Of a stretch of DNA of 64,000 bases, positions 1 through 64,000 are shown piece after piece. The position numbers and the translations under genes were made by a program. The notes under the pieces are model-generated. The model was given only the letters and a program-made list of their open reading frames with translations. It had not been told where the DNA came from and ran no database searches. This DNA comes from Streptomyces globisporus (GTDB lineage Bacteria; Actinomycetota; Actinomycetes; Streptomycetales; Streptomycetaceae), in assembly GCA_014649555.1 (NCBI GenBank), contig BMTG01000004.1, positions 544,031-608,030 of the forward strand, read 5' to 3'. Positions within the stretch are counted from its first letter, which is position 1. Each line of letters begins with the position of its first letter.

Positions 1-692
1 CAGTGCGCGGCGTCGACGAGGCCGAGCGGCGAGTGCTGCACGGCCTCGGACGCCGGGTGGTGGCGCAGGTCGGCGGTGAGGAAGGCGTCGACGCCTGCGG
101 CGCGCACGGCGTCGAAGAGGCTGTCACCGGAGCCGCCGCTGACGGCGACGGTGCTCACGAGTGCCTCCGGGTCGCCCGCCAGCCGGATGCCCTGCGCGGT
201 GGCGGGGAGCCGGGCGGCGGCGCGGGCGGCGAAGGCGGCCAGGGTCTCGGGGTGGTCCAGCTCGCAGATCCGGCCGAGTCCGCGCCGCCCGGCGGGGTCG
301 GTGGGGTCGGGGACGAGCGGCCCGGTGACGCGCAGGTCGAGGGCGCCGGCGAGGGCGTCGGAGACGCCGGGGTCGGCGGTGTCGGCGTTGGTGTGCGCGA
401 CGTGGAGCGCGATGCCGTGCTTGATGAGGGTGTGGACGACCTTGCCCTTGAAGGTGTCGGCGGCGACCGTCGTCGTCCCGCGCAGATAGAGCGGGTGGTG
501 GGTGACGATCAACTGCGCGCCGAGCTCCAGGGCCTCGTCGGCGATCTCGTGGACCGGGTCGACGGCGAACAGCACCCGGTCGATCTCCGCGTCCGGGTCG
601 CCGCAGACCGTCCCGACCGCGTCCCATCCCTCGGCCCGCTCGGGGGGCCAGAGGGCGTCGAGGGCGGCGATGACTTCAGACAGACGGGGCAC
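1..692 (-). CDS. Nif3-like dinuclear metal-centre protein (3' end outside window)
   Basis: This is the N-terminal 230 codons of a protein that runs off the left edge. The start is GTG at 692, giving MPRLSEVIAALDALWPP. Nif3/YbgI-family features are visible: an N-terminal segment with DAVG, then a metal-binding ITHHPLYLRG-type stretch near residue 65 and a second HVAHTNAD motif near residue 100. Family members form hexamers around two metal ions and have no agreed physiological substrate. The usual length is about 250-290 residues, so only a short C-terminal part is missing. There is no strong Shine-Dalgarno before the GTG. The gene is transcribed away from the rest of the window. Confidence 0.85.
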   Translation of the reverse strand, partial: MPRLSEVIAALDALWPPERAEGWDAVGTVCGDPDAEIDRVLFAVDPVHEIADEALELGAQLIVTHHPLYLRGTTTVAADTFKGKVVHTLIKHGIALHVAHTNADTADPGVSDALAGALDLRVTGPLVPDPTDPAGRRGLGRICELDHPETLAAFAARAAARLPATAQGIRLAGDPEALVSTVAVSGGSGDSLFDAVRAAGVDAFLTADLRHHPASEAVQHSPLGLVDAAH

Positions 693-980
693 GGAGGAAA
701 GGCTACCTGTCCGGGGTGGTCCGCCGCCCTTGGCCGCCGGACCTGTACGCCAGGACCGGCGGCCGGAGGGCGAATCGTTACTGCATCCTCCTCGTCATCA
801 GCCTCGCCGGACCCGCGCGGAAGGGTCCTCGGCGGGCCGCACCGAGGACTCCGCAGCACACTCACCCCTGCCGCCTCAGGAGAATCCGGGCATCGCCACC
901 CTTATGTGTGAAGTGCGGTGGCTCGTGTTGTTCGGCTGGAAGTGCGAAAACTAGCTTTCGTAGCCGGAGGTGACGAGTCC

Positions 981-2339
981 ATGACTGCCTGTGCCATCGA
1001 GGGGGGATCCGCCGGGGCCGCCGCGACGGCGGACCCGGAAGCGGAACCCGAACCGGAAGAGCCCGGTGAGCCCGCCGAGGCGGACGGCTCCGGCCTGCTG
1101 CCCGAATCCGTCGCGGACGAGAACGCCGCGGAAGCCGGGGAGGCCGAAGAAGCGGAAGCGCCGTCCAGGGAGGCCGACGCACGGCCGAACGCCGACGACG
1201 TACCGGCCGACGACGCACCGCTCCCCCGCGGCTTCACGCTCACCGCGGACGGCGCCTATGCCGCCCGGCTCACCGCCGCTCCCGGGCCGCCGGGCGAGCG
1301 CGCCTGGTATCCCGAGCGGTGGACGCTGGACGGGCCCGAGCCGTACGCGGTACCCCTCCCCCTCGACCAGCCCGAGGAGCCGGACTCCGAGGTGGCCCCG
1401 CTCGCCGACGGGCGGGTGCTGATCCGGCGGAGGGTGGCGGACCGGCAGATGTTCTCGCTGCTCTACCCGACCGGGCCCGGGACCGGCGAACTCCTGCTGG
1501 GCGCGGTCGGGTGCGCGGAGATGACCCTGCTGCCGCCGTCGCCGGACGGCCGGTGCGTGTACGCCCTGGCGGCCGACGAGGACCACGCGTCGCTGTGGCT
1601 GGTGGCGGGGGGCGCGTTCGGGCCCGAGGAGGTCGCACGGATTCCCGGGCGCTGCTCGGGCGGGGTGTGGCTGGACCGGGCGGGCCGGATGCTGGCGCTG
1701 GACCGGCAGGAGCCGGGCGGTGGGCCGGTCAAGGCGGTCGCCGTCGACCTCGGGCGACAGGGTGAGATGACGCCGCTGCTCCAGATCGCGCCGGGGAGCG
1801 ACGACCGGCTGCTGCTCGCGGACCCGGACAGCGGGCTGCTGCTGCTCCGCTCCGACGCCCCGGGCCACGACCGGCTCGGCTGGGGCGTGCTGGGGAGCTG
1901 CCTGCCCGTGAGGTTCCCCGAGTGCCTGCGCCTCGCGGACGTGGCGGTGACGCCGTTCGCGGTGCAGCCGGGCCAGATGCTGATGCCGGAGAGCTGCGCG
2001 GTGGCGCTGCGGATCGACGGGGCGCCGGGCAGCTGGGTGGGCGTGTGGCGTCCGGCGGGCCGGCAACTGCACCAGTTCGCGGCCCCGTTGGGCTGGGTGC
2101 CGGGCGCCGGGTACTGGAGCCGGGACGCTGTGCTGCACCTGCCGTACGCGAACGGGGCGACGCCCTGCGGCGTGGCGCTGGTGAATGCCCCCGAGGACGT
2201 GGAACCCTCCCGCCTGACCGGCTCCACGGGTGGCGGGGAAGGTGGAGGGGAACCGTCCGCCGCCGATGCCGCTCCTGTTGTGTGTAAGCCCGTTCCGTTG
2301 GGGCAGGCGCCTCTGCACGGAGCCGCTCGACCTGATTGA
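981..2339 (+). CDS. Conserved actinobacterial protein with acidic N-terminus, function unknown
   Basis: The 452-residue product starts at ATG 981, chosen because GGAGG lies 10 bases upstream; an upstream GTG at 918 has no such site. Residues about 10-90 are Ala/Glu/Pro-rich and acidic and probably disordered. The remainder has repeated beta-rich stretches of the kind VFALxADxxHASLWLV and RLLLADPDSGLLLL, which suggests a beta-propeller-like fold. No catalytic motif, signal peptide or membrane segment is visible. I do not recognise a function. The fold suggestion is inference from repeat texture only. Confidence 0.75.
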   Translation: MTACAIEGGSAGAAATADPEAEPEPEEPGEPAEADGSGLLPESVADENAAEAGEAEEAEAPSREADARPNADDVPADDAPLPRGFTLTADGAYAARLTAAPGPPGERAWYPERWTLDGPEPYAVPLPLDQPEEPDSEVAPLADGRVLIRRRVADRQMFSLLYPTGPGTGELLLGAVGCAEMTLLPPSPDGRCVYALAADEDHASLWLVAGGAFGPEEVARIPGRCSGGVWLDRAGRMLALDRQEPGGGPVKAVAVDLGRQGEMTPLLQIAPGSDDRLLLADPDSGLLLLRSDAPGHDRLGWGVLGSCLPVRFPECLRLADVAVTPFAVQPGQMLMPESCAVALRIDGAPGSWVGVWRPAGRQLHQFAAPLGWVPGAGYWSRDAVLHLPYANGATPCGVALVNAPEDVEPSRLTGSTGGGEGGGEPSAADAAPVVCKPVPLGQAPLHGAARPD

Positions 2340-2469
2340 ATTCGGGGCCTGGGCTACGCGACCGTTCCGGGCGGGTACCGACGGTGACCGGGTCGGGATG
2401 ACGGTGGCGGGGCTTGCGACACACGTAGGCGCGACACAAGCAAGCGATCACAACGGGGTGACTTCCCAC

Positions 2470-2640
2470 ATGTCCGAGACACGGACCGACACGACCCAGC
2501 AGCGCCCGACGGGGGCGGACGAGGGGACGGGAACTGGTGGTTCCGGAAGGCACCGAGGGGGTGCGTCGGCGGAGAACACGTCGGTGCAGCCGCACGGCCG
2601 CCACCGCCGGCCCGCCGAAGCGCAGTCCACGGCGGCCTGA
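2470..2640 (+). CDS. Small basic His/Gly-rich protein, hypothetical
   Basis: A possible 56-residue gene starts at ATG 2470 with GGGGTGA about 8 bases upstream. The product begins MSETRTDTTQQ and contains GSGRHRG and a GRHRRP tail, without Cys residues or membrane segments. It is followed within 25 bases by a strong hairpin terminator, which supports a real transcript ending here. It could also be non-coding sequence with a chance frame. Confidence 0.42.
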   Translation: MSETRTDTTQQRPTGADEGTGTGGSGRHRGGASAENTSVQPHGRHRRPAEAQSTAA

Positions 2641-2660
2641 ACCGCCGGGCAGTGCACTGC

Positions 2661-2702
2661 GGAGGGCCCGGACCGGCGGACGACCGCCGGTCCGGGCCCT
2701 CC
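2661..2702. terminator. Strong hairpin terminator, 19-bp perfect stem
   Basis: Positions 2661-2679 pair perfectly with 2684-2702 around an ACGA loop. The hairpin lies between the rightward genes ending at 2640 and the leftward SDR gene ending at 2780, so it can serve both convergent transcripts. Confidence 0.85.
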
Positions 2703-2779
2703 TGTGCGTACACGCCCCTCCCGTGCGTACCGGGGATTCGGCTACGCACCGGGGCTTCGGCCAGGTACAGGGGATACGG

Positions 2780-3727
2780 CTAGCGCCGCTTCAGCCCCAG
2801 CACTTCGGCGGCGGCGAACGTCTCGTTCGGCGGCCGGTCCGCGTAGTACGGGGTGAGCAGTTCGTCGAGCTCCGCGAAGGTGAACGTCTCCTTCGCCGCG
2901 TCGAACCGGGCGGCCACCCTCGGCCGTTCGACGACGGCGACCATCCCCCCGTGGACGACGAGCAGTTGACCGTTGACCCCGGCCGCCGCCGGTGAGGCGA
3001 GATAGCCGACGAGCGGGGAGACGTGCTCGGGCGCCAGCGGGTCGAGGGTGCCGTCCGCCGGTTCCTGGAAGCCCGCGAAGACGTCCTCGGTCATCCGGGT
3101 CCGGGCGCGCGGGCAGATCGCGTTGGCCGTGACGCCGTACTTGGCGAGGGCGAGCGCGGTGGAGGTGGTGAGCCCGACGATGCCGCCCTTGGCCGCCGCG
3201 TAGTTGGGCTGGCCCGCCGAGCCCGCGAGGAACGCCTCCGACGAGGTGTTGACGATCCGCCCGTAGACCGGGGCGCCGGTGGCCTTGGAGCGGGCGCGCC
3301 AGTGGGCGGCGGCGAAGTGCGTGGTGTTGAAGTGGCCCTTGAGGTGGACGCGGACCACCGAGTCCCATTCCTCCTCGGTCATCGAGAAGACCATCCGGTC
3401 GCGCAGGATGCCCGCGTTGTTGACCAGGATGTCGAGCCGGCCGTGGGCGGAGATCGCCGACTCGACCAGCTCGCGGCCCTGTTCGTGGTCGGAGACGTCG
3501 CCGAGATGGGCGACGGCCCGGCCGCCTGCCGCACGGATCTCGGCGGCGACCTCCTCGGCGGGGGCGGCGGACGCCTCTCCGGAACCGTCCCGGCCGGGCT
3601 GCCCGTAGTCGTTGACGACGACGGCCGCGCCGAGCCGGGCCAGTTCGAGGGCTTCGGCGCGGCCGAGGCCACGGCCCGCGCCGGTGACGATCGCGGACAG
3701 CCCGTCCAGCGGGAGGGGAAGTGACAT
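2780..3727 (-). CDS. SDR-family 3-hydroxyacyl-CoA/steroid dehydrogenase
   Basis: This 315-residue NAD(P)-dependent short-chain dehydrogenase has the cofactor motif TGAGRGLG at residues 15-22, NNAG at 103-106, a catalytic Ser near 162-163 and YAAAK at 176-180. Its length and its insertion after the cofactor motif (NDYGQPGRDGSGEA) match the dehydrogenase type found in actinobacterial sterol and fatty-acid beta-oxidation clusters. The start is ATG 3727, with GAGGA 5 bases upstream; a GTG at 3730 is too close to that site. It is the last gene of the MaoC-ADH-SDR run (gap of 34 bases), so a 3-hydroxyacyl-CoA or hydroxysteroid substrate is likely, but this is inferred from context. Confidence 0.85.
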   Translation of the reverse strand: MSLPLPLDGLSAIVTGAGRGLGRAEALELARLGAAVVVNDYGQPGRDGSGEASAAPAEEVAAEIRAAGGRAVAHLGDVSDHEQGRELVESAISAHGRLDILVNNAGILRDRMVFSMTEEEWDSVVRVHLKGHFNTTHFAAAHWRARSKATGAPVYGRIVNTSSEAFLAGSAGQPNYAAAKGGIVGLTTSTALALAKYGVTANAICPRARTRMTEDVFAGFQEPADGTLDPLAPEHVSPLVGYLASPAAAGVNGQLLVVHGGMVAVVERPRVAARFDAAKETFTFAELDELLTPYYADRPPNETFAAAEVLGLKRR

Positions 3728-3761
3728 CACGGTCCTCGGCTTCCTCGGATGCGGGCGGGGT

Positions 3762-4838
3762 TCAGAGCTCGATGCAGGTACGCAGTGCCTCGCCCGTGCG
3801 CATCTGGTCCAGGGCGTCGTTGATCCCGTCCAGCCGGACCCGGTGGGTGATCATCGACTCCAGGTCGATGCGGCCCGCCCGCCAGAGCGCGATGGCCCGC
3901 TCGTAGGAGCGCAGGACGTCCCCTCCCCCGTACATGGAGGGCAGGATGCGCTTCTCGTCGAAGAACAGCTCGAACATGTTGACCTGGAAGGTGTCGTCCA
4001 TGGCCCCGGCCCCGACGACGCAGAGCGTGCCGCCGCGACGGGTGTTCTCGTAGGCGGTGCGGGCGGTGGCGGACTTGCCGACGACCTCGAAGACGTAGTC
4101 GAAGCCCTCGCCGCCGGTGATGCGCTGCTTGGCGTCGGCCAGTTCGCCCGGGGCGACCGCCTCGGTGGCACCGAAGCGGAGGGCGGCCTCGCGGCGGGAG
4201 GCGACCGGGTCGACGGCGACGATCTGGGCCGCGCCCTGGACCCGGGCGCCCTGGATCGTGGAGATGCCGACACCGCCGCAGCCGATCACCGCGACCGACG
4301 AACCGGCTTCCACCTGGGCGGTGTTGATGGCCGCGCCGAGGCCGGTGGTGACTCCGCAGCCGATCAGGGCGGCGATCTCGAACGGTACGTCGTCGGGGAT
4401 CGGTACCGCGCAGCCCGCGCCGACGACGACCTCCTCGGTGAAGGTGCCGGTGCCCGCGAAGCCGAAGACGTCGCCGCCGGGGCGTTTGAAGTTGGGGGTG
4501 CCCGCGTTCATGAAGCCCGCCAGGCACAGGTGGGTCTGGCCGCGCTTGCAGGACGGACAGTCCCCGCAGGCGGGCAGCCAGCAGACGAGGACCCGGTCGC
4601 CGGCGCTCAGCCCGGTCACCCCGTCGCCGACGTCGACGACCTCGCCCGCGCCCTCGTGGCCGGGGATGAAGGGGGCGGGCTGCGGGAGGACGCCGCTCAT
4701 CGCGGAGACGTCGGAGTGGCAGAGGCCGGTGGCCCGGATGCGGAGCTTGACCTTCCCCGGGCCGAAGCCCACCGCCTCGACGTCGTCGAGGACTTCGAGC
4801 TTCTCCTGGCCTATCTCGTGCAGTACGGCTGCGCGCAT
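3762..4838 (-). CDS. Zn-dependent (class III-like) alcohol dehydrogenase
   Basis: The 358-residue product is an MDR-superfamily alcohol dehydrogenase. The catalytic zinc ligands are C40 and H61-E62, and the structural zinc cysteines are C91, C94, C97 and C105. A Rossmann motif (IGCGGVG) sits near the middle. A GAGGGA Shine-Dalgarno lies 9 bases before ATG 4838. Lying between a MaoC hydratase and an SDR, downstream of a KstR-type operator, it is a candidate for oxidising the C26/C27 alcohol of a sterol side chain to the aldehyde. The family also includes general and mycothiol-linked dehydrogenases, so the substrate is not certain. Confidence 0.87.
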   Translation of the reverse strand: MRAAVLHEIGQEKLEVLDDVEAVGFGPGKVKLRIRATGLCHSDVSAMSGVLPQPAPFIPGHEGAGEVVDVGDGVTGLSAGDRVLVCWLPACGDCPSCKRGQTHLCLAGFMNAGTPNFKRPGGDVFGFAGTGTFTEEVVVGAGCAVPIPDDVPFEIAALIGCGVTTGLGAAINTAQVEAGSSVAVIGCGGVGISTIQGARVQGAAQIVAVDPVASRREAALRFGATEAVAPGELADAKQRITGGEGFDYVFEVVGKSATARTAYENTRRGGTLCVVGAGAMDDTFQVNMFELFFDEKRILPSMYGGGDVLRSYERAIALWRAGRIDLESMITHRVRLDGINDALDQMRTGEALRTCIEL

Positions 4839-4886
4839 GGGTGGGACTCCCTCGATTCGGCTGCCAAGAAAGAGTGCTGCTGGGAT

Positions 4887-5741
4887 TCAGGAGTGTTCGA
4901 CGAGCGTGTCGGCGAGGACCGGGGCGTCGTCCCGCTCGGCGGCGGTGACCGTGACCTGGACGCGGCCGTCCCCGGTCCACATCCGGATTCGGAGAGTCTC
5001 GCCGGGGAAGACCACTCCGGCGAAACGGGTGCGGTAGGCGGTGATCCGCGAGACGTCACCCTCCAGCAGGGTGTCGGTGACGGCCTTCAGGGTCATGCCG
5101 TACGTGCACAGCCCGTGCAGGATCGGCCGGTCGAACCCGGCCAGCTTGGCGAAGGCGGGGTCGGCGTGGAGCGGGTTCCAGTCGCCGGAGAGCCGGTAGA
5201 GCAGCGCCTGGTCCTCGCGGATGGGGCGCTCGACCGTGCGGTCGGGGGCCCGCTCGGGCACGGTGAGCCGGTCGGACGGCCCGCGCTCCCCGCCGAACCC
5301 GCCCTCCCCCCGGACGAAGATCTCGGCGTCGTTGGTCCACAGCGGCCCGTCGTCGTCGCTCGCCTCGGTACGCAGCACGATGACGGCGGCCTTGCCCTTG
5401 TCGTACACCGCGGCGACCTTCGAGGTCTGGACGGCCCGGCCGGTCACCGGGATCGGGCGGTGGACGCGCACGGTCTGGCCGCCGTGCAGGACCGCGGCGA
5501 GGTCCACGTCGATCCCCGCCGCGCCCATCCCGCCGAAGGCGGCGGTGCCCGCGCCCGCGACGGTGGCGAAGCCGGGCAGCACCTGGAGCCGGGACTCCAG
5601 GGTGTAGCGCAGTTCGTCGGGGTCGGTGGCGGGGGTGCCCGCTCCGAGACCGAGGTGGTAGAGCTGGACGTCCTTGTGGTCCCAGCCGATCTCGGCCCGA
5701 CGGGGTTCGGCGGCGAGGGCCGCTGAGACATCAATGGGCAT
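4887..5741 (-). CDS. MaoC-family enoyl-CoA hydratase (two-hot-dog type)
   Basis: This 284-residue protein has the C-terminal hydratase-2 motif LSGDWNPLHADP, with catalytic D187 and H192 (N189 between them). The N-terminal half is a degenerate hot-dog domain, as in HSD4-type and actinobacterial sterol-CoA hydratases. An AAGGAG site lies 10 bases before ATG 5741. It is the first gene of the MaoC-ADH-SDR operon and is preceded by a KstR-type operator (5899-5912) and a second dyad (5959-5973). The expected reaction is hydration of a trans-2-enoyl-CoA in side-chain beta-oxidation. Confidence 0.87.
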   Translation of the reverse strand: MPIDVSAALAAEPRRAEIGWDHKDVQLYHLGLGAGTPATDPDELRYTLESRLQVLPGFATVAGAGTAAFGGMGAAGIDVDLAAVLHGGQTVRVHRPIPVTGRAVQTSKVAAVYDKGKAAVIVLRTEASDDDGPLWTNDAEIFVRGEGGFGGERGPSDRLTVPERAPDRTVERPIREDQALLYRLSGDWNPLHADPAFAKLAGFDRPILHGLCTYGMTLKAVTDTLLEGDVSRITAYRTRFAGVVFPGETLRIRMWTGDGRVQVTVTAAERDDAPVLADTLVEHS

Positions 5742-5773
5742 GACGGAGCAGCTCCTTGATGGTCCTGGGGTAG

Positions 5774-5825
5774 TCCTTGGCGGTGATCCTTGGTGGTGGC
5801 CCTTGACGGTGGTCCTTGCCGGTGG
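5774..5825. repeat. Four contiguous 13-bp direct repeats in the maoC leader
   Basis: The block contains TCCTTGGCGGTGA, TCCTTGGTGGTGG, CCCTTGACGGTGG and TCCTTGCCGGTGG end to end. It occupies the untranslated stretch between the KstR-type operator and the maoC start codon. It has no dyad symmetry, so it is not an obvious operator; slippage-generated sequence is the simplest reading. Confidence 0.8.
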
Positions 5826-5897
5826 GAAGACCTCGGCACGGCCGTCCGCACCGTCGGCCGCACCGAGGTCGTGCGGGACCGGCAGGGCACGCCCCTT

Positions 5898-5913
5898 CTA
5901 GAACGCGTTCTAG
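5898..5913. promoter_or_regulatory. KstR-type operator before the MaoC operon
   Basis: CTAGAACGCGTTCTAG is a perfect 16-bp palindrome. Its inner 14 bases match the published mycobacterial KstR consensus TNNAACNNGTTNNA at all eight fixed positions. It lies 157 bases upstream of maoC, and a kstR-like gene is present at 22687. Confidence 0.8.
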
Positions 5914-5958
5914 CCGATGGCCCATGTATAACGCAGGCCCCGGAAGTTGGGAAGACTG

Positions 5959-5973
5959 CTGACGTATCGTCAG
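5959..5973. promoter_or_regulatory. CTGACG-N3-CGTCAG dyad, perfect copy
   Basis: CTGACGTATCGTCAG has 6-bp arms and a 3-base spacer. It lies just outside the stop codon of the MFS gene and 46 bases from the KstR-type operator. It is one of five copies of this motif in the window. The binding protein is unknown. Confidence 0.6.
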
Positions 5974-5974
5974 A

Positions 5975-7429
5975 TCAGTGGCGTACGGGGCGGCGCCGGG
6001 GCCCGCGGTGGTTCGGCAGCCAGAGCAGCATCACGATCACCCCGGCCAGCAGCACGCCGCTCGCCGTGCGGAACGCCATGGCGTACCCGGCGGTGATCTC
6101 GGCCGTGTCGCCGGAGCCCGCGGTGCGCGCGGCGGCGACGGTGGAGAGCACCGCGAGGCCCAGCGCGCCGCCCATGGTGCGGGAGGTGTTGACCAGACCC
6201 GAGACGAGTCCGGCGTCGCCCGGCTCCGCTCCGGAGGTGGCGAGGGTGGCGAGCGGGGTGGAGGCGAGCCCGGCACCGGCCATCATGAGGACGCCGGGCA
6301 GGCAGATCGCGGTGAGGTAGGAGCCGTCCACGCCCATCGTGGACTGCCAGCCGAAGCCCGCGGCGGTGATCAGGACCCCGGCGACGGCGAGGGCCTTCGC
6401 CCCGGTGCGGACCATGAGGCGGGGGGCCAGCTTGGAGCCGATGACGACGGCGGCCGAGGTCGGGATCAGTGCGAGACCGGCCTGCAACGGCGTGTAGCCC
6501 AGGATGTTCTGGGCGTACACGGTCATGAAGTACCACATGGAGAAGGTCGCCGACCCCATGAGCAGCATCGACACGTTGGCCGAGGAGACGGCTCGTACGG
6601 AGAAGACGCGCAGCGGGATCAGCGGGACGGCGGTCCGCGCCTCGACCAGCACGAAGGCGGCCAGCAGGGCGAGCCCGGAGAGCAGCGGCACGAGAGTGGC
6701 GGCGGCCGTCCACCCCTCGACCTCGGTCTGGACGATGCCGTACGCGACGGCGGCGAGGCCCGCGGTGACCAGGACCGCGCCCAGCAGGTCGATACGGCGG
6801 CGGTCACCCGCGCGGCCCTCGGTGATGCGGAGGGCGGCGGCGATCAGGACGAGCGCACCGATGGGCACGTTGATCAGCAGGACCCAGCGCCAGGAGAGGG
6901 TGTCGGTGAGCACCCCGCCGATGAGCCCGCCGGCCGCGCCACCGCCCGCCCCGACGGCCATCCAGGTGCCTATCGCCTTCGTCCTGGCCGACCCCTCGGG
7001 CACGGCCGCGGTGAGGATGGTGAGGGTGGCGGGCGCGAGGACGGCGGCCCCGAGGCCCTGCACGGCGCGGGCGGCGAGGAGCTGCCAGCCCTCCTGGGCG
7101 AGACCGCCGGCGAGGGAGGCGGCGGTGAAGAGGCCGAGCCCGACGAGGAACATCAGCTTGCGCCCGTAGATGTCGGCGGCCCGCCCGCCCAGCAGCATGA
7201 ACCCGGCGAACGCGATCGAGTAGGCGTTGACGACCCACTGGAGCCCCGCCGCACTCAGCCCCAGGTCGGCCCGCATGGAGGGCAGCGCCACATTGACGAC
7301 GGAGACGTCGAGGACGACGAGGAACTGGCCGGTGCAGGCGGCGAGCACGACGGCCCAGGTGCTGGGACGTATGCGGGAGGTGGCGGGCGGGGCGGCGGCG
7401 GGAGCGGAGACGTCGGGCATGACGGCCAT
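5975..7429 (-). CDS. MFS drug/solute exporter, DHA2 (EmrB/QacA-like) family
   Basis: The 484-residue protein has about 14 hydrophobic segments. It carries the DHA2 signature of motif A between TM2 and TM3 (GGRAADIYGRK) and an antiporter-type motif C region (GAGGGAAGGLIGG). The start is ATG 7429 or the in-frame ATG 7420; neither has a good Shine-Dalgarno. A terminator-like hairpin (7473-7506) separates it from the thiolase gene upstream, so it is probably transcribed on its own. Substrate unknown; its position between two steroid operons is suggestive only. Confidence 0.85.
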   Translation of the reverse strand: MAVMPDVSAPAAAPPATSRIRPSTWAVVLAACTGQFLVVLDVSVVNVALPSMRADLGLSAAGLQWVVNAYSIAFAGFMLLGGRAADIYGRKLMFLVGLGLFTAASLAGGLAQEGWQLLAARAVQGLGAAVLAPATLTILTAAVPEGSARTKAIGTWMAVGAGGGAAGGLIGGVLTDTLSWRWVLLINVPIGALVLIAAALRITEGRAGDRRRIDLLGAVLVTAGLAAVAYGIVQTEVEGWTAAATLVPLLSGLALLAAFVLVEARTAVPLIPLRVFSVRAVSSANVSMLLMGSATFSMWYFMTVYAQNILGYTPLQAGLALIPTSAAVVIGSKLAPRLMVRTGAKALAVAGVLITAAGFGWQSTMGVDGSYLTAICLPGVLMMAGAGLASTPLATLATSGAEPGDAGLVSGLVNTSRTMGGALGLAVLSTVAAARTAGSGDTAEITAGYAMAFRTASGVLLAGVIVMLLWLPNHRGPRRRPVRH

Positions 7430-7472
7430 GGTCGCAGGCGTCGGGGGGCCGGTACATCGGGTATCGGATCCA

Positions 7473-7506
7473 GGTCCTCGGTCCCCGTCGACCGGGACGG
7501 AGGACC
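7473..7506. terminator. Hairpin terminator after the thiolase gene
   Basis: The arms GGTCCTC and GAGGACC extend by five more pairs after one mismatch, around a loop containing GTCGAC. It follows the stop codon of the leftward thiolase gene at 7537. Confidence 0.65.
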
Positions 7507-7536
7507 TACACATGCTCGGCCGCCGTCTCTCGTGCC

Positions 7537-8727
7537 TCAGCCCCGCCGCAGCAGCGTGACCACCGCCGCTCCGCCGAGGCCGATGTTGTGGGCGAGGGCG
7601 GTCCGGGCGCCGGGGACCTGGCGGGCTCCGGCCTCGCCGCGCAGGTGCCAGGTCAGCTCGGCGGCCTGGGCGATGCCGGTGGCACCCAGCGGATGGCCCT
7701 TGGAGATCAGCCCGCCGGACGGGTTCACCACCCACCGGCCGCCGTAGGTGGTGGCCCCGGACTCGACGAGCTTGCCGGACTCGCCCTCGCCGCACAGGCC
7801 CAGCGCCTCGTAGGTGAGGAGTTCGTTGACGGAGAAGCAGTCGTGCAGCTCGATGACGTCGAGGTCGTCGGGGCCCAGGCCCGATGCGGCGTACACCTGC
7901 TCGGCGGCGGCCTTCGACATCGGGGCGCCGACCGCGTCGATGCAGCTGCCGGAGGCGAACGACGCCCCGGTGTCGGTGGTCATGGCCTGGGCGGCGATCT
8001 CCACCGCCCGCTCCCCGAGACCGTGCCGCTCGACGAACCGTTCGGAGACCACGACGGCCGCGGCCGCACCGTCGGAGGTGGGCGAGCACTGGAGTTTGGT
8101 CAGGGGGCGGTGGACGGTGCGGGCGGCGAGGACCTCCTCGACGGTGTACGGGTCCTGGAACTGGGCGTACGGGTTGTGTGCCGAGTGCCGGTGGTTCTTG
8201 GCCCCGACGGCGGCGAGCTGCGCGGGCGTCGTCCCGTACCGCTCCATGTGCTCGCGGGCCGCGCTGCCGAAGATCTGGGCGGTGGGCGGGGACATCTCGA
8301 AGCCATGGCCCGCCGCCATGATGCCGTAGTGACGGGCGACGGGCGAGGTCGCGAAGTCGTCGCCGCCCGAGCTTCCGCCGAGCGCACCGCGCGCCATCTT
8401 CTCGAAGCCGACCGCGAGGACGCAGTCGCTGCCGCCGCCCTCGACGAACTGCCGGGCCAGCATGAGGGCGGTGGAGCCCGTGGCGCAGTTGTTGTTGACG
8501 TTGTAGACGGGGACGCCGGTCAACCCCAGTTCGTAGACGGCGCGTTGCCCGGCGGTGGAAGCCTGGAAGCAGTAGCCGACGGGGACCTGTTCGACCTGGT
8601 CGTAGCGGATCCCGGCATCAGCCAGCGCGGCGGTTCCGGCCTCGCGGACCATGTCCCAGTACTGCCAGTCGCGGGTCTCGGGCTTTTCGAATTTCGTCAT
8701 GCCGACGCCGACGATGTAGGCCTTCAT
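7537..8727 (-). CDS. SCP-x/Ltp1-like thiolase (lipid-transfer protein)
   Basis: This 396-residue thiolase-fold protein begins with the SCP2-thiolase pattern [11 protein letters not shown]. It has nucleophile C81 in NNNCATGS, a HDCFS block replacing the NEAFA of classical thiolases, and GHPLGATG near the C-terminus. These are hallmarks of the SCP-x/Ltp branch, and the sequence resembles mycobacterial Ltp1. Family roles are thiolysis or retro-aldol cleavage of branched or steroid side-chain acyl-CoAs. It follows the FadE34-like gene after a 31-base gap and is probably cotranscribed with it. Confidence 0.85.
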
Positions 8728-8758
8728 CTCTTCCGACTCCTCGTGGTGGACGGACCGT

Positions 8759-11116
8759 TCAGTCCCGGGGCAGGCCGAGGACGCGCTCGGCGACGACGTT
8801 GAGCTGGATCTGGGTGGTGCCGCCCGCGATGGTCAGGCAGCGGGACATCAGGAAGCCGTGGAGGGCCCGTTCCCCGGCCGCCGGCTCGTCCACCGCGCCC
8901 TGCGGGCCGAGGAGTTCGAGGGTGAGTTCGGCGACCTTCTGCTGGTGGAGTGTCTGGACGAGCTTGCGGACCGAGGCCCCGGCGCCCGGTTCGCGGCCGG
9001 AGACCTGCTGGAGCGTGGTGCGCAGCCCGATGCAGGCGAGCGCGTGAGCCTCGCCGGCGAGGGCCCCGATCCGGGCGCGGACGGCCTCGTCGAGCCCGTC
9101 CGAACGGGCGATCAGGGCTTCGAGACCGCTGTCGAAGGTCACCTGGTCGGCCATGTGGACGCGTTCGTTGCCGAGCGTGTTGCGGGCGACCCGCCAGCCG
9201 CCGCCGACCTCGCCGACGACGGCGTCGGCAGGGAGGAGGACATCGTCGAAGTACACCTCGTTGAAGAGGGATTCGCCGGTGATCTCCTTCAGCGGGCGGA
9301 TGTCGATGCCCCGGGCCTTCTTCATGTCGACCAGGAAGTAGGTGAGCCCGCGGTGCTTGGGCGCGTCCGGGTCGGTGCGGGCCAGCAGGATGCCGTGGTC
9401 GGCGGTGCGGGCGGCGCTCGTCCAGACCTTCTGCCCGGTGATCCGCCAGCCCTCGCCGGTCCGTACGGCACGGGTGCGCAGCGCGGCGAGGTCGGATCCG
9501 GCGTCGGGTTCGGAGAAGAGCTGGCACCACTGGAGGTCGCCGCGCAGGGTGGCCGGCAGATAGCGCTCGCGCTGCTCCTCCGTCCCGTACGCGATCAGGG
9601 ACGGCACCACCCAGGTGGCGATGGAGAGGTCACCGATCCGGATCCCCTGCTCGCGCAACTCCTGCTGGATCGCCAGCTGTTGTACGGGGCCGGCGTCCAG
9701 CCCGTACGGGGCGGGGAGGTGCGGGGCGGCGTAGCCGGTGGCGGCGAGGGCGCGGCGGGCCTCGCGGGGTGCGAGGCCCCGGGCGGCGGCGAGGTGGGGG
9801 CGGGCCTCGGCGCGGTGGCGGTCGGCCTCGGCGGGGAGTTCCAGGGTGAGTTCGCGGCGGGACCCGGCCTCCGCGAGGCGGGCGGCGCGCAGCCGGTGGG
9901 TGTCGGCGGGGCCGAGGAGCTGGCGGGCGAGGACGGCCCGGCGCAGGTGGAGGTGGGCGTCGTGCTCCCAGGTGAAGCCGATGCCGCCGAGGATCTGGAG
10001 GGCGTCCTTGGCGCAGGTGTACGCGGCCTCCGGGGCGGTGGCGGCGGCGAGCGCGGCGACGAGCCCGCGCGGCTCGGCCCCGGTCCCCGCGGCCCCGGTC
10101 CCGTCGGCCCCGGCCCTCTCGTCCACGGTCACCTCGGCCCCGGTCTCCTCGTCCACGGCGCGGGCCGCGTCCCAGGTGAGGGCGCGGGCCTGTTCGAGGC
10201 GGACGAGCATGTCGGCGCAGAGGTGTTTGACCGCCTGGAACGCCCCGATGGGCCGCCCGAACTGTTCGCGTACGGCGGCGTGGGCGACGGCGGTGTCCAG
10301 GCTCCGGGCCGCGGTGCCGCAGGCGTCGGCGGCGAGGAGGGCGGCGGCCAGGTCGCGGGCGATCCCCGGGTCGGCGACCGGCACGGCCCGGTCCGCCGGT
10401 ACGGAGACGGCGTCGGCCCGCACTTCGGCGGTGGGCCGGGTCGGGTCGACGCTGCGGTGCGGGCGCACGGTGAGCCCCTCCGCCCCGGCGTCCACGAGGA
10501 ACCAGCGCTCGCCGTCGGGCGTGGCGGCGGGCAGCAGGAGCAGGTCGGCCGCGTCGGCGCTCAGGACGGGCGGGGCGGTGCCGTCGAGGCGGTGGCCGCC
10601 CTCGACGGGGGTGGCGGTGAGGGTGCCGGGGGCGAGGGCGAGGGCGGCGGTGCGGTCCCCCGCGGCCAGCTCCCGCAGCACCCCGGCCAGCGTCTCGGCC
10701 GTGACCGTGGCCCCGCCCCCGGCGCCCGAGGAGCGGTGCGCCGCCGACGCCCCCGCCTGGGCGGCCACCACCCGGTGCAGCACGGCGGAGGTGAGCGTCG
10801 TCGCGAGATACGGGCCGGGGAGCGAGGCGTACGCGGCCTCCTCCAGGACGACGGCGAGGTCGAGGAGACCCCCGCCGCCACCTCCGTACCCCTCGGGGAG
10901 ATGAATGCCGGTGAGCCCCTGGGCGACGAGCGCCTTCCAGTGCGCGGGGCGCGCACCGGGGGCGGCCGGACTCCCCGCGTCGAGGAGTTCGCGCACCTCA
11001 CCGGGGGGTGCGGCGCGGGCCAGCCACCCCCGTACGGAGTGCGCCAGCGCGCGGTGCTCCTCGGTGATCCCGATGCCGGTACCGACAGCCGTGCCCCTGA
11101 CCGTGCCCCTGCCCAT
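8759..11116 (-). CDS. Fused double acyl-CoA dehydrogenase, FadE34/ChsE3-like
   Basis: The 785-residue protein has two consecutive acyl-CoA dehydrogenase modules. The N-terminal one (about 1-400) ends with [18 protein letters not shown], and the C-terminal one (about 430-785) carries [12 protein letters not shown] and [10 protein letters not shown], the FAD/substrate-binding signature. Single-chain fused dehydrogenases of about 710-780 residues are typical of FadE34 (ChsE3), which desaturates a C22-carboxyl steroid CoA. In mycobacteria fadE34 adjoins kstR. An Ala/Gly/Glu-rich insertion of about 30 residues sits in the first module near 340. A perfect KstR box ends 42 bases upstream of ATG 11116. 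Confidence 0.88.
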
Positions 11117-11157
11117 GCGCGTCTCCGCCGGTCGCAGCCACTGGAACGGCGCAAGAG

Positions 11158-11171
11158 TAGAACACGTTTCA
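11158..11171. promoter_or_regulatory. KstR-type operator before the FadE34-like gene
   Basis: TAGAACACGTTTCA matches TNNAACNNGTTNNA at all eight fixed positions, at a distance from the start codon expected for overlap with the promoter or transcription start. Confidence 0.8.
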
Positions 11172-11173
11172 AT

Positions 11174-11188
11174 CTGACGGAAGGTCAG
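11174..11188. promoter_or_regulatory. CTGACG-N3-CGTCAG dyad, one mismatch
   Basis: CTGACGGAAGGTCAG differs from the perfect dyad at one base of the right arm. It begins only two bases after the KstR box, so two regulators would compete or cooperate here. Confidence 0.55.
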
Positions 11189-11305
11189 AAGACTGCCGGA
11201 TCCACACAGGGATCAGCCGGAATAGAAGCGCCGTCCGGAAGCGTTCACCCTGCACGCACTTGGGGGGAGCCCGGGTGACCGAAGGCTGCCCGGGAGGCCC
11301 CACGC

Positions 11306-12883
11306 ATGCGACGGACGCGACAGACACGGCACATACAGGAGCTTCCCGAGCCGCCGAAAGCCCGGCGTTCCGGCGGCATCGTGCCCGTCCTCGCCTTCGC
11401 GGGCATCACCGTCGCGGTCATGCAGACCCTGCTCGTCCCGGTCATCAAGGATCTGCCGGTCCTCCTGGACACCGCCCCGGCCAACGCCACGTGGGTGATG
11501 ACCGCCACCCTGCTGGCGGGCGCCGTCTCGACCCCGATCATGGGCCGCCTCGGCGACCTCTACGGCAAGCGGCGGATGCTGCTCGCCTCGCTGGCCGTGA
11601 TGGTGATCGGCTCGCTGATCTGCGCCTCCACCGACGACCTGATCGTGATGATCACCGGCCGCGCGCTCCAGGGCTTCGCCATGGGCGCGATCCCGCTCGG
11701 CATCGGCATCATGCGCGACGAGCTGCCCCGCGAGAAGCTCGGCTCGGCGATGGCGCTGATGAGCTCCTCCATCGGCGTGGGCGGCGGGCTCGCGCTGCCC
11801 GTCGCCGCGCTGGTCGCCCAGCACGCCGACTGGCACGCCCTGTTCCTCGGGTCGGCCGGACTCGGCCTGCTCGCGATGGCGCTCACGTACACGCGCGTCC
11901 CCGAACCCCCGCTGCGCGCGCCCGGCTCCTTCGACCTCATCGGCGCCCTCGGTCTCTCGCTCGGCCTGGTCCTCCTTCTCCTGCCGGTCACCAAGGGCAG
12001 CGACTGGGGCTGGACCTCCGCGCCGACCCTCGGGCTGCTCGGCGCGTCCGTGGCCACCCTGGTGCTGTGGGGCCTGTTCGAACTGCGCACCCCGGCGCCG
12101 CTGGTCGATCTGCGCACCACCGCCCGCCGCGAGGTGCTGCTCACCAACCTCGCCTCGATCATGGTCGGGGTCGCCTTCTACGCGGTCTCCCTGGTCCTGC
12201 CGCAACTGCTCCAGCTGCCCGCGTCGACTGGTTACGGCCTCGGGCAGTCCATGGTGGTCGCCGGCCTCTGCGTGGCGCCGCTGGGCGTGACGATGATGTT
12301 CGTCGCCCCGCTGTACGCCCGGATCTCGGCCCGGAGGGGTCCCAAGGCCACGCTGATGCTCGGCATGCTGGTCATCGCGATCGGTTACGGGGCCGGGCTC
12401 GGCCTGCTCTCCGCCGCCTGGCAGACCGTGCTGATCGCGGTGGTGCTCGGCGCGGGCATCGGCCTCGCCTACTCCTCGCTGCCGGCCCTGATCATCGGCG
12501 CCGTCGACCCGTCGGAGACCGGCGCCGCCAACGGTCTCAACACCCTGATGCGGTCCATCGGCACCTCGGTGTCGAGCGCCGTCATCGGCATGGTGCTCGC
12601 CAACACCTCCGTGACCATGGGTTCGGTCGAGGTGCCGTCCATGGAGGGATTCCGGATCTCGTTCCTGATCGCCACGGGCGCTGTGCTGATCGGCCTGGTA
12701 CTGGCGGCGTTCCTGCCCTCGCAGCGGCCCTCCGCGCACCCGGTGCTCCTGGCGAGCAGCGCGGACGCCGGACCGGGCCCCGCCCCCTCCCCCATGCCGG
12801 TCGCCCCGGTCGCCGCCACGGCCCCCGCCGAGGCCGCCGGCCGGAACGTGCGGCACGATGGGTCGCCGTCGACCGGCCCCTGA
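11306..12883 (+). CDS. MFS transporter, DHA2-type efflux
   Basis: The 525-residue product has about 14 hydrophobic segments, motif A (GRLGDLYGKRR) after TM2 and a long Pro/Ala-rich cytoplasmic tail after residue 470. GGGAGG lies about 10 bases before ATG 11306. It is divergent from the FadE34-like gene, so the operators at 11158-11188 could also affect it. It is followed 28 bases later by a methyltransferase gene. Substrate unknown. Confidence 0.85.
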   Translation: MRRTRQTRHIQELPEPPKARRSGGIVPVLAFAGITVAVMQTLLVPVIKDLPVLLDTAPANATWVMTATLLAGAVSTPIMGRLGDLYGKRRMLLASLAVMVIGSLICASTDDLIVMITGRALQGFAMGAIPLGIGIMRDELPREKLGSAMALMSSSIGVGGGLALPVAALVAQHADWHALFLGSAGLGLLAMALTYTRVPEPPLRAPGSFDLIGALGLSLGLVLLLLPVTKGSDWGWTSAPTLGLLGASVATLVLWGLFELRTPAPLVDLRTTARREVLLTNLASIMVGVAFYAVSLVLPQLLQLPASTGYGLGQSMVVAGLCVAPLGVTMMFVAPLYARISARRGPKATLMLGMLVIAIGYGAGLGLLSAAWQTVLIAVVLGAGIGLAYSSLPALIIGAVDPSETGAANGLNTLMRSIGTSVSSAVIGMVLANTSVTMGSVEVPSMEGFRISFLIATGAVLIGLVLAAFLPSQRPSAHPVLLASSADAGPGPAPSPMPVAPVAATAPAEAAGRNVRHDGSPSTGP

Positions 12884-12911
12884 GCCACCCCGCCCCACCT
12901 GGAGGAACCCC

Positions 12912-13613
12912 GTGACCGCCGAGTCCGCCGCCGCTTCCGCTTCCACCTCCGGACCCGCTGCGGCCACCGGACCCGCCGGACCCGGGCCGGAGATCCTCGC
13001 CGCGTTCGAGGCCGCCAAGGGCTTCATGCCGGTCCACGAGGGCCTCGCCCTGTACGCCGCCGCCACCGGGGCCGGTGCGCTCGGGCTGCCGCTGCTGGAG
13101 GTGGGCACGTACTGCGGGCGCTCCGCGATCCTGCTGGCGGACGCGGCGCGGGGCACCGGGGTGACCGCGCTCACCGTGGACCACCACCGGGGCAGCGAGG
13201 AGCAGCAGCCGGGCTGGGAGTACCACGACCCGAGCGTGGTGGACCCGGAGGTCGGGCTGATGGACACGCTGCCCACTTTCCGCCGCACCCTGCGCCGGGC
13301 CGGCCTGGAGGATCACGTGGTGGCGCTGGTCGGGCGTTCCCCGCAGGTCGCCGCCGTGTGGAGCGGACCGCTCGGGCTGGTCTTCATCGACGGCGGGCAC
13401 ACCGACGAGCACGCGAACGCCGACTACGAGGGCTGGGCCCCGCATGTCGTCGAGGGCGGGCTGCTGGTGATCCACGACGTGTTCCCCGACCCGGCCGACG
13501 GCGGGCAGGCCCCGTACCGGATCTACCGGCGGGCGCTGGCCTCCGGGGCGTTCACGGAGGTGTCGGTGACGGACTCACTGCGCGTGCTGCGCCGCACGGG
13601 CGCCGGGATCTGA
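12912..13613 (+). CDS. Class I SAM-dependent methyltransferase
   Basis: The 233-residue product starts at GTG 12912, preceded by GGAGGA at 12901. It shows the SAM-binding motif LLEVGTYCGRSA near residue 60 and an acidic FIDGGHTDEHANADY block near residue 165, typical of the methyltransferase_24 type. Residues 1-30 are Ala/Ser/Pro-rich and likely disordered. It is close behind the MFS gene and probably cotranscribed. The methyl acceptor cannot be deduced. Confidence 0.8.
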   Translation: MTAESAAASASTSGPAAATGPAGPGPEILAAFEAAKGFMPVHEGLALYAAATGAGALGLPLLEVGTYCGRSAILLADAARGTGVTALTVDHHRGSEEQQPGWEYHDPSVVDPEVGLMDTLPTFRRTLRRAGLEDHVVALVGRSPQVAAVWSGPLGLVFIDGGHTDEHANADYEGWAPHVVEGGLLVIHDVFPDPADGGQAPYRIYRRALASGAFTEVSVTDSLRVLRRTGAGI

Positions 13614-13653
13614 GCCGTACGGCACCGGGACTGGGCCCGGGCGCGGGCCGGTC

Positions 13654-13759
13654 CGGCTGCCGGGCGCGTCCTGGCCCCTCGGCTGCCGGGCGCGTACCAG
13701 CCCCTTCGGCTGCCGGGCGAGTACCGGCCCTCCGGACGCCGGGCGGGTAGCGGGCCGCC
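13654..13759. repeat. Four imperfect 26-27-bp direct repeats
   Basis: Units starting at 13654, 13680, 13707 and 13733 share CGGCTGCCGGGCG-GTA/CC-GGCCC. They fill the non-coding gap between the methyltransferase and amidase genes. Spacing is close to continuous, unlike a CRISPR array, and there are no unique spacers. Confidence 0.7.
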
Positions 13760-13787
13760 CCGACGGCCGGATGGGTAGCATCGCCGC

Positions 13788-14666
13788 GTGCCGTACGACG
13801 ACTGCCCTCCCCCCACCCGCCACGCCCGGCCCCTGTCCGTGGCCGCCGCGCTGGCCGCCGTATGCCTGACCGCCGCCGGATGCGGAGGCGGCCCGGAGAC
13901 CGGCGAGGCCGGTGCGGCCTCGCCCCGGCCCGGCCCGGACGCCACCACCTCGGCGGCCCCGACGCCGACCGGGAAGCAGCCGCTGCCGAAGGGTCCGCTG
14001 ACCGGCCGGACCGTGGTGATCGACCCCGGTCACAACCCCGGTAACCGCGATCACACCCGGGAGATCAACCGGCAGGTCGACATCGGCACCGGCCGCAAGG
14101 AGTGCGACACGACCGGGACGGCCGCCAACGACGGTTATGCGGAGGCCCGGTTCACCCTCGACGTCTCCCACCGGCTGCGCGCACTGCTGGAGGCCGAGGG
14201 CGCCCGGGTCCGGCTGACGCACGACGCGGACCGGCCGTTCGGGCCGTGCATCGACGAGCGGGCCCGGATCGGGAACGAGGCGAAGGCCGACGCCGTGGTC
14301 TCGGTCCACGCCGACGGATCCGCGGTGGGCAATCGGGGGTTCCATGTGATCCTGCCCGCCGAGGTGAAAGGCGGCGGGGCCGACACCTCGAAGATCGTGA
14401 AGAGTTCCGCCGATCTCGGCGCGAGGATCGCGGGGCACTTCGCCCGTACGACCGGAAGCGCGCCTTCCAATTACATCGGCGGAAATACCGGCCTGGACAC
14501 CCGCGATGATCTCGGTGGACTGAATCTGTCGACCGTGCCCAAAGTGTTCGTCGAATGCGGCAATATGCGTGATCCGAAGGACGCCGCGCTGCTCACCGCC
14601 GCGAGTTGGCGGCAGAAGGCGGCCCAGGGACTGGCCGACGGCATTGCCGGCTACCTGAAGGGGTAG
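13788..14666 (+). CDS. N-acetylmuramoyl-L-alanine amidase (Amidase_3), lipoprotein
   Basis: The 292-residue exported protein has an N-terminal signal ending in lipobox LTAAGC, so it is probably lipid-anchored. The Amidase_3 domain spans about 70-290, with the zinc motif VIDPGHNPG, a second His region near VVSVHADG and a C-terminal VFVECGNMRD block carrying the catalytic Glu. The reaction is cleavage of the amide between N-acetylmuramate and L-alanine in peptidoglycan. The start is GTG 13788. A linker of about 45 residues rich in Pro/Ala follows the lipobox. Confidence 0.87.
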   Translation: MPYDDCPPPTRHARPLSVAAALAAVCLTAAGCGGGPETGEAGAASPRPGPDATTSAAPTPTGKQPLPKGPLTGRTVVIDPGHNPGNRDHTREINRQVDIGTGRKECDTTGTAANDGYAEARFTLDVSHRLRALLEAEGARVRLTHDADRPFGPCIDERARIGNEAKADAVVSVHADGSAVGNRGFHVILPAEVKGGGADTSKIVKSSADLGARIAGHFARTTGSAPSNYIGGNTGLDTRDDLGGLNLSTVPKVFVECGNMRDPKDAALLTAASWRQKAAQGLADGIAGYLKG

Positions 14667-14833
14667 TTCTGCGGTGATATTGGGGGGATAACCGTTCATG
14701 ATCCGGGCTGGGGAGCAACCCGACCGGGCAGACGATAGATTCATCCGTACGATGGGGAGCCGCTCCCGAGCTTCGAGCCGCACCGGCGGCAGCGACGACC
14801 GCCCCGACGAGACGACCGACTAAGGACCTTCAC

Positions 14834-15694
14834 GTGAATATCCGATCCCTCACACGAGGCGACGGCGTGGTGATCGGAGCAGCGGTCGTGCTGTTCATCG
14901 CCTCTTTCCTCGACTACTCCAGCTACTGCCCGCAGGGCATCGACTGCTCCCGGATCGACAACCCGAACGCCTGGGACTCGCTCGGCATCCTGATGAGCGT
15001 CTACCTCGGCGGCGTCATCGCGGCGGCGCTGGTGATCGTCGGCCGCGCGATGCCCGGGCGCAAGGTCGTCGGGCTGGACCTCGGCCAGTTCGGTGCGGCG
15101 CTCAGCGTCTTCGCCCTGTGGACCGCCTTCTGGACGATCCTCGACATCAGCAGCGCCGGTGCCGGTCTGATCCTCGGCCTGCTCGCCACCATCCTGCTCG
15201 CCGGCGCCGCGATCGCCGGACCGCTGGTGCCCTTCCTCAAGGCCCCGCTCCTCAGCCCGGCCGCCCCGGCGCAGGGCCTGCAGGGCGGCCAGCAGCCGTA
15301 CGGTGCGCAGCCCGGCCAGGGCTACGGCTTCCCGGGCGGCCAGCAGCAGGCTCCGTACGGCGCCCAGCCGAGCCAGGGTTACGGCTACCCGGGCGCGCCC
15401 CAGCAGGGCCAGCCCGCCCAGGCCGACCCGGCGCAGGCGCAGCAGGCCCAGGCCCAGGCCCAGCAGCCCGCGCAGGGCGGCGCGGCCCCGGCGGGTGACT
15501 TCACCCCGTTCTGGTTCGCCGTTCCGGTGGCGCGCCCGCTGTACGGCGAGGACGGTTCGCCGAACCCGATCGCCGAGCTGGCGCCGGGCACCTGGTACCT
15601 CGCGGTGGAGCAGCGCGGCCAGAGCCTGATCGCGCAGACGCAGGACGGCCGCCGTGGCGTCCTCCAGGACACCACGGGCATCCAGCGCGGCTGA
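14834..15694 (+). CDS. Membrane protein with Gln/Gly/Pro-rich linker (DUF5336-like)
   Basis: The 286-residue product starts at GTG 14834 with AAGGA upstream. It has four hydrophobic segments in residues 10-135, then a low-complexity linker (about 140-205) with repeated QPYGAQPGQGYG-type units. A compact C-terminal domain ends near GVLQDTTGIQRG. The arrangement resembles actinobacterial DUF5336/34-kDa-antigen-like membrane proteins, which have no established function. It is flanked on the right by a terminator hairpin. Confidence 0.75.
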   Translation: MNIRSLTRGDGVVIGAAVVLFIASFLDYSSYCPQGIDCSRIDNPNAWDSLGILMSVYLGGVIAAALVIVGRAMPGRKVVGLDLGQFGAALSVFALWTAFWTILDISSAGAGLILGLLATILLAGAAIAGPLVPFLKAPLLSPAAPAQGLQGGQQPYGAQPGQGYGFPGGQQQAPYGAQPSQGYGYPGAPQQGQPAQADPAQAQQAQAQAQQPAQGGAAPAGDFTPFWFAVPVARPLYGEDGSPNPIAELAPGTWYLAVEQRGQSLIAQTQDGRRGVLQDTTGIQRG

Positions 15695-15712
15695 TCCCCG
15701 ACGCGTGCACCG

Positions 15713-15742
15713 CGGCCCCTCGCCCTTCCGGGCGGGGGGCCG
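15713..15742 (+). terminator. Hairpin terminator after the DUF5336-like gene
   Basis: CGGCCCCTCGCCC pairs with GGGCGGGGGGCCG through 13 pairs including one T-G, followed by TTGT. It is placed 18 bases after the stop codon. Confidence 0.7.
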
Positions 15743-15774
15743 TTGTCGTACAGTCCACCCCGCACCCCACGCTT

Positions 15775-15789
15775 CTGACGCATCGTCAG
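15775..15789. promoter_or_regulatory. CTGACG-N3-CGTCAG dyad, perfect copy
   Basis: CTGACGCATCGTCAG ends 20 bases before the start codon of the LLM oxidoreductase, where bound protein would block transcription or ribosome loading. This copy has no KstR box beside it. Confidence 0.6.
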
Positions 15790-15809
15790 GCACGGCTGGA
15801 GGGAACGGT

Positions 15810-16820
15810 ATGCGGCTCGGACTCGCGCTCGGCTACTGGGGCCGCGGCCCGGACCCCGGCCAACTCGGCCTGGTTCAGGAGGCGGAGCGGCTCGGCTACG
15901 ACTCGGTGTGGACGGCGGAGGCCTGGGGCTCGGACGCCTTCACACCGCTGACCTGGATCGCCGCCCACACCTCGCGGATCCGGCTGGGGACCGGCATCGT
16001 CCAGATGGCGGCCCGGACGCCCACCGCGACGGCCATGCACGCACTGACCCTGGACCATCTCTCCGGCGGCCGGATGCTGCTGGGCCTCGGCCTGTCGGGC
16101 CCGCAGGTGGTGGAGGGGTGGTACGGGCGGCCGTTCCCGAAGAGCCCGCTGACGGCGACCCGGGAATACGTCGAGGTGATCCGGCAGGTGCTGGCGCGGA
16201 AGGATCCTGTCGAGCTGGCGGGCCGCTTCCACTCCCACCCGTACGCCGGTCCGGACGCCACCGGGCTCGGCAAGCCGCTGAAGCCGATCACGCATCCGCT
16301 GCGCGCCTCGCTGCCGGTCCTGCTGGGGGCGGAGGGCCCGAAGAACATCGCGCAGACGGTGGAGATCGCGGACGGCTGGCTGCCGCTGTACTGGTCACCG
16401 CTGCGCACCGATGTCTACGAGACCTCCCTCAGCGGGCTCCGGGAGGGTTTCATGGTCGCGCCGATGGCCCGCGCGCATGTCTGCGACGACGTGGCCGAGG
16501 GGCTGTGGCCGGTGAAGGCGATGCTCGGCTTCTACATCGGCGGGATGGGGCACGCGGCACGCAACTTCCACGCCGACCTGATGGCCCGCATGGGGTTCGA
16601 GGAGGAGGCCCGGCGGATCCAGGAGCTCTTCCTCCAGGGCCGCAAGGACGAGGCGGTGCGGGCGGTGCCGGACGCGTTCGCCGACGAGATCTCGCTGATC
16701 GGGCCGCGCGCCCGCATCGCGGAGCGGCTGGAGCTGTGGCGCACGGGACCGGTGACGGATCTGCTGGTCACCGCCCCGGATCCGCACACGCTGCGGGTCC
16801 TGGCGGAACTCAACTCCTAG
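15810..16820 (+). CDS. LLM-class F420-dependent oxidoreductase
   Basis: The 336-residue luciferase-like TIM-barrel protein begins MRLGLALGYWG, with GGAGGGA before ATG 15810. It has the family pattern AERLGYDSVWTAEAWG near residue 30 and a LGTGIVQMAARTP block near 70. Actinobacterial members with this N-terminus use coenzyme F420, including mycobacterial reductases of ketones and acyl-type substrates. The upstream dyad is shared with the steroid promoters, so involvement in lipid or steroid metabolism is plausible but unproven. Confidence 0.83.
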   Translation: MRLGLALGYWGRGPDPGQLGLVQEAERLGYDSVWTAEAWGSDAFTPLTWIAAHTSRIRLGTGIVQMAARTPTATAMHALTLDHLSGGRMLLGLGLSGPQVVEGWYGRPFPKSPLTATREYVEVIRQVLARKDPVELAGRFHSHPYAGPDATGLGKPLKPITHPLRASLPVLLGAEGPKNIAQTVEIADGWLPLYWSPLRTDVYETSLSGLREGFMVAPMARAHVCDDVAEGLWPVKAMLGFYIGGMGHAARNFHADLMARMGFEEEARRIQELFLQGRKDEAVRAVPDAFADEISLIGPRARIAERLELWRTGPVTDLLVTAPDPHTLRVLAELNS

Positions 16821-16842
16821 GCGGGACAGCCCAACAGGGTGC

Positions 16843-17622
16843 TCAGCCGAACGAGGACCGGTCCAGCCAGAAGTCCAGCAGGGCCGCGTCGCCGAGCACC
16901 TCGACCCGTGAACCGGTCGGCTCCAGGCGCCGGTTGAAGACGAGCATCAGATCGGTGAGCGTGCCGCGCAGCGCGACCGTGGCCCTGTCGTGCGCGCGCC
17001 GCCAGGTGAAGCGGTCGTCGCCGAACTCGATCAGCCACTCCGCGCCGGGCACATCGGTGGCGTGCAGATGCAGCGAGCGCCCGCCGCCGCGCAGTTCCGC
17101 CGCCTCCGGGTCGCCTTCCTCCTGCGCCAGGGCGACGATGCCCAGCCACTCGTCGATGGTGTCGGCGGCCACCTCGGCGTCGACCTCGTACGGGACACGG
17201 GCGGCGAGCGCCGCGTCCGCCCGGTGCACGGCCGTCTCGTGCGTCATACGGCGCGCCCAGAAGGCCGTACGCTGCTCGGTCACCCACGTCCACACCTCGG
17301 CGTCCGGCCCGGCCTCCCGCAGCGCGGCGACGGTGGCGGCCGCACCTTCGGCGAGCCAGGCGTCCAGCGCGGCCGAGTCCTCACCGTCCGGCCCGTCGAA
17401 ACCGGGCACCTTGTCCTCGGGGAACTCCTCGGAAGCCCGGGTCCGGACTGTCTCACCGACCCAGCGGTGCGCGCCGCCGACATGCACCGCGAGCTCGCGG
17501 AGGGTCCAGTCGGGGCAGCTGGGAACGGTCACGCCGAGATCGGCACCGGTCAGCACCGCGCGCAGGGCGTCGGTCTGGGCCAGGATCTCGTCGCAGTAGC
17601 GGTCGTAGGAGAGAGACGTCAT
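16843..17622 (-). CDS. Maleylpyruvate isomerase-family mycothiol-dependent protein
   Basis: The 259-residue product has the MDMPI N-terminal four-helix domain with the metal-site signature CPDWTLRELAVHVGGAHRW near residue 35 and a later MTHETAVHRADA histidine cluster near 145. It is followed by a C-terminal SCP2-like half. Family members use mycothiol or act as DinB-like metal-binding proteins; the substrate is unknown here. The start is ATG 17622. It converges on the LLM oxidoreductase with a 22-base gap. Confidence 0.82.
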   Translation of the reverse strand: MTSLSYDRYCDEILAQTDALRAVLTGADLGVTVPSCPDWTLRELAVHVGGAHRWVGETVRTRASEEFPEDKVPGFDGPDGEDSAALDAWLAEGAAATVAALREAGPDAEVWTWVTEQRTAFWARRMTHETAVHRADAALAARVPYEVDAEVAADTIDEWLGIVALAQEEGDPEAAELRGGGRSLHLHATDVPGAEWLIEFGDDRFTWRRAHDRATVALRGTLTDLMLVFNRRLEPTGSRVEVLGDAALLDFWLDRSSFG

Positions 17623-17735
17623 GCGGCACCCTAACCGGCGGCACCTGGGATGATCATTCCGATATCCGCCGGTCGCCCCGCTCTCCGACGGAACAATGAC
17701 GCCACCATCCCGAAGAAGGGCTACGCGACCCACTG

Positions 17736-18188
17736 ATGCACTTCTCCTCCGACGATCTCGTCTGCCGTATCGCCTGCAATCTGGAGCAGGTGCACACCGC
17801 GGAAGAGGCGATGCGTGCCTGGCTGCCGCTGGTCTCCGAGCTCCAGCCGGTCTCGGCGGCGTTCGAGGCGGCCCACCCGGACGGCCTGCGCCGGGGCTAC
17901 CTGGCCGATCTCCTCGTGGTCTCCCCACTTCAGGAGGACGGGGCCGGCGGCGGGAGCACCCGGAGCCGGCTGCTCGCCACCGTGGAGGCGCTCGCCGCAC
18001 GACTCGGCCTGGACCCGGCGGGTTTCGTGGCCGACGAGGACGGCGTCGGCGGGGTGCTGGACGTGAAGGACGAGAACGACGGATCGCCCTACGGGGCATA
18101 CCTGATCCTCGCCCTGACCGGTGCGGACCCCCTGAACCCCGGGGGCGAAGAGATGGACTACGAAGACACGGGTGAAGACCTGCTCTGA
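17736..18188 (+). CDS. Acidic hypothetical protein
   Basis: The 150-residue acidic protein starts MHFSSDDLVCRIACN and ends DYEDTGEDLL. It has no signal peptide, membrane segment or recognisable motif. The frame shows strong Streptomyces codon bias and lies alone between divergent and convergent neighbours (the gene ending at 18202 is antisense to it). Function not recognised. Confidence 0.7.
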   Translation: MHFSSDDLVCRIACNLEQVHTAEEAMRAWLPLVSELQPVSAAFEAAHPDGLRRGYLADLLVVSPLQEDGAGGGSTRSRLLATVEALAARLGLDPAGFVADEDGVGGVLDVKDENDGSPYGAYLILALTGADPLNPGGEEMDYEDTGEDLL

Positions 18189-18201
18189 CCCTCGCGTGCG
18201 G

Positions 18202-18807
18202 CTAACCGGTCAGCTGCGAGGTGGAGGGAACCTTGTCCTTCACCTCGGCGCCCGCGTCCTTGCCCGCGTTCTTGATGCTGTCGATGACGCTCTCGAACGC
18301 CCCCACGTCGCCCTCCCCCGCCTCGCCCTTGCGGAGCTTGGTGCCCAGCCCCTTGAGCGATTCGATCCCGGCGGTGAGCGGGGCGACGGCCTTCGAGAGC
18401 AGCGGGTCGCCCTTGGCGTTCTTGGCCGCGGCCTGGAGCCGGTTGTAGGCGAACCCGCCCGCCAGGCCCGCCTTCACGAGGGCGAGCCTCCGGCCCTCGG
18501 CGCCCTTCTTGAACGTTCCGGCGCGGTACGGCTTCACGATCCACTGGTACGTCGCCCCCGCCGCCAGCCCCGCGTTGGCGACGAACCGGGTCTTGGCGAG
18601 CCGCTGCTTCTCGGCCGAGGCGGATACGGAGACGGAGGGGCTCGCGGCCGCCGAGACGCTCGCGGCGTTGCCGCCCGAGGTGTCGCCGGAGTCACCGCAC
18701 GCGGTAGCGCCCGCCACCAGGGCGCAGGACAGCAGCAGCGCGGCCAGGGTGCGGCGGAACGGTACGGAACGGGGCACGGCGGGGCCTCCTGACCGAGAGT
18801 GACGCAT
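18202..18807 (-). CDS. Secreted putative lipoprotein, function unknown
   Basis: The 201-residue product starts at ATG 18807 with a GGGAG site. A signal peptide with hydrophobic core LAALLLSCALVAGA ends at a Cys (GATAC, lipobox-like), then a Ser/Ala-rich linker. The mature part (about 70-200) is Lys/Ala-rich and predicted helical. It contains FVANAGLAAGATYQWIVKPYRAG and ends VPSTSQLTG. No enzyme motif is visible. Confidence 0.75.
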   Translation of the reverse strand: MRHSRSGGPAVPRSVPFRRTLAALLLSCALVAGATACGDSGDTSGGNAASVSAAASPSVSVSASAEKQRLAKTRFVANAGLAAGATYQWIVKPYRAGTFKKGAEGRRLALVKAGLAGGFAYNRLQAAAKNAKGDPLLSKAVAPLTAGIESLKGLGTKLRKGEAGEGDVGAFESVIDSIKNAGKDAGAEVKDKVPSTSQLTG

Positions 18808-18905
18808 CTCGACACTCCCGCCCAGACTCACGCGTTCCTCAGGGGGCGGCCACCCGGCATGGGCCGTACGGGTTTCACCCTGCGTAAAGCGGCAACCAGA
18901 GTTCC

Positions 18906-19196
18906 ATGTCTCCCAGAACCCGTTCAGGTAGCAGCTCAGCGGCACGCGTGATAGCCGTCGTGGCCGACATCTTGGCCTTCATCATCATCCTGTGGATCCT
19001 GATGTACCTGCTGGACGCCAACCGCGGCAACGACTTCGTGCAGTGGGTGCACGACGCGGCCCGCTGGCTGGCCGGCTGGTCGTACGACCTGTTCACGTTC
19101 GACAAGACGTGGGCGAACGTCGTCGCCGGTTACGGTCTCGCGGCCGTGGTCTACCTCTTCATCGGGCATGCCGTGGCGGGCCGGATCCGTCGCTGA
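18906..19196 (+). CDS. Small two-helix membrane protein
   Basis: The 96-residue product starts at ATG 18906. A first transmembrane helix spans about residues 15-37 (VVADILAFIIILWILMYLL) and a second about 72-90 (GYGLAAVVYLFIGHAVAG), with a basic RIRR end. Aromatic residues cluster in the loop between them. Function unknown; conserved-looking codon use and its own intergenic space support a real gene. Confidence 0.75.
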   Translation: MSPRTRSGSSSAARVIAVVADILAFIIILWILMYLLDANRGNDFVQWVHDAARWLAGWSYDLFTFDKTWANVVAGYGLAAVVYLFIGHAVAGRIRR

Positions 19197-19219
19197 ACCG
19201 GCGCCGCCCCAGGCGGTGT

Positions 19220-20293
19220 TCAGCGGCAGCAGTCCGGCTCCAGGCCGACCGGCAGCCGCTCGCCCCCGAAGACCGCGGTGGTCGCCTCGTCCCCCCCGAG
19301 CGCGGCCACCGCGAGGAGCAGCGAACCCGCCGTCCAGGTGGTCAACTCCTCCGGCCAGACGGCCTTGTTGCCCTCGAAGACGTACCCCGTCCAGTACAGC
19401 CCGCCCTCGGCGCGCAGATGCTGGACCGACTGGAGGATCTCCAGGGCCCGGTCCGACTCCCCCGTCGCCCAGAGGGCCAGGGCGAGTTCGCAGCTCTCGC
19501 CGCCGGTCACCCAGGGGTTGGGCAGCACGCAGCGCACCCCGAGGCCGGGGACGACGAAGCGGTCCCAGCCCTCCTGGATGCGGGCGGTGGCCTCGGCCCC
19601 GGTGACCGCGCCGCCCAGGACCGGGTAGTACCAGTCCATCGAGTAGCGGTTCTTGTCGAGGAAGCGCTCGGGATGGCTGCGGATCGCGTGCGCCAGCGCC
19701 CCGGTCGCCAACTCCCAGTCGGGCTGCGGCTCCTCGCGGCGCTCGGCGATGGCCAGCGCGCAGCGCAGCGCCTGGTGGATCGAGGAGGATCCGGTCAGCA
19801 GCGCGTCGTTCACCGGGGTGCCGTCGGGCTCCCGCTTCCAGCCGATCTGGCCGCCGGGCTGCTGGAGCCGGAGCACGAACTCGACCGCCGCGTAGACCGT
19901 GGGCCACATCCGGTCGACGAACGCGTCGTCCCCGGTGGCGAGGTAGTGGTGCCAGACGCCGACGGCCACGTACGCGCAGAAGTTGCTCTCCAGGCTCCGG
20001 TCCGTCGGCTGCTGCGGATCGCCGTCGTGGTAGGCGGCGTACCAGGAGCCGTCACCGTTCTGGTTGCGGGCGAGCCACTCGTAGGCACGGGCCGCCGCCT
20101 CGTGCTCGCCGGCCGCGTCCAGGGCCATCGCGGCCTCGGTGTGGTCCCACGGGTCGAGGTGGTGCCCCCGGAACCAGGGCAGCGCGCCGTCCTCCCGCTG
20201 TACGGCCGCGATCGCGGCGACCGTCTCGGCGGCCTGGGACGCCGTCAGGACCCCGGGCAGAACGAGGTGTTCGGTCTGTTCGGGAGTGCTCAC
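19220..20293 (-). CDS. Alpha/alpha-toroid (prenyltransferase/squalene-cyclase-like repeat) protein
   Basis: The 357-residue soluble protein is made of repeated helical hairpins with QW-like and Trp-rich turns (GDGSWYAAYHDGD, GGQIGWKREPDG). This is an (alpha/alpha)6 toroid as in prenyltransferases and glycoside hydrolases. GTG 20293 overlaps the methyltransferase stop in a GTGA, so it is the last gene of a glycosyltransferase-methyltransferase-toroid operon. That context favours a carbohydrate-processing or cell-surface role over terpene cyclisation. No DxDD cyclase motif is seen. Confidence 0.75.
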   Translation of the reverse strand: MSTPEQTEHLVLPGVLTASQAAETVAAIAAVQREDGALPWFRGHHLDPWDHTEAAMALDAAGEHEAAARAYEWLARNQNGDGSWYAAYHDGDPQQPTDRSLESNFCAYVAVGVWHHYLATGDDAFVDRMWPTVYAAVEFVLRLQQPGGQIGWKREPDGTPVNDALLTGSSSIHQALRCALAIAERREEPQPDWELATGALAHAIRSHPERFLDKNRYSMDWYYPVLGGAVTGAEATARIQEGWDRFVVPGLGVRCVLPNPWVTGGESCELALALWATGESDRALEILQSVQHLRAEGGLYWTGYVFEGNKAVWPEELTTWTAGSLLLAVAALGGDEATTAVFGGERLPVGLEPDCCR

Positions 20294-21021
20294 GCCTCGG
20301 CCTTCGGCAGGTGCGGCTTGGTGGCGTACGCGACGAAGCTCTTGCCGACGACCGGGTTGAGGAGCTGCTCGGCGACCCGGGTCGCGAGCGGCTTCTTCAT
20401 GATGTCCCAGACCAGCAGCTTGTGGTACGCCCGCACCGGCAGAGCCTTGTCGTTGTCGACGCCGAAGGCGCACTTGAGCCACCAGTACGGCGAGTGCAGG
20501 GCGTGCGCGTGGTGGGTGCCGTACGGCTTGAGCCCGGCCTCGCGGATCCGGGCGAGGAGCTGGTCGGCCTTGTAGATGCGGATGTGGCCGCCCTCGACCT
20601 CGTGGTACGCGTCGGAGAGCGTCCAGCAGATCTTCTCGGGGCCGTAGCGCGGGACGGTGATCGCTATCCGGCCGCCCGGCTTGAGCACCCGGACCATCTC
20701 GGCGAGGACGCCCTTGTCGTCCGGGATGTGCTCCATGACCTCGGAGATGATCACGACGTCGAAGGAGTCGTCGGGGAACGGCAGGTTGAGGGCGTCGCCC
20801 TCCATCGCGGTGGCGGTGGCGCCCTCGGGGGCCTCACCGGCCTCCTTCATCGCGGCGAACCACTTGGCGACCTCGCGGATCTCCTCGGCGTTCTGGTCGA
20901 GGGCGACGACCTGCGCTCCGCGCCGGTAACACTCGAAGGCATGCCGGCCGGCACCGCAGCCCAGGTCGAGCACTCGGTCGCCGGCGGCGAGCGGGAAGCG
21001 GGTGAAGTCGACGGTCAGCAC
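20290..21021 (-). CDS. Class I SAM-dependent methyltransferase
   Basis: The 243-residue product has SAM motif I VLDLGCGAGRHAFE near residue 18, an acidic VALDQN motif, and a post-II FDVVIISEVMEHIPDD block near 108, in the UbiE/Methyltransf_11 style. The start is GTG 21021. Its stop overlaps the next gene by four bases. It follows a GT4 glycosyltransferase by 88 bases and probably methylates a sugar or lipid-linked product of that enzyme, which is inference. Confidence 0.83.
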   Translation of the reverse strand: MLTVDFTRFPLAAGDRVLDLGCGAGRHAFECYRRGAQVVALDQNAEEIREVAKWFAAMKEAGEAPEGATATAMEGDALNLPFPDDSFDVVIISEVMEHIPDDKGVLAEMVRVLKPGGRIAITVPRYGPEKICWTLSDAYHEVEGGHIRIYKADQLLARIREAGLKPYGTHHAHALHSPYWWLKCAFGVDNDKALPVRAYHKLLVWDIMKKPLATRVAEQLLNPVVGKSFVAYATKPHLPKAEA

Positions 21022-21109
21022 GAGGGCCTGCCTTCGAGGTCGGAGGTACGGGTGGTGACGAGCGGGTCCACGGTCGCCCGGGGGCGCGCGGCCACCCGGG
21101 AGTCCGCGG

Positions 21110-22423
21110 TCACCTGCGGACTCCGCGGGCGGTGATCGCCTGACGGTACAGCTCGGCCGTTCCGGCGGCCGCCCGGGCCCAGGTGAAGTTGGCCAGCACC
21201 CGTTCGCGGCCCGCCGCGCCGAGCCGGGCGCGCAGCTCCGGGTCGGCCAGCAGCCGGGCCAGCGCACCGGCCAGCGCGTCCGCGTCGCCGGGCTCCACCG
21301 CGAGGCAGGTCTCGCCGTCGCGGCCGGAGACCTCGGGGATCGCACCGCCGGTGGTGGCGACGAGCGGGGTGCCGGTGGCCATGGCCTCGGCGGCGGGCAG
21401 CGAGAATCCCTCGTACAGCGAGGGCACGCAGGAGACCTGGGCGCTGCGCACCAGGTCGACCAGCTCGGCGTCGCTGATGCCCTTGACGAACTCGACGGCG
21501 TCCGCGAGCCCGTGCCGCTCGATCGCGCGGGCGACCGGACCGTCCTCGGCGCGCTTGCCGACGACGACGAGATGGGCGGCGGGGTTCTCGGTGCGCAGCT
21601 TGGCGAGCGCGTCGACGAGGTGGACGAGGCCCTTGAGGGGGACGTCGGCGCTGGAGGTGGTGACGATGCGGCCCGGGACCTCGGGGACGGAGGGGTCGGG
21701 CGACCACAGGTCGGTGTCGGCACCGATGTGGACGACGCTGATCCGGTCCTTGCGTACGCCGAGGTCCTCGGCGATCTCGTCGCGGGAGGAGCCGGAGACG
21801 GTGAGGACGGTGTCCAGCTTGCGGGCGACCCGCTTCTGCATCCGCGTGAAGGCGTACCAGCGGCGTACGGAGGCGCGTCGGCGACGGCTGGTCGCGGCGG
21901 CCAGATCGAGCCTGCGGTCCACGGTGATCGGGTGGTGGATCGTCGTCACCAGCGGGGCCCCGAGGTCGCCGAGGAGCCCGTAACCGAGGGTCTGGTTGTC
22001 GTGGACGACGTCGAACTCGCCGCGCCGAGCCAGCAGATGGCGCCGGGCGCGCAGGCTGAAGGTGAGCGGTTCGGGGAAGCCGCCGGTCCACATGGTGGCG
22101 ACCTCGGCGAGGTCGATCCAGTCGCGGTACTCGCCGCGCTTCGGGGTGCGGAAGGGGTCGGGCTGCCGGTAGAGGTCGAGGCTGGGCAGCTCGGTCAGCG
22201 GGACGCCCTCGTCGAGCACCGGGTAGGGCTGGGCGCCGATCACCTCGACGCTGTGGCCGAGGCGCGCCAGCTCGCGCCCGAGGTGGCGGACGTAGACGCC
22301 CTGGCCACCGCAGAACGGATTGCCCTTGTAGGTGAGGAGTGCGATGCGCAACGGCCGGTCGCCGGTCCCGGCGATGCTGCCGTCGCCCGTGCGGGGGCCT
22401 GTCTCCACGGCCTCAGCGGTCAC
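21110..22423 (-). CDS. GT4-family glycosyltransferase
   Basis: The 437-residue GT-B enzyme has an N-terminal Rossmann half with a donor-site glycine loop (GNPFCGGQGVYVRHLGREL near residue 35). The C-terminal half carries the GT4 signature PSLYEGFSLPAAEAMATGTP near residue 330. The start is GTG 22423. It heads an operon with a methyltransferase and a toroid protein. It is divergent from the kstR-like gene, so the tandem KstR boxes at 22478-22512 may influence it. Confidence 0.87.
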   Translation of the reverse strand: MTAEAVETGPRTGDGSIAGTGDRPLRIALLTYKGNPFCGGQGVYVRHLGRELARLGHSVEVIGAQPYPVLDEGVPLTELPSLDLYRQPDPFRTPKRGEYRDWIDLAEVATMWTGGFPEPLTFSLRARRHLLARRGEFDVVHDNQTLGYGLLGDLGAPLVTTIHHPITVDRRLDLAAATSRRRRASVRRWYAFTRMQKRVARKLDTVLTVSGSSRDEIAEDLGVRKDRISVVHIGADTDLWSPDPSVPEVPGRIVTTSSADVPLKGLVHLVDALAKLRTENPAAHLVVVGKRAEDGPVARAIERHGLADAVEFVKGISDAELVDLVRSAQVSCVPSLYEGFSLPAAEAMATGTPLVATTGGAIPEVSGRDGETCLAVEPGDADALAGALARLLADPELRARLGAAGRERVLANFTWARAAAGTAELYRQAITARGVRR

Positions 22424-22476
22424 ACTCGGCCCCCTTCTGACTGCGTGTTCGCCGGAGCGTAACCGGTCGCGCTAAT

Positions 22477-22518
22477 CTAGAACAAGTTTCAGACTTGCTA
22501 GAACAAGTTTCATACTTG
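22477..22518. promoter_or_regulatory. kstR operator: Tandem KstR-type operators in a 21-bp direct repeat
   Basis: Two adjoining 21-bp units (22477-22497 and 22498-22518) differ at one base. Each contains TAGAACAAGTTTCA (22478-22491 and 22499-22512), which matches TNNAACNNGTTNNA at all fixed positions. The 21-bp period places both sites on the same helix face, consistent with autoregulation of kstR. They lie between kstR and the divergent glycosyltransferase gene. Confidence 0.82.
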
Positions 22519-22686
22519 ATCGCTCGACGTGCATCGAATCTACCGGCAGGTAGCGACGGCGGAACGGCCGGATCAGGTGATTCGCGCCACGACGGACGCC
22601 CTGGCATGCTGTCCGCGCCCGGACCGCCCGCTTCGCCCGTCCGGGTGGATCAAGCCATGGATCGTGGATCGTGGAACGGGGACAGC

Positions 22687-23322
22687 ATGACCGCGGACGC
22701 CAGACCGGCAGCGCCTGCGCTGACCGAGCGCCAGGAGGCCCGTCGCCGCCGCATCCTGCACGCCAGCGCCCAGCTGGCGAGCCGGGGCGGGTTCGAGGCG
22801 GTGCAGATGCGGGAGGTGGCCGAGGCCGCCGGGGTCGCGCTGGGCACGCTCTACCGTTACTTCCCGTCCAAGATCCACCTGCTGGTCGCGACCATGCAGG
22901 ACCAGCTCCAGCATCTGCACACCACGCTCCGCAAGCGCCCGCCGGCCGGTGACGACGCGGCCCAGCGGGTGGCGGAGACGCTGATGCGCGCTTTCCGCGC
23001 CCTCCAGCGCGAACCGCACCTCGCGGACGCCATGGTCCGCGCCCTCACCTTCGCCGACCGCAGCGTGAGCCCCGAGGTGGACACGGTCTCCCGGCTCACC
23101 ACGGCGATCATCCTGGACGCGATGGGGCTGGAGCATCCGTCACCGGAGCAGCTCTCGGCGGTCCGGGTCATCGAGCACACCTGGCACTCGGCGCTGATCA
23201 CCTGGCTGTCGGGGCGGGCGTCGATCGCCCAGGTGAAGATCGACATCGAGACGGTCTGCCGCCTCATCGACCTGACGGCGGAGCCGGGGACCGGGGCGGC
23301 GAGGGAGCTGGACCGGGGCTGA
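22687..23322 (+). CDS. kstR: TetR-family regulator, KstR-like
   Basis: The 211-residue protein starts at ATG 22687 with GGGGAC upstream. The N-terminal HTH (about 17-65) includes RRRRILHASAQLASRGGFEA, VQMREVAEAAG and TLYRYFPSKIHLLVA. It is nearly the same as the DNA-binding domain of mycobacterial KstR, the cholesterol-catabolism repressor released by steroid-CoA intermediates. The C-terminal ligand domain also aligns (WHSALITWLSGRAS). Eight-of-eight KstR boxes precede this gene and two catabolic operons, which supports the assignment. Its 3' end overlaps the convergent PPTase gene by 59 bases. Confidence 0.88.
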   Translation: MTADARPAAPALTERQEARRRRILHASAQLASRGGFEAVQMREVAEAAGVALGTLYRYFPSKIHLLVATMQDQLQHLHTTLRKRPPAGDDAAQRVAETLMRAFRALQREPHLADAMVRALTFADRSVSPEVDTVSRLTTAIILDAMGLEHPSPEQLSAVRVIEHTWHSALITWLSGRASIAQVKIDIETVCRLIDLTAEPGTGAARELDRG

Positions 23323-23977
23323 GCGGCGGCACGGGGGTCTCGGCGGCCCCGGCGTCCCTGTCAGCGCGGCCGGCTCCGGCGGCTCCGGTGGCTCCGGCGA
23401 GGGCCACCACGGCCGCGCGGCGCAGGTCCGTCCACACGGTCAGTGGGACGTCGTCCCGCCCGGCCTTGAACAACGCCTCCCGCCGGACCCACAACCGCAG
23501 CAGCGCCGGACCGGGATCCGGCTCGGCGCAGGCGGCGTCCACCTCGTCGTGCGGCAGCAGCCTCCGCAGTACGGGGACGGGCCCCGGCCGACGCGTCAGG
23601 GGCTCCACATCGATACCGACCGGGCCCGGCCCGACCACCGCCGCTGCCAGTCCGTCGGCATGGCTGAAACTGGCGCCGAGCCCGGGGTGGTCCGGGAGAT
23701 ACGGCCGACCGTGCCCGTCCCGCCCGCATCCCGGGCAGCGCTGGGCCGGCTCCACTGCACGCGGCGGCAGCCCGGTGGCCCGGGAGGCGCACAGCCGCAG
23801 CAGCAGCCGGGCCGCCACCACGTCGTCGCGCCGGGCGGGCACCCGGATGCCCGCGAGCCTGCGCCGCTCCCACGGGGCGAGCAGGCCCTCGTCCAGCTCC
23901 GGGTGGGCCAGCACCTCGGCGGTGGTGGCGACCAGCGCGACGGGGGCCGCGCCCACCCGGCCGGGGCCTGCGTTCAC
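23264..23977 (-). CDS. 4'-phosphopantetheinyl transferase (Sfp-like)
   Basis: The 237-residue product starts at GTG 23977, overlapping the carrier-protein stop codon (GTGA). The PPTase signatures are present: the Mg-binding GIDVEPL near residue 123 and WVRREALFKAG near 168. A CPGCGRDGHGRPYL block near residue 87 is the usual substrate-binding stretch. It transfers the phosphopantetheine arm of CoA to the Ser of a carrier protein, almost certainly the one encoded immediately upstream. The tail is Pro/Ala-rich. Confidence 0.87.
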   Translation of the reverse strand: MNAGPGRVGAAPVALVATTAEVLAHPELDEGLLAPWERRRLAGIRVPARRDDVVAARLLLRLCASRATGLPPRAVEPAQRCPGCGRDGHGRPYLPDHPGLGASFSHADGLAAAVVGPGPVGIDVEPLTRRPGPVPVLRRLLPHDEVDAACAEPDPGPALLRLWVRREALFKAGRDDVPLTVWTDLRRAAVVALAGATGAAGAGRADRDAGAAETPVPPLSPGPAPSPPRSPAPPSGR

Positions 23978-24225
23978 CCGGCCGGGACCTCCGCGTGGCC
24001 GGCGGGGTCGAGGAAGCGCTCCTTGACGCGGGCGAGGGTGCGGAAGTCGTCGATGGTGACCGCCTGCAGATCGATGCTGCTGCCCGAGATCTCCTCCAGG
24101 AGATCGACGAACTCCAGGAAGTCCATCGAGTCGATGAGGCGGGCTTCGATGAGGTCCTCGTCCACGCCGATCGGGCCGTCGAGGCCGGGGTTCTTCTCGT
24201 GGAGCCACGCTGAGACCTGGTCCAT
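23974..24225 (-). CDS. Stand-alone acyl/aminoacyl carrier protein
   Basis: The 83-residue protein has a typical four-helix carrier pattern and the attachment serine S33 in DSMDFLEFVDLL. GAGGAG lies 8 bases before ATG 24225. It is placed between an amino acid:[carrier protein] ligase and a PPTase, with a four-base overlap to the latter. It is therefore the likely scaffold on which an amino acid is held as a thioester for the rightward-encoded tailoring and condensation enzymes. Confidence 0.87.
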   Translation of the reverse strand: MDQVSAWLHEKNPGLDGPIGVDEDLIEARLIDSMDFLEFVDLLEEISGSSIDLQAVTIDDFRTLARVKERFLDPAGHAEVPAG

Positions 24226-24299
24226 GGGGAAAACGCTCCTCTTGCTGTTCTCTGTTCTGGTGACCGAACCGTTCCGGCGGCCGACGGACGGGGTGGAGG

Positions 24300-25163
24300 T
24301 CAGGAACCGGTGACGGCGGCCCGGAGCCGCTCCAGCGCCTGCTCGGCCGTGCCGTGGGCGAGGATCATCGCGTGCACCCAGCGCTCGACGCCGAAGGCGA
24401 CGCAGGAGCTGTACGCGGGCCCGTGGGAGCCGGCGCGGATGGAGAGCCGCTCGCCGAAGAAGTTGCGGTGCCGGTTGACGGAGGCGATGGCCGTACCGTC
24501 GGGAGCGCTGTACTCGTACTTGACCGGATCCAGTGCCATCAGACGGGCCCGCGACCCCCCGTTGTCGTAGAACGGGTCGTCGGCCGCCGCCCGGGTCAGG
24601 GTCAGGCCGAGCCGCCCCGCCACCTCCTGGACGAACTCCCCTCCCCGCGCCTGGTGTTCGGTCGCCCCGTCCTTGGTCCCGAGGTAGATCACCTCACGCA
24701 TATGGAACCCCCACAGGCGGCGCAGGCCGTCGTAGTGGGTCTCGTTGCGGAAGCAGCGGCCGACCGCCGAGAGCCGCAGCCCGTCGTCGCCGACGTCCTC
24801 GCCCTCCAGGGAGAGCAGCAGGCCGTAACAGGTCGCGGACGGCAGCACATGGCCGGTCGGCTGGAGCGGGAGATCCCGGGGCGAGCCGCCGGAGGCCAGA
24901 CCGTCGAGCACGTCCGGGCCGAACCGCCCCGCGGACACACCGAGATGGGGGAAGTTGCGGAAGAAGTCAAGCCGTGCGAGGCCGTCGACGGAGAGCAGGG
25001 GAGGCCCCACCACCTCGGGGGCGGAGAGCTGCGCGGCCAGACCGGTCAGCAGGTCGTCCAGGCCCCGCAGCAGGGCGGTGCGGACCGGGTCCAGCGTGAT
25101 CAGCCCGGCGCCGGGGCTCTTCAGCTCGATGTCCGGCAGGGCGGTGATGCTGGGTGTGTTCAT
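24300..25163 (-). CDS. Class II aaRS-like amino acid:[carrier protein] ligase
   Basis: The 287-residue protein resembles the catalytic core of atypical SerRS without a tRNA-binding arm. Candidate zinc ligands are C112, E157 and C254. Motif 2 is GRCFRNETHYDGLRRLWGF and motif 3 ends in FGVERW. Homologues activate an amino acid with ATP and load it onto the phosphopantetheine of a partner carrier protein rather than tRNA. The carrier gene lies 74 bases downstream. The start is ATG 25163; an upstream start at 25229 cannot be excluded. The amino acid is not predictable by eye; glycine and alanine are known in the family. Confidence 0.83.
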   Translation of the reverse strand: MNTPSITALPDIELKSPGAGLITLDPVRTALLRGLDDLLTGLAAQLSAPEVVGPPLLSVDGLARLDFFRNFPHLGVSAGRFGPDVLDGLASGGSPRDLPLQPTGHVLPSATCYGLLLSLEGEDVGDDGLRLSAVGRCFRNETHYDGLRRLWGFHMREVIYLGTKDGATEHQARGGEFVQEVAGRLGLTLTRAAADDPFYDNGGSRARLMALDPVKYEYSAPDGTAIASVNRHRNFFGERLSIRAGSHGPAYSSCVAFGVERWVHAMILAHGTAEQALERLRAAVTGS

Positions 25164-25225
25164 GAGACCGCGTCTTTCTGGAAAAGCGGGTTGACAGGTC
25201 GTCACGAACCCGACCACACCCTTGG

Positions 25226-25255
25226 ACACTAGGCCCGTCGCTCACCTGTTGTCTA
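25226..25255 (-). promoter_or_regulatory. Candidate promoter of the ligase-ACP-PPTase operon
   Basis: Read leftward, TAGACA (-35 like, 25250-25255) and TAGTGT (-10 like, 25226-25231) are 18 bases apart. The distance to ATG 25163 leaves a leader of about 55 bases. The -35 element lies inside the DasR-like site. Confidence 0.5.
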
Positions 25256-25260
25256 GACCA
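25250..25260. promoter_or_regulatory. DasR-like operator (dre) 1
   Basis: TGTCTAGACCA matches 10 of 11 bases of the core GGTCTAGACCA of the DasR-responsive element, a GntR/HutC-type site. It overlaps the -35 element of the predicted leftward promoter. Confidence 0.55.
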
Positions 25261-25262
25261 AA

Positions 25263-25282
25263 GATACCGAACGCCAGGTATC
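25263..25282. repeat. Inverted repeat GATACC-N8-GGTATC
   Basis: Perfect 6-bp arms lie in the divergent control region next to the DasR-like site. It may bind a further regulator; none is identified. Confidence 0.45.
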
Positions 25283-25315
25283 GGTTCCGTGGCCAGCGGG
25301 CACAGGACGGCACAC

Positions 25316-25329
25316 CATATCCCCATATG
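25316..25329. repeat. Inverted repeat CATAT-CCCC-ATATG
   Basis: Perfect 5-bp AT-rich arms stand out in a GC-rich control region, about 11 bases upstream of the predicted rightward -35 element. Function unknown. Confidence 0.4.
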
Positions 25330-25339
25330 CACCAGGCAC

Positions 25340-25369
25340 TTGACAGTCCGGGCGGTCTGGACCAATCCT
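25340..25369 (+). promoter_or_regulatory. Candidate promoter of the PhyH operon
   Basis: TTGACA at 25340-25345 is a perfect -35 element. AATCCT at 25364-25369 is a weak -10 after an 18-base spacer. A DasR-like site fills the spacer. Confidence 0.5.
25354..25364. promoter_or_regulatory. DasR-like operator (dre) 2
   Basis: GGTCTGGACCA matches 10 of 11 bases of the dre core GGTCTAGACCA. It lies within the spacer and -10 region of the predicted rightward promoter, so both divergent promoters carry one such site. Confidence 0.55.
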
Positions 25370-25484
25370 GCTGATCGACGTGGTCACGGCTCCTCGCACC
25401 ACGGCACTGCCATCCGTCCCGCCGACCGTGGCGACCCCGCTCCCCCGGGGTCGCCACGCGGCCGGCCGAGGAGAAGAACCTGCC

Positions 25485-26591
25485 ATGAACCTCATGACGA
25501 CCCCCGCCCCCCGCCGCCGGCCCCGCCTGCACCGGGCGGCGTCGGACATCCCGTACTTCAGCGCGGACGGCGAGGCCTACCTCGCGCAGACGGCCCTGCG
25601 GGAACTCGACAAGTCGCGTCCGCTGCGAGTGCTGTCCGAGGAGGACTTCGCCCACTGGCAGACGTACGGCTACGTCATCGTCCGAGAGGCGATACCGGCG
25701 GCGACGGCCCGCCGGCTGCTCGACTTCACCTGGGAGTTCCAGGGCCTGGACCCGGACCGGCCGGAGAGCTGGTACGAGGACCGGCCGCTGCGCTCCGAGC
25801 TGGACCAGCAACTGCACATCTACGGCTTCGTGGAGGCGTACCACCACCAGCTCCTCTGGGACAACCGGCAGTCGCAGCGGGTGTACGACGCCTTCGTCGA
25901 CGTGTGGGACTGCGAGGAGCTGTGGGTCACCCTGGACCGGCTCAACCTCAACCCGCCCAACCGGGGCAACCGGGACCGTGCGCTGATCGAGGCGACGGAC
26001 CGGGGCTTCGACATCGAGCTGCACTGGGACATCGACACCACGCTCGCGGTGCCGCCGCAGCGGGTGCAGGGCATCATCGCGCTCAACGACACCCGGCCGG
26101 AGACGGGCGGCTTCCAGTGCTGCCCGGAGCTGTTCCGGCAGTTCGACGCCTGGAAGGTCGCCCAGCCCGCGGACCGGGACCCGTTGCGCCCGGACATCGA
26201 CCGGGACGAACTCCCCGTCGTACGGCCGGATCTGCGCCCCGGTGACCTGCTGATCTGGAACGGTCTGCTGGCTCACGGGGTGGCACGTAACCTCTCCGAG
26301 AACGGGGTGCGGGCCGTGCAGTACCTGTCGATGATGCCCGCGCTGGAGGAGCACGAGCGGCTGCGCAAGTCCCGGGTGGAGTCCTGGCGCCATCTGCGCA
26401 CCCCGCGCTGGAACCGCACGCTGGTCGGCGACCCGGTGCTGCCCGAGTCCAAGCGCTACCCGACGGCCGAGCTGAACCCGCTGGGCAGCCGGCTGCTGGG
26501 ACTGGCCTCCTGGCAGGACCCGGTCGAGGACACATCGGCCACCGCACCGGCCGCCGCAAGCGGGGAGCCTTCGTGCGCCGCGTCTGCCTGA
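25485..26591 (+). CDS. Phytanoyl-CoA dioxygenase (PhyH)-family Fe(II)/2-oxoglutarate oxygenase
   Basis: The 368-residue product starts at ATG 25485 with GAGGAG upstream. The facial triad is visible as H180-x-D182 (ELHWDID) and H264 (LLAHGVARN), with a downstream Arg for 2-oxoglutarate. PhyH-type enzymes in biosynthetic loci often hydroxylate amino acids, free or carrier-bound. As first gene of the rightward operon opposite the aminoacyl-carrier genes, it probably hydroxylates the loaded residue or the product. Its last 19 bases overlap the next gene. Confidence 0.85.
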   Translation: MNLMTTPAPRRRPRLHRAASDIPYFSADGEAYLAQTALRELDKSRPLRVLSEEDFAHWQTYGYVIVREAIPAATARRLLDFTWEFQGLDPDRPESWYEDRPLRSELDQQLHIYGFVEAYHHQLLWDNRQSQRVYDAFVDVWDCEELWVTLDRLNLNPPNRGNRDRALIEATDRGFDIELHWDIDTTLAVPPQRVQGIIALNDTRPETGGFQCCPELFRQFDAWKVAQPADRDPLRPDIDRDELPVVRPDLRPGDLLIWNGLLAHGVARNLSENGVRAVQYLSMMPALEEHERLRKSRVESWRHLRTPRWNRTLVGDPVLPESKRYPTAELNPLGSRLLGLASWQDPVEDTSATAPAAASGEPSCAASA

Positions 26592-27889
26592 CCCTGCCCA
26601 CGCACCGTGCGTGCACCGGGACGATCACGGCAATCGCCGAGGAAGCGGCTTACGGGGCAAGGGAGTTCGGCGCCTCGGTCCATCTCCTGATCCTGGACTC
26701 CTCCCCCGCGCCGGTGCTCGCGGAGCACCGGAAGGCGGTGGCCGCGCTGCCCGGGACGCCCGGGGTATCCGTCCACCACCTCGACGAGGGTGAGCAGCGG
26801 GCTTTCCTGCGCGAGGTGGCGACCCGGTCCGCCGGGGATGCGGCTTTCGCGGACCGGCTGCTGGAGCTGATGCTGCCGTCCCGCGTCTCCTACGGGGCCT
26901 GCACCAACCGGGCGTTCCTCATCGCCCAGGCCCTCGGCTGCACGTCCGTCCACCGGCGGGACTCCGACAGCCGCTACCAGTACACCGACGGCGAGCCGGT
27001 CTTCCCCCTCCACCAGGAACTCACCTACCTGGGCCAACGGGCGGAGGACATAAGGAAGTCGGCAACGCGGAGCAAGCTGCCGCCGGGTTCGGGCGACCGG
27101 CGGGTGGCGGTGGCGGGCGGATCGTTCGTGGGCGAGATGTCGGTGGACGTGGCGGAGATCCGCGACCTCGACCCGGACACGTACGGCGAACTGGTCGGCC
27201 TGTCGCTGCCCGAGGGCTCCCCGGAGATCTGGCGCAACCACCTGATCGACGCGTCGTTCCGGGGCGCGGGGAACGGGACGTTCGACGGCGACCACGCCAC
27301 GCTCGCCCCGATCAGCCCGATGCGCGTGGACATGTGCAACGTGGCGCTGGACCACGAGGTCTACCGCCGAGTGCCGCTGCCGCCCGCCACGGACACCATC
27401 GGCACCGACTACTTCCTGCTCCACCTCACCCATGACGCCCGGCTGCCCGGTCTCCAGCACGACCGGCACATCGTGAACTTCCATACGGAGGAGCGACGTA
27501 CGGACGCCGGGTTCCTGGCGTACCAGGTCCGGTTCGCGAAGTTCCTTCTCGCGAAGGCGTATCTGAACGCGGTGTACGCGAGGACGGCGGCGACCGGTGA
27601 CACGCTGCTCGACGCGGAGGGCCACATCCGGGCGTCCGTGGTGGCCCGCTACGTCCGGGACAGCGTCGACCTCGACCGTACGGACGTCGCCCGTCGCCTC
27701 GACGTCATCGACCGGGCGTACCGCCGGCTCGGCGGCCGCTACACGGCGGTCTCCGACACACTCGCCGACCGCCGCTCGCGGCTCCTGGACGAGGCCCGCG
27801 ACGACATGGCCGACTTCGCCCATCTGATGGACCACTGGGAGGCCCTGGCCGGTGCGAGCGCCGAAGCGGGCCTGGCCGTGACCCGATGA
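26573..27889 (+). CDS. GT-A-like protein (resembles DUF6271), biosynthetic
   Basis: The 438-residue product starts at GTG 26573 with GGGGAG upstream, inside the end of the PhyH gene. The N-terminus (VCLTLPTHRACTGTI) and a DSD motif at 130-132 (HRRDSDSRYQ) fit a GT-A glycosyltransferase fold with a metal/nucleotide-sugar DxD site. A conserved-looking MLPSRVSYGACTNRAFLIA stretch precedes it. It is translationally coupled to the C-domain gene by an ATGA overlap. The sequence recalls actinobacterial proteins called DUF6271; an acceptor or sugar is not known, and transferase activity is inference. Confidence 0.7.
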   Translation: MRRVCLTLPTHRACTGTITAIAEEAAYGAREFGASVHLLILDSSPAPVLAEHRKAVAALPGTPGVSVHHLDEGEQRAFLREVATRSAGDAAFADRLLELMLPSRVSYGACTNRAFLIAQALGCTSVHRRDSDSRYQYTDGEPVFPLHQELTYLGQRAEDIRKSATRSKLPPGSGDRRVAVAGGSFVGEMSVDVAEIRDLDPDTYGELVGLSLPEGSPEIWRNHLIDASFRGAGNGTFDGDHATLAPISPMRVDMCNVALDHEVYRRVPLPPATDTIGTDYFLLHLTHDARLPGLQHDRHIVNFHTEERRTDAGFLAYQVRFAKFLLAKAYLNAVYARTAATGDTLLDAEGHIRASVVARYVRDSVDLDRTDVARRLDVIDRAYRRLGGRYTAVSDTLADRRSRLLDEARDDMADFAHLMDHWEALAGASAEAGLAVTR

Positions 27890-29658
27890 CCCCGACCCCC
27901 GCCGTCGGCAAGGACACCATGCACCAGAACCCTCCGCCCCTCACCACGACCACGGTCACCGTCGCCTACGCGGGCGGTGACGAGCGCCGGGGACCCGTCA
28001 CCATGGGCCAGGCCAACATGATCCGCTGCATCCTGCGGGACGACCCGACCCACATCAACATCCACGATGTGTGGCCCGTCCCCGAGGGCACCACCCCGGC
28101 GGCCGTCACCGACGCCCTGAGCACCCTGGCCGTACGGCACGAGGGGCTGCGCACCACCTTCCCGCACGCGCCGGGCGCGGCGCCGGTCGACCAGGTCGTG
28201 GCGGCGGAGGGCACGTTCACGGTGACCGTCCTCGACCACGCCGAACTCCCCGGCGATCCGGCGGAGTACGCGGAGTCGGTGGCGCGGGCGGCGCGGGCAG
28301 GGCGTTTCGCCCTGGAGCGGGAGTTTCCGATGCGGATCACCCTGCTCACCGTGGCCGGACAACCGGCTTACGTGGCACTGGCGTTCAGCCACGCGGTGGC
28401 GGACGGCAGCGCGATGGCCATCCTGCGCGAGGAGTTCGCGGAACTGCTGGCGGGCAAGGAGCTGTCGGAGCTCACGTCCCTGCCCCCGGTCGACCTGGCC
28501 GCCGTGGAGGCGTCCCCGGCCGGGCTGCGGAAGTCGGAGGCGTCCCTGCGGTACTGGGAGCGGATCCTCCGCACCGGGCCGCAGGAGATGTTCGCCGAGC
28601 CGCGCGGCAGGAGGCCGGGCACCGACGAGGAAGCCCGACAGCTGACGCTCCGCTCGCGCCGGGGCGCCCGGGCACTCGCCGGGGCGGCCCGCCGCACCGG
28701 GCACCCCGAGGCCACCGTGCTGATGGCCGCCTGGTGCGCCCTGGTGGCCCACCGGGCGGGCCAGGACAGCTGTGTCACCGCCGTCCCGAGCGCCAACCGG
28801 TTCCACGCCCGGGTCGCCCGTTCGGTGACCACCACGTCCCAGGACGCGCTGCTCCACCTGGACGTCGGGGTGGGGACGTTCGACGCGCTGGTCACCCGGA
28901 CGTGGGGCGCGGTGCTCGACGCCTACCGGCACAGCCAGTTCGACTCCGTACGGCTGTGGGACATGATCGGCCGGGTCACGGCCGAGCGCGGCAGCCACTT
29001 CGGCCGGGACGTGGTGTTCAACGACGTGAGCGCCCTGCCCGCCCCGCTCCTGGGTACCGAAGCGCAGGACCGCGACGACGCCGAGCAGGAGCTGACCTGG
29101 GGTCCGCCCCAGGCACTGCCGACCCGGCTGCTCGCCTTCACGTACCGGACAGCGCCCCAGCTCCACATCTCCCTGTGGGCCGCCCCCTCGGTCTTCACCC
29201 CCGAGGAGGCGGAGGGGTTCCTCACCGGGTTGGTCCTGTTCCTGGAGGCGGTCGCCGCCGGGGACGTGCCGATGGAGGCACTGGCCGAGGTGACGGGAGT
29301 CCGCCCCGCCGAACGCGGGCCCGACTGGCTCCGGGTGGACGGCTGCTGGGTCTCGCCCGATGCGGTGCGCGAGACCCTGGGCCGGGCGGTGGGCGGACTG
29401 CCGGTGTGGGTGCAGGTGAACGAGGCATCCGGCGCGGACTCGCGCCTGACGGCGTACATCGCCCGCGGCGCAACCTCCTTGACGCCCGAGGAGGCCCACC
29501 GGGCGCTGACCGCCCTCATCCCGGCCGCCGGCTCGGGGGTCCTGGCGCCCCACCGCTACGTACTCGTCGAGAACCCGCCCACCGAGCCGGACCGGAGCGA
29601 CGCATGGCGTCGGCTGAACACCATCGATGAAGGGACCGGCAGAAGCCGGCAGGTGTGA
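27886..29658 (+). CDS. Stand-alone condensation-domain protein
   Basis: The 590-residue protein is an NRPS condensation-superfamily enzyme. The HHxxxDG motif appears as S168-H169-A-V-A-D173-G174, keeping the second, catalytic His but losing the first. The acceptor-side half (about 240-480) follows. Residues about 500-585 (LTAYIARGATSLTPEEAHRA, VLVENPP) resemble the small C-terminal subdomain of adenylation enzymes without its catalytic core. It could join the carrier-bound amino acid to an amine or alcohol. The start is ATG 27886 in an ATGA overlap; ATG 27919 is an alternative. Confidence 0.83.
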   Translation: MTPTPAVGKDTMHQNPPPLTTTTVTVAYAGGDERRGPVTMGQANMIRCILRDDPTHINIHDVWPVPEGTTPAAVTDALSTLAVRHEGLRTTFPHAPGAAPVDQVVAAEGTFTVTVLDHAELPGDPAEYAESVARAARAGRFALEREFPMRITLLTVAGQPAYVALAFSHAVADGSAMAILREEFAELLAGKELSELTSLPPVDLAAVEASPAGLRKSEASLRYWERILRTGPQEMFAEPRGRRPGTDEEARQLTLRSRRGARALAGAARRTGHPEATVLMAAWCALVAHRAGQDSCVTAVPSANRFHARVARSVTTTSQDALLHLDVGVGTFDALVTRTWGAVLDAYRHSQFDSVRLWDMIGRVTAERGSHFGRDVVFNDVSALPAPLLGTEAQDRDDAEQELTWGPPQALPTRLLAFTYRTAPQLHISLWAAPSVFTPEEAEGFLTGLVLFLEAVAAGDVPMEALAEVTGVRPAERGPDWLRVDGCWVSPDAVRETLGRAVGGLPVWVQVNEASGADSRLTAYIARGATSLTPEEAHRALTALIPAAGSGVLAPHRYVLVENPPTEPDRSDAWRRLNTIDEGTGRSRQV

Positions 29659-29659
29659 C

Positions 29660-30940
29660 ATGAGCGTTGACGACACGACCCTCCCGCAGCAGCCGGCCAC
29701 GCTGCCGAGCCCCTGGCGGTCGACCCGGTTCCGGCTGTTCTTCACGGCCCGCAGCGCGTCGCTGCTGGCCGACGGCATGCTCATGGTCTCCCTGACCACG
29801 GCGGTGCTGGGGGCGGGCCACGGGGCGAGCGGCGTCGGGTACGCGCTGGCGGCGTGGATGACCCCGATCGTGCTGCTGGTGCTGTTCGGCGGGGTGCTGG
29901 CCGACCGGTTCACGCCGCAGCTGATGATGATCTGCGCGGACGTGGCGCGCATGCTGGCCATGCTGACGCTGGCCACCCTCCTCTTCTCCTCGGACAGCGT
30001 CCCCCTGTGGCAGATCATGGGGCTGATGGCGCTGAGCGGGGCCGCGACGGCGATGTTCCAGCCCGGGATGGCGAGCATGGTCCCCCGGGTCGCGGAGGAC
30101 ATCCAGAAGGCCAACGCCCTGCTGCGGATCTCCGAGGCGCTGAGCACGCTGCTGGGCCCGGGCCTGGCGGGCATCCTCGTCGCGTACTGGCAGGTCTCGG
30201 GCTCCTACATCGTCATCGCGGCGGCGTACGCGCTCAGCGCCCTCGTCCTCCTCCCCCTGCGCAAGCTGCACACGGAACGCGACGAGGGCGACGCCCCGAT
30301 GTGGCGCAGGCTGGCGACGGGCTGGCAGGAGTTCCGGTCCCGCCAGTGGCTGTGGGGCGTGATCGCGGTCTGGTCGGTGTACGGCCTGTTCGTGTTCGGC
30401 CCGGCGCTGCCGCTGGGCGCGGCACTGATGATCGAGCAGCACGGGGCGAGCGGCTACGGCTGGATCGCCTCGGCGGACGGCGCGGGCACGATCATCGGCG
30501 GCCTGATCGGCATGCGCGTCCGCCCGCGCCGCCCCTTGGTCGCGGGTGCCCTGGCGATGCTCTGCTTCGCGCTCAACCCCCTGGCCCCGGCACTGGAATG
30601 GTCCTTCGCGGCCACGGCGATCGCCCACGTGATCGCGGGCTACGGCTTCGCGTTCTGGGGCGTGATGTGGGCGACGAGCGTCCAGTCGCACATCCCCCTG
30701 ACGGTCCTGAGCCGCGTCTCGGCGTACGACGTCGCGGGCTCCATCATGGTCATCCCCCTGGGCCGCGCCCTGGCGGGCCCGGCGGCGGACGCGTTCGGCG
30801 CGAACGAGGTGCTGGTCTTCTCGTCGGTGATGTCGTGCGCGCTGCTTGCGGTGATGCTGAGCGTCCCGGCGATCCGGGCCCTGCGGCGGGCGCCGGAGGG
30901 GCTGCTCCGGACGAAGGCGGAGGGGGAACCGGCGGTCTGA
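29660..30940 (+). CDS. MFS exporter (MFS_3/enterobactin-exporter-like)
   Basis: The 426-residue protein has about 12 hydrophobic segments and a motif A variant LFGGVLADRFTPQ near residue 75. Its N-terminus (STRFRLFFTARSASLLADGM) is typical of the DHA3/EntS branch that exports small biosynthetic products. The start is ATG 29660, one base after the C-domain stop, so expression is coupled. It most likely exports the product of this locus. Confidence 0.85.
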   Translation: MSVDDTTLPQQPATLPSPWRSTRFRLFFTARSASLLADGMLMVSLTTAVLGAGHGASGVGYALAAWMTPIVLLVLFGGVLADRFTPQLMMICADVARMLAMLTLATLLFSSDSVPLWQIMGLMALSGAATAMFQPGMASMVPRVAEDIQKANALLRISEALSTLLGPGLAGILVAYWQVSGSYIVIAAAYALSALVLLPLRKLHTERDEGDAPMWRRLATGWQEFRSRQWLWGVIAVWSVYGLFVFGPALPLGAALMIEQHGASGYGWIASADGAGTIIGGLIGMRVRPRRPLVAGALAMLCFALNPLAPALEWSFAATAIAHVIAGYGFAFWGVMWATSVQSHIPLTVLSRVSAYDVAGSIMVIPLGRALAGPAADAFGANEVLVFSSVMSCALLAVMLSVPAIRALRRAPEGLLRTKAEGEPAV

Positions 30941-30971
30941 CCACCTGGGTACGGCGTGCCGGTGGCGCAGG

Positions 30972-31145
30972 TCAGACCCGCGTAACTGTCACGTCGTACT
31001 GCGGAATCCAGTCGCTCCGGGTGACGAGTAGGAGGCAATGGGCCTGCGCCTGGGCGATGAGCAGCCGGTCGAAGTGGTCTTCGTGGACCATGGGCAACCG
31101 CCCGGCCCGCACGCCGTGCGAGGCGGTGGCGTAGAGCTCGGTCAT
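30972..31145 (-). pseudogene. C-terminal fragment of a PIN-domain (VapC-like) toxin
   Basis: A 57-codon frame from ATG 31145 encodes a peptide containing HEDHFDRLLIAQAQA and LLLVTRSDWIPQYDV. This is the C-terminal third of a PIN-domain RNase, including one of its conserved metal-binding Asp regions. The N-terminal half with the first catalytic Asp is absent, and no antitoxin gene is adjacent. It is read as a decayed toxin-antitoxin remnant. Confidence 0.6.
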
Positions 31146-31191
31146 GAATGAGGCTTAGCGCCACAAGCGCAGAGTAAAGGAACGCCCCGCA

Positions 31192-31320
31192 TTGACCCCC
31201 CATTGGATCGACCTGGTAAGAAACTCAGACGTCCTCGGCACCCTGTACCCCGATGTTCCTCCGCTGGAGTCGGTGCGCCTGAGGTCCTTCCCTCTCGACT
31301 GGCGAGGCCCCGCTCTGACG
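31192..31320 (+). pseudogene. N-terminal fragment resembling an Imm50-type immunity protein
   Basis: A frame starting TTG 31192, with AAAGGA upstream, encodes HWIDLVRNSDVLGTLY, PPLESVRLRSF and LDWRGPAL. This resembles the first 40-odd residues of actinobacterial Imm50-family immunity proteins. The similarity stops at about 31320, where the ferredoxin gene on the other strand begins. It is probably a truncated immunity gene. The family assignment rests on memory of the pattern. Confidence 0.45.
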
Positions 31321-31334
31321 CCAGCCCCGGACCC

Positions 31335-31568
31335 TCACTCCTCCGGCGGAAAAACCACCTCCCCCGACCCCGCCAGCGTCAGCGTGATCGCCTCCACCGG
31401 GCAGCCCTCCGCCGCCGCCAGGACGTCTTCGCCCGCGTCGCGGTTCTCCTTCGTCGGGTGGGACTGGCGGACCGAGTCCAGGCGGAAGGCGTCGCCCGCG
31501 TGGTTGACGCACATGCCGGAGCCGATGCAGACCGAGCGGTCGACCTCCACGTGCCAGCGGTCGCCCAT
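31335..31568 (-). CDS. [3Fe-4S] ferredoxin, P450 partner type
   Basis: The 77-residue acidic ferredoxin has Cys at 14, 20 and 56 (CIGSGMC and GCPVEAI). The three-cysteine pattern typical of single 3Fe-4S ferredoxins that donate electrons to actinobacterial cytochromes P450. ATG 31568 overlaps the aldehyde dehydrogenase stop by one base (TGATG), so the two are coupled. It is a natural electron-donor candidate for CYP125 encoded at 41884, which has no ferredoxin gene beside it. Confidence 0.85.
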   Translation of the reverse strand: MGDRWHVEVDRSVCIGSGMCVNHAGDAFRLDSVRQSHPTKENRDAGEDVLAAAEGCPVEAITLTLAGSGEVVFPPEE

Positions 31569-33037
31569 CACGCCTCCCGGTAGCCGGCGGGCAGGTGGAT
31601 CATCTTGTGCTCGAAGAACTCGCTGTAGCCCTCGGGGCCGAACTCGCGGCCCAGGCCCGAGTTCTTGTAGCCCCCGAACGGGCCGAGCATGTCGAGGCTG
31701 AAGGTGTTCACGCTGTACGTGCCCGTGCGGATGCGGCGGGCGATGTCGATGCCGCGTTCCGTGTCCGCCGTCCAGACGCTGCCGCTGAGGCCGTACGGGG
31801 AGTCGTCGGCGATGCGGACCGCCTCGGCCTCGTCCCCGTACGGGATCAGGCAGATCACCGGGCCGAAGATCTCCTCGCGGGCGATGCGCATGGAGTTGTC
31901 GACCGAGCCGAAGAGGGTGGGTTCGACGTACCAGCCGCGTTCCTGGGAGGCCGGCACGTTGCCTCCCGTGAGGATCTTGGCGCCCTCCTCCTGGCCCAAC
32001 CTGATGTAGTCCAGGGAGCGTTGTTGCTGGCGTCGGGCCACCAGCGGGCCCAGTTCCGTTGCCGGGTCCAGGGGGTCGCCCACCCGCAGGGCCCCCGCCG
32101 CTGCCGCGAATGCCTCCGCTATTTCCTCGTAGCGGGAGCGCGGCGCCAGGATGCGCGTCTGCGCCACGCACGCCTGGCCGTTGATCATCCAGGCGAACGG
32201 GACGATGCCCGCCACCGCCGCTTCCAGGTCTGCGTCCGGGAGGATGACTGCTGCCGATTTGCCGCCCAACTCCAGAGTGACGCTGGTCAGGTTGCGCGAC
32301 GCCACCTCCATCACCCGGCGGCCGGCCGCCACCGAACCCGTGAAGGAGACCTTGTCCACGTCGGGGTGGCCCACCAGGTACTCGCTGACCTCCCGGTCGG
32401 CCGGGAGGATGGAGAGGACTCCGGGCGGCAGGCCCGCCTCTTCTGCTATTTCCGCCAACACGTAGGCGTCCAGGGGGGTTTCCGGGGAGACCTTCAACAC
32501 CGCCGTGCAACCCGCCAGCAGCGCCGGGGCCAGCTTCGCCGCCGCCGTGAACTGCGGGACGTTCCACGGGACGACCGCCGCCACCACGCCCACCGGTTCA
32601 CGGCGGACCAGCAGCGGGCCCAGAACACCGTCGCGCCGCTCCTCGTACGGGAACGTCCGAGCCACCGTGATCGCCGAGTCCCACACCATCATCGCGGCCA
32701 GCGCCTGCACCATGACGCTCGAGCTGTACGGGGTGCCGTTCTGCGCGCTGATCAGGCGCGCGAACTCCTCGTGGCGTACGGCGAAGGCGTCCTTGATCCG
32801 GGTGATCACCGCGATCCGCTCGTCCAGCGGCATCCGGGGCCAGGGGCCCTCGTCGAAGGCCTGGCGGGCCGCGGCGACCGCCCGGTCCACGTCGGCCTCG
32901 GAGGCGTGCGGCACGCGGCCGATGACCTGTTCGGTGTGCGGGGAGATCACCTCGATGACCTCGGTGGAGAGCGGATCGGTGAACTCCCCTCCGATGAACA
33001 GGCGTCCGTGCTCCACCAGCTCCGTACGTTCCGTCAT
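31568..33037 (-). CDS. NAD(P)-dependent aldehyde dehydrogenase
   Basis: The 489-residue product starts at ATG 33037 with GGGAGG upstream. The catalytic residues are E256 in LELGGK and C290 in INGQACVAQT, and the cofactor region has FTGSVAAG near 232. It oxidises an aldehyde to an acid. Coupled to a P450-type ferredoxin and preceded by KstR-like and CTGACG-type sites, it may convert a sterol C26 aldehyde to the carboxylate. Three GTGAACCC-like 8-bp direct repeats (33052-33078) lie in its leader. Confidence 0.87.
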   Translation of the reverse strand: MTERTELVEHGRLFIGGEFTDPLSTEVIEVISPHTEQVIGRVPHASEADVDRAVAAARQAFDEGPWPRMPLDERIAVITRIKDAFAVRHEEFARLISAQNGTPYSSSVMVQALAAMMVWDSAITVARTFPYEERRDGVLGPLLVRREPVGVVAAVVPWNVPQFTAAAKLAPALLAGCTAVLKVSPETPLDAYVLAEIAEEAGLPPGVLSILPADREVSEYLVGHPDVDKVSFTGSVAAGRRVMEVASRNLTSVTLELGGKSAAVILPDADLEAAVAGIVPFAWMINGQACVAQTRILAPRSRYEEIAEAFAAAAGALRVGDPLDPATELGPLVARRQQQRSLDYIRLGQEEGAKILTGGNVPASQERGWYVEPTLFGSVDNSMRIAREEIFGPVICLIPYGDEAEAVRIADDSPYGLSGSVWTADTERGIDIARRIRTGTYSVNTFSLDMLGPFGGYKNSGLGREFGPEGYSEFFEHKMIHLPAGYREA

Positions 33038-33096
33038 GGCCGTCGCCTCCCGTTGAACCCGTGAACCCGTGAACCCGTACGCCAGCACATCCTCAG

Positions 33097-33111
33097 CTGA
33101 CTGTTCGTCAG
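33097..33111. promoter_or_regulatory. CTGACG-N3-CGTCAG dyad, one mismatch
   Basis: CTGACTGTTCGTCAG has one mismatch in the left arm. It lies 60 bases upstream of the aldehyde dehydrogenase start. Confidence 0.55.
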
Positions 33112-33126
33112 AACTGATACCAGTTC
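33111..33126. repeat. Inverted repeat GAACTG-N4-CAGTTC
   Basis: Perfect 6-bp arms abut the CTGACG-type dyad, with a further GTTTCA half-site to the right (33129-33134). Together they form a composite control region between the aldehyde dehydrogenase and MBL genes. Confidence 0.5.
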
Positions 33127-33198
33127 TTGTTTCAGTAGTCCACGGGGGTCACCGCGTCAATGGCCCCCGCACTCCCACGATGTGGTAGACCCGGGCTA

Positions 33199-33226
33199 CC
33201 ACTGAAACGAGTTCTCGTTACAGTGG
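33199..33226. promoter_or_regulatory. 28-bp near-palindrome with KstR/KstR2-like core
   Basis: 12 of 14 base pairs match. The segment 33203-33216 (TGAAACGAGTTCTC) fits the KstR consensus at 7 of 8 fixed bases. The central 14 bases 33206-33219 fit the KstR2 consensus AnCAAGnnCTTGnT at 8 of 10. It ends 25 bases before the MBL start codon and could also act on the divergent aldehyde dehydrogenase operon. Confidence 0.65.
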
Positions 33227-33251
33227 AGGCCGAAGCGGAGAAGGGGAGCCC

Positions 33252-34313
33252 ATGGCGCAGGTGACTCACGGGACCGGGACGCAGGTGGCCGACCACGGCG
33301 GGGGCGTCCACAGCATCAAGGTGCCCATCCCGGACAATCCCCTCGGGCACACCCTGGTCCACCTCGTCGACACCGACCGGGGGCCCGTCCTCATCGACAC
33401 CGGGTGGGACGACCCCGCCTCCTGGGACACCCTCGTCGCCGGGCTCGCCGCCCTCGGTACCGCCGTCACCGACATCCACGGCGTCGTCATCACCCACCAC
33501 CACCCCGATCACCACGGCCTCTCCGGCCAGGTCCGCGAGGCGTCCGGGGCCTGGATCGCGATGCACGAGGCCGACACCGCGATCGTCCGGCGTACCCGGG
33601 AGTCCGAGCCCGGCACCTGGCTCGACTACCTCACCCGCAAGCTCGCCACCGTCGGCGCGCCGGACGACCACCTCGCCCCGCTGCGCGCCGCCCGCAGCGG
33701 GGGGCGGCTGCGGACCCTGCCCGGGCTGCGTGCCGCCCTGCCGGACAGGGAGATCGTCCCCGGCGAGCTGCTCGACCTCGCCGGGCGACGGCTGCGTGCC
33801 GTCTGGACGCCCGGGCACACCCCGGGCCACGTCTGCCTCCATCTGGAGGAGCGGCATCCCGCCGGGCTGGCGGGGAACGGGCGGCTGTTCTCCGGCGATC
33901 ACCTGCTGCCGGGGATCAGTCCGCACATCGGGCTGTACGAGGACCCGGACGACACCGCCGTCACCGATCCGCTGGGCGACTACCTCGCCTCGCTCGAACG
34001 GATCGGCCGGCTCGGGGTGGCCGAGGTGCTGCCCGCGCATCAGCACGCCTTCACCGATGCGGGCGGGCGGGTGCGGGAGCTGCTGGACCACCACGAGGAG
34101 CGGCTGACCGGGCTCCTCGCCCTGCTCGCCACGCCCCTCACCCCGTGGCAGCTCGCCGAGCGGATGGAGTGGAACCGGCCCTGGGAGCAGATCCCGCACG
34201 GTTCGCGGTCCATCGCCGTGTCGGAGGCCGAGTCCCATCTGCGACGGCTCGTGAAGCTCGGCCGCGCCGAGGCCGTCCCGGGCGGGCCCCCGGTGTCGTA
34301 CATCGCCGCCTGA
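33252..34313 (+). CDS. MBL-fold metallo-hydrolase
   Basis: The 353-residue protein has the metallo-beta-lactamase motif THHHPDHHG (H82, H84, D86, H87), a later TPGHTPGH histidine and FSGDHLL, and a C-terminal winged-helix-like part ending in LVKLGRAEAV. This layout matches LACTB2-like hydrolases, some of which act as thioesterases. It is divergent from the aldehyde dehydrogenase and preceded by a KstR/KstR2-like palindrome. A role in hydrolysing a CoA thioester or lactone in steroid breakdown is possible but not shown. Confidence 0.83.
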   Translation: MAQVTHGTGTQVADHGGGVHSIKVPIPDNPLGHTLVHLVDTDRGPVLIDTGWDDPASWDTLVAGLAALGTAVTDIHGVVITHHHPDHHGLSGQVREASGAWIAMHEADTAIVRRTRESEPGTWLDYLTRKLATVGAPDDHLAPLRAARSGGRLRTLPGLRAALPDREIVPGELLDLAGRRLRAVWTPGHTPGHVCLHLEERHPAGLAGNGRLFSGDHLLPGISPHIGLYEDPDDTAVTDPLGDYLASLERIGRLGVAEVLPAHQHAFTDAGGRVRELLDHHEERLTGLLALLATPLTPWQLAERMEWNRPWEQIPHGSRSIAVSEAESHLRRLVKLGRAEAVPGGPPVSYIAA

Positions 34314-34383
34314 GCCCTCACTCGGCCCCGGGCGACCTCGGTGACGTACATCGCTACGCGCGCCCCCGGCCCCTCCCCTACGG

Positions 34384-34536
34384 ACCGGTAGAGTGGGCAG
34401 GTCGTCATCATGCCCGTACGGGAGGACGCCGGAGACCGTCCGGCGCAGCGCCCCAGCCGTGACCCGTCCGCCCGACGGCAGCCGGACCGCCCTCCGCGGA
34501 GCGTGACCGGCTCGGGCCACCGGAACCCCGGTGGCC
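34384..34536 (+). ncRNA. Cobalamin-riboswitch-like leader
   Basis: The stretch GCCGGAGACCGTCCGGC (34428-34444) followed by GCAGCGCCCCAGCCGTGA corresponds to the cobalamin riboswitch core (GCCGGTGAAAATCCGGC, then GCGGTCCCGCCACTGTGA). It is preceded by a TGGGCAGG...TGCCC stem and GGGAGGA. A perfect 9-bp hairpin (34515-34536) downstream could be the expression platform. It lies 86 bases before an operon encoding a toroid surface protein and an ECF transporter, a usual target of B12 control. Confidence 0.62.
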
Positions 34537-34621
34537 GGCACCGTCGAGGCATACGGGGCCGGAGCCCGGTGCCCTCGTGCGCCCGGGGAGTCCGGCCCTC
34601 GCAGGAGAGGCCCAGCCAGCC

Positions 34622-35890
34622 ATGACCGTACGCCGCAGCGCAGCCGCGCTCGCGACCACCGCCGTGCTCCTGGGCGTCGCCGCCCCCGTGGCGGTCGCCC
34701 CTGTGGCGGTAGCCGCACCGAGTCCTTCTCCGTCGGCGGATCTGCCGGCCGGGCTCTACGGCACCACGGACCCCACCTACGACGGAGTGTGGCGGCAGTC
34801 GCTCGCCTTCCTCGCGCAGAAGATCGAGTACGTCACGCCGTCGACGCAGGCGGTGGACTGGCTGGTGGGCCAGCAGTGCGACAGCGGGGCGTTCACCTCG
34901 TACCGGGCCGACACCTCCAAGCCCTGTGACGCGTCGACCGTGATGGACACCAACGCCACCGCCGTCGCCGTCCAGGCCCTCGTCGAGATCAACCAGCGCC
35001 GCGAGGACGCCAACAACGGGGCCGACTGGCTGAAGTCCGTGCAGAACGAGGACGGCGGCTGGGGCTACAACCCGGGCAGCCCGTCCGACGCGAACTCCAC
35101 CTCCATCGTCATCGGCGCGCTCGCCCGCACCGGCGTCCCGGTCAACGAGCTCACCACCAAGAACGGCAGCACCCCGTACACCGCACTCCAGTCCCTGGCG
35201 ATCGCCTGCGGCGAGAAGGACGGCGGCGCGTTCGCCTACCAGCCGGGCAAGAAGGGCGAGCTGGCCGCCAACATGGACGCCACCGCGGCCTCCGTGCTCG
35301 GTCTGATGGGCAAGGGCATCGCCTCCGGCACGTCCAACGCGGTCAAGGACCCCTCCTGCACGAAGGGCGACGACCTCAGCCCGGAGCAGACCGCCCAGAA
35401 CGGCGCCTCCTTCCTCGCGGACACGCTGGCGAAGCAGCCGTATCTGGAGCAGGCCCCGATGCCGGGCGCCGAGGAATCCACGCCGCAGCCCGACTACGGC
35501 AACACCTCGGACGCCGTCGTCGCGCTCGCCGCCTCCGGACACGCGGACAAGGCCAAGGCGTCGGTCGCCTGGCTGCAGAAGAACGGCACCGGCTGGGCGA
35601 AGCAGGGCGGCCCGGCCGCCACCGCGCAGCTGATCCTCGCCGCGCACGCCACCGGCGCCGACGCGCGCAGCTTCGGCGGCGTCGACCTCGTCAAGCAGCT
35701 CAACTCGATGGGGCCCTCCCCGGCCGCCACCGCCCTCCCCTCGCCGACGCCGACCGGTCCGCAGCCCTCCAGCGGCACCGACAGCGACGACGGCGGGCTG
35801 AGCCTGGGGTGGCTGATCGGCATCGGGCTGCTCGCCGGTACCGGCATCGGCTTCCTGCTCAGCATGCGCGGGAAGAAGAAGCAGCCGTGA
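34622..35890 (+). CDS. Secreted, membrane-anchored alpha/alpha-toroid protein, transcobalamin-like
   Basis: The 422-residue product has a signal peptide (residues 1-33). A repeat domain follows (about 45-375) with squalene-cyclase-like turns such as NEDGGWGYNP and QCDSGAF. Then come a Pro/Ser/Thr linker, a C-terminal transmembrane helix (about 392-415) and a KKKQ end. Such toroids form the cobalamin-binding alpha domain of intrinsic factor and transcobalamin. With the riboswitch-like leader and ECF genes this suggests corrinoid capture at the cell surface (inference). Its stop overlaps the next gene (GTGA). Confidence 0.75.
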   Translation: MTVRRSAAALATTAVLLGVAAPVAVAPVAVAAPSPSPSADLPAGLYGTTDPTYDGVWRQSLAFLAQKIEYVTPSTQAVDWLVGQQCDSGAFTSYRADTSKPCDASTVMDTNATAVAVQALVEINQRREDANNGADWLKSVQNEDGGWGYNPGSPSDANSTSIVIGALARTGVPVNELTTKNGSTPYTALQSLAIACGEKDGGAFAYQPGKKGELAANMDATAASVLGLMGKGIASGTSNAVKDPSCTKGDDLSPEQTAQNGASFLADTLAKQPYLEQAPMPGAEESTPQPDYGNTSDAVVALAASGHADKAKASVAWLQKNGTGWAKQGGPAATAQLILAAHATGADARSFGGVDLVKQLNSMGPSPAATALPSPTPTGPQPSSGTDSDDGGLSLGWLIGIGLLAGTGIGFLLSMRGKKKQP

Positions 35891-36591
35891 GCCCTGCACA
35901 GGCCACCGCCCGGCTGCGCGTTCCCCTCGTCGCCCTCCTGGCCGCCCTCGTCGCCGCCTCCGCCGTGCTCCTCGGCGCGGGAAGCGCCCAGGCCGCCGGC
36001 TACCGCTACTGGTCCTTCTGGGAGGGCAACGGCAAGAACTGGGAGTACGCCACCCAGGGGCCGTCCCTCCTGCGCCCGGACGACGGTACGGTCCAGGGCT
36101 TCCGGTTCGCCGTGAGCGAGGACTCGGGCGACGCCGACCAGCCGCGCCGTGCCCCCGACTTCGGGGCGATCTGTGCGGACACCCCGGCAAAGGACGGGAA
36201 GAAGCGGGTGGCGCTGGTGATCGACCCGGGGACGACCACGGACGCTCCGGACGGGGAGAAGCCGCCCGCCCTGCGGACGATCTGCGCCCAGGTCGCGCCG
36301 GACGCCAGCAGTGCGGAGGCACTCGCCGCGGTGGCGAAGCCGCTGCGGTACGACGACAGCGCCATGCTCTGCGCGATCTCCGGCTATCCGAAGTCCGGCT
36401 GCGGCGAGCAGGTGTCCGGCGACTCCGGCAGCGCCAAACCGTCCGACCCCGCGAAGACCACCGACGGCCCGGAGAAGAGCGACGAAGGTGACGGGGGCGG
36501 CGGCGGTCCGTCCGTCGGGCTGCTGGTCGGCATCGGCGCCGTCCTGCTGCTCGGCATCGCTGCCGTCGTCCAGGCCCGCCGCCGCCGGTGA
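35887..36591 (+). CDS. SCO2322-like secreted membrane-anchored protein
   Basis: The 234-residue product starts at GTG 35887. It has a signal peptide with AQAA cleavage region near residue 37, then YRYWSFWEGNGKNWEYA, which recalls the DUF4430 beta domain found in B12-binding proteins. A Ser/Asp/Gly-rich linker and a C-terminal transmembrane helix with an RRRR end follow. Two Cys residues near CAISGYPKSGC may form a disulfide. It is coupled to both neighbours by GTGA overlaps. The B12 link is inferred from context. Confidence 0.75.
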   Translation: MSPAQATARLRVPLVALLAALVAASAVLLGAGSAQAAGYRYWSFWEGNGKNWEYATQGPSLLRPDDGTVQGFRFAVSEDSGDADQPRRAPDFGAICADTPAKDGKKRVALVIDPGTTTDAPDGEKPPALRTICAQVAPDASSAEALAAVAKPLRYDDSAMLCAISGYPKSGCGEQVSGDSGSAKPSDPAKTTDGPEKSDEGDGGGGGPSVGLLVGIGAVLLLGIAAVVQARRRR

Positions 36592-37766
36592 CCGCTTCCC
36601 CGGCGTCGGCCCCGGCCAGGCTGCTGCGCCGCGCCCTGCACGCCCCCGAGGCGGACCGCGCCAACGCGCTGCCCGCCGGGGCGTGGTGGCTGTGGGCGCT
36701 GGGGCTCGCCACCGCCGCCTCCCGGACCACCAACCCGCTGCTGCTCGGGCTGCTGGTCGGCGTGGCGGGGTATGTGGTGGCGGCCCGGCGTACGGACGCG
36801 CCGTGGGCCCGTTCGTACGGGGCGTTCATCAAGCTCGGGCTGTTCGTCGTGGCGCTGCGCCTGGTCTTCTCCGTCTTCCTCGGCTCGCAGATCCCCGGCA
36901 CCCACACCGTGTTCACGCTCCCCGAGCTGCCGCTGCCCGACTGGGCGCAGGGCGTGCGGATCGGCGGCCGGGTCACCGCCGAACAGCTCGTCTTCTCCCT
37001 CTACGACGGGATGAAGCTGGCCACCCTGCTGATCTGCATCGGCGCGGCGAACGCCCTGGCCAACCCGGCGCGGCTGCTGAAGTCGCTGCCCGGTGCGCTG
37101 TACGAGGCCGGGGTCGCCGTCGTGGTCGCGATGACGTTCGCGCCGAACATGGTGGCCGACGTGGTCCGGCTGCGCACCGCGCGCCGGCTGCGGGGGCGGC
37201 CGACCGGCGGGGTGCGGGCGGTGGCGCAGATCGGGCTGCCGGTGCTGGAGGGCGCGCTGGAGCGGTCGGTGGCGGTGGCCGCGTCGATGGACGCGCGGGG
37301 GTACGGGCGTACCGCCCAGGTCCCGGCGGCCGTCCGGCACACCACGAACGTCCTCACCCTGGGCGGGCTGCTCGGGGTGTGCGCCGGTACGTACGGGCTG
37401 CTGGCCGCGCAGGGAGCGGTGTACGGGCTGCCGTTGCTGCTGGCCGGTCTGGTCGTCGCGATGGCCGGGCTGCGGCTCGGCGGGCGGCGTTCGGTGCGTA
37501 CCCGCTATCGCCCGGACCGGTGGGGTGTTCGGGCCTGGCTGGTGGCGTGCTCGGGTGCGGCGGTCGCGGCGGCGATGATCTGGGCGGGGGCGGTGGATCC
37601 GGAGGCGCTGCGCCCCGGTGTCGTACCGCTGACCGCGCCGGTGCTGCCGCTGTGGCCCGCGGCGGCGGCGCTGATCGGACTGCTGCCCGCCCTGGTCGCC
37701 CCCGTACCGCCGTCGAACCGGGCGGCAGCCGACAGACCGGCGCAACGCGGCAAGGAGCAGGCGTGA
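36588..37766 (+). CDS. ECF transporter transmembrane component (EcfT/CbiQ family)
   Basis: The 392-residue protein has several hydrophobic segments and the two cytoplasmic coupling-helix signatures: ARLLKSLPGALYEAG (first Ala-Arg-type motif near 165) and ASMDARGYGRT near 240 (the second, typical of CbiQ). It transmits ATP-driven movement to the substrate-binding S component. GTG 36588 overlaps the upstream stop. The tail of about 60 residues beyond the usual EcfT length has additional hydrophobic segments. Confidence 0.87.
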   Translation: MTASPASAPARLLRRALHAPEADRANALPAGAWWLWALGLATAASRTTNPLLLGLLVGVAGYVVAARRTDAPWARSYGAFIKLGLFVVALRLVFSVFLGSQIPGTHTVFTLPELPLPDWAQGVRIGGRVTAEQLVFSLYDGMKLATLLICIGAANALANPARLLKSLPGALYEAGVAVVVAMTFAPNMVADVVRLRTARRLRGRPTGGVRAVAQIGLPVLEGALERSVAVAASMDARGYGRTAQVPAAVRHTTNVLTLGGLLGVCAGTYGLLAAQGAVYGLPLLLAGLVVAMAGLRLGGRRSVRTRYRPDRWGVRAWLVACSGAAVAAAMIWAGAVDPEALRPGVVPLTAPVLPLWPAAAALIGLLPALVAPVPPSNRAAADRPAQRGKEQA

Positions 37767-39478
37767 TCAGGTTCGAGCGGGTCTCCGTGCGGTACGAGGG
37801 CACGGAGCGTCCCACGCTGTCCGGGGTCGACCTCACGGTCCCCGAGGGCGAACTCGTGCTGCTCGTCGGCCCCTCCGGTGTCGGCAAGTCGACTTTGCTG
37901 GGTACGGTCTCGGGGCTCGTCCCGCACTTCACGGGCGGGCTGCTGTCGGGCCGGGTCACGGTGGACGGCCGCGACACCCGTACGCACAAGCCGCGCGAAC
38001 TGGCCGATCTGGTCGGGACCGTGGGGCAGGATCCGCTGGCGCACTTCGTCACGGACACCGTCGAGGACGAGCTCGCGTACGGCATGGAGTCGCTGGGTCT
38101 CGCCCCGGACGTGATGCGCCGCCGGGTCGAGGAGACCCTCGATCTGCTGGGCCTGGCCGAGCTGCGCGACCGGCCGATCGCGACCCTGTCGGGCGGCCAG
38201 CAGCAGCGGGTGGCGATCGGTTCGGTGCTCACCCCGCACCCGAAGGTGCTGGTGCTGGACGAGCCGACCTCGGCGCTGGACCCGGCGGCGGCCGAGGAGG
38301 TCCTCGCGGTGCTCCAGCGGCTGGTGCACGACCTGGGCACGACCGTGCTGATGGCCGAGCACCGGCTGGAGCGGGTGGTGCAGTACGCGGACCAGGTGAT
38401 CGTGCTGCCCGCCCCGGGCGCACCTCCGGTGATGGGGCCGCCCGACGGGATCATGAAGGTGTCGCCGGTCCGGCCGCCGGTCGCCGAGCTGGGCCTGCTG
38501 GCGGGCTGGGACCCGCTGCCCCTGTCGGTACGGGACGCCCGGCGCGCGGCGGGCGGGCTGCGGGAGCGGCTGGCAGGGGCCGCGGTGCCCGTGCGGACGG
38601 GCGTCGCCCCGACAGCGGGACCGGGTCCGGTGGTCGCTGCGGAACGCTCCCGCCCCGGCCGCCTCGCCCGGCTCCTGGGACGAGGGTCCGCCGCCCCGGT
38701 CACCCCGGCCGCCGCCGATCCGGTCACCCGGGTCGACGGGCTCGGGGTGCGGCGCGGGCGGGTCGAGGCGCTGCGGCGGGTGACGCTCACCGTGGCTCCG
38801 GGCGAGACGGTGGCCCTGATGGGGCGCAACGGGGCCGGCAAGTCCACGCTGCTCGGCGCGCTCGTCGGCATGATCGAGCCCACCGCGGGCACCGTGCGCG
38901 TCGGCGGCCTGGCCCCGGCCCGGACGGACCCGCGGGCGATGGTGCGCCGGGTCGGCCTCGTGCCTCAGGAGCCGCGCGATCTGCTGTACGCGGACACGGT
39001 GGCCGCCGAGTGCGCGGCCGCCGACCGGGACGCGGGCGCGGCGGAGGGCACCTGCCGGGCGCTGGTCTCGGAGCTGCTGCCGGGGGTCGGGGACGACACC
39101 CACCCCCGGGACCTGTCCGAGGGGCAGCGCCTCGCGCTCGCCCTGGCGCTGGTACTGACGGGCCGGCCGCCGCTGTTGCTGCTGGACGAGCCGACGCGGG
39201 GCCTGGACTACGCGGCGAAGGCCCGGCTCGTCGGCGTGCTGCGCGGACTCGCGGCCGAGGGGCACGCGATCGTCCTGGCGACGCACGACGTGGAGCTGGC
39301 GGCGGAGCTGGCGCACCGGGTGGTGATCCTCGCGGACGGGGAGGTCGTCGCGGACGGCCCGACCGGTCAGGTGGTGGTCTCCTCCCCCGCGTTCGCCCCG
39401 CAGACGGCGAAGATCCTCGCCCCGCAGGAGTGGCTGACCGTGTCCCAGGTGCGCGACGCCCTGGAGGCGGGAGCATGA
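37763..39478 (+). CDS. ECF transporter double ATPase (EcfA-EcfA fusion)
   Basis: The 571-residue protein has two ABC domains in one chain. Domain 1 has Walker A GPSGVGKST, signature LSGGQQQR and Walker B VLVLDEPT. Domain 2 has GRNGAGKST, an altered signature LSEGQRLAL and LLLLDEPT. A Pro/Ala-rich linker (about 265-330) separates them. The asymmetric signatures suggest one canonical and one less active site. It powers the adjoining EcfT and S proteins. The start is GTG 37763 (GTGA overlap). Confidence 0.9.
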   Translation: MIRFERVSVRYEGTERPTLSGVDLTVPEGELVLLVGPSGVGKSTLLGTVSGLVPHFTGGLLSGRVTVDGRDTRTHKPRELADLVGTVGQDPLAHFVTDTVEDELAYGMESLGLAPDVMRRRVEETLDLLGLAELRDRPIATLSGGQQQRVAIGSVLTPHPKVLVLDEPTSALDPAAAEEVLAVLQRLVHDLGTTVLMAEHRLERVVQYADQVIVLPAPGAPPVMGPPDGIMKVSPVRPPVAELGLLAGWDPLPLSVRDARRAAGGLRERLAGAAVPVRTGVAPTAGPGPVVAAERSRPGRLARLLGRGSAAPVTPAAADPVTRVDGLGVRRGRVEALRRVTLTVAPGETVALMGRNGAGKSTLLGALVGMIEPTAGTVRVGGLAPARTDPRAMVRRVGLVPQEPRDLLYADTVAAECAAADRDAGAAEGTCRALVSELLPGVGDDTHPRDLSEGQRLALALALVLTGRPPLLLLDEPTRGLDYAAKARLVGVLRGLAAEGHAIVLATHDVELAAELAHRVVILADGEVVADGPTGQVVVSSPAFAPQTAKILAPQEWLTVSQVRDALEAGA

Positions 39479-40335
39479 GCGGTACGCAGAGGGTCCGGGC
39501 TCCCCGGCCCGTGCGGCTCGGACCGAAGTCGGTCGCCGTGCTGCTGCTGACCGGGGCCATCGGTGTGGTCGCCTTCGGGTGGCCGCTGCTGGCGGACACC
39601 GGGTCGGGGCTCGCGCACGCGCAGGACGCGCCCTGGCTGTTCGCGGCACTGCTGCCGCTGCTGGTCGCGGTGGTGGTGGCGACGATCTCGGAGTCCGGGA
39701 TGGACGCGAAGGCCGTCGCGATGCTCGGCGTGCTGGCGGCGGTCGGGGCGGCGTTGCGCCCGCTCGGCGCGGGGACGGCGGGGCTGGAGCCGATGTTCTT
39801 CCTGATGGTGCTGAGCGGCCGGGTGCTCGGTCCCGGCTTCGGCTTCGTGCTCGGCTCGGTGACCATGTTCGCCTCGGCGCTGCTGACGGGCGGGGTCGGG
39901 CCGTGGATGCCGTTCCAGATGCTGTCGATGGGCTGGTTCACGATGGGCGCGGGCCTGCTGCCGGGGCCCGACCGGGTGCGCGGGCGGGCCGAGCTGGCGA
40001 TGCTCGCTGTGTACGGGTGCGTCGCGGCGTTCGCCTACGGGGCGGTGATGAATCTGCAGGGCTGGCCGCTCATCACCGGTCTCGGCTCGGGGATCTCGTT
40101 CGACGAGAACGACCCGCTGCACGAGAACCTGGTGCGGTTCGTCGCCTACTACCTGACGACCTCCCTGGGCTGGGACCTGGGGCGGGCGGTGCTGACGGTG
40201 GTGCTGACCCTGACGCTCGGCCCGACGCTGCTGAAGGCGCTGCGCCGGGCCACCCGCCGCGCCGCGTTCGACGCGCGGGTGGCGTTCGGGGAGCCGGAGA
40301 GGCAGCCCGAGGGGACGGCCCCGGGCTCGTCGTGA
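39475..40335 (+). CDS. ECF transporter S component
   Basis: The 286-residue membrane protein has about six to seven hydrophobic segments. Hallmarks of CbrT-like S components are RVLGPGFGFVLGSVTMFASALLTGG near residue 120 and GVGPWMPFQMLSMGW. It determines substrate specificity of the transporter. The riboswitch-like leader argues for cobalamin or a precursor. ATG 39475 overlaps the ATPase stop, and it ends the five-gene operon. Confidence 0.87.
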   Translation: MSGTQRVRAPRPVRLGPKSVAVLLLTGAIGVVAFGWPLLADTGSGLAHAQDAPWLFAALLPLLVAVVVATISESGMDAKAVAMLGVLAAVGAALRPLGAGTAGLEPMFFLMVLSGRVLGPGFGFVLGSVTMFASALLTGGVGPWMPFQMLSMGWFTMGAGLLPGPDRVRGRAELAMLAVYGCVAAFAYGAVMNLQGWPLITGLGSGISFDENDPLHENLVRFVAYYLTTSLGWDLGRAVLTVVLTLTLGPTLLKALRRATRRAAFDARVAFGEPERQPEGTAPGSS

Positions 40336-40377
40336 AGGGCCGCTGGGGCCGCCAGGGCCGTTGGGGCCGCTACGGGG

Positions 40378-41818
<1,441 letters not shown>

Positions 41819-41883
41819 AAGCAGGACGGCGCGCCTGTCGGACTCGGACGGTTCGCGATCAGATCCGGAGTGGAGAGGTGCCC

Positions 41884-43137
41884 ATGCGCTGCCCCCATCT
41901 GCCCGACGGGTTCGACTTCACCGATCCCGATCTCCTCCAAGACCGTGTGCCGCACCCGGAGTTCGCCCTGATGCGGGAGACCGCACCGGTCTGGTGGTGC
42001 ACCCAGCCGCCCAACATCTCCGGGTTCGGTGACGAGGGCTACTGGGTCGTCACCCGGCACGCGGACGTCAAGTACGTCTCCACGCACCCGGAGTTGTTCT
42101 CCTCGAACACCAACACCGCCGTCATCCGCTTCAACGAGACGATCAGCCGCGACCAGATCGACGTCCAGAAACTGATCATGCTGAACATGGACCCGCCGGA
42201 ACACACCCGGGTCCGCCAGATCGTCCAGCGCGGCTTCACCCCGCGCGCGGTGCGCTCGCTGGAGGCGGCCCTGCGCTCGCGGGCCCGCTCCATCGTCGAG
42301 ACGGCCCTCGCGTCGGCGGACGCGGACGGCTCCTTCGACTTCGTGACGAACATCGCGGTGGAGCTGCCGCTCCAGGCCATCGCCGAGCTCATCGGCGTAC
42401 CGCAGGACGACCGGTCCAAGATCTTCGACTGGTCCAACAAGATGGCCGCGTACGACGATCCGGAGTACGCGATCACCGAGGAGGTCGGCGCCGAGGCGGC
42501 GATGGAGATCGTGGCGTACTCGATGAACCTGGCGGCGGCCCGCAAGGAGTGCCCGGCCCAGGACATCGTCACGCAGCTGGTCGCGGCGGAGGGCGAAGGG
42601 AACCTGTCCTCCGACGAGTTCGGGTTCTTCGTGATCCTGCTCGCGGTGGCCGGGAACGAGACGACCCGTAACGCGATCAGCCACGGCATGCACGCCTTCC
42701 TCACCCACCCCGAGCAGTGGGAGCTGTACAAGCGGGAGCGGCCGAAGACCACGGCCGAGGAGATCGTGCGCTGGGCGACACCGGTCGTCTCCTTCCAGCG
42801 GACCGCCACCCAGGATGTGGAGCTGGGCGGTCAGCGGATCAGGAAGGGCGAGCGGGTGGGTCTTTTCTACTCCTCGGCCAACAACGACCCGGAGGTGTTC
42901 GAGTCCCCGGAAGCCTTCGACATCACCCGCGACCCCAATCCGCACCTCGGTTTCGGGGGCGGCGGCCCGCACTTCTGTCTGGGCAAGTCGCTGGCCGTGA
43001 TGGAGATCGACCTGATCTTCAACGCCATCGCCGATGTGCTGCCGGACCTGCGGCTGCTGGAGGATCCGCGGCGGCTGCGGTCGGCCTGGCTCAACGGGAT
43101 CAAGCAGCTCCAGGTGACCACGGCGGCGGAAGCCTGA
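41884..43137 (+). CDS. cyp125: Cytochrome P450, CYP125-like steroid C26/C27 hydroxylase
   Basis: The 417-residue protein follows CYP125 closely. It has the N-terminal CPHLPDGFDFTDPDLL, APVWWC, LMLNMDPPEHTRVR-type block, RGFTPRAVRSLE, I-helix AGNETT (256-261), EEIVRWATPV and heme ligand C365 in GGGPHFCLGK. It ends RSAWLNGIKQLQV. CYP125 oxidises the sterol side-chain terminus to alcohol, aldehyde and acid. GGAGAGG precedes ATG 41884. A strong terminator follows. Electron supply could come from the ferredoxin at 31335. Confidence 0.92.
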   Translation: MRCPHLPDGFDFTDPDLLQDRVPHPEFALMRETAPVWWCTQPPNISGFGDEGYWVVTRHADVKYVSTHPELFSSNTNTAVIRFNETISRDQIDVQKLIMLNMDPPEHTRVRQIVQRGFTPRAVRSLEAALRSRARSIVETALASADADGSFDFVTNIAVELPLQAIAELIGVPQDDRSKIFDWSNKMAAYDDPEYAITEEVGAEAAMEIVAYSMNLAAARKECPAQDIVTQLVAAEGEGNLSSDEFGFFVILLAVAGNETTRNAISHGMHAFLTHPEQWELYKRERPKTTAEEIVRWATPVVSFQRTATQDVELGGQRIRKGERVGLFYSSANNDPEVFESPEAFDITRDPNPHLGFGGGGPHFCLGKSLAVMEIDLIFNAIADVLPDLRLLEDPRRLRSAWLNGIKQLQVTTAAEA

Positions 43138-43200
43138 AACCCTCCGCCGAGTGGCGGGGCGGGCGCGACGGGCGGACCATGTAGGGACGCGGCGATCCAC

Positions 43201-43248
43201 GCCGAAGGGGTGCCGGGACGGTGAACGTCGTCCCGGCACCCCTTCGGC
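43201..43248. terminator. 20-bp perfect-stem terminator
   Basis: Positions 43201-43220 pair perfectly with 43229-43248 around an 8-base loop. It separates the convergent cyp125 and GT87-PAP2 genes and can stop transcription in both directions. Confidence 0.88.
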
Positions 43249-43252
43249 CTGC

Positions 43253-45346
43253 TCATCCGCTGTGTGCCGCCTCCGGCTTCCCGGCCGGTACGGGCTCCGA
43301 CTCCTCAGCGGCCGGTCCCGTGGGCGGCGGCTCCGCGGGTTCCGCCGCCGCTTCCCGCTCCTCGTCGACCAGCTTCCGCGGCCCCGACAGCACATACGTC
43401 AGCCCGAAGCCCAGCGCCACGACGAGCGCGCCGCCGACCGCGTCGAGCACCCAGTGGTTGGCGGTGCCCACGATCGCGGCGATGGTGAAGAGCGGGTGCA
43501 GCAGGCCGAGCGCCTTCATCCACAGCTTCGGGGCCAGCATCACGATGACCACACCGCACCACAGCGACCAGCCGAAGTGCAGTGACGGCATCGCCGCGTA
43601 CTGGTTGGTGACGGTGGTCAGCGTCCCGTAGTCGGGCTTCGCGAAGTCCTGCACCCCGTGGACGGTGTCGATGAAGCCGAGGCCGGGCATGAGCCGGGGC
43701 GGAGCCAGGGGGTAGAGCCAGAAGCCGACGAGCGCGAGGAGCGTGGCGAAGCCGATGGAGGAGCGGACCCAGCGGTAGTCGGCGGGGCGGCGGACGTACA
43801 GCACGCCGAGGATCGTCAGCGGGACGATGAAGTGGAACGTGGAGTAGTAGTAGTCGAAGAACTCCCGCAGCCAGTCGATCTTGACGACCGTGTGGTTGAC
43901 CCAGTGCTCGATGTCGATGTGCAGCCACTGCTCGATGGCGTGGATCTGCCGGCCGTGCTCCTCGGCCAGCGGGCGGCCCGCCCGGGCGGCGAGGCGGACC
44001 TGGGCGTAGGCGTCGTAGACGACCCGGATCAGCAGGAGTTCCAGCAGCAGGTTGGGGCGGGTGAAGACCCGGCGCCAGAACGGCAGGAGCGGCACGCGTC
44101 TCCAGCGCGCCGCGACCGGTTTCGCGTAGTCGGTGGGGACCGGGTGCTGCCAGTACGGCGAGGTGCGGGGCAGGAACGGGGCGAGGCAGGCAGCGCCGAG
44201 CGCCGCGAGGAGCAGGATGTTGTCGCGTACGGGGAAGAGTGCCTCGATGTTCGGCAGCAGCATCGTGCCCGGAAGGGTGACGGCGAGCACCACCACGGAC
44301 GGCCAGACCAGCCGGTCGGAGGCCCGCTTGCCGACCTTGCCGACGACCGCGAGGAGCACCCAGAGCAGCTGGTGCTGCCAGGCGGTCGGCGAGACGGCGA
44401 CGACGACGCAGCCGGTCACGGCCACCGCGAGGAGCAGCTGGCCGTCCTCGGCGTACCGCACCGCCCGCCGCAGCCCGAGGACCACGACGGCGGCGGACAG
44501 CACCAGGAACAGGGCGATCTCCAAAGGCCCTTCGAGGCCGAGCCGGAGCAGCGCCCCGTGCAGGGACTGGTTGGCGAGGCTGTCCGGCCGCTCCCCCAGT
44601 CCGGCGCCCGCGAGGTGGTGCACCCAGTACGTCCACGAGTCCTTCGGCGCCGCGGCCCAGGCCACGGCCGTGGCGAGGGCGAAGGTCGCACCCGCGCTCA
44701 CTGACGCCTGCCGCCTGCCGGTCAGCCAGAGCAGGGCGGCGAAGAGCAGTAGCACCGGCTGGAAGGCGGCGGCGATGCCGACGAGGACGCCCGCCGCCCG
44801 GTGGTCCCGGACGACGAACCAGGCCAGGAGCACCAGCAGGACGGGCAGGATGCTCGTCTGGCCCAGGTGCAGGGCGTTGCGGACCGGCAGCGACAGCATG
44901 ACCAGGCTGATCGCGACGGGGGCCGCGAGCAGGGCCGTCCGGCGGCCCACCGGCCCGGGCAGCGCCTTGGCCGCGACGAGGCCGAGGGCCACGACGAGCA
45001 GCAGGGACCCGAACGTCCAGGCCACGCCCAGGGTCTGCTGGGCCGTGGCGGTGAGCGGTTTCAGGACGAGCCCGGCGAAGGGCGTCCCGGTGAACCGGCC
45101 GCTGTCGTACAGCGAGCCCGTCATGTGCAGGACGCCGTTCTCCCCGATCCAGGTCTCCAGATCGAGGAGCCGTTCCCCCGGTGGCTGCCGGAGCACCACC
45201 GCCACCTGCCGAACCGCGAGCACGGCCACGACCAGCCAGAGCAGAACCCTGGCCGGTCCCGCCCCCGCTCCCGTGTCCGCCGCCGCGTCACCGCGCACAC
45301 TGTGATCCGCATTCACCACGCTGCGCCGACCCTCCCACCGTTCCAT
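43253..45346 (-). CDS. GT87-like/PAP2 bifunctional membrane protein
   Basis: The 697-residue polytopic protein's N-terminal part (about 30-430) resembles GT87 polyprenol-phosphate mannosyltransferases, with many transmembrane helices and an early RLLDLETWIGENG extracytoplasmic motif. The C-terminal part (about 470-660) is an inositol-phosphotransferase/PAP2 domain, with MPSLHFGW and GTANHWVLDAVGG for the phosphatase His and Asp. It probably acts in cell-envelope glycolipid synthesis. The start is ATG 45346. The C-terminal tail is Glu/Pro-rich. Confidence 0.83.
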   Translation of the reverse strand: MERWEGRRSVVNADHSVRGDAAADTGAGAGPARVLLWLVVAVLAVRQVAVVLRQPPGERLLDLETWIGENGVLHMTGSLYDSGRFTGTPFAGLVLKPLTATAQQTLGVAWTFGSLLLVVALGLVAAKALPGPVGRRTALLAAPVAISLVMLSLPVRNALHLGQTSILPVLLVLLAWFVVRDHRAAGVLVGIAAAFQPVLLLFAALLWLTGRRQASVSAGATFALATAVAWAAAPKDSWTYWVHHLAGAGLGERPDSLANQSLHGALLRLGLEGPLEIALFLVLSAAVVVLGLRRAVRYAEDGQLLLAVAVTGCVVVAVSPTAWQHQLLWVLLAVVGKVGKRASDRLVWPSVVVLAVTLPGTMLLPNIEALFPVRDNILLLAALGAACLAPFLPRTSPYWQHPVPTDYAKPVAARWRRVPLLPFWRRVFTRPNLLLELLLIRVVYDAYAQVRLAARAGRPLAEEHGRQIHAIEQWLHIDIEHWVNHTVVKIDWLREFFDYYYSTFHFIVPLTILGVLYVRRPADYRWVRSSIGFATLLALVGFWLYPLAPPRLMPGLGFIDTVHGVQDFAKPDYGTLTTVTNQYAAMPSLHFGWSLWCGVVIVMLAPKLWMKALGLLHPLFTIAAIVGTANHWVLDAVGGALVVALGFGLTYVLSGPRKLVDEEREAAAEPAEPPPTGPAAEESEPVPAGKPEAAHSG

Positions 45347-45516
45347 GCACCGCCCCTTCGAGTGGGGGCCATGCAGGATGAAGCCTCGCATTGCCCTACG
45401 AGGTAGACACAATCAACCCCCTCTTTGCCTGACTGTCATCCTGCTTTGGTCCGGAAGAAGTCGTCCGTGGGGATGACGGGGGCGCCGGAGGGCCTCAGGT
45501 GGGCGCGGGAAGGGCC

Positions 45517-46692
45517 TCAGGCGTCCGGGTCGGCAGGGGCGTCCGCCTGCCAGGCGGTGAACAGGGGTACGTCGTCGGATCCGGCCAGCACGACGATGCC
45601 GAAGGGCCGGTCGAAGGCGATGTGGTGGACCCGCTGCGGCCGGGGCGCGGCGCTCCCCGGGGCCGCGACCACCGTCACGGCCGCGGCCTCCACGCCCTCC
45701 TCGGCGATCTTCAGCACGGCTTCCTGGATCACCTCGGAGACGAGGAGGCGCTCGGGCGAGAGGCCGGAGAAGTCGGCGTCGCCGCAGGTGGCCTGCCGTA
45801 CGCCGAGGGCAGGCAGCTGCTCGGTGACGGCCACCCGGGTCCGCAGGGCGAGCCGCGGCAGCGCGACGGTCACCCGGTCGGCGGCCGGCGCGGTGCCCGC
45901 GATCCGGGGCGCCCAGCCCACGGGGAGCACCCGCTCCGGGCCCGCCCCCGGCTCCCCCAGGACGAGACGGACCCGGGCCCCGGGAGCGCCGCCCGGTTCC
46001 TGGGCGCAGCGCAGCTCGACGACGTACGCCCCGCCGGCCGTCCAGGCGTCGGCCACCGGCACCTCCTTGGACATGGTCGGCACCGAGTGGACGGTCCCGG
46101 CCGCGTCGGTGAACGGCAGGTCCCGGGTGCGCCACCCCTCGAACGGCTTCTCCCAGCGGGCCTTCAGCGCCAGGACGTTGACCAGGGCGAGCAGGGTCTC
46201 GTCGGTGATCTCCAACGGCAGCCGCTCGATCAGCCCGCCGGTGACCTCGTGCACCCAGGCGTCGGTGGCCGCCGGGTCCATCGGGTCGAAGCGGACGTCC
46301 GGCAGCGCCTCCTGATAAGCGCGCAGCACGGGCACCCGGCTCCAGACCCGGGTGGCCACGCCCAGCGCTCCGGTCGCCGCAAGCTCGCGGGCCACCTCCG
46401 TGACGGCCGGGGCGGCCTCCCGGTCCGCGGTGCCGAGGAGGGCCCGCAGCTCGGCCGCGGTCGCGCCGCGGGCGCCCGCGGCGACGGCGGCCAGGGCGAG
46501 CCACAGCCCGGCGGGCGAACAGACGAAGCCGGCGGTCGGCACCGTACGGGCCCGGCGCCACCACCGCCCTCGGCTCCCGCCCGCTGATCCGGCTGCTCCG
46601 TCGGCGGCCATGCCGTCCTGTATCCAGCGTTCGGCGAGATGCTGGATCGCCCGGGTGGTGGATATCTGCGATGTCGCGGACACGTCGGTCAC
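45517..46692 (-). CDS. Serpin-family protease inhibitor
   Basis: The 391-residue product starts at GTG 46692 with AGGGGG upstream. Serpin signatures are present: NVLALKARWEKPF (shutter region, near residue 190), an EEGVEAAAVTV hinge before the reactive loop near 335, FDRPFGIVVLA and PLFTAWQ at the end. There is no signal peptide, so it should act inside the cell. The reactive-centre stretch VVAAPGSAAPRP lacks an obvious basic P1 residue, favouring a protease that cuts after small residues. Confidence 0.82.
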   Translation of the reverse strand: MTDVSATSQISTTRAIQHLAERWIQDGMAADGAAGSAGGSRGRWWRRARTVPTAGFVCSPAGLWLALAAVAAGARGATAAELRALLGTADREAAPAVTEVARELAATGALGVATRVWSRVPVLRAYQEALPDVRFDPMDPAATDAWVHEVTGGLIERLPLEITDETLLALVNVLALKARWEKPFEGWRTRDLPFTDAAGTVHSVPTMSKEVPVADAWTAGGAYVVELRCAQEPGGAPGARVRLVLGEPGAGPERVLPVGWAPRIAGTAPAADRVTVALPRLALRTRVAVTEQLPALGVRQATCGDADFSGLSPERLLVSEVIQEAVLKIAEEGVEAAAVTVVAAPGSAAPRPQRVHHIAFDRPFGIVVLAGSDDVPLFTAWQADAPADPDA

Positions 46693-46754
46693 TGCTGCCC
46701 CCTGCACAGGTAATTGCGTCGTCGTCAGGCCGTACGGCAGCAAGAATGCCCGAC

Positions 46755-47243
46755 ATGACCTGGACCGTGGCCGCCGAACGATTCGACTCCCCCGACGCGA
46801 GCGCGCTGCGCCGCGACTACTACGACGAGGTCGCGAGCCGCTACTGGAACCGGCCCGCGACCGCCGGGGAGATCGCCGACGGGCTGGCCGACGACGGGGC
46901 CGACCTGCTCGTACCGCCGACCGGCCAGTTCGTCGTCGGCCGGTACGGGAGCAAGGCGGCGAGCTGTGCCGGTCTTGTGCTGACGGAGGAGGCCGGGGCG
47001 GGCACGGCGGAGCTGACGCGGGTGTACGTGCGCCCGGCGTTCCGGGGCACGGGCGGCGGCGGGCTGCTGCTGGCCGCGGTGGAGGAGGCGGCGAGGGCGT
47101 ACGGCGTACGGCTGCTGCGGCTGGACACCCGCAACGACCTGGTCGAGGCGCGCGGGCTGTATGCGAAGCACGGGTACCGGGAGGTGCCGGCGTTCCACCG
47201 CCGTAACCGGTACGCGGAGCACTGGTTCGCCAAGGAGCTGTGA
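46755..47243 (+). CDS. GNAT-family N-acetyltransferase
   Basis: The 162-residue product starts at ATG 46755; ATG 46746 is also in frame. The acetyl-CoA-binding motif RPAFRGTGGGGLLLAAVEEAA lies near residue 95, and the typical LDTRNDLVEARGLYAKHGYRE follows near 125. It is divergent from the serpin gene with 62 bases between starts. Acceptor substrate unknown. Confidence 0.82.
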   Translation: MTWTVAAERFDSPDASALRRDYYDEVASRYWNRPATAGEIADGLADDGADLLVPPTGQFVVGRYGSKAASCAGLVLTEEAGAGTAELTRVYVRPAFRGTGGGGLLLAAVEEAARAYGVRLLRLDTRNDLVEARGLYAKHGYREVPAFHRRNRYAEHWFAKEL

Positions 47244-47274
47244 CCCGGCCCCGGCCCGCGTGAAGCGCCGGGGC

Positions 47275-49404
47275 TCAGGCGGGCGGGTGCGGGTGGCCGT
47301 GGTCGTCCGGGTCGTCGAGGGCCCTGCTGTGGGCCTCGCGCTCGTCGCGGCGCAGGTGGGCCTCGTGGTCGCGGGGTGGCGTCGGGGAGTGGGGCCGCTC
47401 CCTGGTCGAGCCGCTGACCTCGGCGGTCAGTTCATGGACGAGTTGGACCAGGTCGGTGGGGCGCTCGGGGCCCCACCAGTCGCCGAGGAGTTCGGCGAGC
47501 GAGTCCTCGCGGGCCTGCGAGAGCCGGACGACGGCCTCGGCGCCGGAGTCGGTGAGGATCATCTGCAGGCCCTCCCGGCGGGCCAGTCCGCGTTCCTCGA
47601 CCTGCCGGGCCGCGTCGGTGATCACGTGCAGCGGTACGGGAGCCGTCTCGGCGAGCCGGGCGGGCTCGACGGTGCCGTGCCGCTTGATCCGCAGGAGCAG
47701 CCAGCTGGCGGCGGGCAGCAGGTCGTACCCCGCCCGCGCGGTGATCTTCTCGTAGATCTCGCGGCGCCCCTCCCGGGTGGCGAGCACGGACAGGGCGCGG
47801 GCGCACTCGTCGTACGAGGAGCGCTCGACGGGGTTGGAGGCGAGGGTCTGACTGGTGTCCGGTGCGGTCACCGAGCCCCGGAGCTTGTCCTCGCGGAGGA
47901 ACCAGGCGAGGACGAAGGCCAGGAGGACGACCGGGGCGGCGTACAGGAAGACGTCCGTGATGGAGGTGGAGTACGCGCTGAGCACACCGGGCCGCAGGTC
48001 GGCGGGGAGCTGCCCGAGGGCCCGGGGGTCGGCGGCCAGGCTGCCCGCGTCGATGCCCGGGGGCAGCGGCTGCCCGGCGAGCGCGTCCGTCAGCTGGCCG
48101 GTCAGCCGGTTGGTGAAGATGGTCCCGAAGACGGCCACGCCGAACGCCGCGCCGATGGACCGGAAGAACGTCGCGCCGGAGGTGGCGACCCCGAGGTCCT
48201 GGTAGGAGACGGAGTTCTGGGCGACCAGGACGAGGACCTGCATCACCAGCCCGAGCCCGGCGCCGAAGACGAAGAAGTAGACGCTCATCAGCCAGGTGGA
48301 GCTGGACTCGTCGAGGCGGTGGAGCAGCAGGAGACCGACGGTGGTGAGGGCCGTGCCGAGGACCGGGAAGACCTTCCAGCGGCCGGTCCGGCTGACGATC
48401 TGGCCGGAGGCGGTCGAGGTGATCAGCAGACCGAACACCATCGGCAGCATGTGCACGCCCGACATCGTCGGGGTGATGTCGTGGACCACCTGGAGGAACG
48501 TCGGCAGGTAGGTCATCGCGCCGAACATGGCGAAGCCGATGACGAAGCTGATCACGGCGACGAGGGTGAAGGTGCGGATCCGGAACAGCTTCAGCGGCAG
48601 CACGGGCTCGACGGCACGCCGTTCGGCGGCGATGAAGGCCACGAGCAGGACGACGGCGAGCACCGCGAGCACGATGATCTGCGGGGATCCCCAGGCCCAG
48701 GTCGTCCCGCCGAGGGAGGCGATGAGCACCAGGCTGGTCGCGACGGCCGCGATGAGGAAGGTGCCGAGGTAGTCGATGGTGTGCTTCTCGCGGCGGACCG
48801 GGATGTGCAGGACGGCCGCGATGACGCCCAGCGCGACGACGCCGATCGGCAGGTTGATGTAGAAGACCCAGCGCCAGCTGAGGTGTTCGGTGAAGAAGCC
48901 GCCCAGGAGTGGTCCGAGGACGCTCGTCACCCCGAAGACGGCACCGAAGAGCCCTTGGTACTTGCCGCGTTCGCGCGGGGTGACGAGGTCGCCGACGATC
49001 GCCATCGACAGCACCATGAGCCCGCCGCCGCCGAGTCCCTGGAGAGCCCGGAATCCGATCAGCTGGGGCATGTTCTGGGCGACTCCGCAGAGCGCGGAGC
49101 CGATCAGGAAGATCACGATCGCGGTCTGGAAGAGCTTCTTGCGGCCGTACTGGTCGCCGAGCTTGCCCCACAGCGGGGTCGCCGCGGTGGCCGCCAGCAG
49201 ATAGGCGGTCACCACCCAGGAGAGATGGTCGAGCCCGCCGAGCTCGCTGACGATGGTCGGAAGGGCCGTGGAGACGATGGTCTGGTCGAGTGCCGCGAGC
49301 AGCATGCCGAGGAGCAGCGCTCCGATCGCCACCAGGACGCTCCGGTGGGAGTGTCCCTCACCGGGGGCCGCGGCCGGGGGCTGCGGGCTCAGCTGCTGGG
49401 ACAT
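47275..49404 (-). CDS. DHA2 MFS exporter fused to a MarR-like winged-helix domain
   Basis: The 709-residue protein's residues 20-515 form a 14-TM DHA2 exporter, with motif A GKLGDQYGRKK and an AALDQTIVSTALPTI TM1 typical of multidrug pumps. Residues about 545-680 are soluble and resemble a MarR/winged-helix domain (LLPAASWLLLRIKRHGTVEPARLAE, VEERGLARREGLQMILTDSG). The last 30 residues are His/Asp/Arg-rich. The fusion may let cytoplasmic ligand state influence transport or DNA binding. Pump assignment is firm; the tail's role is open. Confidence 0.85.
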   Translation of the reverse strand: MSQQLSPQPPAAAPGEGHSHRSVLVAIGALLLGMLLAALDQTIVSTALPTIVSELGGLDHLSWVVTAYLLAATAATPLWGKLGDQYGRKKLFQTAIVIFLIGSALCGVAQNMPQLIGFRALQGLGGGGLMVLSMAIVGDLVTPRERGKYQGLFGAVFGVTSVLGPLLGGFFTEHLSWRWVFYINLPIGVVALGVIAAVLHIPVRREKHTIDYLGTFLIAAVATSLVLIASLGGTTWAWGSPQIIVLAVLAVVLLVAFIAAERRAVEPVLPLKLFRIRTFTLVAVISFVIGFAMFGAMTYLPTFLQVVHDITPTMSGVHMLPMVFGLLITSTASGQIVSRTGRWKVFPVLGTALTTVGLLLLHRLDESSSTWLMSVYFFVFGAGLGLVMQVLVLVAQNSVSYQDLGVATSGATFFRSIGAAFGVAVFGTIFTNRLTGQLTDALAGQPLPPGIDAGSLAADPRALGQLPADLRPGVLSAYSTSITDVFLYAAPVVLLAFVLAWFLREDKLRGSVTAPDTSQTLASNPVERSSYDECARALSVLATREGRREIYEKITARAGYDLLPAASWLLLRIKRHGTVEPARLAETAPVPLHVITDAARQVEERGLARREGLQMILTDSGAEAVVRLSQAREDSLAELLGDWWGPERPTDLVQLVHELTAEVSGSTRERPHSPTPPRDHEAHLRRDEREAHSRALDDPDDHGHPHPPA

Positions 49405-49507
49405 GGGCGTCTCCTCTGCCGGGCCATGGCGTCTCCTCGATCCGCTGCGTCCGCTGATCCACTACACCCCCATCCTGGACGTTTCACCCCGTTATGGCCT
49501 GCCGAAG

Positions 49508-49522
49508 GCGGGCTGAGCCCGC
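49508..49522. repeat. 15-bp palindrome GCGGGCT-G-AGCCCGC
   Basis: Perfect 7-bp arms with a one-base centre lie in the region between the divergent MFS-MarR and peptidoglycan-binding genes. It could be an operator. A hairpin role is less likely because the loop is too small. Confidence 0.4.
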
Positions 49523-49590
49523 TGCGGGCCGTTGGGCTTCCCCGGAGCGGGCTGCATAATCGCAGGCAGTTCAAGGGGAGGGGACCCACG

Positions 49591-50709
49591 ATGACCGGAC
49601 ACGCATGCCCGGAGTGCGGTAGACGGACGGCCGGGGAGCCCGGCACGGAGCACCGGGTGCCGTGCCGGTGCGGCGCGGGCGCGGGTTCGGCACCGCTCAC
49701 GGAGGACGAGCAGCGCGCCGCCCGTACGGCGGAGATCGCCGCGGCCGAGGACTTCGACCCGCTGCGCATCCGGCCGTACGTGACGCTGACGGACCGGACG
49801 GGCGCGCCTTTCGGCATGCCGGAGGGCGCGCAGCCCGGTACGCGGGCGGGCGAGGCTTCCGGGTCCGAGCGGCATGGGGCCGACGTTCCGGGGGCGGCGG
49901 CCACCACGATGCCGCTGTTCCTGGGCGGCGACGGCCGGGACGCCGGTACGGGAACGGATACGGGTGCAGGCCCGGGCCCGGGCGCTGCCACCGGTGCGTA
50001 CGCCGCAACGGCCGGAAGCGGAGACCGCAACCGCAGGCGGACCGCCGCCGCGAGCCCCGCCTTCGCCCCCGACCCCGTGCAGCCGCGCCGCAGGCGGCCC
50101 TTCGGAGCGCTCGCCGTGGGGGCGGCCGTGGCCGCGGTGGTCGGCACGGCGGCTTTCGCCGGGGGCCTGTTCGGCGGCGACGACAGCGGGGACGAGGCAC
50201 TGCCGGAGGCGACCACGAGCGTCCCGGACACGGAGGACGAACCGGCCGCTTCGGTCGCCCCGTCCCCGTCCGCGTCGACAGCTCCGTCCCGTACGCCGTC
50301 CCGCTCGGCGGCTCCGTCGGCCTCGCCGTCCGCGTCCGCGTCGGCGACGAAGAGCCGGGAGCCCTCGCCGACCGCCAGCGCGTCCATGTCACCGACGGCG
50401 AGCGCCTCGCCCGCCCCGGAGGACGGCGGCGCGCCCACGTCCTCGCCGTCCGCCGCCCCGCCCGCGGAGTTCGCCGGCCCCTCGCTGCGGCCGGGTGACC
50501 GTGGCCCGGAGGTCGGTGTGCTGCAGAACCGGCTCAGGGAGGTGTGGCTCTACTCGGGTCCGTCCGACCAGAACTACAGCGAGCGGGTGGAGAACGCGGT
50601 GGCGATCTACCAGTCGTACAAGGCGATCCAGGGCGATCCGGTGGGCGTGTACGGGCCGAACACCCGGCGTGCGCTGGAGGCGGAGACGACCGGACGCGGA
50701 CACCGCTGA
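49591..50709 (+). CDS. Membrane-anchored peptidoglycan-binding-domain protein
   Basis: The 372-residue product starts at ATG 49591. An N-terminal zinc-ribbon-like patch (CPECG and CRCG) lies in the first 30 residues, and a basic-flanked transmembrane helix (RRRRPFGALAVGAAVAAVVGTAAFAGG) near 175. A long Ser/Pro/Ala linker of about 80 residues is followed by a C-terminal PG_binding_1 domain (about 300-370, LRPGDRGPEVGVLQNRLRE). Thus a cytoplasmic ribbon is linked across the membrane to a wall-binding domain, possibly a sensor or tether. Confidence 0.8.
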   Translation: MTGHACPECGRRTAGEPGTEHRVPCRCGAGAGSAPLTEDEQRAARTAEIAAAEDFDPLRIRPYVTLTDRTGAPFGMPEGAQPGTRAGEASGSERHGADVPGAAATTMPLFLGGDGRDAGTGTDTGAGPGPGAATGAYAATAGSGDRNRRRTAAASPAFAPDPVQPRRRRPFGALAVGAAVAAVVGTAAFAGGLFGGDDSGDEALPEATTSVPDTEDEPAASVAPSPSASTAPSRTPSRSAAPSASPSASASATKSREPSPTASASMSPTASASPAPEDGGAPTSSPSAAPPAEFAGPSLRPGDRGPEVGVLQNRLREVWLYSGPSDQNYSERVENAVAIYQSYKAIQGDPVGVYGPNTRRALEAETTGRGHR

Positions 50710-50900
50710 GCCCGGGCGGCGGCGGGACGAAGAGCGGAGAGCGGGGTGATTGGCGTTCCGGCTCCGGTTTTTGTATCGTGATGGAACAAAGTAGCTCCCG
50801 CCCGCACTCCCTGACCGGCGGGCGGGGGTTGCTCTGGTACCGCCCCGCGGCACGCGCGCCCGGGCCGTTCGTACACCTCCCCGCATTTCTGGAGCAGCCG

Positions 50901-51563
50901 ATGCCGGCCACCGTTCTCACCGCACGCGCCCTCCTTCTGGACATGGACGGCACCCTCGTGAACTCCGACGCGGTGGTGGAGCGCTGCTGGCGGCGCTGGG
51001 CGATCGAGCACGGGCTGGACCCCGAGGCGGCGCTCAAGGTGGTGCACGGACGCCAGGGGTACGCCACGATGGCCGTCCTGCTCCCGGACCGCCCGATGGA
51101 GCAGAACTACGCGGACAACCGGGTGATGCTCGCCGAGGAGACCGCCGACGTCGAGGGCGTCGTGCCGATCGGCGGGGCGCCCGCGTTCATGGCCGCGATC
51201 GCCGAGCTGCCGCACGCCCTGGTGACCTCCGCAGACAGCGCGCTCGCGACGGCCCGGATGGGTGCGGCCGCGCTGCCGATGCCCGCCGTCCGCGTCACCG
51301 CCGAGCAGGTCGGCGCCAGCAAGCCGGACCCCGAGGGCTTCCTCAAGGGTGCGGCGGAGCTGGGGTTCGACGCGGCGGACTGCATCGTGTTCGAGGACTC
51401 CGAGGCGGGTGTCGCGGCGGGGCGGGCGGCGGGCATGCGCGTCGTGGGCGTCGGCCCGCGCGCCGCGGCCCTGGCGCCGGACGCCCACGTGGCGGACCTG
51501 ACGCAGGTGCGGGTGGAGGCGGCCGAGGACGGCTCGGTCCGCCTGCACATCGACGAGGCCTGA
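50901..51563 (+). CDS. HAD-superfamily phosphatase (beta-phosphoglucomutase/GPP-like)
   Basis: The 220-residue product has HAD motif I LLDMDGTLVNSD near residue 12, motif II in ALVTSADS, the conserved Lys in GASKPDPEGFL and motif IV FEDSEAGVAAG. A helical cap after motif I indicates subclass C1. Such enzymes dephosphorylate small sugar or polyol phosphates. GGAGCAG lies before ATG 50901. It ends 17 bases before the convergent pseudogene. Confidence 0.85.
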   Translation: MPATVLTARALLLDMDGTLVNSDAVVERCWRRWAIEHGLDPEAALKVVHGRQGYATMAVLLPDRPMEQNYADNRVMLAEETADVEGVVPIGGAPAFMAAIAELPHALVTSADSALATARMGAAALPMPAVRVTAEQVGASKPDPEGFLKGAAELGFDAADCIVFEDSEAGVAAGRAAGMRVVGVGPRAAALAPDAHVADLTQVRVEAAEDGSVRLHIDEA

Positions 51564-51580
51564 GCCCCGTGCCCCGGGCC

Positions 51581-52324
51581 TCAGTCCCGGTACAGCAGCC
51601 CGCGAGCGACCAGTTCCAGGACCATCGCGACGGCCACCACCTGGACCGCTATCAGCGCCACCAGCGCCCACCAGCGCCCACCAGGACGAACAGCTGCACG
51701 GCGCCCGCCTCCACGGGTGAGGCGCCGCCCAGCAGCAGGCCCACGAACGCCCCCGGCAGCGTGACGAGTCCGACGGTCCGGGTCTGATCGAGCCCGGCCG
51801 GCAACGCGTCCGACGCCGCCGGCCGGACGATCTCCAGCCGGGCGTCCTGGTCGGGCCATGCCCGCCTCCACCTCCCCGCGCCGGGCGGCGAGTTCGTCCA
51901 GCGCACGCCGCCCGCTGAGTACGGTCGCGGTGAGCGCCCCTCCGATGAGGATGCCCGCCACCGGGATGAGCGCCACGCCCCGGACCGGCACGAGCCCCGT
52001 GAGCAGCAGCGCCCCGACGACGGGCAGCACCCCCCGCTCCGATCGGCACGGCCGCCCAGCGCCAGGTGCGGTTGGCGGCGATGCGACGGCCGGCGGTCCA
52101 TACGGCCACCGCGAACATCAGCGCCGCGAACCCGAGAAGCGGCGCCACCGAGCGGACGACCCAGCCGATGAGCAGGGAGACGGCGGCGAGTTGGGCCGCC
52201 GCCCGCACCCCGGCGACGAGGATCTCGCGCGACCGGCCAGTGAGGCCCACGCGGCGCCGGTGGCCGCGTGGACCAACAGGACGGCGAGGACGACGCCGAG
52301 GGTGACGGAGACCGGAAGCAGCAC
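51581..52324 (-). pseudogene. Frameshifted FetB-like (UPF0014) ABC permease
   Basis: Read leftward from GTG 52324, successive segments in different frames together spell a UPF0014/FetB permease: LLPVSVTLGVVLAVLLVHAA, then AAAQLAAVSLLIGWVVRS and MFAVAVWTAGRRIAANR. These are followed by LPVVGALLLTGLVPVRGVAL with GRRALDELAARRGEVEAGMA, then QTRTVGLVTLPGAFVGLLLG, and finally VAMVLELVARGLLYRD. At least four frame changes are needed, near 52230, 52035, 51860 and 51680. One is at a G6 run and one at a duplicated CCAGCGCCCA. No FetA ATPase is nearby. Confidence 0.7.
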
Positions 52325-52792
52325 GCGGCAACGATAGAGCCGCACCCGCTTTCGCCGAACTCCCCGATGCCCCGGGCCCGTACGGTCCCGCATCCCGGGG
52401 ACGACACCGATCCCCCACCGACCCCGGGGACACGACCGAGCCCCCGGAGCCGCGACCGGCCCCAGGCCGCCCGGCCCGGGCGCGACCGCACCCAGGCCAC
52501 CCGGCGGGGCACGCCGCACGGTCCGCGCCCGGTGGGGGCGCGACCGGGACCCCGAGCGCCCCCGGCCCTCCGAGGCGGCGCCCAACACCCCCCGGACCAC
52601 CCCTCCATGACGAACCGACGCGCCCCCGCGATCCGTCACTCCCCTTGCACACCCCTTGATGTGACGTGCACATGTCGCCACTCTGTTACCTGACGCCTAC
52701 CCCACAGAAACCTGGCGTCGCCACGATGGCCGGGATCCGCCCCAAGCCCGATCGTCGCCCACCCACGCACCCCCCACATCATGGGAGTTCGC
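52325..52792. other. Long intergenic stretch without a supported gene
   Basis: This is 468 bases between the broken permease and the nuclease gene. Positions 52370-52600 are extremely C/G-rich with a purine/pyrimidine bias but no coherent codon pattern in any frame. The right part (52640-52790) is less GC-rich and should contain the nuclease promoter. I see no clear -35/-10 pair, hairpin or conserved RNA. Confidence 0.5.
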
Positions 52793-53437
52793 ATGTCCGG
52801 TGTCTACGCGCGTCGCCTCTCCGTCGTCGCCGCAACCGCAGCACTCGCCGCCACGTCCGCCCTGTTCACCGCTCCCAGCGCCCAGGCCGCCATGCCCACC
52901 CCGGTCAGCGCGGCGACCGCACGGACCTACCTCGGTCAGCTCACCGTCGGCGCGGAGGGCTCGTCCAGCGGCTACAGCCGCGACAAGTTCCCGCACTGGA
53001 TCACCCAGTCGGGAGCCTGCAACACCCGCGAGGTCGTCCTCAAGCGCGACGGCACGAACGTCCAGCAGGACTCCGCCTGCGCCGCGGTCAGCGGCAGTTG
53101 GTACTCGCCCTACGACGGCGCCACCTGGAGCGCCGCCTCCGACGTGGACATCGACCACATGGTCCCCCTGGCCGAGGCCTGGCGCTCCGGCGCGAGCAGC
53201 TGGACCACCACCCAGCGCCAGTCGTTCGCCAACGACCTGACCCGCCCCCAGCTCATCGCGGTCACCGACAACGTGAACCAGTCCAAGGGCGACAAGGACC
53301 CGGCCGAGTGGATGCCGCCGAGCTCCTCGTACAAGTGCACCTACGTCCGCGCCTGGGTCCACGTCAAGAAGCAGTACAACCTGAGCGTCGACTCCGCCGA
53401 GAAGAGTGCGCTGCAGTCGGCCCTGAACGGCTGCTGA
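52793..53437 (+). CDS. Secreted HNH-family nuclease (GmrSD C-terminal type)
   Basis: The 214-residue exported protein starts at ATG 52793 with GGGAG 5 bases upstream; an in-frame ATG at 52781 overlaps that site. The signal peptide ends near APSAQAA (residue 33). The HNH/DUF1524 core has DIDHMVPLAEAW near 117, FANDLTRPQLIAV, an NQSKGDKDPAEWMPP block and a C-terminal YVRAWVHVKKQYNL. Cys pairs (about C78/C93 and C181/C214) suit an extracellular enzyme. The likely activity is non-specific nucleic-acid hydrolysis. Confidence 0.85.
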   Translation: MSGVYARRLSVVAATAALAATSALFTAPSAQAAMPTPVSAATARTYLGQLTVGAEGSSSGYSRDKFPHWITQSGACNTREVVLKRDGTNVQQDSACAAVSGSWYSPYDGATWSAASDVDIDHMVPLAEAWRSGASSWTTTQRQSFANDLTRPQLIAVTDNVNQSKGDKDPAEWMPPSSSYKCTYVRAWVHVKKQYNLSVDSAEKSALQSALNGC

Positions 53438-53542
53438 CCCCGGTGCGGGTCCCCTGACGCTCCCGCCGGGACCTGTGCGCGGCCCCTCCGCGTTCTGTAC
53501 GTTACGGAGCCGATCCGTACCGGCGTCGCGAGGAGGCACCAC

Positions 53543-55297
53543 ATGACCGGGCTGCGCCTGGGACCACTGCTGCGGTACGTCGACTGGGAGTCCGGGTCCA
53601 CCGCGACCGTCTGGGTCGAGGCGAGCCGTCCGTGCACCGTGGAAGTGCGGTGCGCGGACGGCGCCTCGGGAACGTCGCCCACCTTCTCCGTTGCCGGGCA
53701 CCACTACGCCCTGGTCGTGGTGGAGGGGCTGACGCCCGGCTCGACGACGGCGTACGAGGTGCTGATCGGCTTCCGGCGCGTCTGGCCGCCCGACGACACC
53801 CGTCTCCCGCCGAGCACCATCACCACGCCGCCGGTGGCGACGCCGGCAGACCCGGGGAAGGGCGTGGCGGAGAGCGCCGGGGCCGCCTCGGACGGCGTGC
53901 GGATCTCGTTCGGGTCGTGCCGCTGGGCGGCCGCCCCGGACGGCGGGCACGATCCCGTGGGGCCGGACGCCCTGGTCACCCTGGCCACCCACCTCGCCGC
54001 GGATCCGGCGGCCGAGCGGCCCGACGTCCTGCTGCTCCTGGGCGACCAGGTGTACGCGGACGAGACCTCCGCCGCGACCCGGCGCAGGCTCGCCGCCCGC
54101 CGGGACCTGAAGGAGCCGCCCGGCGCGGAGATCGCGGACTACGAGGAGTACACCTACCTCTACGACGAATCGTGGCGCGATCCGGAGGTCCGCTGGCTGC
54201 TCTCCACGGTTCCCAGCTGCATGATCTTCGACGACCACGACGTGATCGACGACTGGAACACCAGCGCCGCCTGGCAGCGGGACATCCGCGCCACGCCCTG
54301 GTGGCACGAACGGATCGTCAGTGGGCTGATGTCGTACTGGGTCCACCAGCACCTGGGCAACCTCTCCCCCGCCGAACTGGCCGCCGACCCCGTGTACGCG
54401 GCGGTCAGGGCCTCGCCCGACGGCACGGAGGCGCTGCGCCGCTTCGCCGCCGAGACCGACGCGGACCCCGCCCGCACCCGGTGGAGCTATCGGCGTGTTT
54501 TCGGCCGAGTACGGCTGGTGATGGTCGACACCCGCGCGGCCCGCGTTCTGGCCGAGGACCGGCGGGCGATGCTCGACCCCGAGGAGGCCGACTGGCTGCG
54601 AGAAGCGGTCCTGGACGACCCCGCTTCGTATGACCATCTGCTCATCGGCAGCTCTCTGCCGTGGCTGCTGCCCCCGCTCGTCCACGACGCGGAGCGCTGG
54701 AACGCCTCGCTGTGCGCCGGCGTACGCGGGGACCGCTGGGCACGCTTCGGCGAGAAGGTCCGCCGCGCCGGTGACCTGGAGCATTGGGCCGCCTTCCCGG
54801 AATCGTTCGACCGGTTCACGGAGTTGCTGCGGGAGGCCGCGAGCGGCCCGGACGCACCGGCGACGGTATGCGTCCTCTCGGGCGATGTGCACCACGCCTA
54901 CGTCACCGAGCCCCGATGGCCGGACACTCCGCCCGGGAACGGACGCGCTTCCGGTACCGCCTCCGCCCCAGGCCCCGGAAGCGCCCCGGTGGCCCGCGTC
55001 CTCCAGCTGACCTGCTCACCCGTGCACAACTCGGTCCCCCGGTGGATCCAGGCGGGATTCCGCTTCGGCTGGAGCCGGACGGGCCGGCGGATCGGCCGAC
55101 TCCTTTCGCGCCACGGCCGCACCGGAGCGTCGCCGGTCACCTGGGACAGGGCGGGCGGCCCCTGGTTCGGTAACCAGCTCATGACGCTCACATTGCTTGG
55201 CCGGAAGTCTGCGCTGACATTGGTACAGGCCACTGCAGGGAAGCGGGGGGCCCAGCTCGAAGCCGTTCTTGAGCGTTCACTCACCCCTGAGGGTTAG
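53543..55297 (+). CDS. PhoD-like alkaline phosphatase/phosphodiesterase
   Basis: The 584-residue metallophosphoesterase has an N-terminal beta-sandwich (about 1-110), then metal-binding motifs ISFGSCR, LLLLGDQVYADE, MIFDDHDVIDDW near 232 and CVLSGDVHHAY near 445. No Tat or Sec signal is seen, unlike classical PhoD, so it may be cytoplasmic. The product probably hydrolyses phosphomonoesters or diesters with Fe/Ca-type metal centres. Confidence 0.85.
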   Translation: MTGLRLGPLLRYVDWESGSTATVWVEASRPCTVEVRCADGASGTSPTFSVAGHHYALVVVEGLTPGSTTAYEVLIGFRRVWPPDDTRLPPSTITTPPVATPADPGKGVAESAGAASDGVRISFGSCRWAAAPDGGHDPVGPDALVTLATHLAADPAAERPDVLLLLGDQVYADETSAATRRRLAARRDLKEPPGAEIADYEEYTYLYDESWRDPEVRWLLSTVPSCMIFDDHDVIDDWNTSAAWQRDIRATPWWHERIVSGLMSYWVHQHLGNLSPAELAADPVYAAVRASPDGTEALRRFAAETDADPARTRWSYRRVFGRVRLVMVDTRAARVLAEDRRAMLDPEEADWLREAVLDDPASYDHLLIGSSLPWLLPPLVHDAERWNASLCAGVRGDRWARFGEKVRRAGDLEHWAAFPESFDRFTELLREAASGPDAPATVCVLSGDVHHAYVTEPRWPDTPPGNGRASGTASAPGPGSAPVARVLQLTCSPVHNSVPRWIQAGFRFGWSRTGRRIGRLLSRHGRTGASPVTWDRAGGPWFGNQLMTLTLLGRKSALTLVQATAGKRGAQLEAVLERSLTPEG

Positions 55298-55342
55298 GCG
55301 ATTTTCAGCCATCCGACAGAATGTTGAAGTTGCAAGCACTGG

Positions 55343-55361
55343 TGAGGTTTCCCTAACCTGA
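55343..55361. promoter_or_regulatory. Candidate iron box (DtxR/IdeR/DmdR1 type) before doxX
   Basis: TGAGGTTTCCCTAACCTGA matches the iron-box consensus TTAGGTTAGGCTAACCTAA at 14 of 19 bases, with intact AGGTT and AACCT arms. A GGGTTAGGC half-site lies about 50 bases upstream, at the end of the phosphatase gene. It lies 50 bases before the DoxX start. Confidence 0.5.
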
Positions 55362-55411
55362 TGCGCCCAGTCGGTTCACGTCCCCACCCCGACCGAAGGA
55401 GCCCGCCCCCC

Positions 55412-55867
55412 ATGCTCATCCGCTTGAACCAGGCGCAGCCCTATGTGCTCAGCCTCTTCCGCTTCGTCGTCGGCCTGCTCTTCGCCTTCCACGGCGCCGC
55501 CACCCTCTTCGGGGTGCTCGGCGGCACCCAGGCGGAGACCGGCGCCTGGCCCGGCTGGTACGCCGCTCTGATCCAGCTGGTCTGCGGGGCTCTCGTCGCC
55601 CTCGGTCTCGGCACCCGTGCCGCGGCGTTCCTCGCCTCGGGCTCGATGGCCTACGCGTACTTCAAGGTGCACCAGCCGGAAGCGTTCCTGCCGCTCCAGA
55701 ACGGCGGCGAGCCGTCGGCGATGTTCTGCTGGGCGTTCCTGCTGCTGGTCTTCACCGGTCCGGGAGCCGTCGCCCTGGACCGCTTCTTCGGTTCCCGGAG
55801 CACGGGCACGGAGGCCACCGCCGAGGACACGACCCGGCAGGACAAGGCCCCGGCCGTCTCGGTCTGA
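55412..55867 (+). CDS. DoxX-family membrane protein
   Basis: The 151-residue protein has four transmembrane helices, the DoxX start SLFRFVVGLLFAFHGAATLFG and a second-helix LIQLVCGALVALGLGTRAAAFLASG. GAAGGA lies upstream of ATG 55412. DoxX-like proteins in actinobacteria are linked to redox stress and membrane thiol systems. The iron-box-like site upstream would make it responsive to iron. The tail is Thr/Ala/Glu-rich. Confidence 0.82.
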   Translation: MLIRLNQAQPYVLSLFRFVVGLLFAFHGAATLFGVLGGTQAETGAWPGWYAALIQLVCGALVALGLGTRAAAFLASGSMAYAYFKVHQPEAFLPLQNGGEPSAMFCWAFLLLVFTGPGAVALDRFFGSRSTGTEATAEDTTRQDKAPAVSV

Positions 55868-55931
55868 CCGGCCCTCCCCGGCCCCCGCGTTCCGGCGCCG
55901 ACCCGGCGCGCGGCGGGACCGGAAACGTACG

Positions 55932-55976
55932 GCGGCGCCCCGCTCCCCCGAGTTCGCGGAGGGAGCGGGGCGCCGC
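55932..55976. terminator. 16-bp perfect-stem terminator
   Basis: Positions 55932-55947 pair with 55961-55976. It lies between the convergent DoxX and Cu/Zn-SOD-like genes. Confidence 0.85.
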
Positions 55977-55997
55977 GGCGTATGCCGTGCTACGCGG

Positions 55998-56825
55998 TCA
56001 GGCCCGTCCCCCGGGCCCGAACGGCACCGTGAAGCAGGCGGCCCGCTCCCCCGCACCGCCCTGCCGGTCGTGGATGATCACCGACCGCGCCCCGCCTTCC
56101 CGGAAGTTCCAGTCGTGCAGGGCCTCCGCGCGCCCGTCGCCGTCCTCGTCCGTCCGGAAGTCCAGCCACACCTCGTTGACCGGGTCCGCGGTCGCCGACG
56201 GGCGGTTCTGGTAGTGCGGCCCCGCGGCGGCCGGGTTGGCGCCGCAGGGCGAGGTGTGCACGTGCATCCCGTACGCACGGCCGGGCACGAGCCCGTGCAG
56301 GCGCGTCCCCACCCGGGTACCGGACGGTTCGGTGAACTGGGTGATCTCGATCCGGGCGCCCGCCGGCACCAGCCGGGTGTCGTACGTCAACGCGTCGGAC
56401 GGCACGAACGAACCGGGCGGGGAGAACACCCCCGCGGCCCGCATCCACGAACTGCCGCCCGTGGCGGCGACGTCATCGGCCACGGCGGCGGTGCGACTCT
56501 GGTCCGCCGCGGGAGCGCCGTGCGCGCCGTGGCCTTCTGAGGCGTCATGCGCACCGGAGCCGTCGTGGGCGCCGTGGCCGCCAGGTGCGTCGGGGGCGCC
56601 ATGAGCACCCTGACTGCCGTGCCCGCTGTGGGTGGCCTCCTGGGCAACACCGACGCCTGCTCCGTACGCCAGCGTCAGCAGGGCCACCGCGCCCGCCAGC
56701 GCGCCCGGTGCCCGTGAGATGCCCCGGCCCCGCGACCTCGCGCGGCCCTCGGGTCCCACCGTCGGCCGCCCTTCCGAAATCGGGTGCACGGGACCCCGTC
56801 CCGTCCGTACCATCCATGCCGTCAT
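55998..56825 (-). CDS. Cu/Zn superoxide dismutase-like secreted protein with His-rich region
   Basis: The 275-residue product's N-terminal membrane/signal helix lies at about 42-62. A His/Gly/Ala-rich segment (about 65-105) with at least nine His in HG/HGA repeats follows. The SOD_Cu fold spans about 145-275, with H188 and H190 (GMHVHTSPCG), PHYQ near 204 and an acidic DEDGDG loop. The usual zinc loop and C-terminal copper His are only partly recognisable. The His-rich part could store or deliver metal. It is probably extracellular. Confidence 0.75.
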   Translation of the reverse strand: MTAWMVRTGRGPVHPISEGRPTVGPEGRARSRGRGISRAPGALAGAVALLTLAYGAGVGVAQEATHSGHGSQGAHGAPDAPGGHGAHDGSGAHDASEGHGAHGAPAADQSRTAAVADDVAATGGSSWMRAAGVFSPPGSFVPSDALTYDTRLVPAGARIEITQFTEPSGTRVGTRLHGLVPGRAYGMHVHTSPCGANPAAAGPHYQNRPSATADPVNEVWLDFRTDEDGDGRAEALHDWNFREGGARSVIIHDRQGGAGERAACFTVPFGPGGRA

Positions 56826-57023
56826 GCGCTGCTCCTCGCTCGTGCCGGTCGTTCTCCCCGCCTAACGGGCGCATGGCCGTCAGGTGTACGTGACCTGCAC
56901 AACATCACCCGCCCCGGGCGATCTCGGGAGAAGCCCCACGCGTACGCTGTACAGCTGAACCTGCCGCCCCTGCCGCTCCCCTGCGACCGTCGCGGCGTCG
57001 ACACGATCGGGGAGTCGTAGACG

Positions 57024-57689
57024 GTGTTGGAGAGTGTGGCTGCGCTGACCAGCAGCCCATGGATCTACGTGGTGGTCGCCGCCTCCGTCCTCCTGGACGT
57101 CTTCCTGCCCCTCCTGCCCAGCGGTGTTCTGGTCATCACGGCCGCCACGGCGGCGGCAGCGGGCTCCACCACCGTGAACGGTGCCGGCGAGGGCACCGCC
57201 GGAGAGGTCCCCTCGCTCGTGGTCCTGATCCTGTGCGCGGCCACCGCATCGGTGCTCGGCGACCTGGTCGCCTACCGGCTCGCCTGGCGCGGGGGCGACT
57301 GGCTGGACCGGGCCATCGCCCGCTCCCGGCGCCTGACCAGCGCGCAGGAACGTCTCGGCGCGGCCCTGAGCCGGGGCGGCGGCGCGCTGGTGATCATCGC
57401 CCGGTTCGCCCCCGCCGGCCGCTCCGTGGTCTCCCTCGGCGCGGGCGCAGCCCATCGCAGGAAGCGGGACTTCCTCCCCTGGTCCGCGCTGGCGGGCCTG
57501 GCCTGGGCCGGTTACAGCGTGGGCCTCGGCTACTTCGGCGGCCGGTGGCTGGGCTCGACCTGGTTCGGCACGGCCGTCTCGGTGCTGGCCCTGTTCGTGG
57601 CAGGCGCGCTGGCCGCGTTCCTGGTCAAGCGCCCCGCGACGCGCCCCGTATCTCCAGGCCGTCGAGCAGCTTCATCGTCGCTGCGGTGA
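57024..57689 (+). CDS. DedA-family membrane protein
   Basis: The 221-residue product starts at GTG 57024, with GGGGAG upstream. DedA/SNARE-associated features are LPSGVLVITAA, ASVLGDLVAYRLAWRGGDWL, the central RFAPAGRSVVSLGAGAAHRRKRDFL motif and a SALAGLAWAGYSVGLGYFGG helix. Family members move undecaprenyl phosphate or related lipids across the membrane. Its 3' 65 bases overlap the convergent DUF2277 gene. Confidence 0.83.
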   Translation: MLESVAALTSSPWIYVVVAASVLLDVFLPLLPSGVLVITAATAAAAGSTTVNGAGEGTAGEVPSLVVLILCAATASVLGDLVAYRLAWRGGDWLDRAIARSRRLTSAQERLGAALSRGGGALVIIARFAPAGRSVVSLGAGAAHRRKRDFLPWSALAGLAWAGYSVGLGYFGGRWLGSTWFGTAVSVLALFVAGALAAFLVKRPATRPVSPGRRAASSSLR

Positions 57690-57849
57690 TCTCGTCGACG
57701 GCACGGTCGAACACCTCCCGGTTGTGCGCGGCGGGCGCGCGGAACCCGGAGACCTTGCGTACGTACTGAAGGGCGGCGGCCCGCATGTCCTCCTCGGTGG
57801 CCTCTTCGGGGAGGGCGGGCGGGCGGAGCGTCTTGATGCTGCGGCACAT
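57625..57849 (-). CDS. DUF2277 small protein
   Basis: The 74-residue product starts at ATG 57849 and begins MCRSIKTLRPP, the invariant start of DUF2277. It continues with ATEEDMRAAALQYVRKVSGFR and a C-terminal AVDEITAATMKLLDGL. It is predicted helical and cytoplasmic. Function unknown. Confidence 0.82.
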   Translation of the reverse strand: MCRSIKTLRPPALPEEATEEDMRAAALQYVRKVSGFRAPAAHNREVFDRAVDEITAATMKLLDGLEIRGASRGA

Positions 57850-57881
57850 GACTCCAGTGTGGACCGCCCCACTGACAACGG

Positions 57882-57908
57882 ACACCCGGCCGCGGGGCGG
57901 CCGGGTGT
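57882..57908 (-). terminator. 12-bp hairpin terminator
   Basis: ACACCCGGCCGC pairs perfectly with GCGGCCGGGTGT around a GGG loop. It is placed just after the leftward DUF7144 gene. Confidence 0.75.
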
Positions 57909-57929
57909 TTCACTGTCTGCGCCGGTCGC

Positions 57930-58394
57930 TCAGCCGCTCCGCGCCCAGTCGTCCCTGTCCGACCGGTCGGTGCACAGGGCCCAGATGACGAAGACGTCGA
58001 TCGCGATGGTGACGATGGCCCAGACCGGGGTGTACGGAAGCCACATGAAGTTGGCGATGAGGTTCAGGGAGGCAAGGGCGACGCCCGCGCCGCGGGCCCA
58101 GGCCGCGCCTTTGAGGATGCCCCAGCCCACGAGGATCAGGACCACGCCGAGGATGAGGTGGATCCAGCCCCACGAGGTGACGCTGAACTTGAAGACGTAG
58201 TCGTTGATCCGCGTGTAGACGTCGTTCGAGGCGATCCCCGCGATGCCCTTCAGCACTCCGAGGACACCGTCCACGAAGAGCAGGACACCGGCGAACACCG
58301 TTCCCCCGGCCGCCCACGGGCTGCCCGGGTCGCCGCCCGGACGGGGTTCGGCGGGGCGCGAGGCGCTGGGCGGGGGTGTGCTGGACTGCGACAT
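57930..58394 (-). CDS. DUF7144-family membrane protein
   Basis: The 154-residue product starts at ATG 58394. A Pro/Ser-rich N-terminus of 30 residues is followed by four transmembrane helices. The family pattern is VFAGVLLFVDGVLGVLKGIAG, YVFKFSVTSWGWIHLILGV, ARGAGVALASLNLIANFMWLP and AIDVFVIWALCT. Common in streptomycetes; function unknown. Confidence 0.82.
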   Translation of the reverse strand: MSQSSTPPPSASRPAEPRPGGDPGSPWAAGGTVFAGVLLFVDGVLGVLKGIAGIASNDVYTRINDYVFKFSVTSWGWIHLILGVVLILVGWGILKGAAWARGAGVALASLNLIANFMWLPYTPVWAIVTIAIDVFVIWALCTDRSDRDDWARSG

Positions 58395-58548
58395 GAGGAC
58401 TCCTTGGCCGGAACAGGTGCCGGTTCATCCGGATCGGATACGGAACGCCTGCTGTCCTGATCCGCCCCGGTGGTGCGGGCAGATCAGCTCCGACGTTCCT
58501 CGCGGCATCCGGGCGCAGCCAGCGGGACGCACCCGTTCGGGTGAAGGG

Positions 58549-58902
58549 TCATGGCGCGCTGACCGTGACGATGCGCCCCTGGGCGTCGACGGTGAGCGCC
58601 TCCCGTTCGACGCGGTTGACCAGGGAGAGACCGGCCCACACGACGCCCCACACCAGGCACGAGAAGACGGTGAGGAAGGCGTGCAGCACGTGGTTCACCG
58701 GCTGCCCGCGCACCAGCACCGCCTGGCTCCCGGAGCGGGACTCGACGCGCCAGCCGCTCGCGATGCGCCGGCTCACGACCCAGTCCAGGATCAGCGCCCG
58801 CTGTGCTGCGTCGGGAGGCTCGCGCCCGGCGTCCCCGGCGACGTAATAGCCGGGCGGTGGTTCGATCGACGCGCTCTCCCGTACCGTTCGACGACGCTTC
58901 AC
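58549..58902 (-). CDS. Small membrane protein, hypothetical
   Basis: The 117-residue product has a basic N-terminus (MKRRRTVRE), a soluble part with DWVVSRRIASGWRVESRSG near 45, and one or two hydrophobic segments at about 70-95 (HAFLTVFSCLVWGVVWAGLSLV). It ends in ALTVDAQGRIVTV. It follows a 72-residue gene after four bases, so the two form an operon. Function not recognised. Confidence 0.7.
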   Translation of the reverse strand: MKRRRTVRESASIEPPPGYYVAGDAGREPPDAAQRALILDWVVSRRIASGWRVESRSGSQAVLVRGQPVNHVLHAFLTVFSCLVWGVVWAGLSLVNRVEREALTVDAQGRIVTVSAP

Positions 58903-58906
58903 GGGT

Positions 58907-59125
58907 TCACCCCCAGGTGTCGAGGTCGCCGCCGCGCCATTCGATCAGCCCGGGCCGGTCCAGCTCGACGATCTTGTCGGGCCCGGGGGCGAACCCCGCG
59001 GCCCGCAGCAGCGCGGCCACCTCGCCCCGCCCGTGCGCCAGGCCCACGATCTGGCCGTGCACGGTGACCCGCCGTCCTCCCGTCGCGGAAGGCGGATAGA
59101 CGATCACGGGCGGGTGCTCGGCCAT
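58907..59125 (-). CDS. Small conserved hypothetical protein
   Basis: The 72-residue product starts at ATG 59125 and contains VIVYPPSATGGRRVTVHGQ, GRGEVAALLRAAGFAPG and ends WRGGDLDTWG. The beta-rich N-terminus and helical middle suggest a compact fold. It is first gene of a two-gene operon with the membrane protein at 58549. Confidence 0.65.
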   Translation of the reverse strand: MAEHPPVIVYPPSATGGRRVTVHGQIVGLAHGRGEVAALLRAAGFAPGPDKIVELDRPGLIEWRGGDLDTWG

Positions 59126-59258
59126 GCCTCCACGGTGCCCCGAGCCCTGTCCCCGCGCATCCCGGGCGGCCCCGCCCCGCTCCACGGAACCGCCCGGGCG
59201 CGCCCCGACGTCCCCGAAGACGTCTCCACGATCATGAGCCACGACGGAGGACCCGCCC

Positions 59259-59882
59259 ATGACGGCAACGGCCGCCCGCTATCTGTACGTGACCCGGCAC
59301 GGCGAGGCCTCCGAGGACGAGACCACGCTGACGGAGGCCGGCCGCCGCCAGGCCGCCCTGCTCGGGGAGCGGCTGCGCGGGGCCCCGATCACGGCGATCC
59401 ACCACGGCCCGCTCGCCCGCGCCGAGCAGTCGGCGCGGGCGATGGGCGAGCAGCTGCCGGGGGTTCCGCTGCTGCGGTCCGAACCGGCGGGCGACTACCT
59501 CCCGTACCTGCCGTCACGGGAGGAGCTGCCGGCGGAGTCGGCCGACCGGACGCTCGCCCGGCTGGCCGAATTCCCGGCGGCGGAACGCGAGCTGGGCCCC
59601 GGTCTCGCACAGGAGGCTCTCGTACGGTTCACGGGAACGGTCGAGGGTGACGAGCCCCGCCATGAACTCCTCGTCACCCACAACTTCCTGGTCGGCTGGC
59701 TCGTCCGGGCCGCGCTGGACGCCCCGAAGTGGCGCTGGCTGGGCCTCAACCACGCCAACGCCGGGCTGACCGTGATCCGTTACGCGCCCGGCCGCCCCCC
59801 GGCGCTCCTCCTGTTCAACGACACGGGCCATCTGCCCGCCGAACTCCGCTGGACCGGCTTCCTGCCCGAACTGCACATCTGA
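59259..59882 (+). CDS. Histidine phosphatase (phosphoglycerate mutase-like)
   Basis: The 207-residue product has the active-site VTRHGEAS near residue 13, LTEAGRRQAALLGERL, and the second His in LLVTHNFLVGWLV near 147. Family phosphatases form a phospho-His intermediate and act on small phosphomonoesters or phosphoproteins. It converges on the IMPase-like gene with five bases between stops. Confidence 0.83.
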   Translation: MTATAARYLYVTRHGEASEDETTLTEAGRRQAALLGERLRGAPITAIHHGPLARAEQSARAMGEQLPGVPLLRSEPAGDYLPYLPSREELPAESADRTLARLAEFPAAERELGPGLAQEALVRFTGTVEGDEPRHELLVTHNFLVGWLVRAALDAPKWRWLGLNHANAGLTVIRYAPGRPPALLLFNDTGHLPAELRWTGFLPELHI

Positions 59883-59887
59883 GAGGT

Positions 59888-60709
59888 TCAGCCGGTCCGC
59901 CCGCGACCGCCGATCATCGACATGAGCAGCTCGTGCGTCCCCGCGTCCGCGGCCGCGACGAGCCCGCTGCCACTCGACCCGCCCGGTCCGACCGGGCGGC
60001 CGTCGATTCCGGTGACGACGCAGCCGGCGGCCCGGCACAGAGCGATCCCGGCGGCGAAGTGCACGCTCCCGCTCAGGTCACCGCCGTCCGTGACGTAGGC
60101 GGCCCGCCTGCCCGCCGCGACCCAGGCCAGCGCCAGCGTCGTGGAGACGACGCGCGGGCGGAAGTTCTCGACGAACCCGGGGTGGGCGAGCAGGTCGACG
60201 GCCCGGAATCCGGGGGCGCTCGGGAAGGGCGGATCGAGGTTCACATCCACCAACCGGGTGTCCGCCGTGGCCGTCAACGGCCGCTCGTCGCCCGGCACTC
60301 CGGTCCGGACCCGGGCGCTCTCCCCGTCGGCGAGGAAGACCTCGCCGCTGAACGGATCGGCCACGGCGGCCGGACCGTTGCGCAACACCACGTTGACAGC
60401 GACAAGTTGGGAGCCGCTGGCGTAGTTGAGCGTCCCGCACAGGGGGTCCACCAGCCACTCCCGCTCGGCGTCGGCCGCTCCCTGCCGGCCGCCCTCCTCA
60501 CCGTGCACCGCGTCCCCGGGCCGGGCGGCGCGGATGACGTCGAGGATCGCCTCCTCGGCGGCCAGGTCGGCGTCGGTGGCGAAGTCCCCGGCTCCCTTGT
60601 CGATACGGGAGTGGAGCCGCCCGTACCGGGCCCGTACGACCTCCGCCCCGGCCAGCGCGGCGGCTGCCGCGACCTCGGTGTCCGTCAGGTTCATGGATGC
60701 GTCGATCAC
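59888..60709 (-). CDS. Inositol monophosphatase-like protein with altered metal ligands
   Basis: The 273-residue product starts at GTG 60709, overlapping the GNAT stop (GTGA); ATG 60694 is an alternative. The IMPase fold is visible: DFATDADLAAEEAIL, VHGEEGG and WLVDPLCGTLNYA. The usual DPxDGT is DPLCGT here, and the C-terminal WDxAAG Asp is replaced (GSVHFAAGIAL). Two of the standard metal-binding Asp residues therefore seem missing. It may have a different metal geometry or be inactive on inositol phosphate. Confidence 0.75.
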   Translation of the reverse strand: MIDASMNLTDTEVAAAAALAGAEVVRARYGRLHSRIDKGAGDFATDADLAAEEAILDVIRAARPGDAVHGEEGGRQGAADAEREWLVDPLCGTLNYASGSQLVAVNVVLRNGPAAVADPFSGEVFLADGESARVRTGVPGDERPLTATADTRLVDVNLDPPFPSAPGFRAVDLLAHPGFVENFRPRVVSTTLALAWVAAGRRAAYVTDGGDLSGSVHFAAGIALCRAAGCVVTGIDGRPVGPGGSSGSGLVAAADAGTHELLMSMIGGRGRTG

Positions 60710-61359
60710 GCCCCCTCCCGACGGCCGAGGAGCAGCGCCTCCGAGCCGACCGGCCGGAATCCGGCGGCCTGGAACGCCCGGATGCTGCGCGCGTTGCCCG
60801 CGGCCTGCTGCGACCAGAGCGGTTCGCCCGGGGGTACGAGATGCCGTGCGGCGGTGGCGAGGGCGCGCCCGAGCCCCCGGTGCCGGGCGTCCTCGTCCAG
60901 CTCGACGGCCACCTCCCAACGACCGGCCACGCCGCGCCCGAGCACCAGCACTCCCCCGTCGACCTCCCACATCCGCACCCCGTCCCGGCGCCGACGGGCA
61001 CTCACGACCCGCGGGTGCACGGGATCAGTGATCTCCCTTAGTTCCAGGCCGGGTTCACCGGGCAGCGAGGACGCCACGGTCAGGAGGTCGATCGTGTCGG
61101 TGGTCCGCCCGGTACGTTCCAGGAAGGCCGAAAGGAAGCGCGGATGCATGGTCGCCGCCAGCGCATCGCAGTCCAGCGCGGCCAGCGTCGCGTGGACCCA
61201 CTCGGGGTCCTCATCGGTGAACACGACCGAGTGCGCGGTGAAGGCGATCACCCCCGTGTCGCGGCCGCTCGGCGCGGCGACCACGGTCGTCCTCCCGTCG
61301 GTCTCCGGAAACCGCCCGCACGCCGCCCCGTTCAGGATCTCCGCCAGCGTCTGCCCCAT
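60706..61359 (-). CDS. GNAT-family acetyltransferase with N-terminal extension
   Basis: The 217-residue product starts at ATG 61359 with AGGGGG upstream. The C-terminal GNAT core has VELDEDARHRGLGRALATAAR near 160 and the QQAAGNARSIRAFQAAGFRPVG end. The first 90 residues form a separate domain beginning with GQTLAEILNGAACG. It is coupled to the IMPase-like gene by a four-base overlap. Confidence 0.8.
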   Translation of the reverse strand: MGQTLAEILNGAACGRFPETDGRTTVVAAPSGRDTGVIAFTAHSVVFTDEDPEWVHATLAALDCDALAATMHPRFLSAFLERTGRTTDTIDLLTVASSLPGEPGLELREITDPVHPRVVSARRRRDGVRMWEVDGGVLVLGRGVAGRWEVAVELDEDARHRGLGRALATAARHLVPPGEPLWSQQAAGNARSIRAFQAAGFRPVGSEALLLGRREGA

Positions 61360-61453
61360 CAACTGCCCCCTCGTCCTCCGCCGTTCGCCGCCCACGCTCA
61401 GGAGAAGCGCGGATCGTCCTCCAACGGTCAACGGCAGAAGGGACGATAACCCC

Positions 61454-61522
61454 ATGACCGATGAAGATCTGTTCGAGCCCGACCACCGCGACCGAAGCGA
61501 GACCGACGGGGATCACGTCTGA
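61454..61522 (+). CDS. Possible 22-residue leader peptide
   Basis: ATG 61454 has GAAGGGA upstream and encodes a very acidic peptide (MTDEDLFEPDHRDRSETDG...). Its stop overlaps the ATG of the next gene (TGATG). The coupling suggests it may be translated to support expression of the downstream gene, but it could be chance. Confidence 0.3.
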   Translation: MTDEDLFEPDHRDRSETDGDHV

Positions 61523-62040
61523 TGTGGGAAAGCGCGATCGCCGTCATAGGCACCCTCGCCGGCGGACTCATGGTCACGGTCACCCAGCAGCTGACCGACC
61601 GGCGCCGACAGCGCGAGCAGCACCGTGAGCGCGTCGCGGACCTCACCGGCCAGCTCCTGAGCGCCGCGCTCCGCTACCGCCAGTTGTACTGGCTCCGGGT
61701 GGACGCCCGCCGGGCGGGCGAGCCGGACCCCGTCGTCCGGGCGGATTTCTACCAGGCCCGCAGCGATGTGACCGAGGCCCGGGACCGACTGGCCCTGGCG
61801 GTCAACGACGAGACCTTGCTCCGGGCGGCCGGACGCGCGGCCTGGAGCGCCCTGGGCCTGAGCGACATCGACCCCGGCGTCCCGGAGGACGGCCGCTACA
61901 CGCCGGAGATCGAGGCCCGGCTGGAGGCGGCGCGGCAGCGTACGCACACCACCCACACCGAACTGCGGCAGGCAGCCGCCGGCTACGGCACCGCGTCGGC
62001 CCCCGGACGTGTCGTCGACACACGGTCGCAGTCCACCTGA
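61522..62040 (+). CDS. Single-TM coiled-coil hypothetical protein
   Basis: The 172-residue product starts at ATG 61522. A short N-terminal hydrophobic segment (AIAVIGTLAGGLMVTVTQQL) is followed by long Arg/Gln/Glu-rich helices (about 25-150), including RRRQREQHRERVADLTGQLL. This is likely a membrane-anchored coiled coil. This type is frequent in streptomycetes and has no known role. It is the last gene before the scarred right end. Confidence 0.7.
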   Translation: MWESAIAVIGTLAGGLMVTVTQQLTDRRRQREQHRERVADLTGQLLSAALRYRQLYWLRVDARRAGEPDPVVRADFYQARSDVTEARDRLALAVNDETLLRAAGRAAWSALGLSDIDPGVPEDGRYTPEIEARLEAARQRTHTTHTELRQAAAGYGTASAPGRVVDTRSQST

Positions 62041-62127
62041 CGACCAGCCTGAGACCCTGGGGCCGCCTGCCCCAAGGCCCAGACAGTCGGGGCGATACTC
62101 AGGGGCCAGCCAACTGGGTGACATTTC

Positions 62128-62420
62128 GCCAATCCGGAATCGTTAACTGCGACCGGGTTACGCTTGCTTCGTTTATTGCGAATAATTCGACTTCCCGCCC
62201 GACTACCTCGACAATTGGGGCATTGAACGCAAGAGCGCCGATGAATTCATCATGGATCTCATAGGTCTTGACGATCGTGTTGTGTATGCATTGCGTCAAG
62301 GAAATCGCCACTTCTCGACGCCGCCCGCCTCAGACATTTGAGGATGCACTGGGGCAGCTGGAGAGGTCTGGCCTCACCGAGTCTGTGGGGGCACTACGCC
62401 TTGGCCCGGGAGCCGTGAAC
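62128..62420 (+). pseudogene. Decayed PIN-domain protein gene
   Basis: The plus strand spells the C-terminal half of a PIN-domain protein in three frames: VTLASFIANN, then FDFPPDYLDNWGIERKSADE with FIMDLIGLDDRVVYALRQ, then FEDALGQLERSGLTESVGAL ending at TAG 62420. Frame changes near 62184 and 62335 break it. The DFPDxxLxxWGIE...DEFxxDLI pattern is characteristic of actinobacterial PIN toxins. GC content is clearly below the surroundings, suggesting acquired DNA. Confidence 0.55.
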
Positions 62421-62468
62421 TAGCAGGTTCCAGGCAGAGGGTGAGGGACTGCCGTCATTTCAACCACC

Positions 62469-62500
62469 AAAGGCCCCGCCCATGATCGGTTGGGGCCTTT
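62469..62500 (-). terminator. tRNA-type terminator hairpin
   Basis: AAAGGCCCC and GGGGCCTTT form a perfect 9-bp stem with a 14-base loop. It lies just downstream of the tRNA fragment on the minus strand, as expected for the original tRNA terminator. Confidence 0.65.
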
Positions 62501-62504
62501 GTGC

Positions 62505-62546
62505 TGGTGGGCGCGGACGGTTCGAACCTCCGACATCTGCTTTGCA
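62505..62546 (-). tRNA. 3'-half tRNA fragment (anticodon to CCA)
   Basis: The minus strand reads TGCAAAGCAGATGTCGG, then GGTTCGAACC (T-loop), and ends CGCGCCCACCA. This is the 3' half of a tRNA from the anticodon onward, resembling tRNA-Thr(TGT) or tRNA-Ala(TGC) of streptomycetes. No 5' half that pairs with the acceptor strand follows. tRNA 3' halves are the usual attachment sites of integrative elements. Confidence 0.55.
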
Positions 62547-62970
62547 GTTCGGCCGGGCACCGCTACGGCCCCCCGGATCAAGGGCTAGTCACCCGCAGGC
62601 CTCTGCCATTCCCCGTGGCTCTCCGCTGGAGCTGGCACGGGGAACCCCTGAAGTCGCTCAACTCTGCTTCACGGATGAGCACCTGGGCCAGCACCCGAAC
62701 CACCATCGCCGAGCAGGGGAAGGGCTGTCGTCGACTGTCGTCGTCGGCCGCCCTCGGACGGCCCACAGACGGCCCAGGGATGGAGCGCTGCCGCAGGGCA
62801 CCTGAGGCTCAGTCGCCGACGACCGTGCGCGCATTCGTACTCCCGATGCGAGACCTTCGGAATCTCCCAACAGCCTGTGCGATGATCGCCATGCGATCGG
62901 GGGGCCGTCAATTCTGCACGAATCGGTCGCTTCGAGCCGCAGATCGCAGCCACTCGACGAAAGGCCATCC
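62547..62970. other. Non-coding stretch right of the tRNA fragment
   Basis: No frame here shows consistent codon bias or a recognisable domain. The composition is less GC-rich than the average of the window. It may be degraded mobile-element sequence. The last 50 bases should contain the promoter and ribosome-binding site of the DHFR-family gene. Confidence 0.4.
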
Positions 62971-63567
62971 GTGCGCAGGCTCGTCTACTACATCGCCACC
63001 ACGCTCGACGGCTTCATCGCCGGCCCGGACGGCGCCGATCCCACCGGCCCGAACGGCTTCTGGCCAATTCCTGACGATTACCTTCAGCACATCGTGACCG
63101 AGTACCCGGAGACGCTGCCCGCTCCAGCCCGAGCGGCACTGTCCGTCACGGCCGAGGGAACGCGCTTTGACACCGTCCTCGAAGGACGACGCAGCTACGA
63201 GATCGGCCTCGCGGCCGGGATCACCGATGCCTATCCCCACCTGCGTCATCTCGTCTTCTCACGAACCCTGCCTGAGAGCCCGGACCCTGCCGTCGAGCTG
63301 GTAGCTGATGATCCGGTGGCGAAGGTGCGAGAGCTGAAGCAAGAGGACGGTAAGGACATCTGGTTGATCGGTGGCGCGGAGCTGGCCAATGCTCTGTATG
63401 CCGAGATCGATCAGCTAATCCTCAAGGTGGGATCGCTGACTATCGGTGCCGGGATACCGCTCTTTTCTCATAGGTCCACCTTCGAACCGCGCCGCTGGGA
63501 ACTCACAGACCACGCACCCCTGAAGAGCGGAGCGCTATTCCTCACCTATACGCGCGTCACCGACTAG
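62971..63567 (+). CDS. DHFR-family (RibD C-terminal-like) reductase
   Basis: The 198-residue product starts at GTG 62971. RibD_C features are RLVYYIATTLDGFIAGPDG at the N-terminus, a FDTVLEGRRSYEIG block near 70 and DIWLIGGAELANALY near 135. Family members reduce NADPH-dependent substrates, but most stand-alone copies are uncharacterised. Third-position GC is lower than in neighbours left of 62000, consistent with acquisition. An inverted repeat follows directly. Confidence 0.82.
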   Translation: MRRLVYYIATTLDGFIAGPDGADPTGPNGFWPIPDDYLQHIVTEYPETLPAPARAALSVTAEGTRFDTVLEGRRSYEIGLAAGITDAYPHLRHLVFSRTLPESPDPAVELVADDPVAKVRELKQEDGKDIWLIGGAELANALYAEIDQLILKVGSLTIGAGIPLFSHRSTFEPRRWELTDHAPLKSGALFLTYTRVTD

Positions 63568-63569
63568 CT

Positions 63570-63632
63570 AGGGCCTCGCGTTTGGATCATGTCGGACCCC
63601 GCGAGTTCTGCCTGATCCAAACGAGAGGCCCC
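63570..63632. mobile_element. Inverted-repeat element, MITE-like or IS remnant
   Basis: Arms 63570-63589 and 63613-63632 match at 18 of 20 bases around a 23-base centre. The outer GGGCCTC and inner GTTTGGATCA recall ends of Streptomyces IS5-type elements. No transposase is present. It could alternatively act as the terminator of the DHFR-family gene. Confidence 0.45.
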
Positions 63633-63691
63633 AGGCAGACCGATCGACGTCCGGCGGCCCCGGTGAGATCGCCGCTCCTCACGCGAGTCCC

Positions 63692-64000
63692 CTACAGACC
63701 AAGGAAGATGACGTCAAGAGCGGCGAGCGGACCCGTCAGTCCGATGGCGACCAGGGCCGCGGCCACAACGAGGGACAGCAGGCAGACACAGCCGGCGAAG
63801 ACCAGAGTCCCCGTGGTGCGGCGGCCGATCTGGGCCGTGTCCCGACCTGGGGCGGGATCGTGGAGGATCTCCACTCGCTCGCCTGACGAGTAGTCGTCGG
63901 TGAGACGGCGGGTGCGCCCCTCGACGTCGGTGAACTCATAACGACCTCGTGCATGGTTGGCGGTAGCGCGTCGAGACCTTGATCGTTGATCATGGTCCGT
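63692..64000 (-). CDS. DUF3592-like membrane protein (N-terminus beyond window)
   Basis: The last 103 codons of a gene entering from the right edge are visible. The soluble part RYEFTDVEGRTRRLTDDYSS followed by VEILHDPAPGRDTAQI is the DUF3592 pattern (a beta domain with YDP/HDP turn). A C-terminal transmembrane helix follows (LVFAGCVCLLSLVVAAALVAI). Function unknown. Confidence 0.6.
   Translation of the reverse strand, partial: TDHDQRSRSRRATANHARGRYEFTDVEGRTRRLTDDYSSGERVEILHDPAPGRDTAQIGRRTTGTLVFAGCVCLLSLVVAAALVAIGLTGPLAALDVIFLGL

Follow-up and report, generated by a model that had tools for sequence, protein, structure and literature searches.

A SerRS-like ligase cassette beside a PhyH-DUF6271 pair in Streptomyces globisporus: a possible two-module pathway to an aminoacylated small molecule

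What does a compact carrier-protein locus make when it encodes a putative amino acid:[carrier protein] ligase, a free carrier and a stand-alone condensation protein, and no adenylation domain of a non-ribosomal peptide synthetase (NRPS)? The question is raised by a 64,000-nucleotide stretch of Streptomyces globisporus DNA (the window), in which the original prediction placed two divergent, coupled operons of seven families: an aaRS-like ligase, a free carrier protein and its phosphopantetheinyl transferase (PPTase) on one side, and a PhyH oxygenase, a GT-A-like protein, a free-standing condensation (C) protein and an exporter on the other. Coordinates, overlaps and family searches confirm this layout and the families on each side; the seven genes are intact and form two divergent, tightly packed runs:

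23264-23977, minus strand: PPTase (Sfp/AcpT-like 4'-phosphopantetheinyl transferase; Pfam ACPS; likely GTG start)
23974-24225, minus strand: free-standing acyl/peptidyl carrier protein, 83 aa (PP-binding, Ser in DSM)
24300-25163, minus strand: class II SerRS-like amino acid:[carrier protein] ligase, 287 aa (4h2w/3mey match; possible GTG start at 25229)
25164-25484: divergent intergenic region separating the two operons, from the gene coordinates
25485-26591, plus strand: PhyH-type Fe(II)/2-oxoglutarate oxygenase (Pfam PhyH; complete HxD...H)
26573-27889, plus strand: DUF6271 protein, predicted GT-A fold (PF19787; HRRDSD at residues 127-132)
27886-29658, plus strand: free-standing condensation protein with a C-terminal tail (Pfam Condensation; SHAVADG active site)
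29660-30940 (alternative start 29627), plus strand: MFS exporter (MFS_1)

The PPTase start is our choice, and the gene overlaps the carrier gene by 4 bases at the carrier stop; on the plus strand, PhyH and DUF6271 overlap by 19 bases and DUF6271 and the condensation gene by 4. Curated family cut-offs are exceeded by PhyH, Condensation, MFS_1, ACPS and DUF6271. The predicted lack of an NRPS adenylation domain also holds, as family profile searches matched none in the seven proteins, the sole likeness being a tail on the condensation protein that resembles the C-terminal subdomain of such a domain.

The gene first described as GT-A-like belongs to a named Pfam family, DUF6271 (PF19787, E 4.8e-202), which is present in 123 of 392 Streptomyces genomes; in 35 of these 123 it lies in a cluster of the window type, hereafter class A, which thus occurs in about one in eleven of the sampled Streptomyces species. 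All seven families are found near each other in 65 of 215 loci, some strains having been fetched twice; such locus counts are of records that overlap between sources (one locus set being the best 80 of 204), and genome counts are preferred. By genome, all seven are together in 32 of the 35, so the neighbourhood is conserved beyond the one strain, as had been asked of it at the outset; in the other three the locus is short or cut, one of them being the window's own genome, for which the cluster is complete in the window. The DUF6271 matches come in pieces in 2 of the 35 (G608 and G759). Co-location of the seven families exceeds chance. The class A distribution is patchy, the flanks of the cluster differ among genomes, and in S. 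clavuligerus the cluster is carried on plasmids. Literature searches of licensed PMC text found no described pathway of the same composition, in agreement with the original prediction, and no paper on DUF6271.

The ligase aligns over residues 50-297 with the solved amino acid:[carrier protein] ligases 4h2w/3mey (E 4.3e-23). It scores 103.1 of 357 bits against NCBIfam PRK07080, missing the curated cut-off, and 24.1 of 29.3 bits against Pfam tRNA-synt_2b, also under cut-off; judged by sequence comparison it is a diverged relative of PRK07080 and not an equivalog. Its core is that of a class II aaRS and is related to Bll0957, and C112, E141 and C254 (alignment numbering), which we take to be zinc ligands, are invariant in 18 of 18 rows, a Bacillota relative included. 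The carrier, whose match to PP-binding is slight (E 0.0093; 16.6 bits against a cut-off of 20.8), has its serine in DSM, lies next to the PPTase gene and adjoins the ligase in complete class A loci. The PPTase reaches 34.4 bits against Pfam ACPS (E 2.4e-8, cut-off 25), and its translation contains VGID and WVRREALFK, motifs that we read as supporting this identity. The ligase very probably loads the carrier.

On the other side of the intergenic region, the oxygenase matches Pfam PhyH with 39.7 bits (E 8.6e-10, cut-off 22), and its H180, D182 and H264 are invariant in 23 of 23 rows. HxD in place of HxA/G marks a hydroxylase and not a halogenase, and the enzyme is thus expected to hydroxylate. 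A C-terminal CAxSA, considered as a further motif, was discarded, since it is encoded in the 19 bases shared with the beginning of DUF6271 and some rows from the related class B clusters described below are without it. For DUF6271, sequence searches found no link to any solved enzyme; its AlphaFold2 model (pLDDT 94.7, pTM 0.93) has MtdL 7xps as the best fold match in the PDB (E 5.6e-8), MtdL structures taking ranks 1-6 (E 5.6e-8 to 2e-7; TM-scores 0.43-0.56) and GT-A glycosyltransferases coming next. The DxD-like HRRDSD (residues 127-132) is invariant in 41 rows, and predicted model and motif together give the protein both a GT-A fold and a DxD element. It is most likely a metal-dependent GT-A glycosyltransferase, with roughly even chances that the group transferred is a sugar. 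MtdL, the best fold match, is itself a nucleotide-sugar mutase and not a transferase, which counts against the transferase reading. In-frame TGA recoding, suggested by a "1 TGA" flag in several genomes, was rejected, as the codon is an ordinary C-terminal TGA after 429-430 aa in eight of the flagged loci (L124-L131). Split transketolase genes stand beside DUF6271 in S. clavuligerus (L216) and Apilactobacillus (L218); since these are the only 2 of 219 loci with a match, transketolase is not a core part of the pathway.

Where do the PhyH oxygenase and DUF6271 act? The original prediction had one amino acid loaded, hydroxylated and condensed in series, and this part of it did not stand. The commoner cluster type, class B (83 of 125 entries), combines a closely related PhyH-DUF6271 pair with a second kind of MFS protein, a GNAT and a decarboxylase of the ornithine/lysine type, and contains neither ligase nor carrier. 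In the aligned rows, class B PhyH is 69-75% and class B DUF6271 52-59% identical to its window counterpart. A ligase match is present in all 35 class A genomes and missing in 30 of 40 class B genomes when all candidates were scored, or in 62 of 82 when at most five were scored per genome, the remaining 20 of the 82 having a ligase relative elsewhere in the genome. Because so similar a pair serves carrier- and ligase-free clusters, mostly in ligase-free genomes, PhyH and DUF6271 in all likelihood act on substrates not bound to the carrier; what the ligase loads would then be the group added and not the PhyH substrate.

As to what that substrate is, among enzymes of known structure the class B decarboxylase comes closest to lysine/ornithine decarboxylases (2plj, E 2.9e-40), with which it has GPTCDS in common; a point against is that the LysA model scores it too (TIGR01048, E 9.8e-38, under cut-off). 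Relatives of this decarboxylase have a glutamine-synthetase-like gene as a neighbour at L265 and L266, together with a GNAT at L266. A basic amino acid is about an even bet. A NagZ-like GH3 gene is found no more than 5.5 kb away in 78 of 99 class B loci and in 0 of 65 class A loci; 43 loci of the two classes were dropped from this count because their upstream DNA was short, and the two hybrid records count as class B. The GH3 protein scores 184.6 of 207 bits, below the NCBIfam beta-N-acetylhexosaminidase cut-off, and such a neighbour fits a glycoside in class B; because it is missing from class A, the link may be specific to class B or positional.

The ligase has a different history. Its fetched relatives (37-70% identical, a range across two programs; 28 loci taken from at least 85 listed matches of 37-68% identity) have an AurF-like diiron oxygenase in the same locus in 27 of 28 cases, four weaker ligase loci (L232-L235) being excluded from this count: AurF is missing from L232, and a simple gene caller labelled no ligase in L233-L235 (in L234 it called no genes). 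C proteins also adjoin the ligase-AurF loci L229, L245 (a fragment), L246 and L256. Since nearly all its relatives adjoin an AurF-like oxygenase, the window ligase is, as its relatives indicate, derived from an AurF-linked module other than PhyH-DUF6271. One hybrid strain (records L149/L035) joins both modules, with an AurF and a class-A-type ligase (82% identical). In the DUF6271 tree, class A forms a single clade (SH-aLRT 99), to which hybrid L035 is sister; in the ligase tree, class A and the hybrid form one group nested among AurF-linked ligases, the support of 100/99 being for the whole group and not for the position of the hybrid inside it. Both trees are midpoint-rooted and carry long-branch warnings.

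The condensation protein, which could join the two modules chemically, matches Pfam Condensation with 85 bits (E 5.8e-24). A complete HHxxxDG is absent: in its SHAVADG the second His and the Asp are invariant in 24 rows, the first His is replaced and the Gly is variable. Its model (pLDDT 81.5) finds the C-A didomain of Txo2 as best Foldseek match (7e-22), with SgcC5 at rank 12. When compared with three adenylation C-terminal subdomains picked by our own motif, the tail (residues 478-590, about 29317-29655) gives single scores of 29.3, 19.7 and 13.0 and an alignment score of 27.3, the best of 297 random segments giving 20.7. A profile built from the tail found no significant NRPS match among 3403 proteins of the loci collected by that point (best NRPS-like E 0.11). 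Based on the subdomain scores, the strand order and the C-A didomain as best fold match, the modelled tail probably resembles the C-terminal subdomain of an adenylation domain. It is likely that the C protein passes an aminoacyl group to an off-carrier acceptor. The MFS protein, the final operon gene in complete class A loci, is matched by MFS_1 (8.3e-26) and, under their curated cut-offs, by TIGR00900 (6.7e-45) and EntS (5.4e-23).

The reading that we favour, at a probability of about 0.4, is a two-module pathway to an aminoacylated small molecule, for which we infer the substrates, the DUF6271 reaction and the product from families, motifs, predicted folds, conservation, the separate occurrence of the modules and the hybrid. 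In the first module, off the carrier, PhyH would hydroxylate an ornithine/lysine-type basic amino acid, or a compound derived from one, which the translationally coupled DUF6271 would most likely glycosylate; the resulting acceptor may be a basic amino acid that carries both a hydroxyl group and a sugar. In the second, the SerRS-like ligase would adenylate a small amino acid, perhaps Gly or Ala as in studied relatives, and charge the holo-carrier provided by the neighbouring PPTase. The C protein would then move the aminoacyl group onto an amine (or hydroxyl) of the first module's product, freeing it without a thioesterase in the manner of stand-alone C enzymes, and the MFS protein would export the final product.

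Hydroxylation of carrier-bound substrates is well known, and the locus could instead follow a SyrB2-like logic, with the ligase loading an amino acid that is hydroxylated on the carrier by PhyH, then modified by DUF6271 and finally condensed by the C protein. The PhyH and ligase genes stand next to each other in divergent orientation in the 65 complete class A loci, and the ligase match in every class A genome fits as well; the class B pair, at home in clusters without carrier or ligase, makes such an order rather improbable. AurF could also enter in trans, an enzyme from another cluster N-oxygenating the loaded amino acid to give a product with an N-oxide, oxime or nitro group. While the AurF neighbours of the ligase relatives and of the hybrid's class-A-type ligase invite this idea, strong AurF matches among the loci of that stage are confined to non-class-A ligase loci and the hybrid, the three further matches being weak, and it is the least probable of the readings considered.

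The two other alternatives concern the acceptor. DUF6271 might be a nucleotide-sugar mutase or a similar GT-A-fold enzyme, as the MtdL structures at the head of its fold search and the transketolase genes at L216 and L218 would suggest, in which case the aminoacyl group would go to a rare sugar or nucleotide derivative; this is unlikely, for the TM-scores are modest, glycosyltransferases follow directly in the list, the seven genes include no nucleotide-sugar gene and the transketolase is confined to those two loci. For Agrobacterium-type ligase loci, aminoacylation of the envelope or of surface sugars is suggested in a note added in proof (PMC2922099, from the available part of that paper), which also reports a glycosidase and sugar context there. 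The ligase-carrier pair is shared with those loci, and the window system could likewise attach its amino acid to a sugar on the cell surface or to another part of the envelope; however, complete class A operons end with an MFS exporter, the seven genes include no envelope gene, and the distribution is patchy with plasmid carriage, so that this reading is improbable.

The two-module reading has partial counterparts among known systems. Bll0957 of Bradyrhizobium (4h2w/3mey) shares with the window ligase a class II core without a tRNA-binding arm, the Cys/Glu/Cys set and an adjacent small carrier; the window enzyme is shorter (287 versus 346 aa) and, unlike Bll0957, belongs to a pair of operons that also encode PhyH, DUF6271 and the C protein. 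Stand-alone C enzymes such as SgcC5 and VibH use a carrier-bound donor and a free acceptor and need no thioesterase; the window protein shares the stand-alone C fold of SgcC5 (4znm) and differs in its adenylation-like tail, the ligase replacing the adenylation domain. In the butirosin side-chain pathway (BtrI/BtrJ/BtrH), a carrier-bound aminoacyl group goes to a small acceptor, as proposed here, by way of an ATP-grasp loader and a BtrH-type transferase in place of a SerRS-like ligase and a C protein. DUF6271 shares a predicted GT-A core and a DxD-like motif with MtdL and GT-A glycosyltransferases, from which it differs in having a long helical C-terminal part and no detectable sequence relation to solved enzymes. 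In valanimycin biosynthesis, as far as the available parts of PMC11705231 and PMC2922099 describe it, an aaRS-like enzyme likewise provides the aminoacyl group that a small acceptor receives, and VlmB is an AurF-like oxygenase of the kind found beside relatives of the window ligase; VlmL, however, makes seryl-tRNA for VlmA, whereas the window would use a carrier and a C protein.

A broader proposal, which we hold as doubtful, is that DUF6271 has a new enzyme role, making with PhyH a glycosylated hydroxy-(basic) amino acid core in about a third of Streptomyces species, which class B would decarboxylate and acetylate and class A would aminoacylate; class A would then be a class B core fused to an AurF-type ligase cassette, with the intermediate surviving. 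The surviving intermediate illustrates the joining of two separate modules into one pathway, and the orphan family DUF6271 gains a likely fold and a set of genetic partners. Class A and class B clusters are both short enough for whole expression in a laboratory Streptomyces host, and the locus offers a small, widespread test case for what SerRS-like amino acid:carrier ligases make.

All seven genes of the cluster (window 23264-30940) are present and intact, in two divergent, packed runs, as the original prediction had it: a SerRS-like amino acid:[carrier protein] ligase, a carrier protein and a PPTase on the minus strand, and a PhyH oxygenase, a DUF6271 protein, a free-standing condensation (C) protein and an MFS protein on the plus strand. 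Family assignments from profile and structure-sequence searches support the composition that had been proposed, and the gene formerly read as GT-A-like is a member of the orphan family PF19787 (DUF6271). Literature searches of licensed PMC text found no described pathway with this seven-gene make-up; the product and every substrate discussed here for the window-type cluster (class A) are ones that we infer. The flanks (22687-23322 and 31335-43137) encode a KstR-like TetR regulator (196 of 280 bits), an aldehyde dehydrogenase, a ferredoxin, a P450 and a thiolase, and suggest that the cluster sits within an island for the catabolism of lipids or steroids.

A DUF6271 protein search of one-genome-per-species contigs returned 204 relatives; among the best 80, which were fetched, the named records closest to the window protein belong to S. 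rubiginosohelvolus, S. globisporus, S. sindenensis and S. parvus (93-88% identity). DUF6271 occurs in 123 of 392 sampled Streptomyces genomes and in five of the 396 genomes of a phylum-wide sample, the window's own included. When the neighbourhoods were fetched and sorted by gene content, two types covered nearly all of them, and the window-type cluster proved to be conserved beyond this strain.

DUF6271 locus types among the 123 DUF6271-bearing Streptomyces genomes
Class A: ligase, carrier, PPTase / PhyH, DUF6271, C protein, MFS; 35/123
Class B: PhyH, DUF6271, fold-III PLP decarboxylase, GNAT, different MFS; 82/123 (83 genomes once one from the phylum-wide sample is added)
Hybrid: 1/123
Distant or cut DUF6271 loci: 5/123

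Both class labels together are found in none of the 123 genomes, where about seven would be expected under independence (35 x 82 / 392, uncorrected for kinship). The flanks of class A vary, the TetR neighbour of the window cluster accompanying 22 of 65 complete loci, and in S. clavuligerus class A is carried on large plasmids. There, a split transketolase follows the cluster (L216, 14007-15650), and Apilactobacillus also has a split transketolase by DUF6271; another S. clavuligerus plasmid (L217, 8937-13445) holds a further PhyH-DUF6271 pair whose neighbours are annotated as an MBL-fold hydrolase and an N-acetyltransferase; this may be a third type of cluster. Distant DUF6271 proteins are also encoded at L116, L117, L118 and L119; in the latter two the neighbours, assigned by eye, are DegT-like, kinase-like, glycosyltransferase-like and asparagine-synthase-like, a possible further pathway type.

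Class B bears directly on the order of steps. Its PhyH proteins share 69-75% identity with the window's PhyH and retain the metal-binding residues (17 rows aligned), and 30 of 40 class B genomes have no ligase match anywhere; in a wider but shallower search, a match was missing from 62 of 82 class B genomes, as against none of 35 class A genomes. Since close relatives of PhyH thus occur in genomes mostly devoid of a ligase match, the simplest reading of these sequences, to which we give a probability of roughly 80%, is that PhyH and DUF6271 would work on a free substrate, and the scheme of loading followed by hydroxylation is revised to that extent. The two genes overlap by 19 bases in the window, which argues that their products are made together. 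As to the substrate, the nearest known structures to the class B decarboxylase are lysine/ornithine decarboxylases, with GPTCDS shared with 2plj, and the LysA model scores it as well. A class-B-like decarboxylase is found in only two of 20 class A genomes, in both apart from the DUF6271 gene: near a glutamine-synthetase-like gene in G432 (L265), and near a GNAT and a glutamine-synthetase-like gene in G553 (L266), settings hinting at diamine chemistry. The other 18 give just weak matches (~30% identity). Together, the affinities of the decarboxylase and these neighbours suggest that the core of the pathway would be a basic amino acid or a diamine.

The AlphaFold2 model of DUF6271 is confident (pLDDT 94.7, pTM 0.93), and its Foldseek matches are GT-A enzymes, led by the metal-dependent nucleotide-sugar mutase MtdL (E 5.6e-8) and followed by GlfT2, PcManGT, TarP and others. 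HRRDSD constitutes a DxD-like motif, and sequence searches against structures found no relation to any solved enzyme. Since the GT-A fold most commonly serves sugar transfer, this role is favoured for DUF6271, at about even odds on the modelled fold. In 78 of 99 class B loci, a NagZ-like GH3 glycosidase is encoded nearby (50 in the same orientation, 28 opposite; e.g., L044 6878-8398 and L048 7260-8771); no such gene lies near any of 65 class A loci. This neighbour is compatible with a glycoside in class B, of which it might be a self-protection or activation gene, and does not directly address class A. The GH3 gene is sometimes accompanied by a sugar ABC transporter and a GntR regulator, named by eye.

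In the C protein, the catalytic His and Asp of SHAVADG are kept in 24 of 24 rows, the first His being replaced and the Gly variable; fold matches to its model (pLDDT 81.5) include C domains and the stand-alone SgcC5. Because the seven genes include one carrier and no thioesterase, the economical scheme would have an aminoacyl group on the carrier as the donor and an acceptor off the carrier. In the model, the strands of the ~110-residue tail (~29317-29655) follow the order seen in adenylation C-terminal subdomains, a likeness backed moderately by statistics but not by a plain profile search; the tail may be what remains of an NRPS ancestor in which the ligase took the place of the adenylation core.

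Ligase matches occur in 117 of 392 sampled Streptomyces genomes. Of 32 neighbourhoods fetched for relatives outside class A, 28 hold ligases at 37-70% identity (L224-L231, L245-L264); an AurF-like diiron oxygenase is present in 27 of these, a labelled carrier in 23, and a nitronate-monooxygenase-like gene or a methyltransferase in 22 (11 loci each). Ligase and AurF, mostly with carrier and one of these two genes, form a recurrent Streptomyces cassette that looks suited to N-oxygenation of a carrier-bound amino acid; no description of it was found in the literature searched. Four ligase-relative loci (L229, L245, L246, L256) contain a C protein or a piece thereof; that of L229 has the same tail as the window's and is followed by an MFS gene, broken by the locus end, whose product is 56% identical to the window MFS.

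Distant DUF6271 also occurs on plasmids of the honeybee-associated Apilactobacillus kunkeei (six records, one examined; 96.6 bits, cut-off 25). Besides DUF6271, the cluster (L218, 6201-16599) encodes a SerRS-like ligase, a carrier, a class IV aminotransferase, two ATP-grasp proteins and a split transketolase; an MFS protein was assigned by eye. DUF6271, ligase and carrier are thus found together in a second phylum. From its PLPX locus tags, L218 is probably a pLPX plasmid, a kind that the publication on these strains characterizes by its surface protein (PMC9648514), and it holds a small-molecule cluster of a honeybee symbiont.

The ligase tree places the class A ligases and that of the hybrid in a single group (100/99) lying within the AurF-linked ligases, without settling where the hybrid belongs inside that group; the DUF6271 tree unites class A (SH-aLRT 99) and makes the hybrid its sister. 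Midpoint rooting was used for both trees, and both came with long-branch warnings. The hybrid itself (L035/L149, Streptomyces sp. TRM64462) encodes a ligase, a carrier, AurF, a nitronate-monooxygenase-like protein, PhyH, DUF6271 and a decarboxylase. Given both trees and this gene content, the most plausible account of class A is that a PhyH-DUF6271 core fused with an AurF-type ligase cassette and that AurF and the decarboxylase were later lost.
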